A stretch of DNA of 51,082 bases from Clostridiaceae bacterium (lineage in GTDB: Bacteria; Bacillota; Clostridia; Saccharofermentanales; Saccharofermentanaceae), in contig JAAYCT010000041.1 of the NCBI GenBank assembly GCA_012729635.1, positions 1-51,082 of the forward strand. Reading direction: 5' to 3'. The notes under the pieces were generated by a model, which searched no databases, had not been told where the DNA came from, and saw only the letters and a program-made list of their open reading frames with translations. The stretch's first letter is position 1, and each line of letters begins with the position of its first letter. The position numbers were made by a program, and so were the translations under genes. This document shows, in pieces, positions 1-51,082 of this stretch.

Positions 1-93
1 GGGCGGCGTGCGCGAGAATACCGCCTGGATCAGCTGAAACACCTGTTCAGGCGGTATTTTTGTCGTTTTCGAAGGGCGGCGTGCGCGAGAATA
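1..93. repeat. 20-bp perfect direct repeat flanking a terminator
   Basis: The sequence GGGCGGCGTGCGCGAGAATA occurs at 1-20 and again, identical, at 74-93. The first copy runs into a terminator hairpin; the second is followed by unrelated sequence. It may be part of a dispersed repeat or a duplication made by a lost insertion, but only two copies are visible and the window edge cuts the context. Confidence 0.7.
17..61 (+). terminator. Rho-independent terminator (plus strand)
   Basis: AATACCGCCTG (17-27) pairs perfectly with CAGGCGGTATT (48-58), with a 20-nt loop and a run of T at 57-61. It would end a plus-strand gene lying outside the window to the left. Confidence 0.7.
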
Positions 94-193
94 ACTTGCG
101 TGGTTTTCTGACTTACGCTTACTAAAATACGCTTATCGATCTCTTAAAAAAATAACTAACTTATTATACGGATAAAACAGCCTTTGCTTGCCC

Positions 194-1072
194 TCAGCCC
201 TCCCGCGCTCCGCTCTGCTCGAGCATATCAGATAGCGTGACCTCCGGGTGGCGGTACTTGACCCCGGGCTCGATATTCCAGTGATGAATTGCTTTTTGAG
301 GACAAAACTCGACGCACGCCATGCACATTTCACAACGGTTTTGAAAGACCGGGCGGCCCTTTTCGAGCACGATATTATGAACCGGGCAAACCTTCGCGCA
401 TAGGGCGCAACCGTTGCATCTTTCGTCCGCGAAAATGCTCCGGTCCGTCAGCGGGATCAGCTCGTCGTAGCGTTTCCCGGAATCTATTAGCTCCTTGGCT
501 TTCTGCCTCAGATCGATCACGTAAAAATTCCGAAGCAGAAGATACATCGGCGTCATGAAATAATTGAAAAGCGTTTTGGGAAGGCGGTACTTTTCGCGCC
601 GACCGGCCGTGACGCGCCGGCTGATATCCGCCGCCTTCACCTCGCTTCGCCGGAACATCTTTTCGTGATCGTGCGTTTGAAAAAAGAAGTACTTGAGGTT
701 GTTCATCGGAAGCCGAATCGAAAACTCGGCCGACAGCTCCGCGCCCTTATAGGAAAGAAGCCGCCGAAGCCTTTTGAGCGTCGGCAATGCATCGACACTT
801 TCGTATCCCCCGCACGTACACACGGCAAAAATATACTTGTCCTCCGCCCCGCGGAGCTTTTTTACAAACTCTTGAACGATCGGAGGGATCCCGTCGAGCT
901 GTGCCAGATAGCATGGAAAAACGATCCCGATTTTATCCGCCCGCGGCTGTATTACTTCTTGTCCGACGACCGAAGCAATGGAAATTACGGTTCCGCCGGT
1001 AGCCGCCGCGATCTTCTTTGCCATCGCCAGAGAATTTCCGGTTCCCGAAAAATAATAGACTTCCGGACTCAT
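194..1072 (-). CDS. EFR1 family ferrodoxin (flavodoxin fused to 2x[4Fe-4S])
   Basis: This 292-residue protein starts with a flavodoxin-like FMN loop (YYFSGTGNS, residues 6-14) and ends with two [4Fe-4S] cluster motifs: Cys219/222/225 with Cys229, and Cys247/250/253 with Cys257. That order defines the EFR1 family, common in anaerobic Clostridia, thought to be a soluble cytoplasmic electron carrier; its partners are not known. The ATG has AAGGAG five bases upstream. The gene stands alone, with a perfect TATAAT about 35 bp upstream of the start. Family assignment is firm; the physiological role is inference. Confidence 0.9.
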   Translation of the reverse strand: MSPEVYYFSGTGNSLAMAKKIAAATGGTVISIASVVGQEVIQPRADKIGIVFPCYLAQLDGIPPIVQEFVKKLRGAEDKYIFAVCTCGGYESVDALPTLKRLRRLLSYKGAELSAEFSIRLPMNNLKYFFFQTHDHEKMFRRSEVKAADISRRVTAGRREKYRLPKTLFNYFMTPMYLLLRNFYVIDLRQKAKELIDSGKRYDELIPLTDRSIFADERCNGCALCAKVCPVHNIVLEKGRPVFQNRCEMCMACVEFCPQKAIHHWNIEPGVKYRHPEVTLSDMLEQSGAREG

Positions 1073-1106
1073 GGTGCTCCTTTCCGCGCTTTTGATACCC
1101 TCTCAA

Positions 1107-1112
1107 ATTATA
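1107..1112 (-). promoter_or_regulatory. Possible -10 box for the EFR1 gene
   Basis: TATAAT on the minus strand, 35 bp before the EFR1 start codon. No good -35 hexamer is seen at 16-18 bp. Apart from this box and the terminator at 1289-1330, the 294-bp gap 1073-1366 holds nothing recognisable. Confidence 0.4.
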
Positions 1113-1288
1113 CAGTACTTTGGGGCGAACGCCGCTTTTCCGGTTAGTTTTGATCACATCTCTTATTTCTGTTCCGTCTTGTCCCGCATACCCAATGGCA
1201 AAGCACCGTCGCGGAAGCGGCATCATCAGAACCGACACCTGTTGCGTAATTTATCGCAGGCCACTTTCACGACCGACCCGCCGTAAAC

Positions 1289-1330
1289 GAAAGCATCCGT
1301 TTTAATCCATGAATTAAAGCGGATGCTTTC
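1289..1330 (-). terminator. Terminator hairpin of the arabinoxylan ABC operon
   Basis: GAAAGCATCCG (1289-1299) pairs with CGGATGCTTTC (1320-1330), and the inner A/T-rich bases can extend the pairing. It lies just past the stop codon of the last permease gene. The T tract on the minus strand is weak (GTTT), so this is a likely but not textbook terminator. Confidence 0.6.
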
Positions 1331-1366
1331 AAAAGAAAGATGGAAAGGAAGGTGTGCACCAGTAAT

Positions 1367-2311
1367 CTATTCCTTAACACCGCCGATGGTCAGGCCAGTG
1401 ATAAAGTATCTCTGAAGAAACGGATAAAGAACAACAATCGGCATCGACGTGACCATCGTCGCGGCGGCACGAATGGATGTCGGTGTGATTGCCACGGACT
1501 GGGTACTTTTACCGTAAGCGCTATTCGATGATGTCTGGCTGGTTACCGAGGACATCAACTTCATCAATTCATACTGGAGTGTCGTGAGATTGCCATTTCT
1601 CGGGTTATAAATCATGTTGTCGAACCAGGAGGACCAATGGTAAACCGCAATAAAAAGGGCAATGGTAGCAAAAACGGGTTTACAAATCGGAGCGATGATC
1701 TTAATGAAGATCGTAATATGATTCGCGCCGTCGATTTGCGCGGACTCTCTGTAACTATCGGGAAGCGAGTTCATGTAAGTGCGGAGAACCAGAAGGTTAA
1801 ACGCGGCAACAATTCCGGGAATTACATACACCCAAAAAGTGTTCGTGAGTCTCAATTCGCGGAAAAGCAGGAAGGTCGGAATCAGACCGGCGTTCACATA
1901 CATGGTCAGCACGAAGAATAAAGAGACGGGCTTTTTGAACACGAACTCTTTCACGCTCAAGACATAAGACAGCAAGGCGGTAACGGCAAGATGCATGGTC
2001 GCGGCGATCGCCGTTCGCAATACCGAGTTAACGGCGGCGATACGCAAGTGGTTCGTATTAAAAATCGTCTCATAGTTTTTCAGGGAAAACTTCCGCGGTA
2101 TGAGATATATACCTCCCCGGAGAGCATCCAAGCCGTCGTTGAAGGACAGGGCAAGGGTATTCAGAATCGGATACAGCGTGATCGCGACCGCAAAGGAAAG
2201 GATCAAGGAATTAATCAAAACGAACAGCAAATCCGCCGGATTGATCTTCTTTGTTCTGATTCTTTTGACTTCAGCAGACTCGGACTTTGGCTCAAGCTCA
2301 ATATTATCCAT
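1367..2311 (-). CDS. Carbohydrate ABC transporter permease (MalG/LplC-like)
   Basis: A 314-residue inner-membrane permease, one half of a sugar importer channel. It has a hydrophilic N-terminus (about 25 residues), a first membrane segment near residues 28-52, several further helices, and the EAA loop in the form ESAQIDGANHITIFIKIIAP that docks the ATPase. The short C-terminus ending GGVKE is typical of the LplC/YtcP group. The start has AAGGAG 10 bases upstream. It is the last gene of the cluster, 18 bp after the partner permease. No ATPase gene is present, so a shared MsmK-type ATPase is presumed. Substrate inferred from the neighbours: xylo- or arabinoxylo-oligosaccharides. Confidence 0.9.
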   Translation of the reverse strand: MDNIELEPKSESAEVKRIRTKKINPADLLFVLINSLILSFAVAITLYPILNTLALSFNDGLDALRGGIYLIPRKFSLKNYETIFNTNHLRIAAVNSVLRTAIAATMHLAVTALLSYVLSVKEFVFKKPVSLFFVLTMYVNAGLIPTFLLFRELRLTNTFWVYVIPGIVAAFNLLVLRTYMNSLPDSYRESAQIDGANHITIFIKIIAPICKPVFATIALFIAVYHWSSWFDNMIYNPRNGNLTTLQYELMKLMSSVTSQTSSNSAYGKSTQSVAITPTSIRAAATMVTSMPIVVLYPFLQRYFITGLTIGGVKE

Positions 2312-2329
2312 AGCTCTTTCTCTCCTTTC

Positions 2330-3460
2330 CTAAAACAATCGCTCTTCGCCGGCTGCTTTCGCTGCCCCATTGGCAAGGAAAATTAATATAATGGCGATCA
2401 CGCTTTTAAAAATACCTGCGGCCGTGCCAATGGAGAAATCACCCTGGCCGATGCCCCAGTATAAAACCCAGATGTCGATCGTTTCGGAAACGCTTTTTAC
2501 TATTCCGTTGGTAAGTAGGTATTGAACCTCGAATCCGACATTCAAAACATTTCCTAAGTTGATTAGAAGAAGGATGAATATAGTTGGCCGGATACCCGGA
2601 AGTGTTACGTGCCACATTTTCCCGAAACGACCGGCACCGTCCAACGAAGCGGCTTCGTACATTTCCGGATTAATGGCGGTGATTGCGGCAAGATAGATAA
2701 TACTGTTCCATCCGGTTTCTTTCCAAACATTCGAAAAACCGACGATCCACCAGAACCAACTCGGCTTGGAGAAGAAATTAACGGGTCCATCGAAGATGCC
2801 CAGATTTACGAGTATCTCGTTGACGATACCGTGGTCCATGGATAACATGTCACGTATGATACCCACGACAATGATCCATGACAAAAAGTGAGGCAAATAA
2901 GAAACGGTCTGAACGAACTTTTTGGGTCTTCTCAGACGAACTTCATTAAGGAGAAGGGCAAATCCGATCGCGAAAGCAAAGCTCAGGACCAGATTGATGA
3001 TGCCCATCGCTAAAGTGTTTCTGAAAACCAATTGAAAAGATTTATCATTGAGTATACGCTCAAAGACACTCAACCCGACCCATTCGGAGCCGAACAGACC
3101 GTTTTGGGGCTTGTATTTCTGGAAGGCCATCACCCAACCGCCCAGAGGGATATAGTAGAATAAGAATCCGTAAAGGATAAAAGGAATCGTGATTATAATC
3201 AACTCTTTTTGACGCCAAAGAGTCTTTTTATTCAGTTTAACTTTCGGTTCGGCGGACCGCTCCGCTTTTCGACGTCTTTTCTCCGCCCGGGACAAAGGCT
3301 CTCCCGGGTCTTCATCCGTTGCATTCCCCGGAGCAAGATTTGACCGATACGTATACGCGAGTTCGCGTCTTTTTATTGCATCTGCTTTGTTTTTTGCGGC
3401 GATATCATCAGCCGAATCGGCTTCTGCCGAAAAGGAGTTGTTTTCTTTCTCATCTGTCAC
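2330..3460 (-). CDS. Sugar ABC transporter permease (LplB-like) with charged N-terminal extension
   Basis: The second permease of the importer. The core begins near the segment following KKTLWRQKE and carries the EAA loop YEAASLDGAGRFGKMWHVTL. Upstream of it sits a charged, Ala/Glu/Lys/Arg-rich extension of about 85 residues that is not usual in this family of about 300 residues. I place the start at the GTG at 3458-3460, which has AAAGGAAG 10 bases before it. An in-frame ATG at 3481 lacks a ribosome site, and a GTG at 3532 would put the intergenic hairpin inside the coding region. The extension exists whichever start is used. Confidence 0.85.
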   Translation of the reverse strand: MTDEKENNSFSAEADSADDIAAKNKADAIKRRELAYTYRSNLAPGNATDEDPGEPLSRAEKRRRKAERSAEPKVKLNKKTLWRQKELIIITIPFILYGFLFYYIPLGGWVMAFQKYKPQNGLFGSEWVGLSVFERILNDKSFQLVFRNTLAMGIINLVLSFAFAIGFALLLNEVRLRRPKKFVQTVSYLPHFLSWIIVVGIIRDMLSMDHGIVNEILVNLGIFDGPVNFFSKPSWFWWIVGFSNVWKETGWNSIIYLAAITAINPEMYEAASLDGAGRFGKMWHVTLPGIRPTIFILLLINLGNVLNVGFEVQYLLTNGIVKSVSETIDIWVLYWGIGQGDFSIGTAAGIFKSVIAIILIFLANGAAKAAGEERLF

Positions 3461-3484
3461 TGCCGCAACACTTCCTTTCATGAG

Positions 3485-3523
3485 GAGAGGGTGGCCGTTG
3501 TCCGAAAACCCGGCCACCCTCTC
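3485..3523 (-). other. Intergenic stem-loop between binding protein and permease genes
   Basis: GAGAGGGTGGCCG (3485-3497) pairs perfectly with CGGCCACCCTCTC (3511-3523) around a 13-nt loop, with no T tract. GC-rich hairpins after a binding-protein gene often stabilise its message or cut downstream expression, giving more binding protein than permease. That role is inferred here. Confidence 0.7.
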
Positions 3524-3581
3524 GATTAACACTGTCTCAACGATGGCTCCAATTCAATGGATGTCATCATAATGGGGTACC

Positions 3582-5231
3582 TTAGTTACCTGCGGCAACA
3601 GCAATTCTTCTGTCGACTTCAGCCTGCATCTCAGCAAGGAAAGCGTCAATGTCCGCTTCTCCGTAGTACTTATCCAGATAAGCCGACCACTCCGCTTCAA
3701 AGTCTTCTGCCATAACGACACGCGGTAGCCACTCATGTTTAATTTCGCTCATCTTCGCCCAGGCAAGGCCTCCGGGAGTCTCGGGGGTCAGGTCGTTGGA
3801 AAAAGACCACATCGGGAACCACGGGGAATTCGGAACGCTGGGATTAAGCATCTCAACGTAGGTCTCCGCACCGTATGCCTCAAGGCATTCTTTCACTTCC
3901 GGCAACAGATCCTCGAAGAACTCGGAGGGCTGGTTGTCCGGACGCCATGCGTTCTTACCGTCGAGGTTCATGCCCTCGTACTGCGGGAAATATGCGTAAG
4001 GACAAAGGTTGTCCGCCTTGTAGTTGGCGTCAATTGCATTGGCGCGCATTTCTTCGGTTCTGTAGAAAAGACCGTCATCGCCGACTTTGTAGTCAACGTC
4101 TTTAATTCCCCAGAAACGGAGCGTCAATACTTCTTGTGTCAGAAGGTCGCTGATGAACTTCATCGCGCCGTCGATATCCTTACAGCTGGTGGTAATGGAA
4201 AGACCGCCGGAAACGTCAAGAACCGGCTCATTGTGATAACGCTCTTCAATACCGGCCTCGGCAACGATGCCAAGCGGCACATACGTACAATCGTTTAATC
4301 CGGCCGCTTTAATCGCGTCTTGTGCCGTGTATCCCCAGTTCCAGAACTGGTCAACAAAACCGAGAACGCGTCCGGTGGAAATTTTCGTGATGTACTCGTC
4401 ATAAGACTGGGAGAAGAATTCGGGATCGATCATACCCTTCTTGAACTCTTCATTCAACTTCATAAAATACTGCTTAGCGATCGGAGTGGTATTGTAGTCG
4501 ATGACCTTTTGGGTATCGGGATCAACAATAACGGAACCGTCGTTGGGAGAACCCTGAAGGAACAGCGGCGGATTCTCCAGGCAGAAATATCTCCAGTCAT
4601 CACAAAGAATCGTGTACGGAATGACATTCGTGCCGTCTGTGTGTTTGGGATTGGCCGCAGCATAGTCTTCAATCAACTGGAAGTACTCGTCGAGGGTCTC
4701 GACCTGCGGATAGCCGGCCCACTTCAATACACGGGTCTGGATCCACCAGGCCTCGTCGTTGTGGATCGGGCTGACATCTTTCTCATTCACGATACCGAAC
4801 TGAGGAATCGCATAGATGTGGCCATCTGCTTTACGGCACATATTCCATTGCTCCTCGGAAAGGTAATTCTTGATGTTCGGGTATTTATCCCAATACTTGT
4901 CGATCGGAATCAACGCACCGGCGTCAACCATGATCTGGTATCCGTCGGAAGCCTCAATGAAATCCGGATAATCTTTGGCGGCAACCATGACGCCGATCGC
5001 TTCTTCAGCGCTCTGGCCGGTCAGCCAAGTCTCTTTGACCTCAACTCCGGTAATCTTGGTGATCTCCGCTTGGGCTCTGTTCCCCTCGTTCAGCTCGGTT
5101 CCGGGCATGGCGATGAACATGTCGAATTTCTTGACCTTCGCCTTGCCGAGATTCTCGCATCCGGCAGCAAGGCCGGACAAGAGGGTGACAGCCAACAGAA
5201 CGGCAATCAGTCGGGTGAGTTTCTTCTTCAT
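3582..5231 (-). CDS. Extracellular solute-binding lipoprotein (LplA-like)
   Basis: A 549-residue sugar-binding lipoprotein. It begins MKKKLTRL, has a hydrophobic signal segment and a lipobox LAAGC with the lipidated cysteine at residue 25, so it sits on the outer face of the membrane. The length fits the large LplA/YtcQ class of binding proteins that serve oligosaccharides. An in-frame ATG 17 codons upstream exists, but the signal peptide and a GGGGG ribosome site 11 bases ahead favour this start. Two permease genes follow. The gene has its own promoter with AraC-like repeats after the response regulator gene. Likely ligand by context: arabinoxylan oligosaccharides. Confidence 0.92.
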   Translation of the reverse strand: MKKKLTRLIAVLLAVTLLSGLAAGCENLGKAKVKKFDMFIAMPGTELNEGNRAQAEITKITGVEVKETWLTGQSAEEAIGVMVAAKDYPDFIEASDGYQIMVDAGALIPIDKYWDKYPNIKNYLSEEQWNMCRKADGHIYAIPQFGIVNEKDVSPIHNDEAWWIQTRVLKWAGYPQVETLDEYFQLIEDYAAANPKHTDGTNVIPYTILCDDWRYFCLENPPLFLQGSPNDGSVIVDPDTQKVIDYNTTPIAKQYFMKLNEEFKKGMIDPEFFSQSYDEYITKISTGRVLGFVDQFWNWGYTAQDAIKAAGLNDCTYVPLGIVAEAGIEERYHNEPVLDVSGGLSITTSCKDIDGAMKFISDLLTQEVLTLRFWGIKDVDYKVGDDGLFYRTEEMRANAIDANYKADNLCPYAYFPQYEGMNLDGKNAWRPDNQPSEFFEDLLPEVKECLEAYGAETYVEMLNPSVPNSPWFPMWSFSNDLTPETPGGLAWAKMSEIKHEWLPRVVMAEDFEAEWSAYLDKYYGEADIDAFLAEMQAEVDRRIAVAAGN

Positions 5232-5370
5232 CTTGATAAAATCCCCCTTTTCATTTTTCCTCCCTTTTTCGCCACTGATCATGAAACGAATCCAGAGAAG
5301 CGTTTCAAAACGAGTGACGAAGCGGTACAGGCTTATCGCCCAAGTCTTCTATTCTTGAGCTATTAGATAC

Positions 5371-5398
5371 ATTCTAAAATTCGGGGTGAAAACAACAA
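5371..5398 (-). promoter_or_regulatory. Promoter of the binding protein-permease genes
   Basis: On the minus strand TTGTTG (5393-5398), 16-bp spacer, TAGAAT (5371-5376), in the 235-bp gap between the response regulator and the binding protein. The -35 is poor, as expected for an activated promoter. Confidence 0.5.
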
Positions 5399-5401
5399 CC
5401 G

Positions 5402-5428
5402 TACAAAGTATGAAAATACCCCTACAAA
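5402..5428 (-). promoter_or_regulatory. Candidate binding site of the YesN/AraC-type regulator
   Basis: TTTGTA occurs twice on the minus strand (5402-5407 and 5423-5428) exactly 21 bp apart, two helical turns, with the nearer copy 3 bp from the -35 box. This is the usual geometry for an AraC-family activator, whose two helix-turn-helix motifs contact successive major grooves. The regulator gene is immediately upstream. Confidence 0.45.
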
Positions 5429-5466
5429 TTTTGACTATCGGGAAAGGAAAAGCACCTGTTTATGGG

Positions 5467-7083
5467 CTAATCGTTTCTCCCTAAGCGGCGCTCGCACCTT
5501 TTCCTGTATTGCGTCGGAGTATGTCCTTTCGAAGCGACAAATTTGGATATGAAATAGTCCAGACTTTGATATCCGACTGCTTCGGATATTTCATATACAT
5601 GTTTACGTGTATTTTTAAGCATTTCCGCCGCGGCATTGATCCTTTGGGCATTCAGATAATCCTTAAAAGGCAATCCGTAGTGCTTTTTGAAAAGCTGTCC
5701 GAGATACGCGCTGTTGATAAAGTATTTTTCACTTAATGACCGCAGACTGATATTTTCCATATAAGATTCCCGGATCTCCTGCTCGACTTTTGTGATGACG
5801 CTGTTGGACGTGGGTGTGTTCAGTTGCTCCAGATACTCGGTATATTGAAGGCAGAAATTCAGAAAATGCCGCTTGCTGCCTCGGGATAATCCTTTATCAA
5901 ACGTGTTATCGATCAGATAACCGACGATTTCTTCCTGATTGATGTTTGGATCTCTGGCCGCGGCCAGATGGAGGAGTTTAAACATGATGTAGTTCATATT
6001 CAGTTCGATCGACTTGTAATCCATGTTCGATTCGCTGATCAACCGGTACAACGCACCGACATTACCTTCGATTTCCGGCCTGTCACCCCGTTCTATGGAT
6101 GAGATCAGCGCATCCAAACTTCGTTTTTGTTCTCCGTAACCGATATCGGTATATTGTTTGTCGGATTGTCCCTGTTCTCCGGAAAGAGAAAGACTGCCGT
6201 CTGAAAAGCCGTGCATCAGTTTCGCGATCGTGGCCGATCGAAAAGAATCGGACAGTTTTTCAAGCGAGGATACCTGACAACCTGCCTGTACGGTGATACC
6301 GTATTCAAGGCTTGAGGCCTTCTCCGCAAACCATTCGAGATATTCCCGCTCGGACACAGATTGCTCATTGGCCAAATAATCCGCAAAAACGAAACCGACG
6401 TCGAAGCAATCCTCATGCTTGTTGACATCGAAAACGATGTGCCGGCTGTTTGCCCCCATGATTCGGCGCAGATGATCATACAATCTGCGTTGCATGCTCC
6501 TGCGGATCCGTTCATCCGCCTTGCGGACCCGATCGTCCGACAGATCGAGTTGAACGTTGACATAGCGAAAACATTCGCTCGCGCCCAAGTGTAGGCGCGC
6601 ATAGTCGATATTGATACTGTCGAATTTGCCGAGAATAATCGAGGACAGATGACGTTCCAGAACGACGCGGTCACGAAATTCTTCCTGTTTTTCGGCTTCC
6701 CGGCTTTTTTCAAAGTCAGCGGAAACTCTTCGAAGAAGCGTTAATAATTCCTCTTCCTTGATCGGTTTTAATATATAGTCGGCGCAATTGAACCGGATCG
6801 CTTCCTTGGCATACTCAAATTCATAATGTCCGCTTAATATCACAAAAGGTGCGTTACTCAGACCGCTTTCGCGGGCATGTTTTAAAAGTTCGATCCCCCC
6901 CATCACAGGCATTCGGATATCCGCGATAACGAGGTCGTATTCTCCCTTTTTCAGAAGCGAAATCGCTTCTTCGCCGTTAGAAGCTTCTCCCGCGATACAA
7001 AAACCCTCAGCCTCCCAGTCAATCAGTACGGCAAGTCCCTGTCGAATGAAAGGCTCATCATCAACAATCAAAACATTAAGCAT
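5467..7083 (-). CDS. YesN-type response regulator with AraC DNA-binding domain
   Basis: A 538-residue response regulator. Residues 1-120 are a receiver domain with VDDE near the start, phospho-acceptor Asp55 (VIADIRMPV) and Lys106 (LKPIK). A long central region follows, and the last 100 residues form an AraC-type double helix-turn-helix (INSAYLGQLFKKHYG and YISKFVASKGHTPTQYRK). Its start overlaps the end of the histidine kinase gene by 8 bp, so the two form a co-translated pair. YesM/YesN systems sense extracellular sugars and activate transport and glycosidase genes. The likely target is the adjacent binding protein promoter. Confidence 0.93.
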   Translation of the reverse strand: MLNVLIVDDEPFIRQGLAVLIDWEAEGFCIAGEASNGEEAISLLKKGEYDLVIADIRMPVMGGIELLKHARESGLSNAPFVILSGHYEFEYAKEAIRFNCADYILKPIKEEELLTLLRRVSADFEKSREAEKQEEFRDRVVLERHLSSIILGKFDSINIDYARLHLGASECFRYVNVQLDLSDDRVRKADERIRRSMQRRLYDHLRRIMGANSRHIVFDVNKHEDCFDVGFVFADYLANEQSVSEREYLEWFAEKASSLEYGITVQAGCQVSSLEKLSDSFRSATIAKLMHGFSDGSLSLSGEQGQSDKQYTDIGYGEQKRSLDALISSIERGDRPEIEGNVGALYRLISESNMDYKSIELNMNYIMFKLLHLAAARDPNINQEEIVGYLIDNTFDKGLSRGSKRHFLNFCLQYTEYLEQLNTPTSNSVITKVEQEIRESYMENISLRSLSEKYFINSAYLGQLFKKHYGLPFKDYLNAQRINAAAEMLKNTRKHVYEISEAVGYQSLDYFISKFVASKGHTPTQYRKRCERRLGRND

Positions 7084-8938
7084 CTTCAGAACCTCCGTTG
7101 AATCGGCTGATTTTTTCGATCGGAATCCGTATCGTTATGCACGTTCCGGCTTGCGGTTCGCTGTCGATCTCAAAGACAGTATCATCTCCGAAGTATTTTC
7201 TTAGCCTCAAACACGCATTAAGAATTCCGACCGAACGGCGATGCCGCAGACTTTCGATATTGCCTTCGCGCATTTCCTTTAGTATCTCCTCCCGTTCGGC
7301 CGGCTTCATTCCGGCTCCGGTATCTTCAACGTATATGGCCAAAAAATCATCTTCCATTTCAGCCGAGATCAGGACCATGCAATTCCGACTGACTTTTTCC
7401 ACGCCGTGAACGCACGCGTTCTCCACGAATGTGACCAAGGTAAGTTTCGGCAGAAGAAAATCAAGGCAATGATCACTAATGTTGAGTTCGTAACTCAATC
7501 GACTGCCAAAACGGTATTGCTGAAGCTTTAGATACGCTTCGGCAAAATTGACCTCGTCGGCCAATGTGACGCAGTCATCCCACCAGTCCGTTGATTTTCG
7601 CATCAACACAGCTAAAAACTCAATGACTTTGGCCGTTTCATCTTCCTTTTTCAAAAGGCTTCTCATACGAATGCTCTCGAGCGCGTTAAAAATGAAGTGC
7701 GGATTGATTTGACTGTGCAGGGCTTGAAGTTCGGCTCTCTGCTTGGCAAGTTCATACTCCTGGCGCATGATTTTTTCCTTGAAAACGACGCCGGTCATAT
7801 TATCGATCTGAGCAACCATACGATTATAATTTTCGACCAGTTCGCCGATTTCATCTTTAGACGGGGTAAGATCCATCTGAACATACTTTTCCTCTTTCAC
7901 CATCTGAAGACGATTGCTCAGAACAATGATCCGACGGGTGATTGAACGATTGATAAAATAGATCGCCATAGCCGGAAGCAACATATTGATAAAGACCAAT
8001 ACAACGAAAAGCTCCCCGTGCCGGCTTAAGACATCGACCGCGTTGATCCTCATGTGGCTGTGGGGATAAAGGTAAATATTCCACGTCTCTCCGAATACAT
8101 CATATGTTTTCATGTATCGCGCGTCCGAAAAGTCCATTTCATTTAGCAAAGTAAAACCCTTTGTCCCTTTATTGGTATTCACGGAAGAAAACAAAACATG
8201 CTCGCTGTCACAAATAAATATATCCGAGTTGTAGTACTGCTGATTTAAAACTTTTGTGAAGTAATTATAATTTAAATTCAACTTGATGATGCGCTCTCTG
8301 CTTGTGTTTATTTTATAGTCCATTTGGCAAAGAAGCGATAATTCCCTCTTGTCGGTCTCCGATTTCGAATCCAGACTCGGATAAAAAGCCATTTGCCGAC
8401 CCGAAAGGACAAAACGCTTGTACCATTCCGAATCTCGTGCCGTATCCAGACGATTGATTCCGCCGCCGTTGACCAAAGTGTTGTTGTCGCAATAGATCTG
8501 TACGTTAGAAATATAGGTATTGTTACCGAAGGTGACCTTGTGAAAAAGAGCGGAGTTCTCCTTGTACGCGATCAGGTAATCATACCCACTACGATATTGC
8601 TCATCCAAAAACGGGTACAACTCTTTTGTGGTGTATAAATTGGCCGCCGCGCCGGTCAGGTACTCGATCATATTGTCCAGTGTGACTTCGACTGATTTTA
8701 ATGTGTTATTGATCTCATTCTCCTGACGTTCCTTTTCAGCCGAGTACATCATCGAATAAAAAATGATATTCGTCGCCGCGATCGGAAGAAGAACGCAAAC
8801 GACGGTCGTAATGATCATCTTATCTCTGAGTTTCAGGTTATCCAGGCGGCCGGTCACATATTGTGCGACGTTTTCCAAAAAACGAAGCGTTTTCGCGGCC
8901 AACCTTCGGAACCATGTCGTTTTCATCTGTCGTTTCAT
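7076..8938 (-). CDS. YesM-type sensor histidine kinase
   Basis: A 620-residue membrane sensor. Transmembrane segments lie near residues 41-62 and 309-330 around an extracellular sensor region of about 245 residues. A HAMP domain follows (about 331-385), then the His_kinase box with His414 in QINPHFIFNAL and a C-terminal ATPase domain with ENACVHGVE and DTGAGM. This is the LytS/YesM kinase class. The start overlaps the YesL gene stop by 4 bp and the end overlaps the regulator start by 8 bp. It probably senses an arabinoxylan fragment, possibly through the lipoprotein or directly; the signal is not visible in the sequence. Confidence 0.93.
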   Translation of the reverse strand: MKRQMKTTWFRRLAAKTLRFLENVAQYVTGRLDNLKLRDKMIITTVVCVLLPIAATNIIFYSMMYSAEKERQENEINNTLKSVEVTLDNMIEYLTGAAANLYTTKELYPFLDEQYRSGYDYLIAYKENSALFHKVTFGNNTYISNVQIYCDNNTLVNGGGINRLDTARDSEWYKRFVLSGRQMAFYPSLDSKSETDKRELSLLCQMDYKINTSRERIIKLNLNYNYFTKVLNQQYYNSDIFICDSEHVLFSSVNTNKGTKGFTLLNEMDFSDARYMKTYDVFGETWNIYLYPHSHMRINAVDVLSRHGELFVVLVFINMLLPAMAIYFINRSITRRIIVLSNRLQMVKEEKYVQMDLTPSKDEIGELVENYNRMVAQIDNMTGVVFKEKIMRQEYELAKQRAELQALHSQINPHFIFNALESIRMRSLLKKEDETAKVIEFLAVLMRKSTDWWDDCVTLADEVNFAEAYLKLQQYRFGSRLSYELNISDHCLDFLLPKLTLVTFVENACVHGVEKVSRNCMVLISAEMEDDFLAIYVEDTGAGMKPAEREEILKEMREGNIESLRHRRSVGILNACLRLRKYFGDDTVFEIDSEPQAGTCITIRIPIEKISRFNGGSEDA

Positions 8939-9579
8939 TGTGTCTCTCCGGAAATCTCCCCTTCACTGTCTTCGGGCATATATCGATCGAAAACACGGAC
9001 CAGGATCTGCGTTTTCAGGTAAGGAATTGCGGCAACACTGACAAACGGAAGAAAGTAAACCGTTTCCGGGAAGAAAAGCAAGATGACGAGCGGGCATGCC
9101 ATGATGAGAAGAAGAAGAAGACTTTTAGGAAGATTCATGACACAGACGAGAAAGGATTTCTTAATCGTGCCCCATACCGTATTCTCAAACTGGGCCTGCA
9201 TCGGAAAGATGTAGTTTCCGACCATGATAATGAACGCGCTCATAATCAAAAGGAGAATTCGTATCAGGTCCGAATGATCCATCCCGACGTTTGAAAGCAG
9301 GAAGAAATCCATATACAGCAAGAAAATAATAACCGCCATGATGACCCACAACATCGTCCCCTTCACAAAGTTGTCCTTAAACCCCTTGAAGTAGCTTCGG
9401 ACAATACTGCCTTCCGTATCGCGGACCATTTTGAGAAGGACATAATAGAGCGCCGAAAATGCCGCACCGATCGTGATGATCGGCAGACAACAAAGAAGTG
9501 TCAGAAAACTCAAAACGATCACATCGACCAGGCGCATCATGAAGCGACTGAAGGGACTGTTGTAATTGAATAGATCCAT
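8935..9579 (-). CDS. YesL family (DUF624) membrane protein
   Basis: A 214-residue protein with about five hydrophobic segments. It opens with a short aromatic stretch (MDLFNYNSPFSRFMMRLVD) followed by VLSFLTLLCCLPIITIG, the signature of the YesL/DUF624 family. These proteins nearly always sit beside YesM/YesN systems and LplABC-type importers; their biochemical role is unknown. Here it lies 16 bp after GH10 and overlaps the kinase gene by 4 bp. A second, distant YesL copy sits in the xyloglucan cluster at 32870-33565. Confidence 0.88.
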   Translation of the reverse strand: MDLFNYNSPFSRFMMRLVDVIVLSFLTLLCCLPIITIGAAFSALYYVLLKMVRDTEGSIVRSYFKGFKDNFVKGTMLWVIMAVIIFLLYMDFFLLSNVGMDHSDLIRILLLIMSAFIIMVGNYIFPMQAQFENTVWGTIKKSFLVCVMNLPKSLLLLLIMACPLVILLFFPETVYFLPFVSVAAIPYLKTQILVRVFDRYMPEDSEGEISGETQ

Positions 9580-9595
9580 GAAATGCTCCCTTGTG

Positions 9596-10825
9596 TCAAC
9601 GGTCGGAAACCGTCGCGATAATAACCGAAGAATCCCCGGCGGTCAAGGAAACACTTCCGGTACGGTCACCGCAAGAAATCCGGTATTCGCCCCGATATCC
9701 CGTGAGCTCTACTATGCCGTCGGTGTTCGTTTTCGCTGAAACGGATGAGTGCCATTCTTGATTGACCAGTCGATCCAGCATCTCATATGCGGGCTTGATT
9801 GATCCGTCCGCGCGAATCACGCCCGAAGGTGCGCCGAGCCAGCATCCGTCCGAAAAATCCCACTGAGTGACTCCCTTTACGAGCGGATGGGCAAACAATA
9901 CCGAATACATATCCCTTATGTTTTCGGCCTGTCGTTGTTCAAATTCCGGCGTGGACGGCCAGGAGTCAACGACATGATCGTTCAGGTCCTCGATCTCCGG
10001 CGGCATCAGCGCTCCGGAAACGAAGGTGTTTTCGGTGAAGTGGATCGGCAGACCGAAACGCTCGAATCGATCCAAGACCTGCTCGAGCTTTTCGCGTCCC
10101 CAGTAGCCCTGATGCTGATGCGACTGAAGCCCGATCACATCGATCGGTACGCCTTTATCCAGCAGTCCTTCAATGAGGATTTCGTAGGACTGAGACATAT
10201 TGAAATCATTGAGGAGTAATACGGCGTCGGGATTGCACGCTCTGGCTTTTCGAAATACCTGATCAACGATACCGAACCGGCCGATTTTTTTGCAAAGGCG
10301 AGTGATTCCGTTATCATACTTATCGAAAACCGGCATGATGACGACTTCATTAATAACGTCCCACATATCGATCGTACCGCGGAATGCGGTTACATCCCGC
10401 TCAATACGGGCCAGAAGTTCCCGGAGGATCTCGTCCTCGTCCATTTCAAGAAGCCATTTCGGCGCCAGGGTATGCCAGCAAAGCGGATGTCCCTTGACCG
10501 GGATCCCATGATCTTTTAAAAGCCGGGCTCCGCGCATCAACACATCGGTCATCGGTTTTCCTCGCTCGGGCTCAAAGCGATCCCAATAGAAGTGTGTCGT
10601 TCCGAAATTAAAGATCTTGAGCCATTTTTCGAAGCGATCTTTTACGACGGCATCCGCCACGGCGTCACCTCCCGGATTGGCCGCGGCGACGGCGTCTCCG
10701 GCGCCGCATCCGAACAGAAACTCATGCTTTGTTTGCTCACAAGAAACTTCGGTATCCGAAAGCGGATTTCCTTCCTGATCCGTCAGCCGGATGATCCGTG
10801 ATGATTTTCGATGTGTATCATCCAT
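9596..10825 (-). CDS. Intracellular endo-1,4-beta-xylanase, GH10
   Basis: A 409-residue glycoside hydrolase family 10 enzyme that cuts beta-1,4-xylose chains. The acid/base is Glu160 in WDVINEV and the nucleophile is Glu265 in IHFTENTF; the substrate-site motif KGHPLCWHT (residues 111-119) is also family-typical. There is no signal peptide, so it should act on imported oligosaccharides in the cytoplasm, as known for intracellular GH10 enzymes. I use the ATG at 10823-10825, which has AAGGAG 10 bases upstream; a longer reading frame exists but its extra 80 residues look like intergenic sequence. A short beta-rich tail follows the barrel. The nucleophile context differs from the common ITELD form. 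Confidence 0.92.
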   Translation of the reverse strand: MDDTHRKSSRIIRLTDQEGNPLSDTEVSCEQTKHEFLFGCGAGDAVAAANPGGDAVADAVVKDRFEKWLKIFNFGTTHFYWDRFEPERGKPMTDVLMRGARLLKDHGIPVKGHPLCWHTLAPKWLLEMDEDEILRELLARIERDVTAFRGTIDMWDVINEVVIMPVFDKYDNGITRLCKKIGRFGIVDQVFRKARACNPDAVLLLNDFNMSQSYEILIEGLLDKGVPIDVIGLQSHQHQGYWGREKLEQVLDRFERFGLPIHFTENTFVSGALMPPEIEDLNDHVVDSWPSTPEFEQRQAENIRDMYSVLFAHPLVKGVTQWDFSDGCWLGAPSGVIRADGSIKPAYEMLDRLVNQEWHSSVSAKTNTDGIVELTGYRGEYRISCGDRTGSVSLTAGDSSVIIATVSDR

Positions 10826-10901
10826 ATCCGTTTTGCTCCTTCCCAAATTCCTTCGCTCCCGCTTTTTCGCCCGACGCGGGCGAACCATAAACACGTTTCG
10901 G

Positions 10902-12347
10902 TCAGTCGACAAATGATAATGCGACGATGCTGTTTGAAGGTAATGTGGCTTCCGCATGATCCCCGAAAAGCCGCACATCCTCAAAAGAACCGGGACAAAC
11001 CGTGTTTGGCTGTTCAAATGTATTATACGCCCTCGGTGTTCCGCAGAGAATCCGGCCGCTGACACGTTCCGCCGTGATACCGTCGATCCGTACGGTCGTT
11101 TTATCGGTGAAATTTGCGATCGTGACCGTTACGGCATCCCCTTTTCGGGAAGCCGAAACGTTCAGTTTCTCGATCCCGTTCTCCAGTTGTGCGCATTCGA
11201 CCATGCAATTTAAAAGTTCCGCATCCATGTGCCCCTGATACAGGTCAAAAACGTGGTACGTCGGAGTAAGGATCATCTTTCCCCCCCGGGTCAGGATAAT
11301 CGCCTGAAGCACGTTCACGACCTGAGCGATATTGGCCATACGAACGCGATCCGCATGCCGGTTGAAAATATTGAGCGAAAGCGCCGCGACCATCGCATCG
11401 CGCATCGTGTTTTGTTGAAAGAGAAATCCCGGATTCGTGCCGGGCTCGACATTATGCCAACATCCCCACTCGTCGACAATCATCCCGATTCGGCGCTCCG
11501 GGTCAAACCGATCCATAATCGCGCCGTGTCTTGTGATCAGTTCGTCGATTCGTAACGCCTTTTTCAGAGTTTGAAGATACAAAGTGTCGTCAAAATCCGT
11601 CGCACTGCCTTTGTCCTCCCAGGTATTGGTAACGGTATAATAGTGAAGCGACAAACCGTCCATGTACTTCGCGGCGGTACGCATCATTACCTCGGTCCAT
11701 TCGAGATCCTCACCGTCGGAGCCGCAGGCAATCCGGTACGGGACATTATCGCCGTACGTCCGGCAATAGGTCTGAAACTGCCGGTAAACATCCGAATAGT
11801 ATTCGGGGCGCATGTTTCCGCCGCAACCCCAGTTCTCGTTGCCGATCCCCCAAAAGCGAACGTTGTACGGTTCTTTCCGCCCATTCGCCCAACGTTCTTG
11901 TACGGTTGTCGAATCGCCGTCGCTGTTCATATATTCGACCCATTCGGCCATCTCGCGGACCGTGCCGCTTCCGACATTGATATTTACATAAGGCGCACAG
12001 CCGACCTGACTGCACAGTTCCATAAACTCATGAGTCCCGAAAGAATTGTCCTCGACAACGCCGCCCCAGTGGGTGTTGACCATCCGCCTTCTTTCCGGCC
12101 CGATCCCGTCCCGCCAGTGATACTCATCGGCAAAACAACCGCCCGGCCACCGGAGAATGGGAAGGTTGATTTTTCTCATTGCTTCGACAACGTCGGTGCG
12201 GATCCCGTTGGTATTCGGAATCGGACTTCCCGCACCGACAAAGATACCCTCGTAAATGCAATGCCCGAGATGCTCGGAAAAATGCCCGTAAATGTTCCTG
12301 TCGATCTTCGGGGCATTATTCATACGTCCGACCGTGATTTTATCCAT
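10902..12347 (-). CDS. Alpha-L-arabinofuranosidase, GH51
   Basis: A 481-residue GH51 enzyme removing arabinofuranose side groups from arabinoxylan oligosaccharides. The N-terminus ([10 protein letters not shown], residues 19-28), the [11 protein letters not shown] motif, the acid/base Glu171 in WGIGNENWG and the nucleophile Glu293 in IVDEWG are all present. The C-terminal beta-domain ends in NSIVALSF. There is no signal peptide, so it acts in the cytoplasm. It lies 46 bp after GH43 and 76 bp before GH10 in the same operon. Length is normal for bacterial GH51. Confidence 0.95.
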
Positions 12348-12393
12348 GTTTCGCTCCTCCCGGTTGATTCATCCTTAATGGTTATCCGAAAAA

Positions 12394-13800
12394 TCAGTCA
12401 ACACACAATTCAAACGATTTCAATGCGGCGTTTCCGCCTCCGCGATAAGTCAAGTATATCTCGTGTACGCCGTCGGGCAAAGAGATCGGAGAACCGGAGG
12501 TCTCCCAGACATTCGTATTATGAATGTTGATCCCGGCGAGCACTTCGCCGTTCATCGCGGTTCGTACCTCGACGGTTCCTTCGGCGTAGCCGCGCGTAGT
12601 CACGCGGATCGTGCGCACACCCTTACAGTCGAAATATTTGAAGCCCGCCGTGGCGCTGTCCTTCATATTGACGATATAACCGGTCTCCTCGTCGCCGTCG
12701 CGGCCTTCCTGTACGATTCTCGGGAAATCACAGCCGCCGACATAGATCGAAGGGGTGTCGGTAAAAAGATTGCAGGCAATGTACGAGGCATATTCGCCCT
12801 GACCGCGCAGGGGACCGCCGTTTAATCCGCAGGAGGTCATTTCAACCTGGGGAAATCGCCCGTCGGGAAGAAGCGTTAACGGTTCCGCACACCCTTGACG
12901 GCTGTACCAGGTCCCGTTGGTGTGCCGATGATAGAAAATATACCATGTCCCGTTGATTTCCGCGATCCCGCCGTGGTTGTTCGCGCCGTACGCGGACGGC
13001 ATGTCCGCGGGTTTATATGTGCCGATGCCCATATCGCAGTTGCTCACAAGAACGCCTTGGTATATAAATCCTTCGGTCGGCCGGTCGCTTACCGCATAAC
13101 ACAGTTCGTGCATCAACTGGGAGGAATAGATCAGAAAGTATTTGCCGCGCACTTTCCGGATCGACGGCGCCTCGAAGTACGCGTGCCCCTCGTATCCGGT
13201 GCTCTTACTGTACTGGGCCCCCGGGACCACAAGTCGGGGCTCCTCCTTTACGGTCAACATATCCTTTTCGAGAACGGAGACCTTGCAGCCGGTCCTCGAC
13301 TTGTCGCCGTGGCCGCAAAAGCCCAGATAGATATAGGTCTGATCGCCTTCGGTCAGCACCGCCGGATCAAACGACGGTTCGTCGCCTTGTGCTTCCCCGA
13401 GGAGCGTTCCGTCCTTGTGGCGGACATAGCCCAGAAATTCATACTTTCCGGCCGGAGAGTCGCAGACCGCGACCGACACGATTCCGACCTTGTCATAAAC
13501 ATAATAGAGATAGTAGCGACCGTCCGGCCCCCAGGTAACGTCCGGCGCGTACAGGCACATCTTGCCCTCGCGGTTCAGCGGATCGGCGGTCTTTTCGAAA
13601 ATCACGCCCTCGTACCGCCAATCGCTCAGATCATCGACCGGAGCCGACCAGCACACATAATCCCCGAGACAGAAGACGTGGCCGTTCCAATGGTCATGAG
13701 ATCCGTAAACATATACGCGGTCACCGAAGACATGGGGCTCCCCGTCGGGAATGTATTCCCAGCTCGGAAGATAGGGATTAAATGCTTGAGATTTTGTCAT
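12394..13800 (-). CDS. GH43 beta-xylosidase/arabinofuranosidase with CBM6-like tail
   Basis: A 468-residue enzyme. The five-bladed propeller opens with NPYLPSWEYIPDGEPHVFG, giving the catalytic base Asp19; the pKa-modulating Asp is Asp87 in YAPDVTW and the general acid is probably Glu210 in GHAYFEAPS. Residues from about 365 to 468 look like a CBM6-type beta-sandwich (YFDCKGVRTIRVTTRGYAEG). GH43 members cleave xylose or arabinose from xylan fragments; the exact specificity cannot be read here. There is no signal peptide. It overlaps the esterase stop by 4 bp, which suggests coupled translation. Confidence 0.9.
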   Translation of the reverse strand: MTKSQAFNPYLPSWEYIPDGEPHVFGDRVYVYGSHDHWNGHVFCLGDYVCWSAPVDDLSDWRYEGVIFEKTADPLNREGKMCLYAPDVTWGPDGRYYLYYVYDKVGIVSVAVCDSPAGKYEFLGYVRHKDGTLLGEAQGDEPSFDPAVLTEGDQTYIYLGFCGHGDKSRTGCKVSVLEKDMLTVKEEPRLVVPGAQYSKSTGYEGHAYFEAPSIRKVRGKYFLIYSSQLMHELCYAVSDRPTEGFIYQGVLVSNCDMGIGTYKPADMPSAYGANNHGGIAEINGTWYIFYHRHTNGTWYSRQGCAEPLTLLPDGRFPQVEMTSCGLNGGPLRGQGEYASYIACNLFTDTPSIYVGGCDFPRIVQEGRDGDEETGYIVNMKDSATAGFKYFDCKGVRTIRVTTRGYAEGTVEVRTAMNGEVLAGINIHNTNVWETSGSPISLPDGVHEIYLTYRGGGNAALKSFELCVD

Positions 13801-15332
13801 GAACAGATATCCTCCCCCATATTTTCGTTGTAGATGTGCTCCGTCAAAAATCGGATAAACGGAGCGGTGCCGGCCGAAGGAACGGACCCGTTGTCGTTAA
13901 AGACCATCTCCGCAGAGGTCTTCGCGGTAAAGGGTACCCATACCGGAAGAGCACTTCCGTCGTCGGTCGTGCCGTTCGGATCTCCGGTTTTAATGAAATT
14001 GGCCCAATAGTCGCACATTTGCCGCGCGAGGTCATAGTGCTTCCCGCGGTAGGGGCGCGTGCTTTTGGAAAGGGTCTCGAAAAAATACCACAGATCGACC
14101 GAGTGAAAGGTGCCCGGTTGATCATCGCCGGGAATCCCGGGCGAGAAGCGGTAATAATAACACGGTTTCGAATCCTTTCTCTTATCTTCGGACAGAAAAG
14201 CGGCCTTCACCGCGCACTCGATGCCGCTTACCGCGGCGTAACCTTGATCAGTCCGAGCACTCGCCTCGATAAAGGAAAGAAATTCCCCGGCCTTATCACC
14301 GAATATTTCGATCGCGCGAGCGTTTCTTTGTCCCTCATTTTTTGCATCAATGCTCCCGAGAAACTCGTCCGCGGTATTGCCGGATAATACCGGAACGCGG
14401 ACACACCGTCCGTTTATGAACGCTATATAGGGATCCTCAACACAGAAACGCCCGTCGACGACGATCGCGAAGCGAGGGTGTGTTTTCGCGTATTCGGCGT
14501 ATCGGTCGCGGATAAAGAACGCGTCGAGTCCGCGCGCTTCGGAAAGCGAGCGAACGCCCAGAAATTCGAAAAATTCGACTCCGGCCCGCTCGGTCTCCGA
14601 AAGTTTCTTCGGGATCACAAAAGGATCTTTCATGTAGGGGCTTCGAAACATTCCGCTCATTACGACGGCTCTTTGAAAAAGCCCGTTGTTGGCTTCGCAC
14701 GCCATCTGGGACATGACGCTCATTCCGCCGGCGGACTGGCCTGCGATCGTGATGTTGCTTGGGTCACCGCCGAATGCCGTGATATTGCGAATCGTCCATC
14801 GAAGTCCGGCCTGTTGGTCGAGGCTTCCGAAATTGGCCGGCGCGTCCGGCTGGGACGCGGTGATTTCCGGGTGCGCGAGAAAGCCGAGCGCGGCCAGACG
14901 ATAATTCACGCTGACGACAACGACACCGCGCCGGGCGATCCGTTCCCCGTCGAATTCCATTTCAGCGGTATAGCCCCACTGAAATCCTCCGCCGAAGAAC
15001 CATACTAAGACGGGGAGTCGCTCGTCCGCGCTTTTCGCCGGAGTCCATACATTCAGATAAAGGCAATCTTCACTCATCGGGATCTCCGGGTCGACGTGCC
15101 ACTCCCGGCAGTAAATATCCGTTCCCAGCCCCGGAGTATCCTGGACGGAGATCGGAGCGAATTCGAACGCGTCGCGAACACCGTCCCAGTCGGCGCACGG
15201 TTGCGGAGCACGCCAACGGTTCTGCCCGGTCGGCGGCGCGGCAAAGGGGATACCCTTAAATGAGGTCACTCTCGGGTCCGCCGCGGGCAAACCGCGCAAT
15301 ATTCCGTTTTCTGTTTTTGCGATTCGAAGCAT
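13797..15332 (-). CDS. Carboxylesterase, type B
   Basis: A 511-residue alpha/beta hydrolase of the type-B carboxylesterase family. The oxyanion loop is FFGGGFQWG (residues 112-120), the nucleophile Ser200 lies in GQSAGGM, and the catalytic His is likely in FHSVDLWYFF. The motif EDCLYLNVW is family-typical. No signal peptide is present. As first gene of an arabinoxylan operon it probably removes acetyl or feruloyl groups from imported oligosaccharides; that is inferred from context only. It follows an extended -10 promoter and a 5' hairpin. Confidence 0.9.
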   Translation of the reverse strand: MLRIAKTENGILRGLPAADPRVTSFKGIPFAAPPTGQNRWRAPQPCADWDGVRDAFEFAPISVQDTPGLGTDIYCREWHVDPEIPMSEDCLYLNVWTPAKSADERLPVLVWFFGGGFQWGYTAEMEFDGERIARRGVVVVSVNYRLAALGFLAHPEITASQPDAPANFGSLDQQAGLRWTIRNITAFGGDPSNITIAGQSAGGMSVMSQMACEANNGLFQRAVVMSGMFRSPYMKDPFVIPKKLSETERAGVEFFEFLGVRSLSEARGLDAFFIRDRYAEYAKTHPRFAIVVDGRFCVEDPYIAFINGRCVRVPVLSGNTADEFLGSIDAKNEGQRNARAIEIFGDKAGEFLSFIEASARTDQGYAAVSGIECAVKAAFLSEDKRKDSKPCYYYRFSPGIPGDDQPGTFHSVDLWYFFETLSKSTRPYRGKHYDLARQMCDYWANFIKTGDPNGTTDDGSALPVWVPFTAKTSAEMVFNDNGSVPSAGTAPFIRFLTEHIYNENMGEDICS

Positions 15333-15360
15333 CGGATAATCCTCATGTTACTAACGAATA

Positions 15361-15397
15361 ACGCTCCGTATTCGGTTCTCTGTTCAGTTCGGAGCGT
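15361..15397 (-). other. 5' leader hairpin of the arabinoxylan operon
   Basis: ACGCTCCG (15361-15368) pairs with CGGAGCGT (15390-15397). Read on the minus strand it falls within a few bases of the expected 5' end of the operon transcript, so a 5' stabilising hairpin is likely. On the plus strand it is followed by TTTTT and would resemble a terminator, but no plus gene precedes it. Confidence 0.5.
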
Positions 15398-15406
15398 CGT
15401 TTTTGC

Positions 15407-15415
15407 ATTATAGCA
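15407..15415 (-). promoter_or_regulatory. Extended -10 promoter of the arabinoxylan operon
   Basis: Minus-strand TGCTATAAT is a perfect extended -10 (TGnTATAAT), placed about 75 bp before the esterase start. No good -35 is present, which an extended -10 can tolerate. Confidence 0.6.
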
Positions 15416-15615
15416 TTAATACACGTTTTGATGACAGAGCGAAACCTTTTGCGCTTACGGCTATATACGAATCAGACGCCTAGCCTTTTTCCGCTCGCCG
15501 GGATCGTCATTTATCAGCGCGATATCCGCTGCATCGATATCCGCATCGAATCCGAATCCGCTCATGACGACGCCGATGTCGGCACGCGCAACAAATCTCA
15601 TCGGTTCATTCCGTT

Positions 15616-15644
15616 TTGTCTTTCATCTGTTATTCACATAACAT
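15616..15644 (+). promoter_or_regulatory. Promoter of the MFP-ABC efflux operon
   Basis: TTGTCT (15616-15621), 17-bp spacer, TAACAT (15639-15644). It implies a 5' leader of about 175 nt before the membrane-fusion protein gene. Confidence 0.5.
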
Positions 15645-15827
15645 GTGCATACTTTTCATAATAATCGCATCGCACCCACATATTCATCTTTGATAATGGC
15701 CTTACAAATGAATGGCTGTCACTCAGTATTTCGGTTGTCACCGGAATGTCATTCTATCGTCCAGCTATCCGCCGATGAGTCGATGGGACACCCGATTCAT
15801 CACAATACAATGTTCCGGAGGTATTCC

Positions 15828-17441
15828 ATGAAACGAAAAAAAGTCATCATGATCATCATCGCATGTATCGTCGTAGCCGGTATCGTCACAGTAGGAATTC
15901 TGTACACACGCGGATTATTCGGAAACTCCGAAGGAGAATCAAGCGTAGTCTGCTCCGTAGAAAATTTATCGACAGGCAGTATCGAGAAATCGGTCAGCGG
16001 GACCGGTACGCTTTCCGCGGGAAAAACCATCAGCGAAGTTGCTCCCGTAGATATGAAAATCGACACGGTGCTTGTTAAAGCCGGACAAACCATTCAGGCC
16101 GGTGAAACGATTGCAACGCTTAATACCGATTTTCTGGCAAACATGACGGATGATATCCAAACGGAAATCACTTCGATCGATTTGAAGTTGGCTCAACAAT
16201 TATCTTCCGAAGCGAGTGCCGCAAAACTCATGTCACAAGTGTCCGGAAGAGTCAAGCGGATCTATGCTAATACCGGCAGTAATGTGGATTCGGTGGTAGG
16301 CGAATCCGGAGGCCTGTTTGTCATTTCTGTCGACGGACGATTGAGGACGGAGATTATTTCGGAAACCGATGAACCCCTGACGGCGGGGATGACGGTAAAG
16401 GTCGTAACCGGTAATTCAACATACACCGGTCTGCTGGAAGAAGTGTCTTCCGACGGTAAACTCTGCACGGTAACGCTTACGGACAACGGTCCGAAAGCGG
16501 ATGCCGATGCAAAAGTCTATACCTCTTCGGGTACCTTCATCGGATCCGGCGCGCTGGAAATCAATCTACCCTATTATGTAACGGCGGCATCCGGCAGTAT
16601 TTCGGAGGTATATGTCAGTCTGAACGAAAAGGTCACTACCCGGACTGCGCTTGCCTATATTGTAGGAAAAGAAAAGTCCGAAACCTATGAAAAACTGGAG
16701 GCCTCACGCTCCGAATATGTTAAGACGCTTGAACTTGTGACGGATCTTCGGAATTCGGGCGTCATTACAGCCTCGCGAGGAGGAGCGGTTCAATCGGTCA
16801 TGATGATTGACGGACAAGATGTGAAGCAGGATGGATCTTTAATCGCTTTACTCATGACCGATACTTTCTCGATCGACGTATCGGTGGATGAGCTTGACAT
16901 CAATTATGTTTCTGCCGGACAGACGGCTTCCGTGAATGTCGATGCCGTTTCCGACAAAGTTTTTCAGGGAACGGTGGAAAGCGTATCACAGATCGGTACG
17001 ACGAATAACGGGGTCACCAATTTTACTGCGGTTATTCGGATAGATGCGGACGCGACGCTCCGAATCGGTATGAACGCAACGGTAACGATCGTGACCGAAA
17101 AGCATGAAAATGTTCTTCTTCTGCCGCTTGAAGCACTTCAAAGTATTCATGGGAAGCAATATGTGTGGCTATATAACGGAACACTTCCAAAAGACGGGGA
17201 ACAAAATCCAGGCATCTTTACAGAAGTACAAACCGGTCTTTCCAACGATAATTTTGTAGAAATCGTAAACGGGCTTTCGATCAATGACCGGGTTGTCATC
17301 GTACGGACCCTTTCCTCGCGAAGTACAAACGGACAGCAAAACGGAATGGGGTTCATGGGTATGACCGGAGAAAACCAACGATTCGCGAATGAAAGCAACC
17401 AGCCGGGGAACGGCCAGTTCGGTCCGCCCGCCGGAAGATAG
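15828..17441 (+). CDS. Periplasmic adaptor/HlyD-like membrane-fusion protein (YknX-like)
   Basis: A 537-residue adaptor for an ABC exporter. It has an N-terminal membrane anchor (about residues 6-27), a lipoyl-like domain (TVLVKAGQTIQAGETIATL), a second half-lipoyl and beta-barrel region (DVSVDELDINYVSAGQTASV), and a C-terminal tail rich in Asn, Gly, Gln and Met. The start at 15828 has GGAGG seven bases upstream; longer readings lack this. The ATPase gene follows after 16 bp. Such adaptors in Gram-positives work with MacB-type permeases in export of, or protection from, peptides and small toxins. The exported substrate is unknown. Confidence 0.88.
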   Translation: MKRKKVIMIIIACIVVAGIVTVGILYTRGLFGNSEGESSVVCSVENLSTGSIEKSVSGTGTLSAGKTISEVAPVDMKIDTVLVKAGQTIQAGETIATLNTDFLANMTDDIQTEITSIDLKLAQQLSSEASAAKLMSQVSGRVKRIYANTGSNVDSVVGESGGLFVISVDGRLRTEIISETDEPLTAGMTVKVVTGNSTYTGLLEEVSSDGKLCTVTLTDNGPKADADAKVYTSSGTFIGSGALEINLPYYVTAASGSISEVYVSLNEKVTTRTALAYIVGKEKSETYEKLEASRSEYVKTLELVTDLRNSGVITASRGGAVQSVMMIDGQDVKQDGSLIALLMTDTFSIDVSVDELDINYVSAGQTASVNVDAVSDKVFQGTVESVSQIGTTNNGVTNFTAVIRIDADATLRIGMNATVTIVTEKHENVLLLPLEALQSIHGKQYVWLYNGTLPKDGEQNPGIFTEVQTGLSNDNFVEIVNGLSINDRVVIVRTLSSRSTNGQQNGMGFMGMTGENQRFANESNQPGNGQFGPPAGR

Positions 17442-17457
17442 TAAAGAGGGAATACAC

Positions 17458-18132
17458 ATGATCGATATGAAAGAAATCGTAAAAAAATACCAAATGGGAA
17501 GCCAAACCGTCTATGCTCTGAACGGAGTTACGATGAAGATTTCGGACGGTGAATTTGTTGCGGTCGTCGGTCCTTCTGGAAGCGGAAAATCAACGCTCAT
17601 GAATATCATCGGATGTCTGGACGTCGCCGACAGCGGTCAGTATGAATTGAACGGCAAACCCATCGCAAAGTACAGCGAGCGTCAATTAGCGCGGATTCGC
17701 AACGAAAACATCGGTTTTATCTTTCAGGGTTTTAATTTGTTGCCGAATATCAATGCGCTCGAAAACGTTGAACTCCCCTTAATTTATCAAAACCTCAATC
17801 ACTCGCGAAGAAAAAAACAAGCGCTTGACGCCTTGGAGCGTGTCGGGTTGTCCGATCGGATCCGTCATCGACCCGGTGAGTTATCCGGAGGACAACAGCA
17901 ACGGGTAGCCGTAGCCAGAGCGATCGCCGGAAAACCGTCTATGATTCTGGCCGACGAGCCAACGGGGAATTTGGATACGAAAACAGGAAAAGAAATCATC
18001 GGCCTTTTAAGGGAACTGCACAATCAGGGAAACACGATCGTACTCATCACGCATGACTCGACCATCGCCGCGCAAGCGCAGCGGTGCGTCTATATAGAAG
18101 ACGGTTACGTGAAAGGAGGTGTCCGAACATGA
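17458..18132 (+). CDS. ABC transporter ATP-binding protein (MacB/LolD type)
   Basis: A 224-residue ATPase with Walker [11 protein letters not shown]-loop [11 protein letters not shown], signature [14 protein letters not shown], Walker [10 protein letters not shown] and the switch His in LITHDS. The NIIGCLD and NLLPN stretches are typical of the MacB/YknY/LolD exporter class. The ATG has AGAGGG eight bases upstream. It overlaps the permease gene by 4 bp (ATGA), so the two are translationally coupled. It powers the exporter formed with the flanking adaptor and permease. Confidence 0.95.
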
Positions 18133-19337
18133 TTATTCAATCCTTGAGAATGGCGTTCAAATCCATTCTGGCCAACAAAATGCGTTCCTTGCTTACCATG
18201 CTCGGTGTGATAATCGGCATAATCGCGGTTACGGTTCTGATCTCGATTGCACAAGGAACCACATCCAGTGTGACCTCCAGTATCGAATCATTGGGTACCA
18301 ATCTGCTTACCGTGAATATCCGAAGTTTTCGCAATAATTCTCTGACCGTCAACGGTCTGATTGAGTTCGCGGAGAAAGAATCGGAATCCATCGGGAATGT
18401 CGCACCGATTGTTTCTCAATCGGTCACTTCGAAAGCCGGAGACATCACCTATTCGGAAGGAACTTTGGAAGCGACCGTTCCCGGGTACGAAAAGATCCGA
18501 AATCTTTCTGTTGAATACGGAAGATTCCTGACGCAACCCGATCTTGACAACAGAAGTTATGTCGCCGTCGTCGGAACCGACGTGGCGGACGAGCTTTTCG
18601 GAACCCGGAATATTTTGGGAGAGAAAATTCGTATCAACGGCTACGAATTTTCCGTCGTCGGCGTTCTGGCCGAAAAAGGAACAACCGTTTCGGGCTCCTC
18701 CGATAATCGGATCATCATTCCGTTCACACTCGGGCAACGTCTCCTCTTCTCCACCGGTATTCGTACTTTCTATGTCTCCGCAAATTCGCCGGATGTCGTC
18801 ACCACGGCGCAGTCCGTTCTTGAAGAATATCTGAATGGCATTTTCAGCACAAGCACGGAAGTTTCCACATCCGGCGAAATCAGCAACAGTGCATATACCG
18901 TATTCAATCAAAGCGATATGCTTACAACCATCACCGATACCACAAACACACTCACGCTGATGCTCGGAGGAATCGCCGGCATTTCGCTTCTTGTCGGCGG
19001 TATCGGTATCATGAATATTATGCTGGTTTCGGTTTCGGAACGTACACGGGAAATCGGCATTCGGAAAGCGATCGGTGCGGCTCGCGGCGCCATTTTGATC
19101 CAGTTTCTTATTGAGGCGATCGTCGTGAGCGGACTTGGAGGAATCATCGGATTGCTTCTGTCCATGGGGCTGATCGTCATACTGACACAAGCATTATCGA
19201 TTTCATTGGCGTTGTCGCCGGCAGTGGCGGAATTTGCTATCGGATTTTCACTTCTGATCGGAATCGTCTTCGGAATGTATCCTGCCAATAAAGCATCCAA
19301 ATTGACCCCGATTGATGCGCTGAGATACGAAGGTTGA
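18129..19337 (+). CDS. MacB-type ABC transporter permease (FtsX-like)
   Basis: A 402-residue permease of MacB/YknZ type: one N-terminal membrane helix (about residues 20-45, MLGVIIGIIAVTVLISIA), a large extracytoplasmic MacB core domain, and three C-terminal helices with the conserved SVSERTREIGIRKAIGA stretch. The start has AAAGGAGG nine bases upstream. With the adaptor and ATPase it makes a mechanotransmission-type exporter rather than a classical channel. A hairpin follows the stop codon. Confidence 0.94.
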   Translation: MIIQSLRMAFKSILANKMRSLLTMLGVIIGIIAVTVLISIAQGTTSSVTSSIESLGTNLLTVNIRSFRNNSLTVNGLIEFAEKESESIGNVAPIVSQSVTSKAGDITYSEGTLEATVPGYEKIRNLSVEYGRFLTQPDLDNRSYVAVVGTDVADELFGTRNILGEKIRINGYEFSVVGVLAEKGTTVSGSSDNRIIIPFTLGQRLLFSTGIRTFYVSANSPDVVTTAQSVLEEYLNGIFSTSTEVSTSGEISNSAYTVFNQSDMLTTITDTTNTLTLMLGGIAGISLLVGGIGIMNIMLVSVSERTREIGIRKAIGAARGAILIQFLIEAIVVSGLGGIIGLLLSMGLIVILTQALSISLALSPAVAEFAIGFSLLIGIVFGMYPANKASKLTPIDALRYEG

Positions 19338-19343
19338 TCGTTC

Positions 19344-19386
19344 GGGAGGGCTTGTCTTCGCAAAAAAATTGGATGACAAGCCCCCC
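19344..19386 (+). terminator. Stem-loop after the permease gene
   Basis: GGGCTTGTC (19348-19356) pairs with GACAAGCCC (19375-19383), and flanking G and C runs extend it. No T tract follows directly, so it may attenuate rather than stop transcription. Confidence 0.5.
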
Positions 19387-19396
19387 GATGTATTTG

Positions 19397-19405
19397 TGCT
19401 ATGAT
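19397..19405 (+). promoter_or_regulatory. Extended -10 promoter of the two-component genes
   Basis: TGCTATGAT matches an extended -10 (TGnTATAAT) and lies 74 bp before the response regulator start. It would let the regulator pair be expressed apart from the exporter. Confidence 0.45.
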
Positions 19406-19478
19406 GATATCGGGACAGACGGAAATTACCGTAACTCAAGTTCATATCTCATTGTTCCCGCATTTCGGAGGAAGGAAA

Positions 19479-20159
19479 ATGACCCGTATACTGATCGTCG
19501 ATGACGAAGAGAGAATTCGATCGGCAATTCGCGAATATATCGAATTTGAAGAGTGGGAAGCTGTTGAAGCCAAGGACGGTATGGAAGCGGTGGAGCTGTC
19601 CCGAAACGACAAATTCGATATCATCATCATGGATATCATGATGCCGAGACTGGATGGGTATTCTGCGTGTAAAGAAATACGTAAGAGAAGCGATACTCCC
19701 GTTCTGATGCTCTCAGCACGGGGAGAAGAATACGATAAACTTTTCGGTTTTGAACTGGGTGTCGACGATTACGTAGTCAAACCGTTCAGCGGAAAAGAAT
19801 TGATCGCCCGCATCAAGGCGATATTGCAGCGAAGTCACGCCAAATTATTCGAGGATTGGGACGGGGTACCCGAAATCCAACTGCAAGGGTTGGTTGTTGA
19901 TTTTCGCGGCCGAAAGGTAATCGTTGATCATAATCCCGCGTCATTGACGCCCAAAGAATATGATTTATTATTTTTCCTGATCCGTAACCGAAATATCGCG
20001 TTATCTCGCGAGCAAATTCTTTCGAAGGTTTGGGGGTATGATTATTTCGGTGATAACCGGACCGTCGATGCTCATATAAAAATGCTCCGCTCAAACTTAG
20101 GTCCATATCGGAAACATATTGTTACCTTGCGGGGAATGGGGTATAAATTTGAAGCATAA
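19479..20159 (+). CDS. OmpR/PhoB-family response regulator
   Basis: A 226-residue regulator with a receiver domain (VDDE at residues 7-10, phospho-acceptor Asp52 in IMDIMMPRLDG, Lys101 in VVKPFSG) and a C-terminal winged helix (LTPKEYDLLFFLIRN, then VWGYDYFGDNRTVDAHI and RGMGYKFE). The ATG has GGAGGAAGG upstream. It overlaps the kinase gene by 11 bp if that gene starts at the TTG given below. The pair probably controls the adjacent exporter in response to envelope or antimicrobial stress; this is inferred from gene order. Confidence 0.94.
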   Translation: MTRILIVDDEERIRSAIREYIEFEEWEAVEAKDGMEAVELSRNDKFDIIIMDIMMPRLDGYSACKEIRKRSDTPVLMLSARGEEYDKLFGFELGVDDYVVKPFSGKELIARIKAILQRSHAKLFEDWDGVPEIQLQGLVVDFRGRKVIVDHNPASLTPKEYDLLFFLIRNRNIALSREQILSKVWGYDYFGDNRTVDAHIKMLRSNLGPYRKHIVTLRGMGYKFEA

Positions 20160-21630
20160 ATTGGATTCCCGAAGCATCGGGTTTCGAATATGGACTTATA
20201 TGATGCTGTTTTCACTGGCTGTTCTTATTTCTCTTTGGATGATGCAGACAGTTTTTATCAGTGTCTTTTATCAGGAAATGAAGACGGACAATATCAAGTC
20301 CGCATCTTCGGACATAGCAATTCTCTTCCGAAAACTTCAAGGACAGGCTCTCCAAGAACGGTTGACCGATTTGTCCAATGAAAAAGATCTGTTTATATAC
20401 ATAACGGACGATCAAGGGGAAAATATTTACGTGGTTAACCCCGTTGGCAGAGATTATCGCTCATCTGTCGAGAACGTGATGCCTCGCCTTCATGAGAATT
20501 TCAATCCGCAAGGCAAAGAAAACTTTTTCACCAACCCATTATCTGCCTTTTCGGCTCAGGTACTGGATAGTCCGGACGGAGAGCTCGAACAGACATTCGA
20601 TATAATGGGTATGAGAATGTTGCTTTTCGGCAAGACCATAACGGACCCGCGAGGCGAAGAAGCTGTGCTTATCGTCAGCTCGTCGCTTCAACCGCTCATG
20701 GAAACCATGCGTATCCTCAGGCGGCAGTTTTTATTTATCTCGTTTGTAGTATTTGCTCTGGCGTTCGGCGTGTCCGTCTTAATGGCAATTCACTTTTCCC
20801 GACCGCTTACGAAGATTACTCGAAAAGCGCATGCGCTTGCGGACGGTAAATATGACATCACGTTTGACGGAGGCGGCTACTCGGAGGCAACACAGCTTGC
20901 CGATACATTAAATTATGCAACCAACGCCCTACAGCAAGTGGAAAGCGTTCGCCGTGAACTGATTGCCAATGTTTCGCACGACCTGCGCACACCGTTGACC
21001 ATGATCCGATTGTATGCCGAAATGATCCGCGATTTTCCGCGTGACGATGAGAAGAAGCGCAATCAGAATGTCTCGGTCATCATTGAAGAATGTGACCGAT
21101 TAACATCGCTCGTCCAAAATCTGCTGGACCTGTCCCTCCTTCAATCCGGGGTGATTCCATATAATCCTTCCGAATTTGATTTATCGGAAACCGTTTTAAG
21201 ACTTATGCGACATTACGAACCCATGGCAAAAGACAGAGGCCAACGTATCACTTCCGATTTCCCGGAGCGTGTCCCGGTGAACGCCGACGAGACACTCGTC
21301 GAGCAGGTTCTTTGTAATCTCATCAACAACGCGTTTTCTTATGCGGGAGAAAACACTCATGTTCATATATCCCATCATGATCAAGAGGAAACGGTTCGAA
21401 TATCAGTCAGTGATGACGGCAAAGGGATTGCGGAAGATGAGTTGGAATTAATCTGGGATCGATATCATAAGATCCCCGGAGATAATGAAGCTTTCATCAC
21501 CGGTTCCGGCTTAGGTTTATCCATCGTTAAATCCGTAATGGATATGCATCGAATGAAGTTCGGAGTCAGCAGCATACAGGGACAGGGCTCAACATTTTGG
21601 TTTGAGCTTGAAAAATCAGAAGAAATTTGA
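20149..21630 (+). CDS. HisKA-type sensor histidine kinase
   Basis: A 493-residue membrane kinase. The first transmembrane segment is near residues 14-38 and the second near 194-216, around an extracytoplasmic region of about 155 residues. A HAMP segment follows, then HisKA with His277 in VSHDLRTPLTM and the ATPase domain (NLINNAFSYAG, DDGKGI, GSGLGLSIV). The start is uncertain: I use TTG at 20149 (GGGG eight bases upstream, overlapping the regulator stop); a TTG at 20119 is also open. It partners the preceding response regulator. Confidence 0.9.
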   Translation: MKHKLDSRSIGFRIWTYMMLFSLAVLISLWMMQTVFISVFYQEMKTDNIKSASSDIAILFRKLQGQALQERLTDLSNEKDLFIYITDDQGENIYVVNPVGRDYRSSVENVMPRLHENFNPQGKENFFTNPLSAFSAQVLDSPDGELEQTFDIMGMRMLLFGKTITDPRGEEAVLIVSSSLQPLMETMRILRRQFLFISFVVFALAFGVSVLMAIHFSRPLTKITRKAHALADGKYDITFDGGGYSEATQLADTLNYATNALQQVESVRRELIANVSHDLRTPLTMIRLYAEMIRDFPRDDEKKRNQNVSVIIEECDRLTSLVQNLLDLSLLQSGVIPYNPSEFDLSETVLRLMRHYEPMAKDRGQRITSDFPERVPVNADETLVEQVLCNLINNAFSYAGENTHVHISHHDQEETVRISVSDDGKGIAEDELELIWDRYHKIPGDNEAFITGSGLGLSIVKSVMDMHRMKFGVSSIQGQGSTFWFELEKSEEI

Positions 21631-21738
21631 ATTTTTTCATCCGTTCCCGCTCCGATCCGAGTGTACAACCATAAAGTATTTTTCAATCTAGTCTTCCTGT
21701 TTGATCGTCCTGATTTTACCGACCATTGCGTACGTCGC

Positions 21739-21767
21739 TTGCATTTCCAATATATATTTGCTACAAT
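21739..21767 (+). promoter_or_regulatory. Promoter of the peroxidase-OhrR genes
   Basis: TTGCAT (21739-21744), 17-bp spacer, TACAAT (21762-21767), 45 bp before the peroxidase start codon. Confidence 0.75.
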
Positions 21768-21776
21768 TTGATTGTA
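21762..21776 (+). promoter_or_regulatory. Probable OhrR operator over the -10 box
   Basis: TACAATTTGATTGTA is an inverted repeat with 6-bp arms and a 3-bp centre. It closely resembles the TACAATT-AATTGTA element that I recall for Bacillus OhrR, and it covers the -10 hexamer, so a bound repressor would block the polymerase. The MarR/OhrR gene is the second gene downstream. Confidence 0.6.
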
Positions 21777-21811
21777 CTCAATTAATTCGAAAGCGATCGG
21801 AGGTGAATTGT

Positions 21812-22345
21812 ATGAACATATATGATTTTACGGTTAAAAACACAAAGAAAGAAGACGTATCCATGTCGGACTACAAAGGAAAGGTCCTTCTGATTGTCAA
21901 TACGGCGACCGGATGCGGATTTACTCCGCAATACGACGGTCTTTCCGACCTTTACGACAAATATCGCGACCGCGGATTTGAGGTGCTGGATTTTCCGTGC
22001 AACCAATTTCTCGGTCAGGCGCCGGGCACCGACGAAGAGGTAGCTCAGTTTTGCAAAATAAACTTCGGAACAAAGTTTCAGACCTTCGCGAAAATCAACG
22101 TGAACGGAAAAAACGCAGATCCGCTATTCACCTACCTCAAACAAAATGCACCCGATGATCTGGAAAATGAGGAATTCGGAGATTTCAAGAAGAAAATGAA
22201 GTCTTTTCTTCAGACACTTGCCGGGAAAGATATCAAATGGAACTTCACCAAGTTTCTGGTCGATCGGGAAGGACGGATCGTCGGACGGTTCGCTCCTTCC
22301 GTTACGCCCGAAGACCTCGAAGAGGATATCCTGAAATTATTGTAA
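21812..22345 (+). CDS. Thiol-type glutathione peroxidase
   Basis: A 177-residue peroxidase that reduces hydrogen peroxide and organic or lipid hydroperoxides in the cytoplasm. The catalytic tetrad is visible: peroxidatic Cys35 (TATGCGFTPQY), Gln69 (FLGQAPG), and Trp143-Asn144 (KWNFTKFLVD). It is a cysteine, not a selenocysteine, enzyme. Cys81 (QFCKINFG) is at the position of the resolving cysteine of thioredoxin-dependent members, so thioredoxin rather than glutathione is the probable reductant. The start has CGGAGG upstream; an earlier in-frame region has no ribosome site. It is followed by an OhrR-type regulator. Confidence 0.95.
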   Translation: MNIYDFTVKNTKKEDVSMSDYKGKVLLIVNTATGCGFTPQYDGLSDLYDKYRDRGFEVLDFPCNQFLGQAPGTDEEVAQFCKINFGTKFQTFAKINVNGKNADPLFTYLKQNAPDDLENEEFGDFKKKMKSFLQTLAGKDIKWNFTKFLVDREGRIVGRFAPSVTPEDLEEDILKLL

Positions 22346-22411
22346 TACTCCCGAGGCCGCAGAGCTCCACACAGCCTGCGGCTTAAACCTGTCTGCCGGA
22401 AGGAGGCGCCC

Positions 22412-22903
22412 GTGAAAACCACGAATTCGAATACGATCAATCCCGAATTTTCCGGAAGCAAAAACAAAAAAGAATCCGACAAAAAGGACCCTCTGCTTCT
22501 TGCTAATCAACTGTGCTTCCCGCTCTATGCCGCATCACGAAAAATAATACGCCTGTATACTCCGCTTCTCGAGCCGATTGGTCTGACATACACACAGTAC
22601 ATTACTCTGATGGTACTCTGGGAAGAGGACAGCACGAATATAAAATCGCTCGGAGATAGACTTCTTCTGGACTCGGGCACACTAACCCCGCTTTTGAAGA
22701 AAATGGAATCCGAAGGTCTGATTATTCGGAAGCGTGATCAAAATGATGAACGAAATGTTCGTGTATCTCTTACCGGAAAAGGACGCGCACTCAGAGAAAA
22801 GGCGGCGGAGATCCCGAACAGGATGAGCGAATGCATCCCGCTGGCGGCAGAGGATGTATCGACACTATACCGGATTCTTTACCGTTTAATTGACCAAAGC
22901 TGA
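22412..22903 (+). CDS. OhrR-type MarR family redox regulator (two-cysteine)
   Basis: A 163-residue winged-helix repressor. The region QLCFPLYAASRK with Cys35 matches the reactive-cysteine region of OhrR, and LDSGTLTPLLKKMESEG is the recognition-helix region typical of the OhrR subgroup of MarR. A second cysteine, Cys141, is spaced about as in the two-cysteine OhrR of Xanthomonas, so oxidation probably gives an inter-subunit disulfide. The GTG start has AAGGAGG five bases upstream. A charged N-terminal extension of about 25 residues precedes the domain. It probably represses its own operon, including the upstream peroxidase. Confidence 0.9.
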   Translation: MKTTNSNTINPEFSGSKNKKESDKKDPLLLANQLCFPLYAASRKIIRLYTPLLEPIGLTYTQYITLMVLWEEDSTNIKSLGDRLLLDSGTLTPLLKKMESEGLIIRKRDQNDERNVRVSLTGKGRALREKAAEIPNRMSECIPLAAEDVSTLYRILYRLIDQS

Positions 22904-23042
22904 GATCGTCCAAAAGTAAGCAACCCGACTCCTTTATGACTCCGCTCCCGTACGGTATGACGATTTGTATCTATTTGCATTACGAATTTACGTTATGATA
23001 AACTGATATCCGTTCATAAATATTTTTGACGGGTATGGGATT

Positions 23043-23684
23043 ATGAAAAAATACGTCCGTATTTTGTGTGCTGTTCTTTCAATCATTATGCTTCTTTCTT
23101 CCTGCTCGCTTCCGTTTTTTCCGAAGGAATTGGAGCCGTTTGAAGAAGGGATGATTGCAGGCGGAACTTATTTCAACTTTCAGGCCAATTTCAAGTATTC
23201 GGTCCCGGTCGGTTGGGAAATAAAAACGCGTTCAGAAACGAAAAATATACTTGCGAACACGAATAGCAATTCATCTTTCAATCAGGCAAACGAAAAGGTC
23301 ATCGTTGATCTGCTTGCCGGCAGCAACACGACCGGATCCAGTGTTGTCATTTTATTCGCCCCCGCAAGTAATGTTTCGGGAAAAAACTTTGATGCCGAGA
23401 TCGACAAGGCAATTGAAGACGCGAAGACTCAATTTTCGGGAGCGGGACAAGATTTCCAGAAAATGGAACAATTCCCGCAAACCATCTCCGGACGCGAATT
23501 CAGGGTCGACCTGATGGAAACGACTTTGGAGGACATAACCCTTCAACAGTACATTTGTTCCTGCCTTATTGATTCGTATATATGCTTGGTTTTTATCACG
23601 CCGAGCCCGATCGGAGGTCCGGACGAAACCTTTGAAGCCCTCGTCGGTAGATTTTCGATCATCAAAGAACCAACGGGATCCTAA
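23043..23684 (+). CDS. Hypothetical lipoprotein
   Basis: A 213-residue predicted lipoprotein with the signal MKKYVRIL, a hydrophobic stretch, and a lipobox LLSSC ending at Cys21. The mature part has a stretch SVPVGWEIKTRSE that resembles small secreted proteins of PsbP/DUF-type folds, but I do not recognise the family with confidence. Its ribosome site is weak (GGG). Its stop codon overlaps that of the convergent glycosyltransferase-like gene (CTAA at 23681-23684). The 139-bp gap before it holds no clear hairpin. Function unknown. Confidence 0.7.
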   Translation: MKKYVRILCAVLSIIMLLSSCSLPFFPKELEPFEEGMIAGGTYFNFQANFKYSVPVGWEIKTRSETKNILANTNSNSSFNQANEKVIVDLLAGSNTTGSSVVILFAPASNVSGKNFDAEIDKAIEDAKTQFSGAGQDFQKMEQFPQTISGREFRVDLMETTLEDITLQQYICSCLIDSYICLVFITPSPIGGPDETFEALVGRFSIIKEPTGS

Positions 23685-25354
23685 TCCTCACTCATCCTGT
23701 ATATCGTCATGAATTCCGAGCCGTATTCCCGAAGAGAAATCGCGACCGGATAAACAGTTGCGTAATCATGCTCCCCGCCGTAATAGATCCACTGCAGATT
23801 TTGTTTGATTTCACCTTCCATGATCTGAGCCGGCACACGATTCATGATCAGGTATTCCACGTCACTTTTCACTCCGGGACTCGGAAAGAGGTGTAAAATA
23901 ACGCGCTTCTTGTAGGACTCGGGAAGAACGCGGAACGCCTTCTGAAGTCCGTCGGTCGTATACCAGTCAAAGGCACAGATCCTTACCGGTTCGTCTCCTT
24001 CGGTTTGATCGACCAATCGAATGAGGATCTGTGTCTGCGATACGTTCCAGTAATCGAATTCGTAGTTTACCGCCGGGTCTTTTCCCGCAAACGGGTTGAA
24101 GTAGACATATTGAAACGGATGGGAATATCCGATCAGAATCGCGCACACCAACAACTGAGCCGCGACCGCCGCAACGATGACGCCTTTCATTTTCCCTCTC
24201 GCCCGCTCAATGAAAAACCGTACCGCGCCGACCGCCAGTATCAGCATCGGTCCGTAAAGAAAATACAGATGCCTCCAACTGTTATACAGGATCGGTCTCC
24301 GGATCATGGCGAAAAGCAAAAAGGTCCAGATAAATACGATGCAAATAAGATAATACGGGGTCTCCGCAGCCATTTTCTTTTTGATCGCATTTCGGATCAG
24401 TTCTACCATCGCAGTAATGTTTCCCAGCAAGATCAAAGCCAACACCAGGATCGGTGTTGTAACCGCGATCATAGTCGGGATATAACCTGCGGGAACCGGC
24501 CGGCGAACATACCCCTGAAAAAAGACGAGACCGTTCCAGTCCTCAAAATTGGACGATCGATCGATCACGTACTGGATATATTCGATCGGTGCACGCCACG
24601 CCGCAGGGGTAATCAGATAAGAAATCAGAAGAAAAGCAAGGACTGCGGTAAGCCCGACAAAGAAATTTTTCACACACCATTCCTTTTTGACGGAAAGATG
24701 GATCACGTAGAGGATTCCGAGAAGACCGAACATAAAAAGCGCGGTGATTCGCATGTTTGTGGCAACGGCGGCCGCGAGCGCAAACAGCACCGAATACAAA
24801 AACCGCTTCGTTTCAATCATTTTGATTCCCAACGCGATACAGAGGATCACCAACGCCGCCACAACGATATCCTTACTGTTATAATGACCTTCGGCAAAAA
24901 ATCGCGGACTCAAATACATAAGCAGACTTCCGAGAGCGCCGTATTTCCAGTCTCCGGCCAGATAGTTGCACACAAAATACAAGCCGACCACACCCGCCAT
25001 AAAGATGAGAAACGTATAGGCATGCCAGATCAGCATCAATGTCCTCGGACCGTCCGGACCGTACTTTGCAAAAAGTGCCGGAGCGATGGGATAATAGGCC
25101 GACTGACCGTGATCCATATCGACGTTATTCTTGTAGTCCGGGAACAGAATTCCGGTCGAGGATCGGTTCGGCTCCTTCATTTCCCCCTTAAAAAGCCCGA
25201 TATACTCCCGAACATTGGATCCGAGCGTCCGGATCTCCAGCTCTTCGTCCCAAGGCATTCCGTAATCCGAGGTGACGACAAGTCCGATCAGTGTCATCAG
25301 AACAAACATCACAATAATGATAACGCGGCTGTTTCGGTTTATTTTCTCAATCAT
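23681..25354 (-). CDS. Polytopic membrane protein, glycosyltransferase family 39-like
   Basis: A 557-residue integral membrane protein with about ten to twelve hydrophobic segments. The first extracytoplasmic loop carries acidic residues (SDYGMPWDEELEI, residues about 28-40), as in GT-C fold transferases such as ArnT and the PMT/GT39 group, which use a lipid-linked sugar donor. A second loop has RFFAEGHYNSKD, also typical of this group. The C-terminal domain is outside the membrane core. The acceptor cannot be read from the sequence. It is a single gene, convergent with the lipoprotein gene. Confidence 0.8.
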   Translation of the reverse strand: MIEKINRNSRVIIIVMFVLMTLIGLVVTSDYGMPWDEELEIRTLGSNVREYIGLFKGEMKEPNRSSTGILFPDYKNNVDMDHGQSAYYPIAPALFAKYGPDGPRTLMLIWHAYTFLIFMAGVVGLYFVCNYLAGDWKYGALGSLLMYLSPRFFAEGHYNSKDIVVAALVILCIALGIKMIETKRFLYSVLFALAAAVATNMRITALFMFGLLGILYVIHLSVKKEWCVKNFFVGLTAVLAFLLISYLITPAAWRAPIEYIQYVIDRSSNFEDWNGLVFFQGYVRRPVPAGYIPTMIAVTTPILVLALILLGNITAMVELIRNAIKKKMAAETPYYLICIVFIWTFLLFAMIRRPILYNSWRHLYFLYGPMLILAVGAVRFFIERARGKMKGVIVAAVAAQLLVCAILIGYSHPFQYVYFNPFAGKDPAVNYEFDYWNVSQTQILIRLVDQTEGDEPVRICAFDWYTTDGLQKAFRVLPESYKKRVILHLFPSPGVKSDVEYLIMNRVPAQIMEGEIKQNLQWIYYGGEHDYATVYPVAISLREYGSEFMTIYRMSED

Positions 25355-25474
25355 ACTTATCCTCCGTCGGGTTGTCCTTCTTCACATTTTACATCAATTT
25401 CTTTCATTTCGTCTCAACCATTGAACAGAATTCTTCCTTCCGATGTTTTTTCGCCAGAATTCCCCCCAGCGGTG

Positions 25475-25480
25475 TATAAT
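25475..25480 (+). promoter_or_regulatory. Perfect -10 box before the FMN-binding gene
   Basis: TATAAT 20 bp before the TTG start; no matching -35 at 16-18 bp. The transcript would begin within a few bases of 25487, leaving almost no leader. Confidence 0.4.
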
Positions 25481-25500
25481 TCTCGAATGCAACGAAAAAA

Positions 25501-25806
25501 TTGGAAGGTCTTCATGATATTCCGATCCATGACGTTGATCTTTCAAAGGTCTCGGACGGAGTATATGAGGGAAATTACGAGACGTTTCCGGTTTCCGTAA
25601 CCGTCGAAGTATCGGTAAAAAACGGTGAAATCACCGAGATCCGACTCATACGCCACATAAACGGTCAGGGTAAGGAAGCGGAGTCGGTCATCGGAGAGGT
25701 CGTCGAAAACCAAACGCTTCAAGTCGATACGGTCTCCGGAGCGACTTACAGCAGTAAAGTAATCCTTCTCGCGGTCGAAGACGCGCTGAAAAAAGGTCTT
25801 ACGTAA
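25501..25806 (+). CDS. FMN-binding domain protein, N-terminus uncertain
   Basis: About 101 residues forming a nearly complete FMN-binding domain: SDGVYEGNY near the start, and SGATYSSKVILLAVEDAL at the end, the site where FMN is attached to a Thr in related RnfG/NqrC-like domains. Most such small proteins have an N-terminal membrane helix; here none is in frame. The only visible start is TTG at 25501, with no ribosome site. A TATAAT lies at 25475-25480. A GGAAGG with a well-placed ATG (25514) is in a different frame and gives only 28 codons. Either the start is unusual or the gene is a remnant of a longer one. Confidence 0.65.
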   Translation: MEGLHDIPIHDVDLSKVSDGVYEGNYETFPVSVTVEVSVKNGEITEIRLIRHINGQGKEAESVIGEVVENQTLQVDTVSGATYSSKVILLAVEDALKKGLT

Positions 25807-25864
25807 CGATTTGTCTCTCTTTCAAGAGTCAACAAACCTAAGCGTATGGATTCCGGCACAGGGG

Positions 25865-27331
25865 TCATTCGATCCGCACCCGAATCACAATCGGAAGCTC
25901 GCTTTGAACACCGCGGATGTTGACGACGAGCCCTTCTCCCGTTCTCCGGAAACTCGGTCGTTCTTCGAAACCGAGCACGGAAACATCGGAGATGATCCCC
26001 CGAAATTCCGATAACATCGTCCCGGAGGAATCGGACAGCGACCGGATGATCAGCTTCCCGTCCTCGGGACAACGAAGAACAAATACGTTGATATATTCTC
26101 CGGTTACCGTAAATCGAAAATCAGACGATGTGTACTCGGTCTTTTTTTCGGAGAACATCCCCTCCTCCGGACGGGTCGGACCCTCTTCGGAGGTTTTCCA
26201 TACCTTGCTGTTGTACACGGCGCAACCGTTTATCCGAAGCCATTTTCCGATTGTCTCCAGTATATTTCGATCTTCCGGAGCGATCGATCCGTCGGCTCTC
26301 GGACCGATATTCAAGAGAAGATTTCCGTTTTTACTTACGATATCAATCAATACCCGGATCAGCTCGCCGGCCGTTTTGTAATCGAGAGAGTCGGTGTAAC
26401 ACCAGGAATTGCGCGCGACCGCCGTGTCCGACTGGAAAGGAAACGGTCGGGTTTCGGAAAAAGTGCCTCGCTCGACATCCGGGATGCCGGTTCCGAACAT
26501 CATCGCGTCGTGCTTATAACTGATTGCGACCGGACGCCGATTTCTGGCTCCGAACGAGTAATAATACGCGGCCAGTTTTTTAAGGTAAGGCGTAAACGCC
26601 CGATGCTGGATCCACCAGTCAAAATACAAAAGGGTCGGTTCGTATCGATCAATAATCTCGCAGGTGCGCACCAACCAGTCCGTCAGAAATTCCTCGGACG
26701 GATACGGCCGGCTGAACGGATCGTTGTGGTCCTTCTCGGGCATGGCCGGCCAGTAAAAATCACCGCGCTTTAAGGGCTCTTTCACATCGCTTTGAAAAGC
26801 CTTTCCGTGACTCATAAAAAACCAGTGTTCCGCACGATGCGAGGAAGCTCCGAAAAGGACTCCGCGTTTTTCAACCGCCCGCTTCATTTCGCCGAGAACG
26901 TCTCTTCTCGGACCCATTTTTTTCGCGTTGTATTCGGACAAATCGCTTTCGTACATCTGAAAACCGTCATGATGCTCGGCGACTTGCACATAGTATCGGG
27001 CGCCCGAATCACGGACCAAATCTGCCCAGACATCGGGATCAAAACGCTCGGCGGTAAAAAGCGGAATGAAGTCCTTATAGCCGAAAACATCCTGAGGACC
27101 GTACGTACGAATATGATAATCGAATTCCGGCATCCCTCGGACATACATGTTACGTGAATACCATTCATTTGAGTGTTCCGGAACCGTATATACGCCCCAA
27201 TGGACGAAAACCCCGAATTTCGAGTCACGGAACCATCGGGGAACTTCAAAGGAAGACAAAGAATCCCAATCGTCCCGAAACGGGCCTTCCGCAATTGACC
27301 GGTTGATTTTCTCAAGATATGAATCCTTCAT
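25865..27331 (-). CDS. Alpha-L-fucosidase, GH29
   Basis: A 488-residue GH29 enzyme. The family signature KFGVFVHWGVYTVPEHSNEW (residues 38-57) and EHHDGFQMYESDLSEYN are present, and the nucleophile is probably Asp238 in LLYFDWWI. A C-terminal beta-sandwich follows from about residue 365. There is no signal peptide, so it should remove alpha-L-fucose from imported oligosaccharides in the cytoplasm. In fucosylated xyloglucan this is the outermost sugar. It is the last gene of the large minus-strand cluster, 17 bp after the serine hydrolase. Confidence 0.94.
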   Translation of the reverse strand: MKDSYLEKINRSIAEGPFRDDWDSLSSFEVPRWFRDSKFGVFVHWGVYTVPEHSNEWYSRNMYVRGMPEFDYHIRTYGPQDVFGYKDFIPLFTAERFDPDVWADLVRDSGARYYVQVAEHHDGFQMYESDLSEYNAKKMGPRRDVLGEMKRAVEKRGVLFGASSHRAEHWFFMSHGKAFQSDVKEPLKRGDFYWPAMPEKDHNDPFSRPYPSEEFLTDWLVRTCEIIDRYEPTLLYFDWWIQHRAFTPYLKKLAAYYYSFGARNRRPVAISYKHDAMMFGTGIPDVERGTFSETRPFPFQSDTAVARNSWCYTDSLDYKTAGELIRVLIDIVSKNGNLLLNIGPRADGSIAPEDRNILETIGKWLRINGCAVYNSKVWKTSEEGPTRPEEGMFSEKKTEYTSSDFRFTVTGEYINVFVLRCPEDGKLIIRSLSDSSGTMLSEFRGIISDVSVLGFEERPSFRRTGEGLVVNIRGVQSELPIVIRVRIE

Positions 27332-27348
27332 GATTGATTCTTCCTTTC

Positions 27349-28482
27349 TCAGATGTTACCGTTCAAAGACTCGTATAAGGCATTTCGAAGTCCCGGATGA
27401 ACGTCCGAATACCCCGGCCCGAATTCCAGTACATGCTGAGTATATACAAGGGACATGCCCCGGCTTGGGTCGATCAGCACGTAGGATCCGGCCGCTCCGT
27501 CCCATCCGAACTCTCCTTCCGGGGCCCCATGATCTTCTTTCATTAATGTGCGCACTCCCAATCCGTATCCGTAAGGCGCCGGCTTCATCTCCCGGAAATC
27601 CGATAGTTGAATGGACGTCAGTCGATTTTTCGACAGTTCCCGAATCGCTTCCGCGCTCAGCACGCTTTCTCCGGTCCTTCCGATACCTCCGTTCGCGAGT
27701 GCGTCTGCCAGAAGCGCAATCTCGCGAATTCCCGCGGAAAGACCCGCGCCGGGGGACGCGAACGTCGGAGTAAAAATGTATCGGTTGTGTCTTCTGATTC
27801 GCTCGATCGTGCCCGTTTCAGGAACATATCGGTATTGTACGGAAAAGCGTTTTGCCTGCTCGCGCGTCGGGAAAAAAGTAAGATCCCGGGCGCCCAAAGG
27901 ATCTCCGATATGTTTTTTCACATAAGTTTCCATATCCGCTCCCGAAACCGATTCGACGATTGCGCCGAGGATGTCATGGCACAGACTGTACCGGAAATGT
28001 TCGCCGGGAGAAAAATCGAGCGGCTGTTCTGCGAGCGCGTCCGGAAGATCCCGCAGAAGGGCTCGTCTGCCGTTCATCTTTCGGAACCGTTTCATCGCCG
28101 GAGAATTCAATTCATAATTCAATCCGGCCGTCATCGTCATCAAATGCAGAATCGTCGGAGCCTCCTCGGGCGGAACCGTCTTATCGCCTCGACTTACCCG
28201 GATCTCGGTCCAGGACGGGAAAAACCGAGACACCGGGTCACTTAACGACATCATTCCGCGATCGATCAACTGCATTGCCGCGACACAGGTAAACAGCTTG
28301 CTGACCGAATAAATCCAATACAGATCCTCTTCGCCGGCCGGAATATTTTTATCAAGGTCCCGGTATCCGGCCGCGCGATAAAAAACGCGACGGTGATCCA
28401 TCATGACCGAGCATTGGCATGCGGGCAGGTCCCATTTCTTCGCGATCGAATCAAAATACTGTTCCAACGCTGAAAAACTCAT
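27349..28482 (-). CDS. Serine hydrolase, beta-lactamase/EstB-like family
   Basis: A 377-residue member of the class C beta-lactamase/esterase family. The SxxK motif is S59-V-S-K62, a YSL motif lies in the HFRYSLCHDI stretch, and the third motif region is FGWDGAAGSYVL. There is no signal peptide, so a cell-wall role is unlikely. In a xyloglucan cluster the best guess is an esterase that removes O-acetyl groups from imported oligosaccharides, since EstB-like members act on small esters; this is inference. The start has AGAAGGAG upstream and lies 51 bp after the GH42 gene. Confidence 0.88.
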   Translation of the reverse strand: MSFSALEQYFDSIAKKWDLPACQCSVMMDHRRVFYRAAGYRDLDKNIPAGEEDLYWIYSVSKLFTCVAAMQLIDRGMMSLSDPVSRFFPSWTEIRVSRGDKTVPPEEAPTILHLMTMTAGLNYELNSPAMKRFRKMNGRRALLRDLPDALAEQPLDFSPGEHFRYSLCHDILGAIVESVSGADMETYVKKHIGDPLGARDLTFFPTREQAKRFSVQYRYVPETGTIERIRRHNRYIFTPTFASPGAGLSAGIREIALLADALANGGIGRTGESVLSAEAIRELSKNRLTSIQLSDFREMKPAPYGYGLGVRTLMKEDHGAPEGEFGWDGAAGSYVLIDPSRGMSLVYTQHVLEFGPGYSDVHPGLRNALYESLNGNI

Positions 28483-28533
28483 CGATTCTCCTTCTTTATC
28501 CGATCAACCCGAAGTTGAGTGACAGATTTATCC

Positions 28534-30483
28534 TCAATCGAAACCTTCGACGATTCGGACTTCAAACGGTCGGAGTGATATCTTTTTTTGTTCCAATACA
28601 AACACTTGATCTCCGTCTGTATTATTAAATATTAAAGCGTATCTCGTCCGCTCGTTTTCACGTACCGATAGCTCTACACCGTACGGGAGTTCGAAGCGCT
28701 CAATTCCCGCTCTGTCGAGCATGAGTCGGGCGAGATAACGATATAAAGAACGATCTCCGACAGTTCCCAAATAGTAGCATCGGCCGTTTCCGAGCAAATT
28801 TTCGGTGATAGCCGGAGACCCTGCATAGAAAGAGTCCTCATATGTCGCCAAGGCAGTCGCGCCTTCGGTTTTCAGAATATCACACCAACTCGTCACGGAG
28901 AATGTCTCACCGTCCGCAAACCGGAGTCTCTGCGTTCCTTTCCCGATCGGGTCATATTCATCGACCGAACAACCGCATATCGATCGAAAAACGCCGGGAA
29001 GCGGATCCAGCCGGCGTGCATTGAACAAATCTTTCACCCCGCTTCGATTGCCGAGCAAAAGGATCCCGCCTTTTCGCACAAATGTTTCCAGACGACCGGC
29101 TAACGACGCGTCCGCGATAAACAAACCGGGAGCCATGATTACTTGATAGGAATCAAGCTCTTCCTTTTCCGATATAACATCCACGTTGACGCCCATGGCC
29201 ATCAAACCGTCGTGCATGAGGCGGGCTTGATCCTCATAGGAAAAGCCCTCCGATTGTCCCTGAATTCGGAATGCGCGATTTTGCTCATACGAGTAAAGAA
29301 CCGCGACTTTGCTTTTGAGCTCGGTACCGAAAAGTTTATCCCAAGCTCGCGTTTCGCGGAGAAATTCCTTGAATTCCTCATACCGCCTTCCTTCCGGTTT
29401 TTCTCCTTCAAAAAGGCCGTGCCAGAACATTTCCGCGCCGCGTGCCGCGCTTCGCCACCGAAAAAACAAAATCATATCGGCACCGCGAGCGATTGCCTGC
29501 CAGGCATACCCTTTCATCATTCCGGGAAGCGGTGTCGGTGTCATCGGACTCCAACAGCCTTTGGGTCCGGCCAATTGCTCGAGAACCCAGAAGTTTTTTC
29601 GCTTCCTTCCGCGTGCCACATCCAGGGCAAAAGCTTGTGAGTAAACGTTTCCCTGATCTTCGGGGATTCTCACCTCCGGATAATTATCGTAGGAAGCTAC
29701 GTCAAAATCCTTATATATCAAGTGATAATCCGGCATATTCGCCGCGAAACATGCGTTTACGGTGATGACGGTCTCCGGATTGCTCTCCCGAATCAAGTCG
29801 GCTTGAAAGCGCAAAAAATCGGCGGAGGATGCGGCCGCCCATCGCTCATAATCAAGCAAATACGACGGATTCAGCCAATTATATTCGTAATCAGCTCCCA
29901 AAGGCGGTCTGATTTCTTCCCATGTCCGGTATGTTCCGCTCCAGACATCCGTACCCCATTTTCGATTCAGCTCGGAAAGGGATTCATATCGATTGGAAAC
30001 AAACGTGCGAAAACTGTCGGTGCAGGACTCACAGCAGCAATGATTCCCTTCCGGCTCATTATCCGTCTGCCACGCAAGAATACTCGGGTGATTCGCATAG
30101 CGCTTCAACATTTCGCGAATAATCCTTTCGGCATATCGCCGAAACACGCGAGAGGTCATGCATCGATGACCTCGTATTCCCGGTTCTGTTCGCTTTCCGT
30201 CACGTCCGACCTGAAGGGTTTCCGGATGCTTTCGGTACAACCATAACGGTGCGCAGTTCGTCGGCGTTCCGAGTATGATATCAATCCGGTGACGGGCGAA
30301 TATTTCAATAATTTCATCCAGCCATTCAAACCTAAACACACCGTCGTCCGGCTCAAGAATTCCCCAGGAGAACTCCCCGATTCGCACCGTATTGATTCCG
30401 ATATGAGCCATTTCGCGCACATCACTTTCCCATATTTCCCTGCTCCAGTGCTCGGGATAGTAATCGACACCCAGTCTCAGCAT
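28534..30483 (-). CDS. Beta-galactosidase, GH42
   Basis: A 649-residue GH42 enzyme. It begins MLRLGVDYYPEHW, has the acid/base Glu143 in WQTDNEPEGN, nucleophile Glu302 in FWVLEQL, and a cysteine cluster (C108, C149-C151, C154) like the zinc site of other GH42 proteins. A beta-galactosidase trimerisation domain follows. No signal peptide. Its ATG overlaps the GH31 stop by 7 bp (ATGCTGA), with GGAGGAG just before it, so the two are co-translated. In this context it would remove the beta-1,2-galactose of xyloglucan side chains; GH42 members more often act on other galactosides, so that substrate is inferred. Confidence 0.94.
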   Translation of the reverse strand: MLRLGVDYYPEHWSREIWESDVREMAHIGINTVRIGEFSWGILEPDDGVFRFEWLDEIIEIFARHRIDIILGTPTNCAPLWLYRKHPETLQVGRDGKRTEPGIRGHRCMTSRVFRRYAERIIREMLKRYANHPSILAWQTDNEPEGNHCCCESCTDSFRTFVSNRYESLSELNRKWGTDVWSGTYRTWEEIRPPLGADYEYNWLNPSYLLDYERWAAASSADFLRFQADLIRESNPETVITVNACFAANMPDYHLIYKDFDVASYDNYPEVRIPEDQGNVYSQAFALDVARGRKRKNFWVLEQLAGPKGCWSPMTPTPLPGMMKGYAWQAIARGADMILFFRWRSAARGAEMFWHGLFEGEKPEGRRYEEFKEFLRETRAWDKLFGTELKSKVAVLYSYEQNRAFRIQGQSEGFSYEDQARLMHDGLMAMGVNVDVISEKEELDSYQVIMAPGLFIADASLAGRLETFVRKGGILLLGNRSGVKDLFNARRLDPLPGVFRSICGCSVDEYDPIGKGTQRLRFADGETFSVTSWCDILKTEGATALATYEDSFYAGSPAITENLLGNGRCYYLGTVGDRSLYRYLARLMLDRAGIERFELPYGVELSVRENERTRYALIFNNTDGDQVFVLEQKKISLRPFEVRIVEGFD

Positions 30484-32810
30484 TTTTCTCCTCCGATTAT
30501 TTCCACGAGTACCGTTTCCCCGGTAACCGAGAAAACGAAGCCGCGCGAATCCTCTTGCCGGACCGCGCCCGAAATAATGCGCGCCGAAAAACACCCGGGC
30601 AACCATACTTTCGCATGGATCGGCTTTGGTGTGAAGCAAATCGTCAGTTTATTTCCTTCACGAACGCAGGATACTTTAAAGGCTTCTTTTCCTTGATTAT
30701 CCACGACTGCACGCTCCGCCGTTTTTTCTTCCTCCGGAGCGTAAATTGCGAGCATTACGTCTTGTTCGTAATCATATACCGCGCAATCATCGCATTTTCC
30801 GATCGGCAGAATTCTGTTGCCGCGAACATAAAGCGGCAGGGAGTAAAAATCATGGTTTTCGGTTCGCCAGCCTTGCCCGTCGATGGTTTCACCCGTGAAA
30901 TAATTCGTCCACCTTCCCTCGGGCAGGTAAACATCGACCGTATGGTCCCGCCGAAGAACCGGCGCGACTAAAAGCGCGTCGCCGAGCATATACTGTTGAT
31001 CACAGGTTCGGGCGCCGATTTCATTAAACTCCAATACCGTCGCACGCATCACGGGTACTCCGGTTCGGGCAGACTCGACCGCACAAGAATACAGATAAGG
31101 CATCAACTTGCACTTCAGCCGAGTAAAATGTCGGCATACGTCAACCGCCTCCTGACCGAAAAGCCAAGGCACACGGTAAGAATCGGAGCCGTGCAGTCGG
31201 GAATGCGTCGATAGAAGCCCGAACGCCAGCCAACGTTTGTATACGTCCTCGGGCGCAGTTCCCTCAAATCCGCCGATATCATGACTCCAAAAACCAAAAC
31301 CGGAAAGGCACAGCGAGAGTCCGCCTCGAAGGCTTTCCGCCATTGCATGATAGGTTGAATTACAATCCCCTCCCCAATGGACGGGAAACCGCTGAGACCC
31401 GGCCGTAGCACTTCGCGCGAACAGGCAAGCCTGTTCTTCCCCGCGCTCCTCGCAGATTGCTTCATAAACGATTCGGTTATAGAGAAAACTGTAATAATTA
31501 TGCATCCGAACCGGATCCGATCCGTCAAACCAGACACAATCCGTCGGAATACGCTCACCGAAGTCGGTCTTAAAAGAGTCGACACCCTGCCGCATCAGCC
31601 GTTTTAGTTGCTCCTTATACCACGCAACGGTATCCGGGTTCGTAAAATCGTATATCGCAAGTCCCGATTGCCACTGATCTCTCTGCCAGATTCGCCCGTC
31701 GGGACGAGAGAGCAGGAGTCCTTTTTCGAGCAGTTCCGAAAACACCGGCGATTTCTGAGCAATATACGGATTGATCCAGACACAAACGCGGACCCCTCGG
31801 TCATGAATTTTCTTAAGAAGACCTTCAACGTCCGGAAACATGTCGGAGTCCCATTGAAACCCGCACCATTCGTTTTCCTTCATCCAGAAGCAATCGAAAT
31901 GAAAAACCGAAAGTGGAATGCCGCGCTCAATCATACCGTCGATAAAGGAAAGCACTGTTTTTTCATCATATGACGTCGTGAACGAAGAGCTCAGCCAAAG
32001 TCCGAAACTCCATGCGGGCGGAAGACCGGGGCGACCCGTCAGTGCCGTATAGTTTGTCAAAACGTCCTTCATGTCGGAGCCGCCGATGACCATAAAATCG
32101 AGTCGATTTCCGGGGCTCGATATCTGCACGCGTTCGACATGCTCGGAGCAAACCTCGAAGGATACCGGACCGGTGTCACAGACAAAGATTCCATAGCCCT
32201 TGTCGGTGATGTAAAACGGAACGTTTTTGTAAGATATCTCGCTCGCGGTTCCGCCGTCCTCATTCCAAATATCAATCACCTGCCCGTTTCGTACAAACGG
32301 AGTGAAGCGCTCGCCCAGTCCGAATATATGCTCATCGATGTCAATATCCAATTGAACACGCATGAACGGCCCTTCCGGCGCGCATACGAATCCGATCATC
32401 GGTCGACCGAATCGATCGCCGACAGCGGTCAACATGCGGTTTTGATAGAACCATTTGAATTCTGCGGGGTGAAAGCGGATGATCAAGCGGGTGTCCCCGG
32501 ACCGAACCTCCAATTCCTCCTCGTTGATATCCACGGAAAGCAAAGAATGCGCATCACAAATATCAAAACGGGTGTGACGCAGATCATACCCTCTATGGTG
32601 GATCACCTCCGTACGAATAATGTCCGGTTGCGGAGAGGAAATCTCCAGTTCAAAGGCAACACCGTCAAGGCTCCTTCGATTCTCCCGATAGCTGACGCCG
32701 TAAAGCCACAGTCTCGTTTTGTCTTCGGAAAGTCTGTATTCGCGGATTTGCTCGCAATGATCGAGCTTGACGCCCGGTTTGGTTACCCATTCTCCGATGT
32801 TAAATTTCAT
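30477..32810 (-). CDS. Alpha-xylosidase, GH31 (YicI-type)
   Basis: A 777-residue GH31 enzyme strongly resembling E. coli YicI (772 residues). The nucleophile Asp416 lies in FKTDFGERIP and the acid/base Asp482 in HWGGDCNSTY; both fall at the same residue numbers as the known catalytic residues of YicI. The N-terminus KFNIGEWVTKPGV also matches. It removes alpha-1,6-xylose from the non-reducing end of xyloglucan oligosaccharides. The start at 32810 has GGGAG seven bases upstream; a longer reading has no signal peptide either. This gene is the main evidence for xyloglucan as the substrate of the cluster. Confidence 0.95.
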   Translation of the reverse strand: MKFNIGEWVTKPGVKLDHCEQIREYRLSEDKTRLWLYGVSYRENRRSLDGVAFELEISSPQPDIIRTEVIHHRGYDLRHTRFDICDAHSLLSVDINEEELEVRSGDTRLIIRFHPAEFKWFYQNRMLTAVGDRFGRPMIGFVCAPEGPFMRVQLDIDIDEHIFGLGERFTPFVRNGQVIDIWNEDGGTASEISYKNVPFYITDKGYGIFVCDTGPVSFEVCSEHVERVQISSPGNRLDFMVIGGSDMKDVLTNYTALTGRPGLPPAWSFGLWLSSSFTTSYDEKTVLSFIDGMIERGIPLSVFHFDCFWMKENEWCGFQWDSDMFPDVEGLLKKIHDRGVRVCVWINPYIAQKSPVFSELLEKGLLLSRPDGRIWQRDQWQSGLAIYDFTNPDTVAWYKEQLKRLMRQGVDSFKTDFGERIPTDCVWFDGSDPVRMHNYYSFLYNRIVYEAICEERGEEQACLFARSATAGSQRFPVHWGGDCNSTYHAMAESLRGGLSLCLSGFGFWSHDIGGFEGTAPEDVYKRWLAFGLLSTHSRLHGSDSYRVPWLFGQEAVDVCRHFTRLKCKLMPYLYSCAVESARTGVPVMRATVLEFNEIGARTCDQQYMLGDALLVAPVLRRDHTVDVYLPEGRWTNYFTGETIDGQGWRTENHDFYSLPLYVRGNRILPIGKCDDCAVYDYEQDVMLAIYAPEEEKTAERAVVDNQGKEAFKVSCVREGNKLTICFTPKPIHAKVWLPGCFSARIISGAVRQEDSRGFVFSVTGETVLVEIIGGEKC

Positions 32811-32869
32811 GATGATCTCCCTTTCAAATACCGTTTCGAAAAAGGGATCGGTTTGTATCTCGGTCGATC

Positions 32870-33565
32870 TCAATCATCCGGTATATCTTCATTCTCCGAC
32901 TCCGATTTTTCATCGGGTTCCGAAATATCCGCTCTCTCCGAGACCGATCCGCCCTCCGCTTCGATTTTTTTAAACAAATGAATCGCAAAAGTGCTTTTAG
33001 TTACGATCACCAGAACCGGTGCGATAAAAGCGCCGACAAACATCAAAAGCCACCCGTTAAAAAAGAAAATCCAAATCTCTGCCGCGACCGCCAATGTACA
33101 TAGTATCGATCTTCCGAAATAGCGGACAAATATTCGTCTTGAATTGGTTACGTGTCGAAAAAGGCTGTTGCGGTACCGAGCCGCAATCGCAAAAACATAA
33201 AAGAAATGAACATGGACCAAAACCGATGAAAGGATGCCGATAATCAGAAAATAAACCGGGTTTCCCTCCGAGAACTCAAACAGAAAAAAATCAAGAATCA
33301 GAGCCGCGATCAAAACGATATACGCGACCGAAAGTATAATCCCCTGACGCAGATTTTCCTTGAATGCCCTGAAAAAGGGAACCACAATACCCGAGTCAGC
33401 GTCTTCAACGATCTTCAGTCCTACTTCGTAGGCCGCGATTGCGGAAACACCCGCGGTGATGACGGGAATACACCCGATGATAAACAGAAGATTCAGCACA
33501 AACAGATCCCACAACCGGGACAGGAATTGGATTGCCTTATTATCATATGAGAAAAGTCCGGCCAT
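32870..33565 (-). CDS. YesL family (DUF624) membrane protein
   Basis: A 231-residue protein with about five hydrophobic segments and a YesL-type start (FSYDNKAIQFLSRLWDLFVL, then NLLFIIGCIPVITAG). The C-terminal 25 residues are strongly acidic and hydrophilic (about ten Glu/Asp), unlike the copy at 8935-9579. It lies between the binding lipoprotein and GH31. The family co-occurs with sugar importers and YesM/YesN, but no such kinase is in this cluster. Function unknown. Confidence 0.85.
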   Translation of the reverse strand: MAGLFSYDNKAIQFLSRLWDLFVLNLLFIIGCIPVITAGVSAIAAYEVGLKIVEDADSGIVVPFFRAFKENLRQGIILSVAYIVLIAALILDFFLFEFSEGNPVYFLIIGILSSVLVHVHFFYVFAIAARYRNSLFRHVTNSRRIFVRYFGRSILCTLAVAAEIWIFFFNGWLLMFVGAFIAPVLVIVTKSTFAIHLFKKIEAEGGSVSERADISEPDEKSESENEDIPDD

Positions 33566-33641
33566 ACCATCTCCCCGAATCCGGTGTGTCCGGCGATTCC
33601 CCGAACCGCCGAACGCCCGATACCGTCATCCGTCCTTCCGT

Positions 33642-35366
33642 TTACCCGGAAATATCCTTTTGAAGAGAATATCGAACCAATGCTTCCTGCTCACACCATT
33701 CCAGTACTTCCTGATATCCGTACTCATTGCAAAGGCGAATCATTTCCTTCACGTGATATTCGTATTCCTGGTCACTCGTCGCATAGATTGCCCGCCACGA
33801 GTACGTTACTATACATTTGGTCACCTGTTTCCACGTCACCTCCAGCTCGTCACTTCGCTTGGATTCGGAGTAAGACGTTCCGGGAACAACATTATAGTTA
33901 CACATGTTCATGTATTCCTGATTGCTGGTCGCACCCGTAAACTCGCGCCAATCCGCTTCGGTTTCCGATTTCGGCTCGGTCTGCATACTTCGCCACGTTT
34001 GCGCGTTATACGTCTCGTCGTTTGATTCCGGGTTTCGCGCGTCCAACACCCAGGTTGTGTTGTTGATCTGAAGCATTCCGTCGTTAAACGTCGCCCCCAA
34101 CGGATACGTCTTTCCCGTCTCGGCGCTTTTCCATTCTACACTGGCCAGATCATACTGCGGATTTTCATGACAGGCCTGCCCGAGATCGGTAAAACAAGTA
34201 TTTCCCTGCTCATCATAGTACCACATCAAATCTTTAATTCCGTACCAGATTGACATCGCTCCCTCCGGAGAATAAAGCCAATTCAGAATCTCCATACAGA
34301 GTTCGGGATGCTCGGTATCCGCTCCGATTGACCATATCCGATTTCCTCCGAGCACGTTCATTCCATATACGGTGCAGACCGCCTCGGACGGAACGAGCGA
34401 GCACATCATCTTGTTTTCGGCTTGATGCTCGGTCGTATTGTAGGAAATGGATCCGGAATAATTGAAAATAGAGAAAAAGGTTCCGCCGTTCTTGACCTTC
34501 TCGGCCATTTTGTCATAAGTCTGGGTCATCGAATCGGGATCCAAAAGATTGTTCTGATAAAGATTATTGAAAAACTTCAGGCAGGTCAGATACGGTCCGC
34601 CTTCTTCAAGAGTATCATGCAATTCGCCGGTGTTCGGATCATATAGCCCTGCGACCATCTCATCATAACCGTAATAAGCTGTCGCCATCGCCTTCACATA
34701 CATAACCATTGTTCCGTCCCAATCCGGCCACAGGGAAACCGCATAGGTCTCGTTTCCGTTATCGTCCGTCGGGCAGATGTCCTTCATCTTTTTCATCAAC
34801 TCGACATAACTATCCAGGTCGGTTACTTCGGGGTGTCCCAGCTCTTTATAAAGATCCCATCGAATGTCCCAGGTATAGAAAAAACTTTCGTGATCCTCAA
34901 CGCTCGGGGCAAGATTATGACCGATCCCGTGTATCTTTCCGTCGCCGGAAATCTCTCGATTGCTTTCGAGAGCCATTTGTGCGTTATTCCAAATATTCGG
35001 AGCAAATTCCTTACAAAGATCATCCTCTTCCCAATCGAAAAGCATCCCGCGCTCCACAGCCGTTTTATACTCAGATCCGTTCGAGCCCCAGACGACGATG
35101 TCTCCGAGATTTCTGGATTCCATTCGGGTTTCATAGGCACCCTCTTCATCGGGAATGATATTGAGTTGAACATTAAATTTATCCTTGAGAAGCGCGGCGT
35201 ACCATCCGGTCTGAAGCCCGCTCCAGTTTGCCAGCTGTGTGTATACATTCAGGGTAATCAGCTTTTCCTCCCTGGGTTTTTGTTCACACCCGGTCAAGGC
35301 GAGCAACATGACAAAGAGCATGGAAAAAACAAGTAGAAGGCTCAGCAAGCGTTTTTGTATGATCAT
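33642..35366 (-). CDS. Extracellular sugar-binding lipoprotein (xyloglucan-oligosaccharide candidate)
   Basis: A 574-residue solute-binding protein with a signal peptide and lipobox LTGC, lipidated Cys27. Length fits the LplA-type class. The start has GGAGGAG upstream. Aromatic residues are plentiful, including W-rich stretches such as ATAYYGYDE and GTMVMYVKAM in the middle, in keeping with carbohydrate binding, but the ligand cannot be read. It follows two permease genes and precedes YesL. Context (GH31, GH42, GH29, GH94) points to xyloglucan oligosaccharides. Confidence 0.92.
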   Translation of the reverse strand: MIIQKRLLSLLLVFSMLFVMLLALTGCEQKPREEKLITLNVYTQLANWSGLQTGWYAALLKDKFNVQLNIIPDEEGAYETRMESRNLGDIVVWGSNGSEYKTAVERGMLFDWEEDDLCKEFAPNIWNNAQMALESNREISGDGKIHGIGHNLAPSVEDHESFFYTWDIRWDLYKELGHPEVTDLDSYVELMKKMKDICPTDDNGNETYAVSLWPDWDGTMVMYVKAMATAYYGYDEMVAGLYDPNTGELHDTLEEGGPYLTCLKFFNNLYQNNLLDPDSMTQTYDKMAEKVKNGGTFFSIFNYSGSISYNTTEHQAENKMMCSLVPSEAVCTVYGMNVLGGNRIWSIGADTEHPELCMEILNWLYSPEGAMSIWYGIKDLMWYYDEQGNTCFTDLGQACHENPQYDLASVEWKSAETGKTYPLGATFNDGMLQINNTTWVLDARNPESNDETYNAQTWRSMQTEPKSETEADWREFTGATSNQEYMNMCNYNVVPGTSYSESKRSDELEVTWKQVTKCIVTYSWRAIYATSDQEYEYHVKEMIRLCNEYGYQEVLEWCEQEALVRYSLQKDISG

Positions 35367-35408
35367 TTTCTCTCCTCCGTTCATTGCTATTCGTGACAGA
35401 CGTTCGTT

Positions 35409-36347
35409 TTACCCCTTGACCGCTCCGAGCATAATGCCCTTTACAAAGAAACGCTGCATAAAGGGATATACCAACAGAATCGGTAATATGGTCGCCATGG
35501 AGATGGTATACTTCACCACCTTTGAGTTCAATGAGTTGGTCAGCACCTGGCTCGCTCCGCTTCCTCCCTGCATGATCGCCTCGAGATTGGACGCGCTCTG
35601 AAGATACACATACAACCGGTGTTGCAATGTGTACAACTCCGGAGAGCTTTGCATCAGGATCAGCGAATCCTGGAAAGAATTCCAGTTGCCCACGGCGCCG
35701 AAAATTGCGATGGTCGCGAGAATCGGCTTGGCCAGAGGCCAGATAATTTTCCGAAAAATCGTAATCGTTCCCGCTCCGTCCATGATTGCACTTTCCTCAA
35801 GCTCCTTGGGGATGGACTCGATATATGTCTTAACAAGAATGATGTTGTACGGCGCGATGATTCCGGGGATGATATAGGCCCAGAAATTATTCGTCAGTCC
35901 GAGCATCAGCATGTTCAGATACCAGGGAATCAGACCTGCGTTAAAATACATCGTAATCACTAAGAATCGATACCACAGGCTTCGGTGCCAGAGCTTATGC
36001 TTTGTGACCAAGTACCCCGCAAATCCGCTGGCGGCCACCATCAGAGCGGTGCCGAGGACGGTTCGGGCTATCGTGACTAGAAATGAATTGCCGAGATCGC
36101 TGACATCCCGAAGCGCCAGGTAATTGGACAGGTTGATCCCGACCGGGTAAAAATTAATCAACCCCTTGCCCACCAAATCGTTATCCGAGATCGTGTTGAT
36201 AAACAAATAGTAAAACGGAAAGATACAAATCAGCGAAAAGATCGAAAAAACAGCGATGTTAAAAACATCGAACACGATGTCCGTCGTGCCGCGTCGAAAC
36301 CTCGGCGGACCGGATTCTTTAATATTGATTGTCACTTCGTTATCCAT
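35409..36347 (-). CDS. Carbohydrate ABC transporter permease (LplC-like)
   Basis: A 312-residue permease with six predicted membrane segments. The EAA loop is ELEESAIMDGAGTITIFRKI, which docks the ATPase, and the C-terminus ends GIMLGAVKG as in LplC/YtcP. It lies 9 bp after its partner permease and 42 bp before the binding protein. No ATPase gene is in the cluster. Confidence 0.92.
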   Translation of the reverse strand: MDNEVTINIKESGPPRFRRGTTDIVFDVFNIAVFSIFSLICIFPFYYLFINTISDNDLVGKGLINFYPVGINLSNYLALRDVSDLGNSFLVTIARTVLGTALMVAASGFAGYLVTKHKLWHRSLWYRFLVITMYFNAGLIPWYLNMLMLGLTNNFWAYIIPGIIAPYNIILVKTYIESIPKELEESAIMDGAGTITIFRKIIWPLAKPILATIAIFGAVGNWNSFQDSLILMQSSPELYTLQHRLYVYLQSASNLEAIMQGGSGASQVLTNSLNSKVVKYTISMATILPILLVYPFMQRFFVKGIMLGAVKG

Positions 36348-36356
36348 TCGCCACTC

Positions 36357-37826
36357 CTAGATAATATTTTCGCCCCGAAGCGCTTTGGAAGCGCGGTTTG
36401 CAAAAAACAACAGGGCGACGCTGACCAGGGATTTCGCCATGCCGACCACCGTTGACAACGGAATTCTACCGTCCGTGATTCCGATGTTGTACACATATAA
36501 GTCAAGGACTTCGATTTTATCTCGGTTCAGTGCATTGGAAAATACCAGATACTGCTCCATTCCGTTGGACAGGATCCCCGCGATTGCCATCAGCAGAAGA
36601 ACGAAATAGGTCGGAAGAAGACTTGGAATCACGATGTGCCGAATTCTGCCGAACCGCCCGGCTCCGTCGATGGTGGCTGCCTCATAAAGCTGAGGATCGA
36701 TTCCGGCGATTGCCGCGATATAGATAATCGCACTCCAGCCGATCCCTTTCCAGATCCCCCAAAGAAGCATTTTTATCCATGTATTATCCGCGCTCATCAA
36801 CCAATTGATCTGCGAGTCCGGGCCGAACGGAAGCATGCTCAATAGCCCGTTCAGGAACCCGTCCGTCGAAAAGATCGCTAATGCAATCGCATAAATCAAA
36901 ACCCAACTGATAAAGTTTGGAATCGTCGTAAGCGTCTGAACCAATCGCTTAAACCGATTGCTTCGGATTTCGGTCAAAAATATCGCAAACGCCATCGGCA
37001 ACCAACTGGTAATCAGTCCGAGACCGCTCATAATCAATGTGTTTCGCATAACCCGAGCGATATCCTTGACGGTCGCGGAATTTTGAAATAAAAACCGAAA
37101 CCACTTCAATCCGACAAAGGACTCCCGGCCGAGCGTCCCGCCGGCCGTGTAGTCAAAAAAAGCATAGCGCCATCCCCACAGAGGAAGATAAGCAAACACG
37201 AATGCCAACGCAATCATCGGAAGAAACATCAAAAACAGAGCATACTTTTCCTCCATCCGCATCTTTTCTTCAAGCACCTTCGTACGGAGCCACAGAAGCA
37301 AAGAAAGAGAGAGGATGAGAATCAGAATGGCCACCGCGGAATATATGTAAAAACCGGAAGAAAAATTCGGTTCGATCCGACTCGGGTGTTCGGTCGTCGC
37401 AACCTGAGAGTAAGCGAGAAAAATCCCGACAAGACCGGGAAGCATCAGTGCGGATCCTGCTGCGGAAAATTGAAGTCCGCGCTTTCTCATCCGGTTGTTT
37501 CCAAGCGACATGCATCCGCCGATTCCGCAAAAAACCGAACCCGAAATAATCACGATCGCTGAAATCATCAGCAGAATAAAACTGCCCTTTTGAACCCATC
37601 CCTGTGTAAATGCGCGCCCCAGATTTTGCGTGATTCCCGAAAAGGAAACGCCGGTGGTCAGAAGCGAAGCATACGGGCTGATTTTAAGGGAAATCCGTCC
37701 GGGATTAAACGCCGGAAAAAACATCATAATGAAGGCAAACACAATCAGAATCCGATAGAACCAATACACCGTCATGACCGGTGTAATCGGAGCCCTCAAT
37801 CGTATTTCGGTTTCTTCTTTTTTCAT
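36357..37826 (-). CDS. Sugar ABC transporter permease (LplB-like) with an extra N-terminal membrane domain
   Basis: A 489-residue protein, about 190 residues longer than usual. The C-terminal part from about residue 195 is a standard permease with EAA loop YEAATIDGAGRFGRIRHIVI. Before it lie four hydrophobic segments (about residues 20-38, 82-104, 119-139, 160-181) with a short loop containing FNPGRISLKISPYASLL. I recognise no named domain there. The start at 37826 uses AAGGA ten bases upstream; an ATG seven codons earlier lacks one. It is the first gene of the importer set, separated from the surface protein gene by two hairpins. Confidence 0.88.
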   Translation of the reverse strand: MKKEETEIRLRAPITPVMTVYWFYRILIVFAFIMMFFPAFNPGRISLKISPYASLLTTGVSFSGITQNLGRAFTQGWVQKGSFILLMISAIVIISGSVFCGIGGCMSLGNNRMRKRGLQFSAAGSALMLPGLVGIFLAYSQVATTEHPSRIEPNFSSGFYIYSAVAILILILSLSLLLWLRTKVLEEKMRMEEKYALFLMFLPMIALAFVFAYLPLWGWRYAFFDYTAGGTLGRESFVGLKWFRFLFQNSATVKDIARVMRNTLIMSGLGLITSWLPMAFAIFLTEIRSNRFKRLVQTLTTIPNFISWVLIYAIALAIFSTDGFLNGLLSMLPFGPDSQINWLMSADNTWIKMLLWGIWKGIGWSAIIYIAAIAGIDPQLYEAATIDGAGRFGRIRHIVIPSLLPTYFVLLLMAIAGILSNGMEQYLVFSNALNRDKIEVLDLYVYNIGITDGRIPLSTVVGMAKSLVSVALLFFANRASKALRGENII

Positions 37827-37864
37827 GACGATTATGTCCTTTTTCATACTGAGTATATATCAGT

Positions 37865-37893
37865 CGACCGATCTGTGTCTCGATTATCGGTCG
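37865..37893 (-). other. Intergenic stem-loop
   Basis: CGACCGAT (37865-37872) pairs with ATCGGTCG (37886-37893), loop 13 nt, between the surface protein and permease genes. Confidence 0.5.
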
Positions 37894-37916
37894 GCTAAAA
37901 CCTGAGGAGGATTCTC

Positions 37917-37947
37917 CCCGGTCCGCCCGTTTGAGGGGCGGACCGGG
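37917..37947 (-). other. GC-rich intergenic stem-loop after the surface protein gene
   Basis: CCCGGTCCGCCC (37917-37928) pairs perfectly with GGGCGGACCGGG (37936-37947) around a 7-nt loop. No T tract follows on the minus strand, so it is more likely a processing or attenuating hairpin than a full terminator. It would let the surface protein be made in excess over the permeases. Confidence 0.7.
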
Positions 37948-37959
37948 AAGACAAGAGCT

Positions 37960-40167
37960 TTATTTAGGGGATTTCTTGCTCTTCTTCTTCAAAACCATCG
38001 CACCGGCGCTCCCGCCGCCTATTGCGACCACACCGCCAACGACAATCGCGACGATCGCTCCGGTCGACAGACCGTCTTTTTCCGAATCAGGCTCCTCGAC
38101 TGCGGGCGCCTGCGTGGGCGCCGGAGTCGCAGTCGCTTCGGGCGCATCCGCATCCTTCGTAAGACCGCTGATCGTGAACGTGATCTCGATTCCGGTTTTG
38201 GGCATCGCAGAATACGCGACCGTTTCAACGCCGACCTCGGCATTGTATTCGTTGATCAGCGCGATTTGAGCGTAGTCGCCCTTGGTGTCGACATAGGTGA
38301 ATTCCGCCGCCTTTCCTCCGTCGAAGGAAACACTGACGTTTTCGATCTTCACAAGTCCGTCGTCGATCAGTTTCGAGGGGATATTGGTCGAAGCAAACAG
38401 CATCCGAAATGCCTCATCCGTTCCGAAGCCCATGTCCCCGAGCGTAACGCTCACGGTATATGTTCCGTTTCCGATAATTTTTGCGTCGGTAAACGATCCG
38501 CCGTAGTCGACCTCATTTCCGTCCGCGTCCCAACCGGTCAGATGCGTCCAGTTGGCGGTCTCGATCCCGTAGCTGTCACTCCACGCATTACGGAAAATGT
38601 AACTGGTGGTCTGAACACCGAAATAGGCATCGTAATCCGCCGCAAGAGCTGCCTCGATATCGATTTCGACAACCTCCTCAACCTTTTCGGGCGGAGCGTA
38701 GATGTAATCGAAATTGATCTCGATGGTTTCTACGTCCGTAAACGCCGTCTTGTCCACGATAATCCAACCGGAATCGTCGACCTTTCCGTCGTAACTTCTC
38801 GCATCCTTCGGAAGCTCGGTCACCCACTCGTTAAAGATATTCATCCGTGTGACGACTCCCTCGTCGGTGCTCGTATAGCCCTTGGTGAAGGGAACATCCG
38901 CCCCGTTGATTTTGAAAGACTTGATTTTGATCGTGTACCCGGGATGTGTTTGTTCTCCGGTAAGAATTCCGAGCGCGGCAAACGCAACATCCGCCGCCTT
39001 CCCGTCTGCCGTTTCCGTGAAATCGAGCGCGACAGTGTAGTTGCCCTCTCCCTCGACTGCGGCATCCGTTGTGATAATGCCGGTGTCTACCGGTTCGCCC
39101 CAATACTGAAGTCCCCAAGCGGAATCGGCGTACATGATGAACGCCGTATCCGGCCCGAAGTAAGGCGGCGCGTAGCGGAAAGTCACTTCGATTGTTTTGA
39201 CCGAATCGAAAAGTTCTTTATCGACAATAATCCATGAGGCATCCGTCGTGTCTCCGTCGGAGCTTCTCGCGTCCTCCGGAAGCTCGGCCACCCACTCATT
39301 GTAGATATTCATCCGCGTGACGATTCCATCGTCGGAGCTGGTGTAACCTTTTGTAAATTCGATGTCCTTGCCGTTGATTTTGATGGAAGAGATGGTGATG
39401 CAGTAACCCGAACGTGCCGTTTCTCCGTTATTGATCCCGACTGCCGCAAAAGCAAGTCCCGAGGCGGCCTTGTCCGCAGTATTCGAGAAATCCAATCCGA
39501 CGGTATACTCACCGGCTCCTTTTATCGTCGCTTTGGTCGCGACGATGTCGGATTCGGCGCCGTCGTTCCAGTACTGATAGGTCCAGTTCGCATCCGCATA
39601 CATCAGGAAAGCCTCAACCGGCATCCCCTCGCTTAACTCGAACATGATCTCAACAGTAGTCACCTCGGCAAAATCCTCCTTGTCAACGATAACCGGAGAA
39701 GTATCCGAGATTTTTCCGTCATAGCTTCTCGCGTCTTCGGGAAGTTCGGTCACCCATTCGTTATAGACGTTCATACGGGTGACGACTCCGTCGTCCGAGC
39801 TGGTGTAGCCTTTCGAAAACTCGATCTCTTCGCCGTTGATTCGAATCGACTTGATTTCGATACACCAACCCGGCATCGTGGTTTCGCCGTTTACGATCCC
39901 GATGGCCGTAAAGGCCAGACCGGAAGCGACTTTATCCTCGGTTTTCGAAAAATCGAGACCGACGGTGTACGTACCCGCGCCCGTGATCGTCGCTTTGGTC
40001 GCAACAATGTCGGATTCACTACCGTCGTTCCAGTACTGGTATTTCCAACCTGCGTCGGCATACATCAGATATGCTTCGTCCTGCACTTCCTCCGCCGCGA
40101 GCACAGTCGGCGCAATGCCGATCAGCAAAACAGCGGCGATCAGCAATGATAACAATTTCCTTTTCAT
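37960..40167 (-). CDS. Surface-anchored multi-module carbohydrate-binding protein candidate
   Basis: A 735-residue secreted protein. After a signal peptide ending VLAAEE come three tandem modules of about 147 residues with motifs YTSSDDG, NEWV..LP.DAR and YTVGLDF, then a diverged fourth module (about residues 512-666). A Pro/Thr/Ala/Glu-rich linker follows, then a Gly/Val-rich membrane anchor and the tail KKKSKKSPK, so the modules face outwards. There is no catalytic domain. The same module ends the GH5 enzyme of this locus, which argues that it binds polysaccharide. I do not recognise the family; CBM65 or a related xyloglucan-binding family is a guess. Start chosen at 40167 (AGGAG ten bases upstream) over 40176. 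Confidence 0.85.
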   Translation of the reverse strand: MKRKLLSLLIAAVLLIGIAPTVLAAEEVQDEAYLMYADAGWKYQYWNDGSESDIVATKATITGAGTYTVGLDFSKTEDKVASGLAFTAIGIVNGETTMPGWCIEIKSIRINGEEIEFSKGYTSSDDGVVTRMNVYNEWVTELPEDARSYDGKISDTSPVIVDKEDFAEVTTVEIMFELSEGMPVEAFLMYADANWTYQYWNDGAESDIVATKATIKGAGEYTVGLDFSNTADKAASGLAFAAVGINNGETARSGYCITISSIKINGKDIEFTKGYTSSDDGIVTRMNIYNEWVAELPEDARSSDGDTTDASWIIVDKELFDSVKTIEVTFRYAPPYFGPDTAFIMYADSAWGLQYWGEPVDTGIITTDAAVEGEGNYTVALDFTETADGKAADVAFAALGILTGEQTHPGYTIKIKSFKINGADVPFTKGYTSTDEGVVTRMNIFNEWVTELPKDARSYDGKVDDSGWIIVDKTAFTDVETIEINFDYIYAPPEKVEEVVEIDIEAALAADYDAYFGVQTTSYIFRNAWSDSYGIETANWTHLTGWDADGNEVDYGGSFTDAKIIGNGTYTVSVTLGDMGFGTDEAFRMLFASTNIPSKLIDDGLVKIENVSVSFDGGKAAEFTYVDTKGDYAQIALINEYNAEVGVETVAYSAMPKTGIEITFTISGLTKDADAPEATATPAPTQAPAVEEPDSEKDGLSTGAIVAIVVGGVVAIGGGSAGAMVLKKKSKKSPK
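38170..38634 (-). repeat. Diverged fourth module of the surface protein
   Basis: It shares GNGTYTVSVTL and an alternating beta pattern with the other three but replaces the NEWV region by INEYNAEVG. Probably the same beta-sandwich fold with a changed binding face. Confidence 0.55.
38704..39144 (-). repeat. Module copy 3 of the surface protein
   Basis: Carries AWGLQYWGE, YTSTDEGVVTRMN and IFNEWVTELPKDAR. It keeps the YW pair and the NEWV Trp. Confidence 0.85.
39175..39615 (-). repeat. Module copy 2 of the surface protein
   Basis: Carries NWTYQYWND, YTSSDDGIVTRMN and IYNEWVAELPEDAR. It is the copy closest to copy 1. Period to copy 3 is 468 bp. Confidence 0.85.
39637..40077 (-). repeat. Module copy 1 of the surface protein
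   Basis: First of three repeated modules. It carries GWKYQYWND, the conserved YTSSDDGVVTRMN and VYNEWVTELPEDAR. Period to copy 2 is 462 bp. Aromatics W44, Y48 and W49 and the Trp of NEWV (numbering from the ATG at 40176) are candidate sugar contacts. Confidence 0.85.
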
Positions 40168-40242
40168 TTTACTCATTCTCCTTTTCTTGGTTTCGTGGTC
40201 ATTTTTTCACCCTCAAGCCTCATGACATTGCCGCAAGATGTG

Positions 40243-43167
40243 CTAAAGAAAGATCTGAATCCGGTGCTCCGAACCGTCTTTCGGAGTTCGGATCACGCTC
40301 GTACAGGATGTACCGTCCAACACGAATCGCGATTCCTCCCCGACCCGAAATGAGCCCTTTTCACTCTCTATATCCACCGTCAAAGCGGTTCCGTCCTGAT
40401 CCGGATTGAGCCTGTACGTAAGACTCTTTTGCCCCTCTCGTAAAACCGGCGAAAAAGTGATCGTGTCTTTTTCCTGCCGAATTCCGAACGCTTCAAATAC
40501 GGCGAGTGTAAGCCACGATGCCGTTCCGGAGAGAATGGGGCCGATGTTTTCTCCGGTCTCACTGTTGTTGTATTGTGTGCAATATCGAGGGTTTCCTTTC
40601 GTGATAAAAGGAGTTTCGATCGTCTTATAGGGAAGCGTTTTATCAATCATGAAATATGCAAGCGAAGAGAGCCGTGCGGCCAGCGATTCGTTTTTTACCG
40701 CTCGCGCGGCCTTGAGTGCGGCAACGCTTGCCATCATCGCGGCATGCTTAAAAACGCCGCCGTTTTCCCGGTCCCCCGGAAAATAGATGGCCGTTGCGGT
40801 GTTTGCTCCGAGAAGATCAAAGTCGATCAGCGTGCAAAGCTTCAGTCCGGCGTCGGTTTTCAGGTGCTTCTCCACCACCTCGAGCATCCGCTCAATCTGT
40901 TCTTCATCCGCAATGTCCGCAAGGATCGACCAGCTGAATGAATTGAGAAAGTAACTTCCGTCGATTGCCGGATCCGCGGAAAGCCCGTCGCCTCCGGCCC
41001 CGAGATAAGTGTATCCGCCGTCGCGACCGTCATTGATCAGAGCTCGCGCAAAATAATCACCTTTCCATGCGTATTTATACATGGTGTCCCTGATCCTGAG
41101 CGAAAGATCGGATGCCGCTTTTCCGTCCGTTTCCCTGGCGATTCTTCCCGATAAGGCAGAAACCTGATCCGCCGCGATTTTAAGAAGACAGGCGTTCATA
41201 CAGCTTTCGGAAAGCGTATTTTCCCACGGAACACCCCACCTTTCGCCGGTCTCTTCAAGTTGTCGACGGTAGGCGGCTTCCTTGGCGGGACCTTTGAGAC
41301 AATGATTGTCGAGGCGCAACGTATCGTTCCAGTCTGCCTTGTCCAAAAGCGGCAAACCGTGTGCTCCGACGGAAATGTTTCCGCAAAATACGAGAATCGC
41401 ATTCAGCGTATCCCAAACGCTTCGATTGCCGTCATTTTCGGCGACCGGATATTCTTCCGAAAGAAAATCGGTGTCGCCGGTCAGTGTTACATAACGATAG
41501 ACCGCCGGAACCAGCCACAGGGGATCATCCGAGCAATCTCCCGGTTCCTTCCCGACTCTCGTGAAATCATGGTTGGCGTATCCGGCGCGGAAAACGTTTC
41601 GGACCCACATGGAAATCAACTCGCGAACCGTCTCGGCCTTTCCGGCGGCAACCATGTAATACATGGATGCGTATATATCCTGAATTTCCCGAAAGCCGGT
41701 CTCCCGATAGGCCTTTTGGGTCCATCCGAATGCACGGGAAACATGCGTCTGATAATAGACCTGGAACGGAAGGGTCGATCCGATATACGTGTCAAAAAAC
41801 GGATCTTCGGTTACCGGACGCAAATACGCGGACAGCACATCCTGCTTTGTACGGAGACGTTTCAACGCATCCGGAACGGCGCCCGGTTCGACGAATTTCC
41901 GATAGAGATTCCATAGTTCTTCGTCCAAAGCCGGATCGGGATCATTTTTGTTCGGATCCGTACTCATTCCGATATAACTGTCAAAATCCCGGTGTTGATC
42001 CGGATCGATCGAAAATGATTTTCCCATGGAGAAAAACGGCGCGCATTTACGCTCCGGTCGGGACGGGAAACGCGCGATTAACGCGGGGTCCCGAAGACTT
42101 CTCCCGCCGAGAAAAGCCGTAAGATTCATGCAATAATCATCCATCGTCTCGCCTTCGGAAAGGATCATGGCGAAGCGTTTCTCGTCCGCAAAATTTTTCG
42201 GTTTACTGTGAAGCGAGAGCGCGACCGGATGTCCGTCGAGCATGATCTGTTCGCTCTCATGAACGATATTGGCGAAAATCACGTCATTAACGGTCGTAAT
42301 CGGTGAACAAAGACTGAACATTCCGGTAAATACAATCCGGAGATTTCTCTTTCGACCGGATCGGTTCTCGACGCGGACACGCTGAACTTCAACGGCCTCG
42401 GGCAGTCCGTCTTCCTGCGGAAGGATGAAAATCGTTCTGGAAACCGAAAGCCCACAGTTGGTCCGATAGAATATTTCGCTTATGTTTCGTCCGTGCCTGC
42501 AGCAAGCGCTTTCGACATTATTGCTCGCATCCGCCGAATAGAAAATCGGGCGACCGTTTTCGACCAGATAGAACTGACGGTTGACCGGCTCGCCGTTTTC
42601 TTCCGGGGATAAGGTATACCGCGTCGCGAGAACCTGCGTCGCTCCCCCCGCGCGAAACGAACCGGCTCCGAAAGCGTCAACGGCACTTTTGGGAGTTGTA
42701 TACAGCGGCTCCGGATATCCCTCACGGTCTCCGATCAAAAGATTCACCGCATAATGAGAACCGACGGGATATGCCTTCAAATCGATGACATGATCGCCGT
42801 TTTCATCAATACGGCCGCGGCTGTTAACGATTCTTGTATAATGATCGACTATGGCGAGCGAAGCGATCTCGTCGATTGATTTTTCACCGTCCGGAGTAAT
42901 AAGTGAAACAGAACCGTTTAAAAATATAAACAAATAATGCGTATCGTTATCGCTTTCGATGAGGCGAAGAACATCCGGATCCGACATCAGTTTCTCACAG
43001 ATCGGCGCCGCAAAAGGAAGTCCGGTCGCTCCGACTGCGAAAATCGAGTCCGCGCTCAACCATTCCGCATCCGTAAACCCGCTGAAACGCGCCGAATTAA
43101 AATGATTCATAAGAACGTCGAGCGCTGTTATCCTTTTGTCTCGGGCTTTGATTCGTTCAAAACGCAT
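40243..43167 (-). CDS. GH94-like glycoside phosphorylase (cellodextrin phosphorylase candidate)
   Basis: A 974-residue enzyme of the GH94 type (often auto-named GH36-type). The catalytic-loop motif DCSDDPLWLVP puts the candidate general acid at Asp547 or Asp548; KADWNDTLRL and the C-terminal GPILSGTASWLTLAVFEAFG are also GH94-like. It would split cello-oligosaccharides with phosphate to give glucose-1-phosphate. The length fits cellodextrin phosphorylases (about 980) better than cellobiose phosphorylases (about 810). In this locus it would consume the glucan backbone left after side-chain removal. Exact specificity is not certain. Start at 43167 (GAGG nine bases upstream), 13 bp after the LacI stop. 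Confidence 0.85.
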   Translation of the reverse strand: MRFERIKARDKRITALDVLMNHFNSARFSGFTDAEWLSADSIFAVGATGLPFAAPICEKLMSDPDVLRLIESDNDTHYLFIFLNGSVSLITPDGEKSIDEIASLAIVDHYTRIVNSRGRIDENGDHVIDLKAYPVGSHYAVNLLIGDREGYPEPLYTTPKSAVDAFGAGSFRAGGATQVLATRYTLSPEENGEPVNRQFYLVENGRPIFYSADASNNVESACCRHGRNISEIFYRTNCGLSVSRTIFILPQEDGLPEAVEVQRVRVENRSGRKRNLRIVFTGMFSLCSPITTVNDVIFANIVHESEQIMLDGHPVALSLHSKPKNFADEKRFAMILSEGETMDDYCMNLTAFLGGRSLRDPALIARFPSRPERKCAPFFSMGKSFSIDPDQHRDFDSYIGMSTDPNKNDPDPALDEELWNLYRKFVEPGAVPDALKRLRTKQDVLSAYLRPVTEDPFFDTYIGSTLPFQVYYQTHVSRAFGWTQKAYRETGFREIQDIYASMYYMVAAGKAETVRELISMWVRNVFRAGYANHDFTRVGKEPGDCSDDPLWLVPAVYRYVTLTGDTDFLSEEYPVAENDGNRSVWDTLNAILVFCGNISVGAHGLPLLDKADWNDTLRLDNHCLKGPAKEAAYRRQLEETGERWGVPWENTLSESCMNACLLKIAADQVSALSGRIARETDGKAASDLSLRIRDTMYKYAWKGDYFARALINDGRDGGYTYLGAGGDGLSADPAIDGSYFLNSFSWSILADIADEEQIERMLEVVEKHLKTDAGLKLCTLIDFDLLGANTATAIYFPGDRENGGVFKHAAMMASVAALKAARAVKNESLAARLSSLAYFMIDKTLPYKTIETPFITKGNPRYCTQYNNSETGENIGPILSGTASWLTLAVFEAFGIRQEKDTITFSPVLREGQKSLTYRLNPDQDGTALTVDIESEKGSFRVGEESRFVLDGTSCTSVIRTPKDGSEHRIQIFL

Positions 43168-43180
43168 GATGTCTGACCTC

Positions 43181-44185
43181 TTATTCAAGGATTCGACGAA
43201 CAGAATCGCCGATCTGAAGCGATCCGCGAACGGTTATCATCGTATGGATTTTTTCGTCGGGTTTTTCGATCTGTTCGATCAACAGATCAATCGCCTTCCG
43301 CCCGATCTCTTCAACATTCTGTCGATATGTGGTAAGACGCGGACGCAACATTTCAGCCAGATGGATTCCGTCATAACCCACCGCACTAATATCTCCGGGA
43401 ACGGACAAACCGTGTTTCTCGATCTCCGACAGGCCGCCCATATAGGAGTAATCGTCCGGGTACAATATGCATGTCGGGGGCTCGCTGAGCGAAAGGAGCG
43501 CTCGTGTCGCCAAACCGCTTTCTTTCGGTTTGTGGTATTTGGCTCCCAGAACATATTCCTCCGGGACTTTGATTCCAAGTTCCATACATCCTTTGTAGAA
43601 ACCGGACAGGCGCTTTTGCGTAACCGCGCTTTGCTCTTCTCCGTGAATAAAGGCAATTCGCCTGTGACCCAACCGATTTACATACTCTAGAATTTCCGTC
43701 ATGCTCCGGACATTTTCGGACATGATCGACGGACACTCGGAGAATACATGGTCAATCACTACGGTGGGGAGATCGCAGGTCGCCAATTCGACAACCTGCG
43801 GATCTTCGAATCGAGCCTGCGCGATCACCACACCGTCACAACTTCGGTAGGAGGCATGCTTCAGAAAACTCATTTCGGAGTTTCCGATTTTATTGCTGAT
43901 AAAAGTGATGTCGTATCCCAGGGATTGAGCGGCTTCGCGGATACTGTCGAGGACCAGTGAAAAGTATTCGTGCTTTAATTGATCGGCAAACAGCACACCG
44001 ATGTTATAGGATCGGTTGGTCTTAAGATATCGGGCTGCCGCATTCGGGTGATACCCGATATCGTGCGCGATCCTTCGAATGCTTTCGGCGGTTTCGGGGT
44101 TGACGTCGGGCTGTCCGTTTAACGCTTTGGATACCGTCGAAACGGACACTCCGCAGATATCGGAAAGATCTTTGATGGTGACCAT
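43181..44185 (-). CDS. LacI family transcriptional regulator
   Basis: A 334-residue repressor. Residues 1-50 are the LacI helix-turn-helix and hinge (VTIKDLSDICGVSVSTVSKA, then RRIAHDIGYHPNAAARYLKT). A periplasmic-binding-protein-like effector domain follows (IGVLFADQLKHEYFSLVLD). It is the first gene of the xyloglucan cluster, followed by GH94. GGAGGG lies nine bases before the ATG. A perfect 18-bp operator sits on its own transcription start, so it is likely autoregulated and released by a sugar, perhaps a cello- or xylogluco-oligosaccharide. Confidence 0.95.
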   Translation of the reverse strand: MVTIKDLSDICGVSVSTVSKALNGQPDVNPETAESIRRIAHDIGYHPNAAARYLKTNRSYNIGVLFADQLKHEYFSLVLDSIREAAQSLGYDITFISNKIGNSEMSFLKHASYRSCDGVVIAQARFEDPQVVELATCDLPTVVIDHVFSECPSIMSENVRSMTEILEYVNRLGHRRIAFIHGEEQSAVTQKRLSGFYKGCMELGIKVPEEYVLGAKYHKPKESGLATRALLSLSEPPTCILYPDDYSYMGGLSEIEKHGLSVPGDISAVGYDGIHLAEMLRPRLTTYRQNVEEIGRKAIDLLIEQIEKPDEKIHTMITVRGSLQIGDSVRRILE

Positions 44186-44203
44186 CCCTAATTACCCTCC
44201 ATT

Positions 44204-44221
44204 TACGAAAACGTTTTCGTA
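44204..44221. promoter_or_regulatory. LacI-type operator 1, perfect 18-bp palindrome
   Basis: TACGAAAACGTTTTCGTA reads the same on both strands and has the central CG typical of LacI-family operators. It covers the expected start of transcription of the minus-strand promoter. Confidence 0.85.
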
Positions 44222-44226
44222 CCCTG

Positions 44227-44255
44227 ATAATAGAGTGCAAAAAATGGTTTGTCAA
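44227..44255 (-). promoter_or_regulatory. Promoter of the LacI-GH94 xyloglucan operon
   Basis: Minus-strand TTGACA (44250-44255), 17-bp spacer, TATTAT (44227-44232). Consensus -35 and ideal spacing; transcription would start near 44220, inside operator 1. Confidence 0.85.
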
Positions 44256-44291
44256 CATCCAAATGCTTATTTTTAATGTATTTACTGGATT

Positions 44292-44319
44292 TTGCATGAA
44301 AACAATAACCAATTACTTT
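44292..44319 (+). promoter_or_regulatory. Possible divergent promoter of the oxidoreductase gene
   Basis: TTGCAT (44292-44297), 16-bp spacer, TACTTT (44314-44319). The start of transcription would fall at operator 2, mirroring the layout on the other strand. Confidence 0.5.
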
Positions 44320-44324
44320 TCATT

Positions 44325-44342
44325 TACGAAAACGATTGCGAT
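44325..44342. promoter_or_regulatory. LacI-type operator 2, half-matching copy
   Basis: TACGAAAACGATTGCGAT has a left half identical to operator 1 and a degenerate right half. Its centre is 121 bp from that of operator 1, which would also allow looping between two bound dimers. Confidence 0.6.
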
Positions 44343-44385
44343 AGTTAAACTGCTACCCTCTGCCGCCATGCTTTTGGTCTCTTCA

Positions 44386-44523
44386 CCTGTTTCCGTGAAA
44401 AGTGAACAGGAAGTTGGTCAGGGATAACTCAGTTAAAGTTATCCTGCGATTAAGATGATCGCTATTTGTACATATCATCGCTCTCGTTGCAGAAAAGCAC
44501 TGATTCTATGTTTCACGGAAATA
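44386..44523 (+). ncRNA. Structured leader RNA candidate before the oxidoreductase gene
   Basis: TTTCCGTGAAA (44390-44400) can pair with TTTCACGGAAA (44511-44521), enclosing CAGGGATAAC with GTTATCCTG (44419-44446). Two pairs of exclusive hairpins exist: CCTGTT/AACAGG (44386-44410) competes with the closing stem, and GCGAT/ATCGC (44446-44462) competes with GATGAT/ATCATC (44454-44479). No known riboswitch class was recognised. The whole gap 44186-44656 is 471 bp; apart from the listed operators, promoters, this leader and a cre-like site nothing else is seen. Confidence 0.4.
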
Positions 44524-44540
44524 GATGAAGAGCCGTTTTT

Positions 44541-44554
44541 TGAAAGCGCTTTTC
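44541..44554. promoter_or_regulatory. cre-like catabolite-repression site
   Basis: TGAAAGCGCTTTTC resembles the CcpA cre consensus TGWAAGCGYTWWCA with a poor last pair. It lies in the leader of the oxidoreductase gene, where a bound CcpA would block transcription. Confidence 0.4.
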
Positions 44555-44656
44555 GAAAATCTGCACGGGTGTTACTATAAATTCAATCTGTTTATCGAAT
44601 CAGCGAGATCCGTTTCACACCCAACAGGTGCGATCGGAGGAATCCGGGAGGTCCCT

Positions 44657-45853
44657 ATGAATCAGAACCCCATCATTGAAAAGCTAGGTCGCCGCTTACG
44701 TTTGGCCGTGATCGGCGGAGGATCCGGTTCCTTTATCGGGGCCATGCATCGGCAGGCAGCGGTCCTCGACGGTCGATATGATATTGTGGCGGGCGCACTC
44801 TCTTCCCGCCCGGAGAAAGCCCGCTCCGACGGAAGAAGAATCGGCCTTCCGGAGGACCGAATCTACGAAGACGCGATGAAACTGATCCGGTCCGAATCCG
44901 AAAGACCGGACGGTGCCGAGGTGATTGCGATCATGACCCCGAACGACAGCCATTTTCAATATGCGGCGGCGGCGCTCGATTCCGGACGTGACGTCATTTG
45001 TGATAAGCCGATGACCAATACGATGGAAGACGCCGAAGCCCTGTACAAAAAAGTCCGGGAAACCGGCCTTGTGTTCTGTCTGACGCACAATTATTCCGGT
45101 TACCCGATGGTCCGACAGGCGCGCGCTATGGTAAGGGACGGATTTCTCGGATCGGTTCGACTGATTCAGGTTGAATACGTTCAGGGCGGGAAAGCAGACG
45201 AGAACGACCCCGACCCGACCGGACATGACATCCCTTGGAGGTATGATCCGGTACGAGGCGGACCGTCTCTGGTCATGGGTGATATCGGCACACACGCCCA
45301 TCATCTGATCCGATATATTACCGGATTGGAGGTTACGGAACTGAGCGCGGAGATCGGTGCGATCGTTCCGGGTCGAAAAACTCATGACTTTGCCGGCGCG
45401 CTTCTTCGTTTCGATAACGGAGCACGCGGCTGTTTCTGGGTAACGCAGGCAGCGGCCGGAGTCGAGAACAGTTTACGGATCCGAATCAGCGGAACTGCGG
45501 GGACCGTCGAATGGGATCAGGAGATACCCCAGCGGTTGGAGTATAAGCCGCTCGCCGGCCCCTCCGAGTTACGCACACCGAACGGGCCGGGGATCCTTCC
45601 TCTCGCCAAGCGCGCTTCACGGATCGTCGCCGGTCATCCCGAGGGATTCCACGAAGCATTCGCCAACATCTATTCCGACGCCGCGGAAGCAATCGTCGCC
45701 CGCCGAACAGGAACCGAAGCCGACGTGCTTTCGACCACATTCCCGACGGTATTCGACGGACTGATGGGCGTTCGATTCGTGCACGACGTCATCCGTTCCT
45801 CCGAAGAGGCCGGTCGTTGGGTCTCTTGTGTAACCGGAACAGCAAAAGACTGA
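44657..45853 (+). CDS. Gfo/Idh/MocA family oxidoreductase
   Basis: A 398-residue NAD(P)-dependent sugar or inositol oxidoreductase. The Rossmann motif is VIGGGSGSF (residues 18-26), the EKP-type motif appears as VICDKPMTN, and GDIGTHAHHL carries the conserved Asp/His of the active site. A substrate-binding beta-sheet domain follows. The ATG has GGGAGG upstream; longer readings begin in the leader. It is divergent from the LacI operon, shares its regulatory region, and so probably acts on a sugar from the same pathway. The substrate is unknown. Confidence 0.92.
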   Translation: MNQNPIIEKLGRRLRLAVIGGGSGSFIGAMHRQAAVLDGRYDIVAGALSSRPEKARSDGRRIGLPEDRIYEDAMKLIRSESERPDGAEVIAIMTPNDSHFQYAAAALDSGRDVICDKPMTNTMEDAEALYKKVRETGLVFCLTHNYSGYPMVRQARAMVRDGFLGSVRLIQVEYVQGGKADENDPDPTGHDIPWRYDPVRGGPSLVMGDIGTHAHHLIRYITGLEVTELSAEIGAIVPGRKTHDFAGALLRFDNGARGCFWVTQAAAGVENSLRIRISGTAGTVEWDQEIPQRLEYKPLAGPSELRTPNGPGILPLAKRASRIVAGHPEGFHEAFANIYSDAAEAIVARRTGTEADVLSTTFPTVFDGLMGVRFVHDVIRSSEEAGRWVSCVTGTAKD

Positions 45854-45856
45854 CGG

Positions 45857-46831
45857 TCAATCGCCTTTCATGTAATAGAAAACGGCCGTGCGACCGTCTT
45901 CCAGTCGGACGTAGTACCAGTTCGGCGAATTTCCCTCGGTGCAATCAGACAAATCCAGAATGGTAAATCTCGTGCCGCCCCGCACGTAGATGTCCGTCGG
46001 TGTCGGCCCGTAAAGAAAAGCATCGTATGCGGGTATCGTCGTCGTTTCCGAAAGCCACACAGATCCGTATTCAACGATATCGGACCGAAAACGGAACGTC
46101 TGTCCGATGTAACGTGTACGATCCACCGGATGTACCACGATCGTACCGTTGACGATTTCCGTCCAGGAGAAAACCATGTACGGGGAAACGTGCCAACTCG
46201 TTCCGACGGAGGAAATGATCCGGCCCTCCCGATCGGCGGAAAGCGTTCCGTACAGGTCACCCAGGAATCGAATCGAAGTGCCGTCATAGCGATAAACATG
46301 AAAAACAGGATCCTCACTCGGGCCGCGATCATAAATAAACAAGTCATAGTGACTCTCTGCGCGGTCAATATCCATAAGAAAAGCAAATGCAAAATAGTCG
46401 ATGTACATAGTGAGCGAAACTCCGTTGACGGACAGGTTTCCCTGACAGGTAGTCTCGTTCACATCCAATTGGATCTGATCCGCCACTCCGTCTCCGCTGA
46501 TGTCAAACAATGCGGTCGAACGAATCATTCCCGGAGTTTCATAGTTTGAATCCAGCATGACGGTCGCATGCCTGAGGAGATCCGAGAAATCAAGGTAATT
46601 CGGAAAATCATCGACCGGTTCGGATTCCGTTTCGGAAGGAACGGTTTCCGTCGCTTCCGATTCCGTCACTTCCGTTTCCGTCGCTTCCGTCGACGCCGTT
46701 GACGTTGAAGTCACTTCCGAAGTCTTATTGGTCTTTTCGGTCGACGCCGGTCTTTTCAGTTCGATCGTGCAGGAAGGCAGTAAAACAAGGGAAATAACCA
46801 AAAAATAAACGAGGAAACGATACGATTTCAT
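45857..46831 (-). CDS. Hypothetical lipoprotein with Thr/Glu-rich linker
   Basis: A 324-residue predicted lipoprotein with lipobox LLPSC (Cys21), followed by a low-complexity Ser/Thr/Glu linker (about residues 30-75) encoded by imperfect DNA repeats. A segment DISGDGVADQIQLDV (about 115-129) resembles a calcium-binding FG-GAP/VCBS-like loop. The C-terminal 60 residues look like an SH3-type domain (GTRFTILDLSDC, WYYVRLEDGRTAVF). The start uses GGAGG five bases upstream. It has its own promoter (46933-46961). It ends 3 bp from the convergent oxidoreductase gene. Function unknown. Confidence 0.75.
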   Translation of the reverse strand: MKSYRFLVYFLVISLVLLPSCTIELKRPASTEKTNKTSEVTSTSTASTEATETEVTESEATETVPSETESEPVDDFPNYLDFSDLLRHATVMLDSNYETPGMIRSTALFDISGDGVADQIQLDVNETTCQGNLSVNGVSLTMYIDYFAFAFLMDIDRAESHYDLFIYDRGPSEDPVFHVYRYDGTSIRFLGDLYGTLSADREGRIISSVGTSWHVSPYMVFSWTEIVNGTIVVHPVDRTRYIGQTFRFRSDIVEYGSVWLSETTTIPAYDAFLYGPTPTDIYVRGGTRFTILDLSDCTEGNSPNWYYVRLEDGRTAVFYYMKGD

Positions 46832-46932
46832 GTTGGCCTCCATTCGCGCTGATCCTTTGAAGAAAAGCCACTTACAGGAACACACCGCATTCCCGCACAG
46901 GCGGGCACCGGACACAAACGGCGCCTGTCCAT

Positions 46933-46961
46933 ATTATAGGACGGCGCCGCTTGTGTGTCCA
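46933..46961 (-). promoter_or_regulatory. Promoter of the lipoprotein gene within an inverted repeat
   Basis: Minus-strand TGGACA (46956-46961), 17-bp spacer, TATAAT (46933-46938). The -10 box lies in the loop of an imperfect GC-rich inverted repeat spanning about 46911-46960 (arms include GGCGCC), so the element may also act as a terminator for the upstream GH5 gene. Confidence 0.65.
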
Positions 46962-47013
46962 TGCCGCGGGCGAAGTCATACCGCCCTCTTGAATATAAAA
47001 ATCATATTAATCG

Positions 47014-48843
47014 TTACTCGCCCGGTATATAGTCGAAAGTGATCTCGATCGTTTGGATCCGTCTGAGGCGTTCGGTCCGATTGTCGATGATCACCGCGGA
47101 GACTTCGGAAAGATCTCCAGACTTATTTCTTGCTTCTTCCGGGATGATTTCCACCCATCCGTTATACAGATTGACCCGGGTACAGATTCCGTCGTCGCTG
47201 GTTGTAAAAGGCTCGGCAATCGGTTGATAGATTCCACCGTTTATCTTGATTTCCCTGATTTCGATGAGATATCCCGGGAAAAGCAATTCTCCGTTTGCGA
47301 TCGCCAGCGCGGAGAAGGCTGTGCTGTTGGCATATCCGAGTTCCGTTCCGGTAAAATCCAACCCCACGGTATAGGTGCCGGCTCCCTTGATTTCAACGTC
47401 GGTCGCAACCAAACCGTCGCTTTTGGATGTCGGATCATAAAGATCACCGACACTGTAGCTGAGCGTCCAATCATTACTGTTGAACATGATCCATGCAACC
47501 GCAATTTCGTCGCCGATGGTAATCGTTACTCCGGCTTCCGCGGCCGCGGCATCGGCAAGAACAGCGGCGGCCAGCGCTGCTTCCATCCGGCTCGTCGCGG
47601 CGTTTCGGATATCCTCCCTCTTCATTTTCGATTGAGTCGAAAGGCTCCTTTGAGAAAAGAAATCCGCGACGCCCGGATCAAAGAATCCGGGGTCTTTTCG
47701 GATAAAAAGACTGCTGCAATCCCAAAGAACCGGACAAAACCCGTAAAGATCACAATTATCGAGTAAATTCTCGAAAAACATGACCGTGTTTTCTTTGACT
47801 GATCCGTCGGACATCAATGCAACCATATACTCGCCGATAACGATTCCGATTCCTTGGTCGGAAAATTTGCGCATCATTGCGAGAAGCTCGTTTTGCTCCT
47901 TATATTCCCTCTCCTTGCCCCAACGTGAAACGCTCGGACCACCGCAGAAGCCCCACGGTGTATAGTAGTGTACGGAAAGGAGCAATCGATCTTCAGCTGT
48001 ATCGTTCGGCATCGAAAAACGATCGTCACAGGTCGCTTTGATGTCGGTATTATACCCGGCAATAAGCAAAAACCGTTTCGCATTGTTTCCGCCCGTGCCG
48101 CGTACCGTATCGACGAAGGCCTGATTGATCCGGTTCGCCGTTTCATAACACTGATCTTTGGAAAGTGTACCGGAGTCCGGGCTGAGGTCGACATCGTTCA
48201 ATCGGTCGCCCAACTCTTCGTTGGCCGATTCGAAGATTAAATAATCCGAGTATTCCTTGTAACGCCCGGCGATCTGCGTCCACATCGACACATAAAGATC
48301 CATGGCCGCCTCGCGGGTTTCTTTTTTCGCCGATCCGAACATACCCCACCAGCCGCCGTCCCAGTGATCGTTAACGATCACGTACATGTCTTCGTTCAGG
48401 GCGTAGTTGATAATCTCTTCAACCCGATTCAGATAGTCTTCGCGGATCGTGTAATCACCGGACTCGAAATTCATCGCGTTCGTCCATGCGACCGGAATTC
48501 GAAGCGTATCGAATCCCGCCGTCTTCATCGCAGTAACCATCTCCTGCGTCGTCTCCGGTTGACCCCAGTAGGTTTCATAACGGACGACGGAAGCCGCAGT
48601 CCCGAGTTCTTTTCTTCCGTACGCCTCCATGGTATTCCCGAGATTAATCCCGTTTCCCATGAGAACAACGACTTCCGAAGAAGTCAATTCCTCGCGGATT
48701 CGGCCGTCGTCCATGGTATCGATTCCGTTTTGTGATTCATGAAGAACCTTTTTTGCGGACTTGTCGGCGCATCCCGCCATCGGGAAAATTCCAAACAAGA
48801 ACAAAGCCGCGCAAAAAAGCACAAGCATTTTGCGTAGTAACAT
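47014..48843 (-). CDS. Extracellular GH5 (subfamily 4-like) endoglucanase/xyloglucanase lipoprotein
   Basis: A 609-residue lipoprotein (lipobox PMAGC, Cys25) with a GH5 barrel at about residues 55-395. Motifs GINLGNTMEAYG, RYETYWGQPETT and FDTLRIPVAW fit subfamily 4, known for xyloglucanases, lichenases and cellulases. Acid/base Glu209 lies in FESANEELGD and nucleophile Glu338 in GIVIGEYM. An Ala-rich linker leads to a C-terminal module (about 446-605) also found in the surface protein of this locus. It should make oligosaccharides at the cell surface. The start at 48843 has GAGGAG seven bases upstream. Confidence 0.93.
   Translation of the reverse strand: MLLRKMLVLFCAALFLFGIFPMAGCADKSAKKVLHESQNGIDTMDDGRIREELTSSEVVVLMGNGINLGNTMEAYGRKELGTAASVVRYETYWGQPETTQEMVTAMKTAGFDTLRIPVAWTNAMNFESGDYTIREDYLNRVEEIINYALNEDMYVIVNDHWDGGWWGMFGSAKKETREAAMDLYVSMWTQIAGRYKEYSDYLIFESANEELGDRLNDVDLSPDSGTLSKDQCYETANRINQAFVDTVRGTGGNNAKRFLLIAGYNTDIKATCDDRFSMPNDTAEDRLLLSVHYYTPWGFCGGPSVSRWGKEREYKEQNELLAMMRKFSDQGIGIVIGEYMVALMSDGSVKENTVMFFENLLDNCDLYGFCPVLWDCSSLFIRKDPGFFDPGVADFFSQRSLSTQSKMKREDIRNAATSRMEAALAAAVLADAAAAEAGVTITIGDEIAVAWIMFNSNDWTLSYSVGDLYDPTSKSDGLVATDVEIKGAGTYTVGLDFTGTELGYANSTAFSALAIANGELLFPGYLIEIREIKINGGIYQPIAEPFTTSDDGICTRVNLYNGWVEIIPEEARNKSGDLSEVSAVIIDNRTERLRRIQTIEITFDYIPGE
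47029..47508 (-). repeat. C-terminal module of GH5, homologous to the surface-protein modules
   Basis: It carries GAGTYTVGLDF, FTTSDDGICTRVN and LYNGWVEIIPEEAR, matching the surface-protein modules at 38704-40077. It lacks the second Trp of the YW pair and has an insertion before GLVATDVEI. This link between a glucanase and a non-catalytic protein is the main support for a carbohydrate-binding role. Confidence 0.8.
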
Positions 48844-48930
48844 AAACATTCTCCTCAATATGAAATAATCGGTTCGCTGTTCTCCTTTTATGTGTATGGG
48901 CCGATCGATATTGAGGCTTTGGGTGCCCTC

Positions 48931-48959
48931 AGTATATCACCGAAAAAAGAAAAAGACAG
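48931..48959 (-). promoter_or_regulatory. Possible promoter of the GH5 gene
   Basis: Minus-strand CTGTCT (48954-48959), 17-bp spacer, TATACT (48931-48936). The -35 overlaps the upstream terminator stem, so it is only moderately supported. Confidence 0.4.
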
Positions 48960-48992
48960 ACCCGCCGCCGAAAAAAAACGAAATCTGTCTTT
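48952..48992 (-). terminator. Second tandem terminator of the SPFH genes
   Basis: AAAGACAGA (48952-48960) pairs with TCTGTCTTT (48984-48992); on the minus strand the stem is followed by TTTTTCTTTTTT. Confidence 0.75.
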
Positions 48993-49011
48993 CCCTGATC
49001 CCCCAAACCAA

Positions 49012-49051
49012 AAGGGGCTGTCTCTCCTGTTTGGTTGTGAGACAGCCCCTT
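49012..49051 (-). terminator. First tandem terminator of the SPFH genes
   Basis: AAGGGGCTGTCTC (49012-49024) pairs with GAGACAGCCCCTT (49039-49051), a 13-bp stem with a 14-nt loop, followed on the minus strand by TTGGTTT. It lies 33 bp past the SPFH stop codon. Confidence 0.8.
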
Positions 49052-49084
49052 CCTAACTCTTCGGATTAATCTTGCTTTTATGCG

Positions 49085-50035
49085 CTATTTTGAGGATTTT
49101 CCGCCTTCCGCGACGGTCAATTGAGCCAAAAGATCCGCATTTTCGGGAATCCACTCGATCGGGACCTTGTTTTCAAGGATTCGGTCGGTCTCCATCACCT
49201 CGAACATCGCCGAGGCGATTTCGGGATCCGCGGCAATCCTTCGAAGCGCATCGCCGACAATCCTGGGGCGAATCGCCGCCGCTTTACCGAAATCAATCGC
49301 GGCCTTTTTCTCGGCGGCGTTCCGGATGACATTGACCTGGTTGGCACCGTCCTGCTTAATTGCGGACGTGACCTGACGCAAACGGTTAACCACCTTACTT
49401 TCTATCTGACGGATCATCTCCGCATCGCGGAAATGTACCTTCCGAATATAGCAGGAGCCCAAAAGGTATCCCCAATCCGTCGATTTTTCGGAAACCTCGT
49501 CCCGCACCATCCGGCTCATCGCGTGTCGGTCCGCCATCATCTTTTCAAGCGGCAGATTCGAAAGACTCCGAACGGTTGCGCTTCCGACATTGGCGGAAAG
49601 AGAACCGCGCGGATCGGCATTCCGGAACAGGTATTGCACCGGGTCGTTGATGTACATCTCATACCAGATGCCGACACCCATCGGAGCGCCTTCCTCGGAG
49701 TTGACCGGTTGGCTTCTTAAGTATTCCTGGTCGAGACGCAGGTCAACCACATAGCGTCGTCCGATCGTGTTGATAATCAGTGCGCGGGCTCCGAACTCTT
49801 TCCAGAGAAACTTCAGTCCCGGCTCGGACAGAACGCCGACGACATTGCCGAAAAGCGTGTACACCAACGCCTGTTTCTCCTTAACAACAACATACACGCC
49901 GAATAAACGCATCAGGATAAAGAAAGCCGGAATGGCGAAAAACGCCCCGAAGAATCCAATCAGGAAATAAATGCCGTAATCGGGAAGCAGATCGGAATCA
50001 AATTCAAGCATCAAGCGAGCGATTTCGTAATTCAT
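49085..50035 (-). CDS. SPFH/band-7 domain membrane protein
   Basis: A 316-residue protein with one N-terminal membrane segment (about residues 21-45) and a band-7/SPFH domain (VVVKEKQALVYTLFGN, then NTIGRRYVVDLRLD). A helical region follows (AIKQDGANQVNVIRNAAEKKAAID), probably a coiled coil for oligomer formation. SPFH proteins form large membrane cages that organise proteases or lipid domains. It overlaps the stop of the upstream SPFH gene by 4 bp, with GGAGG upstream of its ATG, so the two were made as a pair like HflK/HflC. The specific partner is not visible. Confidence 0.88.
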   Translation of the reverse strand: MNYEIARLMLEFDSDLLPDYGIYFLIGFFGAFFAIPAFFILMRLFGVYVVVKEKQALVYTLFGNVVGVLSEPGLKFLWKEFGARALIINTIGRRYVVDLRLDQEYLRSQPVNSEEGAPMGVGIWYEMYINDPVQYLFRNADPRGSLSANVGSATVRSLSNLPLEKMMADRHAMSRMVRDEVSEKSTDWGYLLGSCYIRKVHFRDAEMIRQIESKVVNRLRQVTSAIKQDGANQVNVIRNAAEKKAAIDFGKAAAIRPRIVGDALRRIAADPEIASAMFEVMETDRILENKVPIEWIPENADLLAQLTVAEGGKSSK

Positions 50036-50951
50036 TGTTTCTGCCTCCTTACGATCCGGGTGGTCTGATTAAGAAGCGCCAGTTTAACGTTTCGGACATA
50101 CACCTCGAGCGCCTCTTTACCGCCCTGTTTCTTCAGTTCGAAAAGTTGGGTCGAGAGTTTATCGAGCGTCTCAATCTCTCCCTGCGCCTTAAGCGTTTCA
50201 ATCTCAACCGCGCGCTTGGATTCAACGATGCGCTGGTCGGCCGACGCCTGTGCAAGACTGATGTCCGAGGACACCTGATTATGTGCGGTATTGATGGCCG
50301 CCAGCGCGGATTCGACCTCCTCGGGGGGATCGATTCCCGTGATCAGAGACGCCTCCAACACCGTTCCGTAACGAGCGGCCGAGACGCTGCATTCCTGATC
50401 CATATGATCGTTTAAGTCGCGAAGATTCTTACGCAAATCATTAATGGAGATTCCATGCACCGTCAGCGCTATGTCGCTCTCGACAGCTTCTCCTCCGGTC
50501 TCCGAAACCTTTCCTTCAAAATTCGCGATCCGCTCGCGCAAAACCGATACAAAGTAACCCATCACATACGCAATCGGATTCTTCACGCCGAACAGGTATG
50601 CGTACAGATTATTTTCCGCAACACGATACCGGATTTGCCCGGAAAGGCCGATATTGAGTTGGTCCTTGGTCACCGCATCCAGAATCGTGTTGTTGTGGTT
50701 CGCTCTCGGATTCTCCGGATCATAGGCCATGTTCACGGTTTCGGTCGCGACGGACACCTTGTAGACCTTTTCCCACGGCAACTTAAAATACGGTCCGCCC
50801 GGCCGTATGACCCGAACAAGCGGGTACGTATACCGTTTCTTCTCGGTCTCGTTCAGCCCTTCGGAAACCGGGTCATCCAGTGTCGTCTTCCCTTCGATTC
50901 TCTGCGCTTTCCCGAAAACGGTCTTGACCGCCCGTTCGTTCTGATTAACGA
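50032..50951 (-). pseudogene. SPFH/band-7 domain gene, 5' end lost to an IS3 insertion
   Basis: The reading frame runs through about 306 codons. It begins abruptly in the middle of a conserved SPFH segment (IVNQNERAVKTVFGKAQRIE) and continues with PGGPYFKLPWEKVYKV and a long helical C-terminus (ending RIVRRQKQ). The N-terminal membrane anchor is missing: the frame meets a stop inside IS sequence just upstream. A TTG at 50779-50781 could begin a shorter reading but cuts the domain. The gene is therefore interrupted, unless the missing part is supplied on the far side of the element. It is the first partner of the SPFH gene at 49085. Confidence 0.8.
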
Positions 50952-51082
50952 TGTAGGGTCGTCAACCATTTTGTAGACAATTTACTAAGCTACCTGTACT
51001 AAACCCTCTATTTGCAATGATCTGAGAAATTCGATCGGAGACATGTAGCCCAGTCTCTTTTGAATTCTCTTCACATTATAGA
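50952..51082 (-). mobile_element. IS3-family insertion sequence, end fragment
   Basis: The sequence encodes the end of an IS3-type transposase and then a short non-coding end. The outer end is probably TGTAGGGTCGTCAACC at 50952, beginning TG as IS3-family ends do; TGTAGACAA at 50972 is an alternative. The rest of the element lies beyond the window, so the other inverted repeat and target duplication cannot be checked. Confidence 0.75.
50985..51082 (-). CDS. IS3-family transposase (OrfB), C-terminal fragment
   Basis: Only the last 31 or so codons are in the window. They read YNVKRIQKRLGYMSPIEF and end QVA before a TAG stop. The pattern YN..R.Q..LGY.SP.EF is the conserved C-terminus of the DDE integrase of IS3/IS150-type elements. 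The catalytic residues lie outside the window. Confidence 0.85.
   Translation of the reverse strand, partial: YNVKRIQKRLGYMSPIEFLRSLQIEGLVQVA

What the first reader, a model, noticed from the sequence alone, without database searches (positions are those of the whole stretch)
21739..22903. Peroxidase-OhrR pair with the operator on the -10 box
A thiol glutathione peroxidase, rather than the usual Ohr enzyme, is paired with a two-cysteine OhrR-type repressor. The inverted repeat TACAATTTGATTGTA overlaps the -10 hexamer. This is a rare partner swap: an organic-peroxide sensor controlling a GPx in a presumed anaerobe.
Basis: partly seen in the sequence, partly recalled or inferred. Interest (0 to 1): 0.6.

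Follow-up and report, generated by a model that had tools for sequence, protein, structure and literature searches.

The report
Peroxide-sensor repressor with peroxidase gene pair
An anaerobic bacterium carries a standard two-gene detoxification unit, a peroxidase and the peroxide-sensing repressor that probably controls it; the pairing has been tested experimentally in Pseudomonas aeruginosa and is common in related anaerobes, so it is ordinary.

Summary
A Cys-type GPx gene (21812-22345) is followed 66 bp later by a two-cysteine OhrR-type MarR repressor gene (22412-22903; C35 and C141). TACAATTTGATTGTA (21762-21776) begins with the putative extended -10 hexamer TACAAT, 17 nt after TTGCAT. The site matches the published B. 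subtilis OhrR box TACAATTNAATTGTA at 13 of 14 positions. The box, and a TTGACA-like hexamer 16-17 nt upstream of it, recur in front of homologous gpx/ohrR pairs far above control motifs.

The claim of a 'rare partner swap' does not hold. P. aeruginosa gpx-ospR (PA2826-PA2825) has the same gene order, a two-cysteine OhrR homologue, organic-hydroperoxide induction and a repressor footprint over the promoter (PMC4999210). Among the 80 closest relatives of this OhrR in genome contigs, mostly gut and rumen anaerobes, 50 have a GPx in the fetched neighbourhood, nearly all next to it. The genome has no OsmC/Ohr gene, no heme-copper oxidase and no detected glutathione synthesis, but has a thioredoxin. 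The GPx keeps a three-cysteine pattern, so it is probably thioredoxin-dependent. This is a new member of a known kind and of low interest. Binding and peroxide response are inferred.

The parts
21739..21744 (+). putative -35 hexamer TTGCAT
   Evidence: read; TTGC.. kept at the same distance in same-genus and same-family loci L086-L088; TTGACA-like at 16-17 nt from the box in 21 of 34 relatives' sites
21762..21767 (+). putative -10 hexamer TACAAT, preceded by TGC (extended -10)
   Evidence: read; 17 nt from the -35; identical to the left arm of the operator
21762..21776 (+). OhrR box TACAATTTGATTGTA (13/14 to TACAATTNAATTGTA)
   Evidence: consensus from PMC6034001
21799..21805 (+). Shine-Dalgarno GGAGGTG of the GPx gene
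   Evidence: read
21812..22345 (+). GPx family peroxidase, 177 aa, Cys35 (TGCGFT), Cys63 (FPCNQF), Cys81 (FCKINFG)
   Evidence: Pfam GSHPx E 5e-39; the three Cys present in 56 of 56 aligned adjacent homologues
22400..22406 (+). Shine-Dalgarno AAGGAGG of the ohrR gene
   Evidence: read
22412..22903 (+). OhrR-type MarR repressor, 163 aa, Cys35 and Cys141
   Evidence: best solved relative is the organic hydroperoxide resistance regulator 1z91/1z9c, E 8e-38; 2pfb OhrR E 3e-32; C35 in 95 of 95, C141 in 89 of 96 homologues

Best explanation
The two genes form one autoregulated operon of the OspR/gpx type. Reduced OhrR dimer sits on TACAATTTGATTGTA, which contains the -10 hexamer, and blocks RNA polymerase. 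An organic hydroperoxide oxidises Cys35 to a sulfenic acid, which forms an inter-subunit disulfide with Cys141 of the partner; the repressor releases and gpx and ohrR are transcribed. The GPx then reduces the peroxide through a Cys35 sulfenate resolved by Cys81 and is recycled by thioredoxin, since the genome shows no glutathione synthesis. Shown by sequence: gene order, cysteines, operator-promoter overlap, conservation. Inferred: binding, peroxide release, one transcript, thioredoxin as reductant.
For: OhrR identity: best solved match is the organic hydroperoxide resistance regulator 1z91/1z9c. Cysteine pattern: C35 in 95/95 and C141 in 89/96 relatives; C141 lies opposite, within one residue of, C127 of the solved OhrR 2pfb. 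Operator: 13/14 to the published box TACAATTNAATTGTA. In 54 upstream regions of homologous pairs, 16 have a box of 12/14 or better and 9 of 13/14 or better, against control means of 0.29 and 0.014 for 139 permuted palindromes (best control 4 and 2). A TTGACA-like hexamer lies 16-18 nt before the box at 21 of 34 sites, versus 3 hits at all 32 other distances together. GPx adjacency in relatives. Experimental precedent: P. aeruginosa gpx-ospR. No OsmC/Ohr family gene in the genome, no GSH-S_ATP or Glu_cys_ligase, a thioredoxin present.
Against: No binding or expression data. The window box has one mismatch in the right arm (G for A) and the -35 is poor. NCBIfam's only OhrR equivalog model is matched below its cut-off (159 against 200 bits); it is a Vibrio-type model. 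16 of 54 homologous pairs have a strong box and 34 at least a moderate one; the rest have none by this scan. In P. aeruginosa an AATT-N-AATT box alone was not enough for OspR binding.
Confidence: 0.87

Rival explanations
1. The MarR protein is a more general redox or HOCl/disulfide-stress sensor of the SarZ/MgrA/AbfR type, with a wider regulon, and the GPx is only one of its targets.
For: SarZ, MgrA and related regulators are also close solved matches; OspR and AsrR have pleiotropic roles.
Against: The best matches are OhrR proteins; the second cysteine is the 2-Cys OhrR/OspR pattern; the genome has only one further place within 1 mismatch of the box pattern, arguing for a local regulon.
Confidence: 0.1
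2. The genes are merely adjacent; the palindrome is a chance AT-rich repeat on the -10 and the repressor acts elsewhere.
For: Up to 3 mismatches are expected by chance about once in the window; the window box is imperfect.
Against: Same-genus and same-family loci keep the box and its -35 spacing, permuted control palindromes do not reach the observed counts, and the match is to a published OhrR operator.
Confidence: 0.03

Closest known systems
Pseudomonas aeruginosa gpx-ospR operon (PA2826-PA2825), PMC4999210
   Same: gpx upstream of a two-cysteine OhrR homologue in one operon, repressor footprint (+12 to -56) over the promoter, induction by organic/lipid hydroperoxides, both cysteines needed at gpx
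   Different: the operator sequences differ (GCAATT-N-AATTGC and AATTCAA-N-TTGAATT there); P. aeruginosa also has ohrR-ohr, this genome has no OsmC/Ohr gene; host is an anaerobe
Bacillus subtilis OhrR-ohrA
   Same: closest solved repressor (1z91/1z9c; identification as B. subtilis from own knowledge); operator consensus TACAATTNAATTGTA
   Different: B. subtilis OhrR is of the one-cysteine class and controls Ohr, not GPx (own knowledge)
Xanthomonas campestris two-cysteine OhrR (2pfb, 2pex)
   Same: N-terminal sensor Cys and a second Cys near position 127, aligned with C35 and C141
   Different: controls ohr (own knowledge); different box layout
Cys-type, thioredoxin-dependent GPx (plant GPx5 2p5q, yeast HYR1 3cmi)
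   Same: catalytic Cys in place of Sec, FPCNQF, third Cys at the resolving position (role from own knowledge)
   Different: carries an insertion of about 18 residues before KWNF that splits the match to 26jk and 2p5q

Membership tests
two-cysteine OhrR/OspR (MarR family) | MarR winged-helix fold with closest similarity to OhrR | tested here: met
two-cysteine OhrR/OspR (MarR family) | N-terminal sensor Cys in NQLCF motif | tested here: met
   C35; invariant in 95 aligned homologues
two-cysteine OhrR/OspR (MarR family) | second, resolving Cys near the start of the last helices | tested here: met
   C141 opposite C127 of 2pfb within one residue; 89 of 96 homologues
two-cysteine OhrR/OspR (MarR family) | OhrR box in the promoter of the neighbouring peroxidase | tested here: met
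   13/14 to TACAATTNAATTGTA, conserved
two-cysteine OhrR/OspR (MarR family) | NCBIfam OhrR equivalog cut-off | tested here: not met
   159 of 200 bits to a Vibrio-type model; not a family-wide definition
two-cysteine OhrR/OspR (MarR family) | loss of DNA binding on oxidation by organic hydroperoxide | not testable with these tools
   needs EMSA with purified protein
classical ohr-ohrR locus | Ohr (OsmC family) peroxidase next to ohrR | tested here: not met
   neighbour is GSHPx; no OsmC match in the genome
glutathione peroxidase family (GPx) | GSHPx domain with catalytic Cys/Sec and FPCNQF | tested here: met
   C35 and C63
glutathione peroxidase family (GPx) | glutathione as reductant | tested here: inconclusive
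   no GSH-S_ATP or Glu_cys_ligase match in a 96.65% complete genome argues against; import and other ligase families not tested

The most novel reading that the evidence does not exclude
In anaerobic Clostridia and neighbours, OhrR sensing is coupled by default to a thioredoxin-recycled GPx (or to a TrxB-TrxA pair) instead of Ohr, with an extended operator ATTT-nn-TACAATT-n-AATTGTA-nn-AAAT on the -10 box.
Probability: 0.5. Interest if true: 0.25.

Novelty: new member of a known kind. Interest (0 to 1): 0.12.

Why it matters
It gives a clean, testable example of organic-peroxide defence in an anaerobe with no detected Ohr or glutathione synthesis, and shows that the partner of OhrR in such bacteria is often GPx. 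It does not change the picture of how OhrR works.

Tried and rejected
A generic sigma-70 scan did not flag the promoter; conservation was used instead. A first run of the control script timed out through a loop error and was repeated. Two paper look-ups failed on term syntax. A first tally of promoter spacing used sites picked by eye; it was replaced by an unselected count. The idea of a rare partner swap was rejected on the P. aeruginosa precedent and on the neighbourhood counts. No structure was predicted because solved OhrR relatives already cover the protein. A literature search for an OhrR-GPx pair in clostridia gave no specific paper, but the library holds only open-licence papers.

Full report
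What is there. The window holds a GPx-family gene at 21812-22345 and an OhrR-type MarR gene at 22412-22903 on the same strand, 66 bp apart, each with a good Shine-Dalgarno sequence. Upstream lies TTGCAT - 17 nt - TACAAT, and the -10 hexamer is the left arm of TACAATTTGATTGTA (21762-21776).

Identity of the proteins. The repressor's best solved relatives are 1z91/1z9c (organic hydroperoxide resistance transcriptional regulator) and the OhrR entries 2pfb and 2pex, alongside SarZ and ahead of MgrA. Both cysteines are conserved: C35 in all 95 aligned homologues, C141 in 89 of 96. The GPx matches Pfam GSHPx at 5e-39, with Cys at the catalytic site and two more, C63 and C81, present in all 56 aligned adjacent homologues. 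By my own knowledge of plant and yeast GPx, the third cysteine is the resolving one of thioredoxin-dependent enzymes.

The operator. The published OhrR box is TACAATTNAATTGTA (B. subtilis, A. tumefaciens; PMC6034001; also PMC5201249). The window site matches 13 of 14 positions. Upstream of 54 homologous gpx/ohrR pairs, 34, 16 and 9 carry a box of at least 11, 12 and 13 of 14, against control means of 2.7, 0.29 and 0.014 for 139 palindromes built from permuted half-sites. In the 34 sites a TTGACA-like hexamer stands 16 or 17 nt before the box 21 times, and at all the other distances from 5 to 39 nt only 3 times in total. So the box lies on the -10 hexamer as a rule, not as a peculiarity of this window. 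Positions outside the box, not used to select the sites, show a symmetric extension ATTT..AAAT: 26 of 34 sites match at least 3 of 4 on both sides. A pattern search of the whole genome found only one other place within one mismatch, so the regulon is probably local.

Is the pairing rare? No. Of the 80 best OhrR relatives in genome contigs, 50 have a GPx in the fetched flank and none an Ohr by a single-query search. Counting same-strand neighbours only, and adding genome relatives, 56 of 96 homologues other than the window have GPx next to them. In the window's own genus, family and order, 13 genomes besides its own carry GPx within about 1 kb of the OhrR homologue (coordinates). OsmC/Ohr is absent from this genome and passes the cut-off in only 4 of 39 genomes of the order, none in the same family. 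Experimentally, P. aeruginosa gpx-ospR is the same arrangement: gpx first, a two-cysteine OhrR homologue second, induction by organic hydroperoxides, footprint +12 to -56 over the promoter, both cysteines required at gpx (PMC4999210). In E. faecium, loss of the OspR-like AsrR raises both ohr and gpx (PMC3410868).

Lifestyle. No heme-copper oxidase was found and rubrerythrins are present, which fits an anaerobe; named relatives are mostly gut, rumen and other anaerobes. No match to GSH-S_ATP or Glu_cys_ligase was found, while a thioredoxin is present. In some Lachnospiraceae the same OhrR type follows a TrxB-like and a TrxA gene (L017), which is consistent with thioredoxin as the partner.

Mechanism and verdict. 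The best reading is an autoregulated gpx-ohrR operon repressed by steric block of the -10 region and released by disulfide formation between C35 and C141. Anatomy and conservation are shown here; DNA binding, oxidation response, co-transcription and the reductant are inferred. It is a new member of a known kind and ordinary.

Noticed in passing
L017 1692-2947 (also L038, L053, L062, L069, L070, L074): In some relatives, mostly Lachnospiraceae, a close OhrR homologue has, in place of GPx, a thioredoxin-reductase-like flavoprotein upstream; in L017 a thioredoxin gene (WCGPC) lies between it and ohrR.
   Followed up: partly
upstream of gpx/ohrR pairs, e.g. L086, L032, L022, L094; window 21756-21782: The OhrR box has a symmetric outer extension ATTTnn-box-nnAAAT in most relatives; in the window ATTT is intact on the left and CAAT stands on the right.
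   Followed up: partly
window 22356-22382: Perfect 7-bp G+C-rich inverted repeat GCCGCAG/CTGCGGC between gpx and ohrR without a T run; could reduce ohrR expression relative to gpx.
   Followed up: no
window 15645-21630: Upstream, same strand: an efflux-type membrane fusion protein, an ABC transporter ATPase and permease (MacB-like), then a response regulator and a sensor kinase, judged from the translations only.
   Followed up: no
L085 (G001:C65): The ohrR homologue of a same-genus genome lies at the edge of a contig and has one in-frame TGA in the match; no GPx was found in that assembly.
   Followed up: no

What the first reader, a model, noticed from the sequence alone, without database searches (positions are those of the whole stretch)
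37960..40167. Surface capture protein held by a C-terminal membrane helix and lysine tail, not a sortase motif
The protein ends in a Pro/Thr/Ala/Glu-rich linker, a Gly/Val-rich helix and KKKSKKSPK. There is no LPxTG. The four modules would stand just above the membrane near the binding lipoprotein and the GH5 lipoprotein, forming a Gram-positive counterpart to SusD/SGBP proteins.
Basis: partly seen in the sequence, partly recalled or inferred. Interest (0 to 1): 0.6.

Follow-up and report, generated by a model that had tools for sequence, protein, structure and literature searches.

The report
Membrane-tethered sugar-capture protein beside sugar importer
A Clostridia-type bacterium makes a non-enzyme surface protein of four binding-type modules that probably holds plant xyloglucan next to the pump that imports it; relatives keep the same gene beside the same pump while changing how the protein is held on the cell.

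Summary
The frame at 37960-40167 (-) encodes a signal peptide, three tandem ~155-aa modules (54-72% identical), a divergent fourth module, a Pro/Thr/Ala/Glu linker, a Gly/Val-rich hydrophobic stretch and KKKSKKSPK, without LPxTG. The module has no Pfam or PDB sequence match and also ends the GH5 lipoprotein of the locus, which looks like a xyloglucan locus (alpha-xylosidase, GH42, GH29, GH94, GH5, ABC importer).

New here: of 43 relatives, 39 of the 40 with enough flanking DNA have homologues of the same ABC permeases directly downstream. The tail is interchangeable: LPxTG in three relatives, a hydrophobic-plus-lysine tail in this protein and four relatives, no C-terminal anchor in 35. All 8 tailed proteins have a lipoprotein SBP partner; 20 of 24 readable partners of untailed ones lack a lipobox. 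This genome has no detectable sortase, and the gene is missing from its syntenic site. A strong hairpin follows the gene in 38 of 43 cases.

Best reading: a membrane-held glycan-capture protein serving an importer. It works like an SGBP but is not a SusD homologue. Ligand binding and membrane retention are inferred, not shown.

The parts
37960..40167 (-). capture protein gene (735 aa from ATG 40167; 738 aa from ATG 40176)
40096..40167 (-). signal peptide MKRKLLSLLIAAVLLIGIAPTVLA, no lipobox Cys
   Evidence: cleavage site read by eye
39619..40086 (-). module 1
39157..39621 (-). module 2 (modelled alone, pLDDT 96.9)
38686..39159 (-). module 3
38149..38661 (-). divergent module 4, conserved in most relatives
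38077..38148 (-). Pro/Thr/Ala/Glu-rich linker
37990..38058 (-). Gly/Val-rich hydrophobic stretch AIVAIVVGGVVAIGGGSAGAMVL
   Evidence: hydropathy; not modelled with confidence
37963..37989 (-). basic tail KKKSKKSPK
37913..37951 (-). intercistronic hairpin, 16-nt arms, 7-nt loop, no U-tract
36357..37847 (-). ABC permease perm2a with a ~200-aa N-terminal extension
35409..36347 (-). ABC permease perm2b
33642..35384 (-). solute-binding lipoprotein SBP2 (lipobox ALTGC)
30477..32873 (-). GH31 alpha-xylosidase (NF007940, 1078 bits, cut-off 606)
28534..30639 (-). GH42 beta-galactosidase
25865..27331 (-). GH29 alpha-L-fucosidase
40243..43188 (-). GH94-type phosphorylase
43181..44185 (-). LacI-type regulator
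47014..48858 (-). GH5 lipoprotein whose C-terminus (47017-47511) is one module of the same family

Best explanation
The gene encodes a non-catalytic glycan-capture protein that serves an ABC importer for xyloglucan (or related beta-glucan) oligosaccharides. The protein is exported by Sec and cut by signal peptidase I. Its C-terminal hydrophobic stretch and six lysines stop transfer and leave four beta-sandwich modules outside on a flexible linker, in the zone where the GH5 lipoprotein and the SBP2 lipoprotein also sit. The modules bind the polymer or long oligosaccharides that GH5 cuts; GH5 carries one module of the same family. Products pass to SBP2, are imported, and are taken apart by GH42, GH31, GH29 and GH94. 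A hairpin after the gene keeps the capture protein abundant relative to the permeases. Shown by computation: the modules, the module shared with GH5, the gene linkage, the hairpin, the absence of a sortase, anchor swapping among relatives. Inferred: membrane retention, ligand binding, hand-over, the effect of the hairpin.
For: Module shared with GH5 at 40-44% identity. Permease homologues next on the same strand in 39 of 40 relatives with at least 1 kb of downstream DNA, also at 32-35% identity and under a different regulator. GH5-type gene with one module on the same contig 5.6-8.0 kb away in 19 of 43 genomes, and directly after SBP2 in 7 of 10 loci read at length. Alpha-xylosidase, GH42, GH29, GH94 in the window. 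No sortase in the genome, gene missing at its syntenic site. LPxTG tails in the same place in three relatives. All 8 tailed proteins have SBP2 with a lipobox. Hairpin after the gene in 38 of 43, against 3 of 24, 4 of 38 and 3 of 33 after neighbouring genes.
Against: No binding data. The module matches no known carbohydrate-binding family and its fold neighbours are unspecific. The helix is Gly-rich and marginal on a rough scale. 35 relatives have no C-terminal tail. The alpha-xylosidase model hits only 17 of 43 relatives' genomes, so xyloglucan cannot be taken as the ligand of the whole family. Four related transporter loci have no capture gene, so it is not needed for transport as such.
Confidence: 0.56

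Rival explanations
1. The tail does not hold: the protein is released and acts as a secreted binding protein or adhesin, as relatives without a C-terminal anchor may do.
For: 35 of 42 relatives with a readable end lack a C-terminal tail; most of these have a signal peptidase I type start. The helix is marginal.
Against: In the untailed group 20 of 24 readable SBP2 partners and 5 of 7 GH5 partners also lack a lipobox, so that group seems to differ as a whole; in this genome both partners are lipoproteins. A few untailed relatives have what looks like an uncut N-terminal segment.
Confidence: 0.15
2. The C-terminus is a cleaved sorting signal of another kind (a GLSTG-like remnant or another motif) that is processed by an unidentified transpeptidase or protease, so the protein ends up wall-linked or otherwise attached.
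For: Motif, hydrophobic stretch and basic tail have the general build of a sorting signal; LPxTG stands at the same place in L011, L012 and L014, and GLS(T/G/A)G recurs in L071, L080 and L090, whose genomes have sortases.
Against: No PF04203 sortase in this genome. Such a tail was found only once in an 18% sample of the genome, so there is no sign of a dedicated sorting system with many substrates. Other enzyme families were not searched for.
Confidence: 0.14
3. The modules are protein-protein scaffolds: modules of this protein and of GH5 associate, so the protein gathers the enzyme at the transporter without binding glycan itself.
For: The same module family sits on GH5 and on the capture protein; no match to known carbohydrate-binding families.
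Against: A C-terminal accessory beta-sandwich on a secreted glycoside hydrolase is usually a binding module (general knowledge); conserved Trp and Tyr positions would suit sugar binding, though they may be core residues.
Confidence: 0.12

Closest known systems
Xyloglucan oligosaccharide ABC system of Ruminiclostridium cellulolyticum (PMC4780118; Discussion section and search passages seen)
   Same: GH42 and GH31 enzymes, two permeases and a binding lipoprotein without an ATPase gene beside them, import of large xyloglucan oligosaccharides followed by cytosolic breakdown.
   Different: There: cellulosomal enzymes, GH3 beta-glucosidase, two-component system; no separate surface capture protein is mentioned in what I read. 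Here: GH5 lipoprotein, GH94, LacI, and the capture gene.
Xyloglucan ABC importer Athe_2052-2054 of Anaerocellum bescii (PMC12710961; abstract and search passages seen)
   Same: Gram-positive xyloglucan oligosaccharide importer beside a GH31 alpha-xylosidase.
   Different: No stand-alone surface binder is mentioned in the passages seen; the authors contrast such systems with those that have surface glycan-binding proteins.
Bacteroides ovatus XyGUL surface glycan-binding proteins with SusC/SusD (known to me from passages in PMC12710961 and from memory)
   Same: Non-catalytic binders encoded with a GH5 and the uptake system for xyloglucan.
   Different: SusD fold or multi-domain lipoproteins at an outer membrane with a TonB-dependent transporter; no homology found here.
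Ruminococcus bromii Sas20 and the related wall-anchored RBR protein (PMC9112005; search passages seen)
   Same: Non-catalytic polysaccharide-binding proteins at a Gram-positive surface.
   Different: Starch; dockerin or sortase attachment; the paper says the genomic context of the wall-anchored one does not further imply function, whereas here the gene is linked to an importer.

Membership tests
SusD / surface glycan-binding proteins of Bacteroidota | match to a SusD or SGBP Pfam family | tested here: not met
   No such family among the matches of the window protein or of 33 aligned relatives.
SusD / surface glycan-binding proteins of Bacteroidota | N-terminal lipoprotein anchor | tested here: not met
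   Signal peptide has no lipobox Cys.
SusD / surface glycan-binding proteins of Bacteroidota | encoded beside a SusC-type transporter | tested here: not met
   Neighbours are ABC permeases and a binding lipoprotein.
LPxTG sortase-anchored surface protein | LPxTG-type motif before the hydrophobic stretch | tested here: not met
   GLSTG stands there instead.
LPxTG sortase-anchored surface protein | sortase in the genome | tested here: not met
   0 matches to PF04203 in a 96.65% complete genome; flanks of the sortase of its genus adjacent.
type I single-pass membrane protein (signal peptide, outside part, C-terminal stop-transfer helix) | hydrophobic segment followed by positive charge near the C-terminus | tested here: met
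   KD19 mean 2.12, six Lys in the last nine residues; marginal on a rough insertion scale with values from memory.
type I single-pass membrane protein (signal peptide, outside part, C-terminal stop-transfer helix) | stays in the membrane | not testable with these tools
   Needs fractionation.
known carbohydrate-binding module family | match to a family profile or solved relative by sequence | tested here: not met
   No Pfam CBM match at cut-off, no PDB sequence relative with a 76-row profile. CAZy itself was not at hand.
known carbohydrate-binding module family | shared fold | tested here: inconclusive
   All-beta model; best Z 5.5 (3wno, 108 aligned, 3.6 A), carbohydrate-binding modules at Z 4.0-4.3 among unrelated rows.
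known carbohydrate-binding module family | binds carbohydrate | not testable with these tools
   Needs binding assays.
Gram-positive xyloglucan utilisation locus of the R. cellulolyticum kind | alpha-xylosidase, GH42, permeases and binding lipoprotein together | tested here: met
Gram-positive xyloglucan utilisation locus of the R. cellulolyticum kind | GH3 beta-glucosidase and two-component regulator in the cluster | tested here: not met
   GH94 and LacI stand here instead.

The most novel reading that the evidence does not exclude
Clostridia have evolved a dedicated, non-catalytic glycan-capture subunit for an ABC importer: modules of an undescribed carbohydrate-binding family, shared with the partner GH5, genetically linked to the permeases, made in excess through an intercistronic hairpin, and kept on the cell by whichever anchor the lineage has (sortase signal, membrane tail, N-terminal segment). 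It would be a functional equivalent, by convergence, of the Bacteroides surface glycan-binding proteins.
Probability: 0.42. Interest if true: 0.75.

Novelty: new variant of a known kind. Interest (0 to 1): 0.57.

Why it matters
A survey of Roseburia and Eubacterium rectale found no SusC/SusD homologues and supposed that polysaccharide binding is left to modules on the enzymes (PMC5320581, passages). A separate capture protein linked to an importer would change that picture for xyloglucan or beta-glucan use in Clostridia, would give a candidate new binding-module family, and offers a natural comparison of different anchors on one protein. The prediction is directly testable with recombinant modules.

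Tried and rejected
Composition as cause of the tail: rejected, since a 386-kb sample of the genome has no second convincing case. Assembly gap as cause of the missing sortase: rejected, since the flanks are adjacent in mid-contig without N. 'Sortase loss explains this kind of tail': not supported in general, because the three Lachnospiraceae genomes with the lysine-type tail have sortases, and the genome of L012 (LPKTG) showed none (completeness of these genomes not given). 'Xyloglucan only': weakened, alpha-xylosidase model in 17 of 43 relatives' genomes. 'Obligate transporter part': rejected by 4 of 4 transporter loci without it. 'The untailed group cannot make lipoproteins': rejected, Lgt is found in 43 of 44 genomes searched. 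Hairpin as ordinary terminator: only 3 of 43 have six or more U in the nine bases after the stem, and genes follow. Fold searches with the full-length model and in the viral library gave no usable neighbour; a family not listed there is not excluded. SBP2 has no PDB relative by phmmer at E 0.001. Paper searches; searches returned no paper; nothing describing this protein was seen in the listings. That something is not in print is claimed for these searches only.

Limits of the counts: the genome scan kept the best 80 of 189 confirmed stretches, so counts concern that part; 43 of these are of the capture type. Many relatives are close kin, so counts are not independent events. For linkage, 3 of 43 (L023, L028, L032) were dropped for lack of downstream DNA. 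For tails, L032 has no readable end. For SBP2 starts, 24 of the 35 untailed relatives were readable: 20 have no lipobox-like Cys, 4 (L021, L025, L027, L045) are ambiguous; L071, L080, L090 and the four starts L019, L021, L026 and L035 were read by eye. GH5 starts of the untailed group were read by eye (7 read, 2 ambiguous: L152, L160). The 10 loci were picked by me: 9 of the 19 with capture gene and GH5-type gene on one contig, plus one with an alpha-xylosidase near the gene. The eight hairpins first folded in relatives were picked; one search covers all 43 with 110 nt at hand. Lipobox pattern, insertion-scale values, GH5_4 label, malE-malF comparison and general facts on SusD and sorting signals are recalled.

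Full report
What is there. Its start at 40167 is preferable to the longest start at 40176, because GGAG lies 10 nt before the former and 1 nt before the latter. The product has a signal peptide without a lipobox, three tandem modules of about 155 residues (72, 54 and 57% identical), a fourth divergent module, a short Pro/Thr/Ala/Glu linker, a 23-residue Gly/Val-rich hydrophobic stretch and KKKSKKSPK. The full-length model shows four all-beta domains and leaves the tail unmodelled; module 2 alone models at pLDDT 96.9.

What the modules are. No Pfam or NCBIfam family reaches its cut-off and no PDB sequence matches, even with a profile of 76 modules. Structure comparison gives only the common beta-sandwich arrangement: best Z 5.5 (108 residues aligned, 3.6 A) to a C-terminal domain of a cycloisomaltooligosaccharide glucanotransferase (3wno), with several carbohydrate-binding modules at Z 4.0-4.3 among unrelated rows; in the full-length model, modules 1 and 4 fall on the same kind of neighbour. 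The same module ends the GH5 lipoprotein of the locus, at 40-44% identity to modules 1-3. A carbohydrate-binding role is the natural inference from that, but no more than an inference.

The locus. Around the gene lie GH29, GH42 and GH94, an alpha-xylosidase that passes NCBIfam's cut-off with 1078 bits, a GH5 that resembles glucanases and xyloglucanases in the PDB (the GH5_4 label is recalled), two permeases, a binding lipoprotein and a LacI regulator. This is much of the enzyme set of the xyloglucan system of R. cellulolyticum, with GH94 in place of GH3 and LacI in place of a two-component system (PMC4780118, Discussion and passages).

Relatives. Of 189 confirmed stretches in genome contigs the best 80 were kept. 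There the module has two homes: GH5 proteins with one C-terminal module, and 43 proteins without a catalytic domain that have two or three modules and, in most, the fourth one. In this genome's own family the module is rare: 2 of 115 genomes.

Linkage. Of the 43, 40 have at least 1 kb right of the stop; 39 of these have permease homologues (perm2a or perm2b) next on the same strand. The exception, L043, lies in a genome with a second copy in the usual setting. The linkage persists at 32-35% identity of the capture protein and across a change of the upstream gene from LacI to a histidine kinase. A GH5-type gene with one module is on the same contig 5.6-8.0 kb away in 19 of 43 genomes. In 10 loci read at length, the order capture, perm2a, perm2b holds in 10; 7 go on with SBP2 and the GH5 with module; two Lachnospiraceae have that GH5 upstream with GH29 and a GH31; one has the alpha-xylosidase after SBP2. 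The reverse does not hold: four loci with the same transporter type have no capture gene. The capture protein is thus a frequent accessory of this importer type, not an obligate subunit.

Anchors. L011, L012 and L014 end in LPGTG or LPKTG, a hydrophobic stretch and a basic tail. L015 has QPNTG, a strong hydrophobic stretch and KKKKNDK. The window protein, L071, L080 and L090 have GLS(T/G/A)G, a hydrophobic stretch and a lysine tail. The other 35 with a readable end stop right after the last module; a few of these start with what looks like an uncut hydrophobic segment followed by a long coiled or charged stretch. The 8 tailed proteins all have SBP2 partners with a lipobox, whereas 20 of 24 readable SBP2 partners of untailed ones have none and 4 are ambiguous; of 7 GH5 partners read in the untailed group, 5 lack it and 2 are ambiguous. 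Anchoring therefore varies as a property of the whole cassette.

Sortase. PF04203 finds nothing in this genome, with the control search ringing in 3 of 14 named genomes. It finds a sortase in 108 of 113 genomes of the family, including both other genomes of the genus. In G005 the gene stands between carA and dnaA (gene names by my reading). In this genome the two flanks match contig 35 at adjacent bases, with the stretch that holds the sortase missing and no N. The absence is real. It makes wall linkage by a classical sortase unlikely here. It does not by itself prove membrane retention, and the Lachnospiraceae relatives show that the lysine tail can occur with sortases present.

Hairpin. A hairpin with 16-nt arms stands between the capture gene and the permease gene (37913-37951). 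Taking 110 nt after the stop in the window and 42 relatives, 38 of 43 fold more stably than shuffles with z below -2, against 3 of 24 after LacI, 4 of 38 after perm2a and 3 of 33 after perm2b. U-tracts are rare (3 of 43). A stabilising or attenuating element that raises the capture protein over the permeases is the likely role; the comparison with the malE-malF hairpin is recalled.

Verdict on the reading. It is not a SusD homologue. The membrane tail is likely but unproven, and it is one of several endings used by this family. A Gram-positive survey supposed that binding is left to enzyme-borne modules (PMC5320581, passages), and a 2025 preprint on a Gram-positive xyloglucan importer contrasts such systems with those having surface binders (PMC12710961, abstract and passages); nothing found in my searches describes this protein.

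Noticed in passing
36357-37847 (N-terminal part 37246-37826): The permease next to the capture gene has a ~200-aa hydrophobic N-terminal extension without a Pfam match; related extensions occur in 4 of 391 class genomes, this one included.
   Followed up: partly
37862-37896: A second inverted repeat (11-nt arms) between the hairpin and the permease start, perhaps an operator or a small hairpin.
   Followed up: no
L081:1746-3461 and L055:5591-7252: Two other proteins with three tandem modules and a hydrophobic-plus-lysine C-terminus stand beside GH5-with-module genes; their modules match the family weakly or not at all.
   Followed up: partly
L151, L152, L154-L157, L159, L160: Rumen Clostridia whose ABC binding protein SBP2 lacks a clear lipobox; how such a binding protein is kept at the cell is unexplained.
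   Followed up: partly
genomes of L013, L016-L050: Many of these genomes have several matches to the prolipoprotein transferase family Lgt (up to 8).
   Followed up: no
1367-15332: A second cluster in the window with GH10, GH51, GH43, an esterase-like gene, its own ABC permeases and binding protein, and a sensor/regulator pair; looks like arabinoxylan use.
   Followed up: no
45857-46915: A 352-aa lipoprotein-like ORF between the regulator and GH5 with no Pfam family above cut-off.
   Followed up: no
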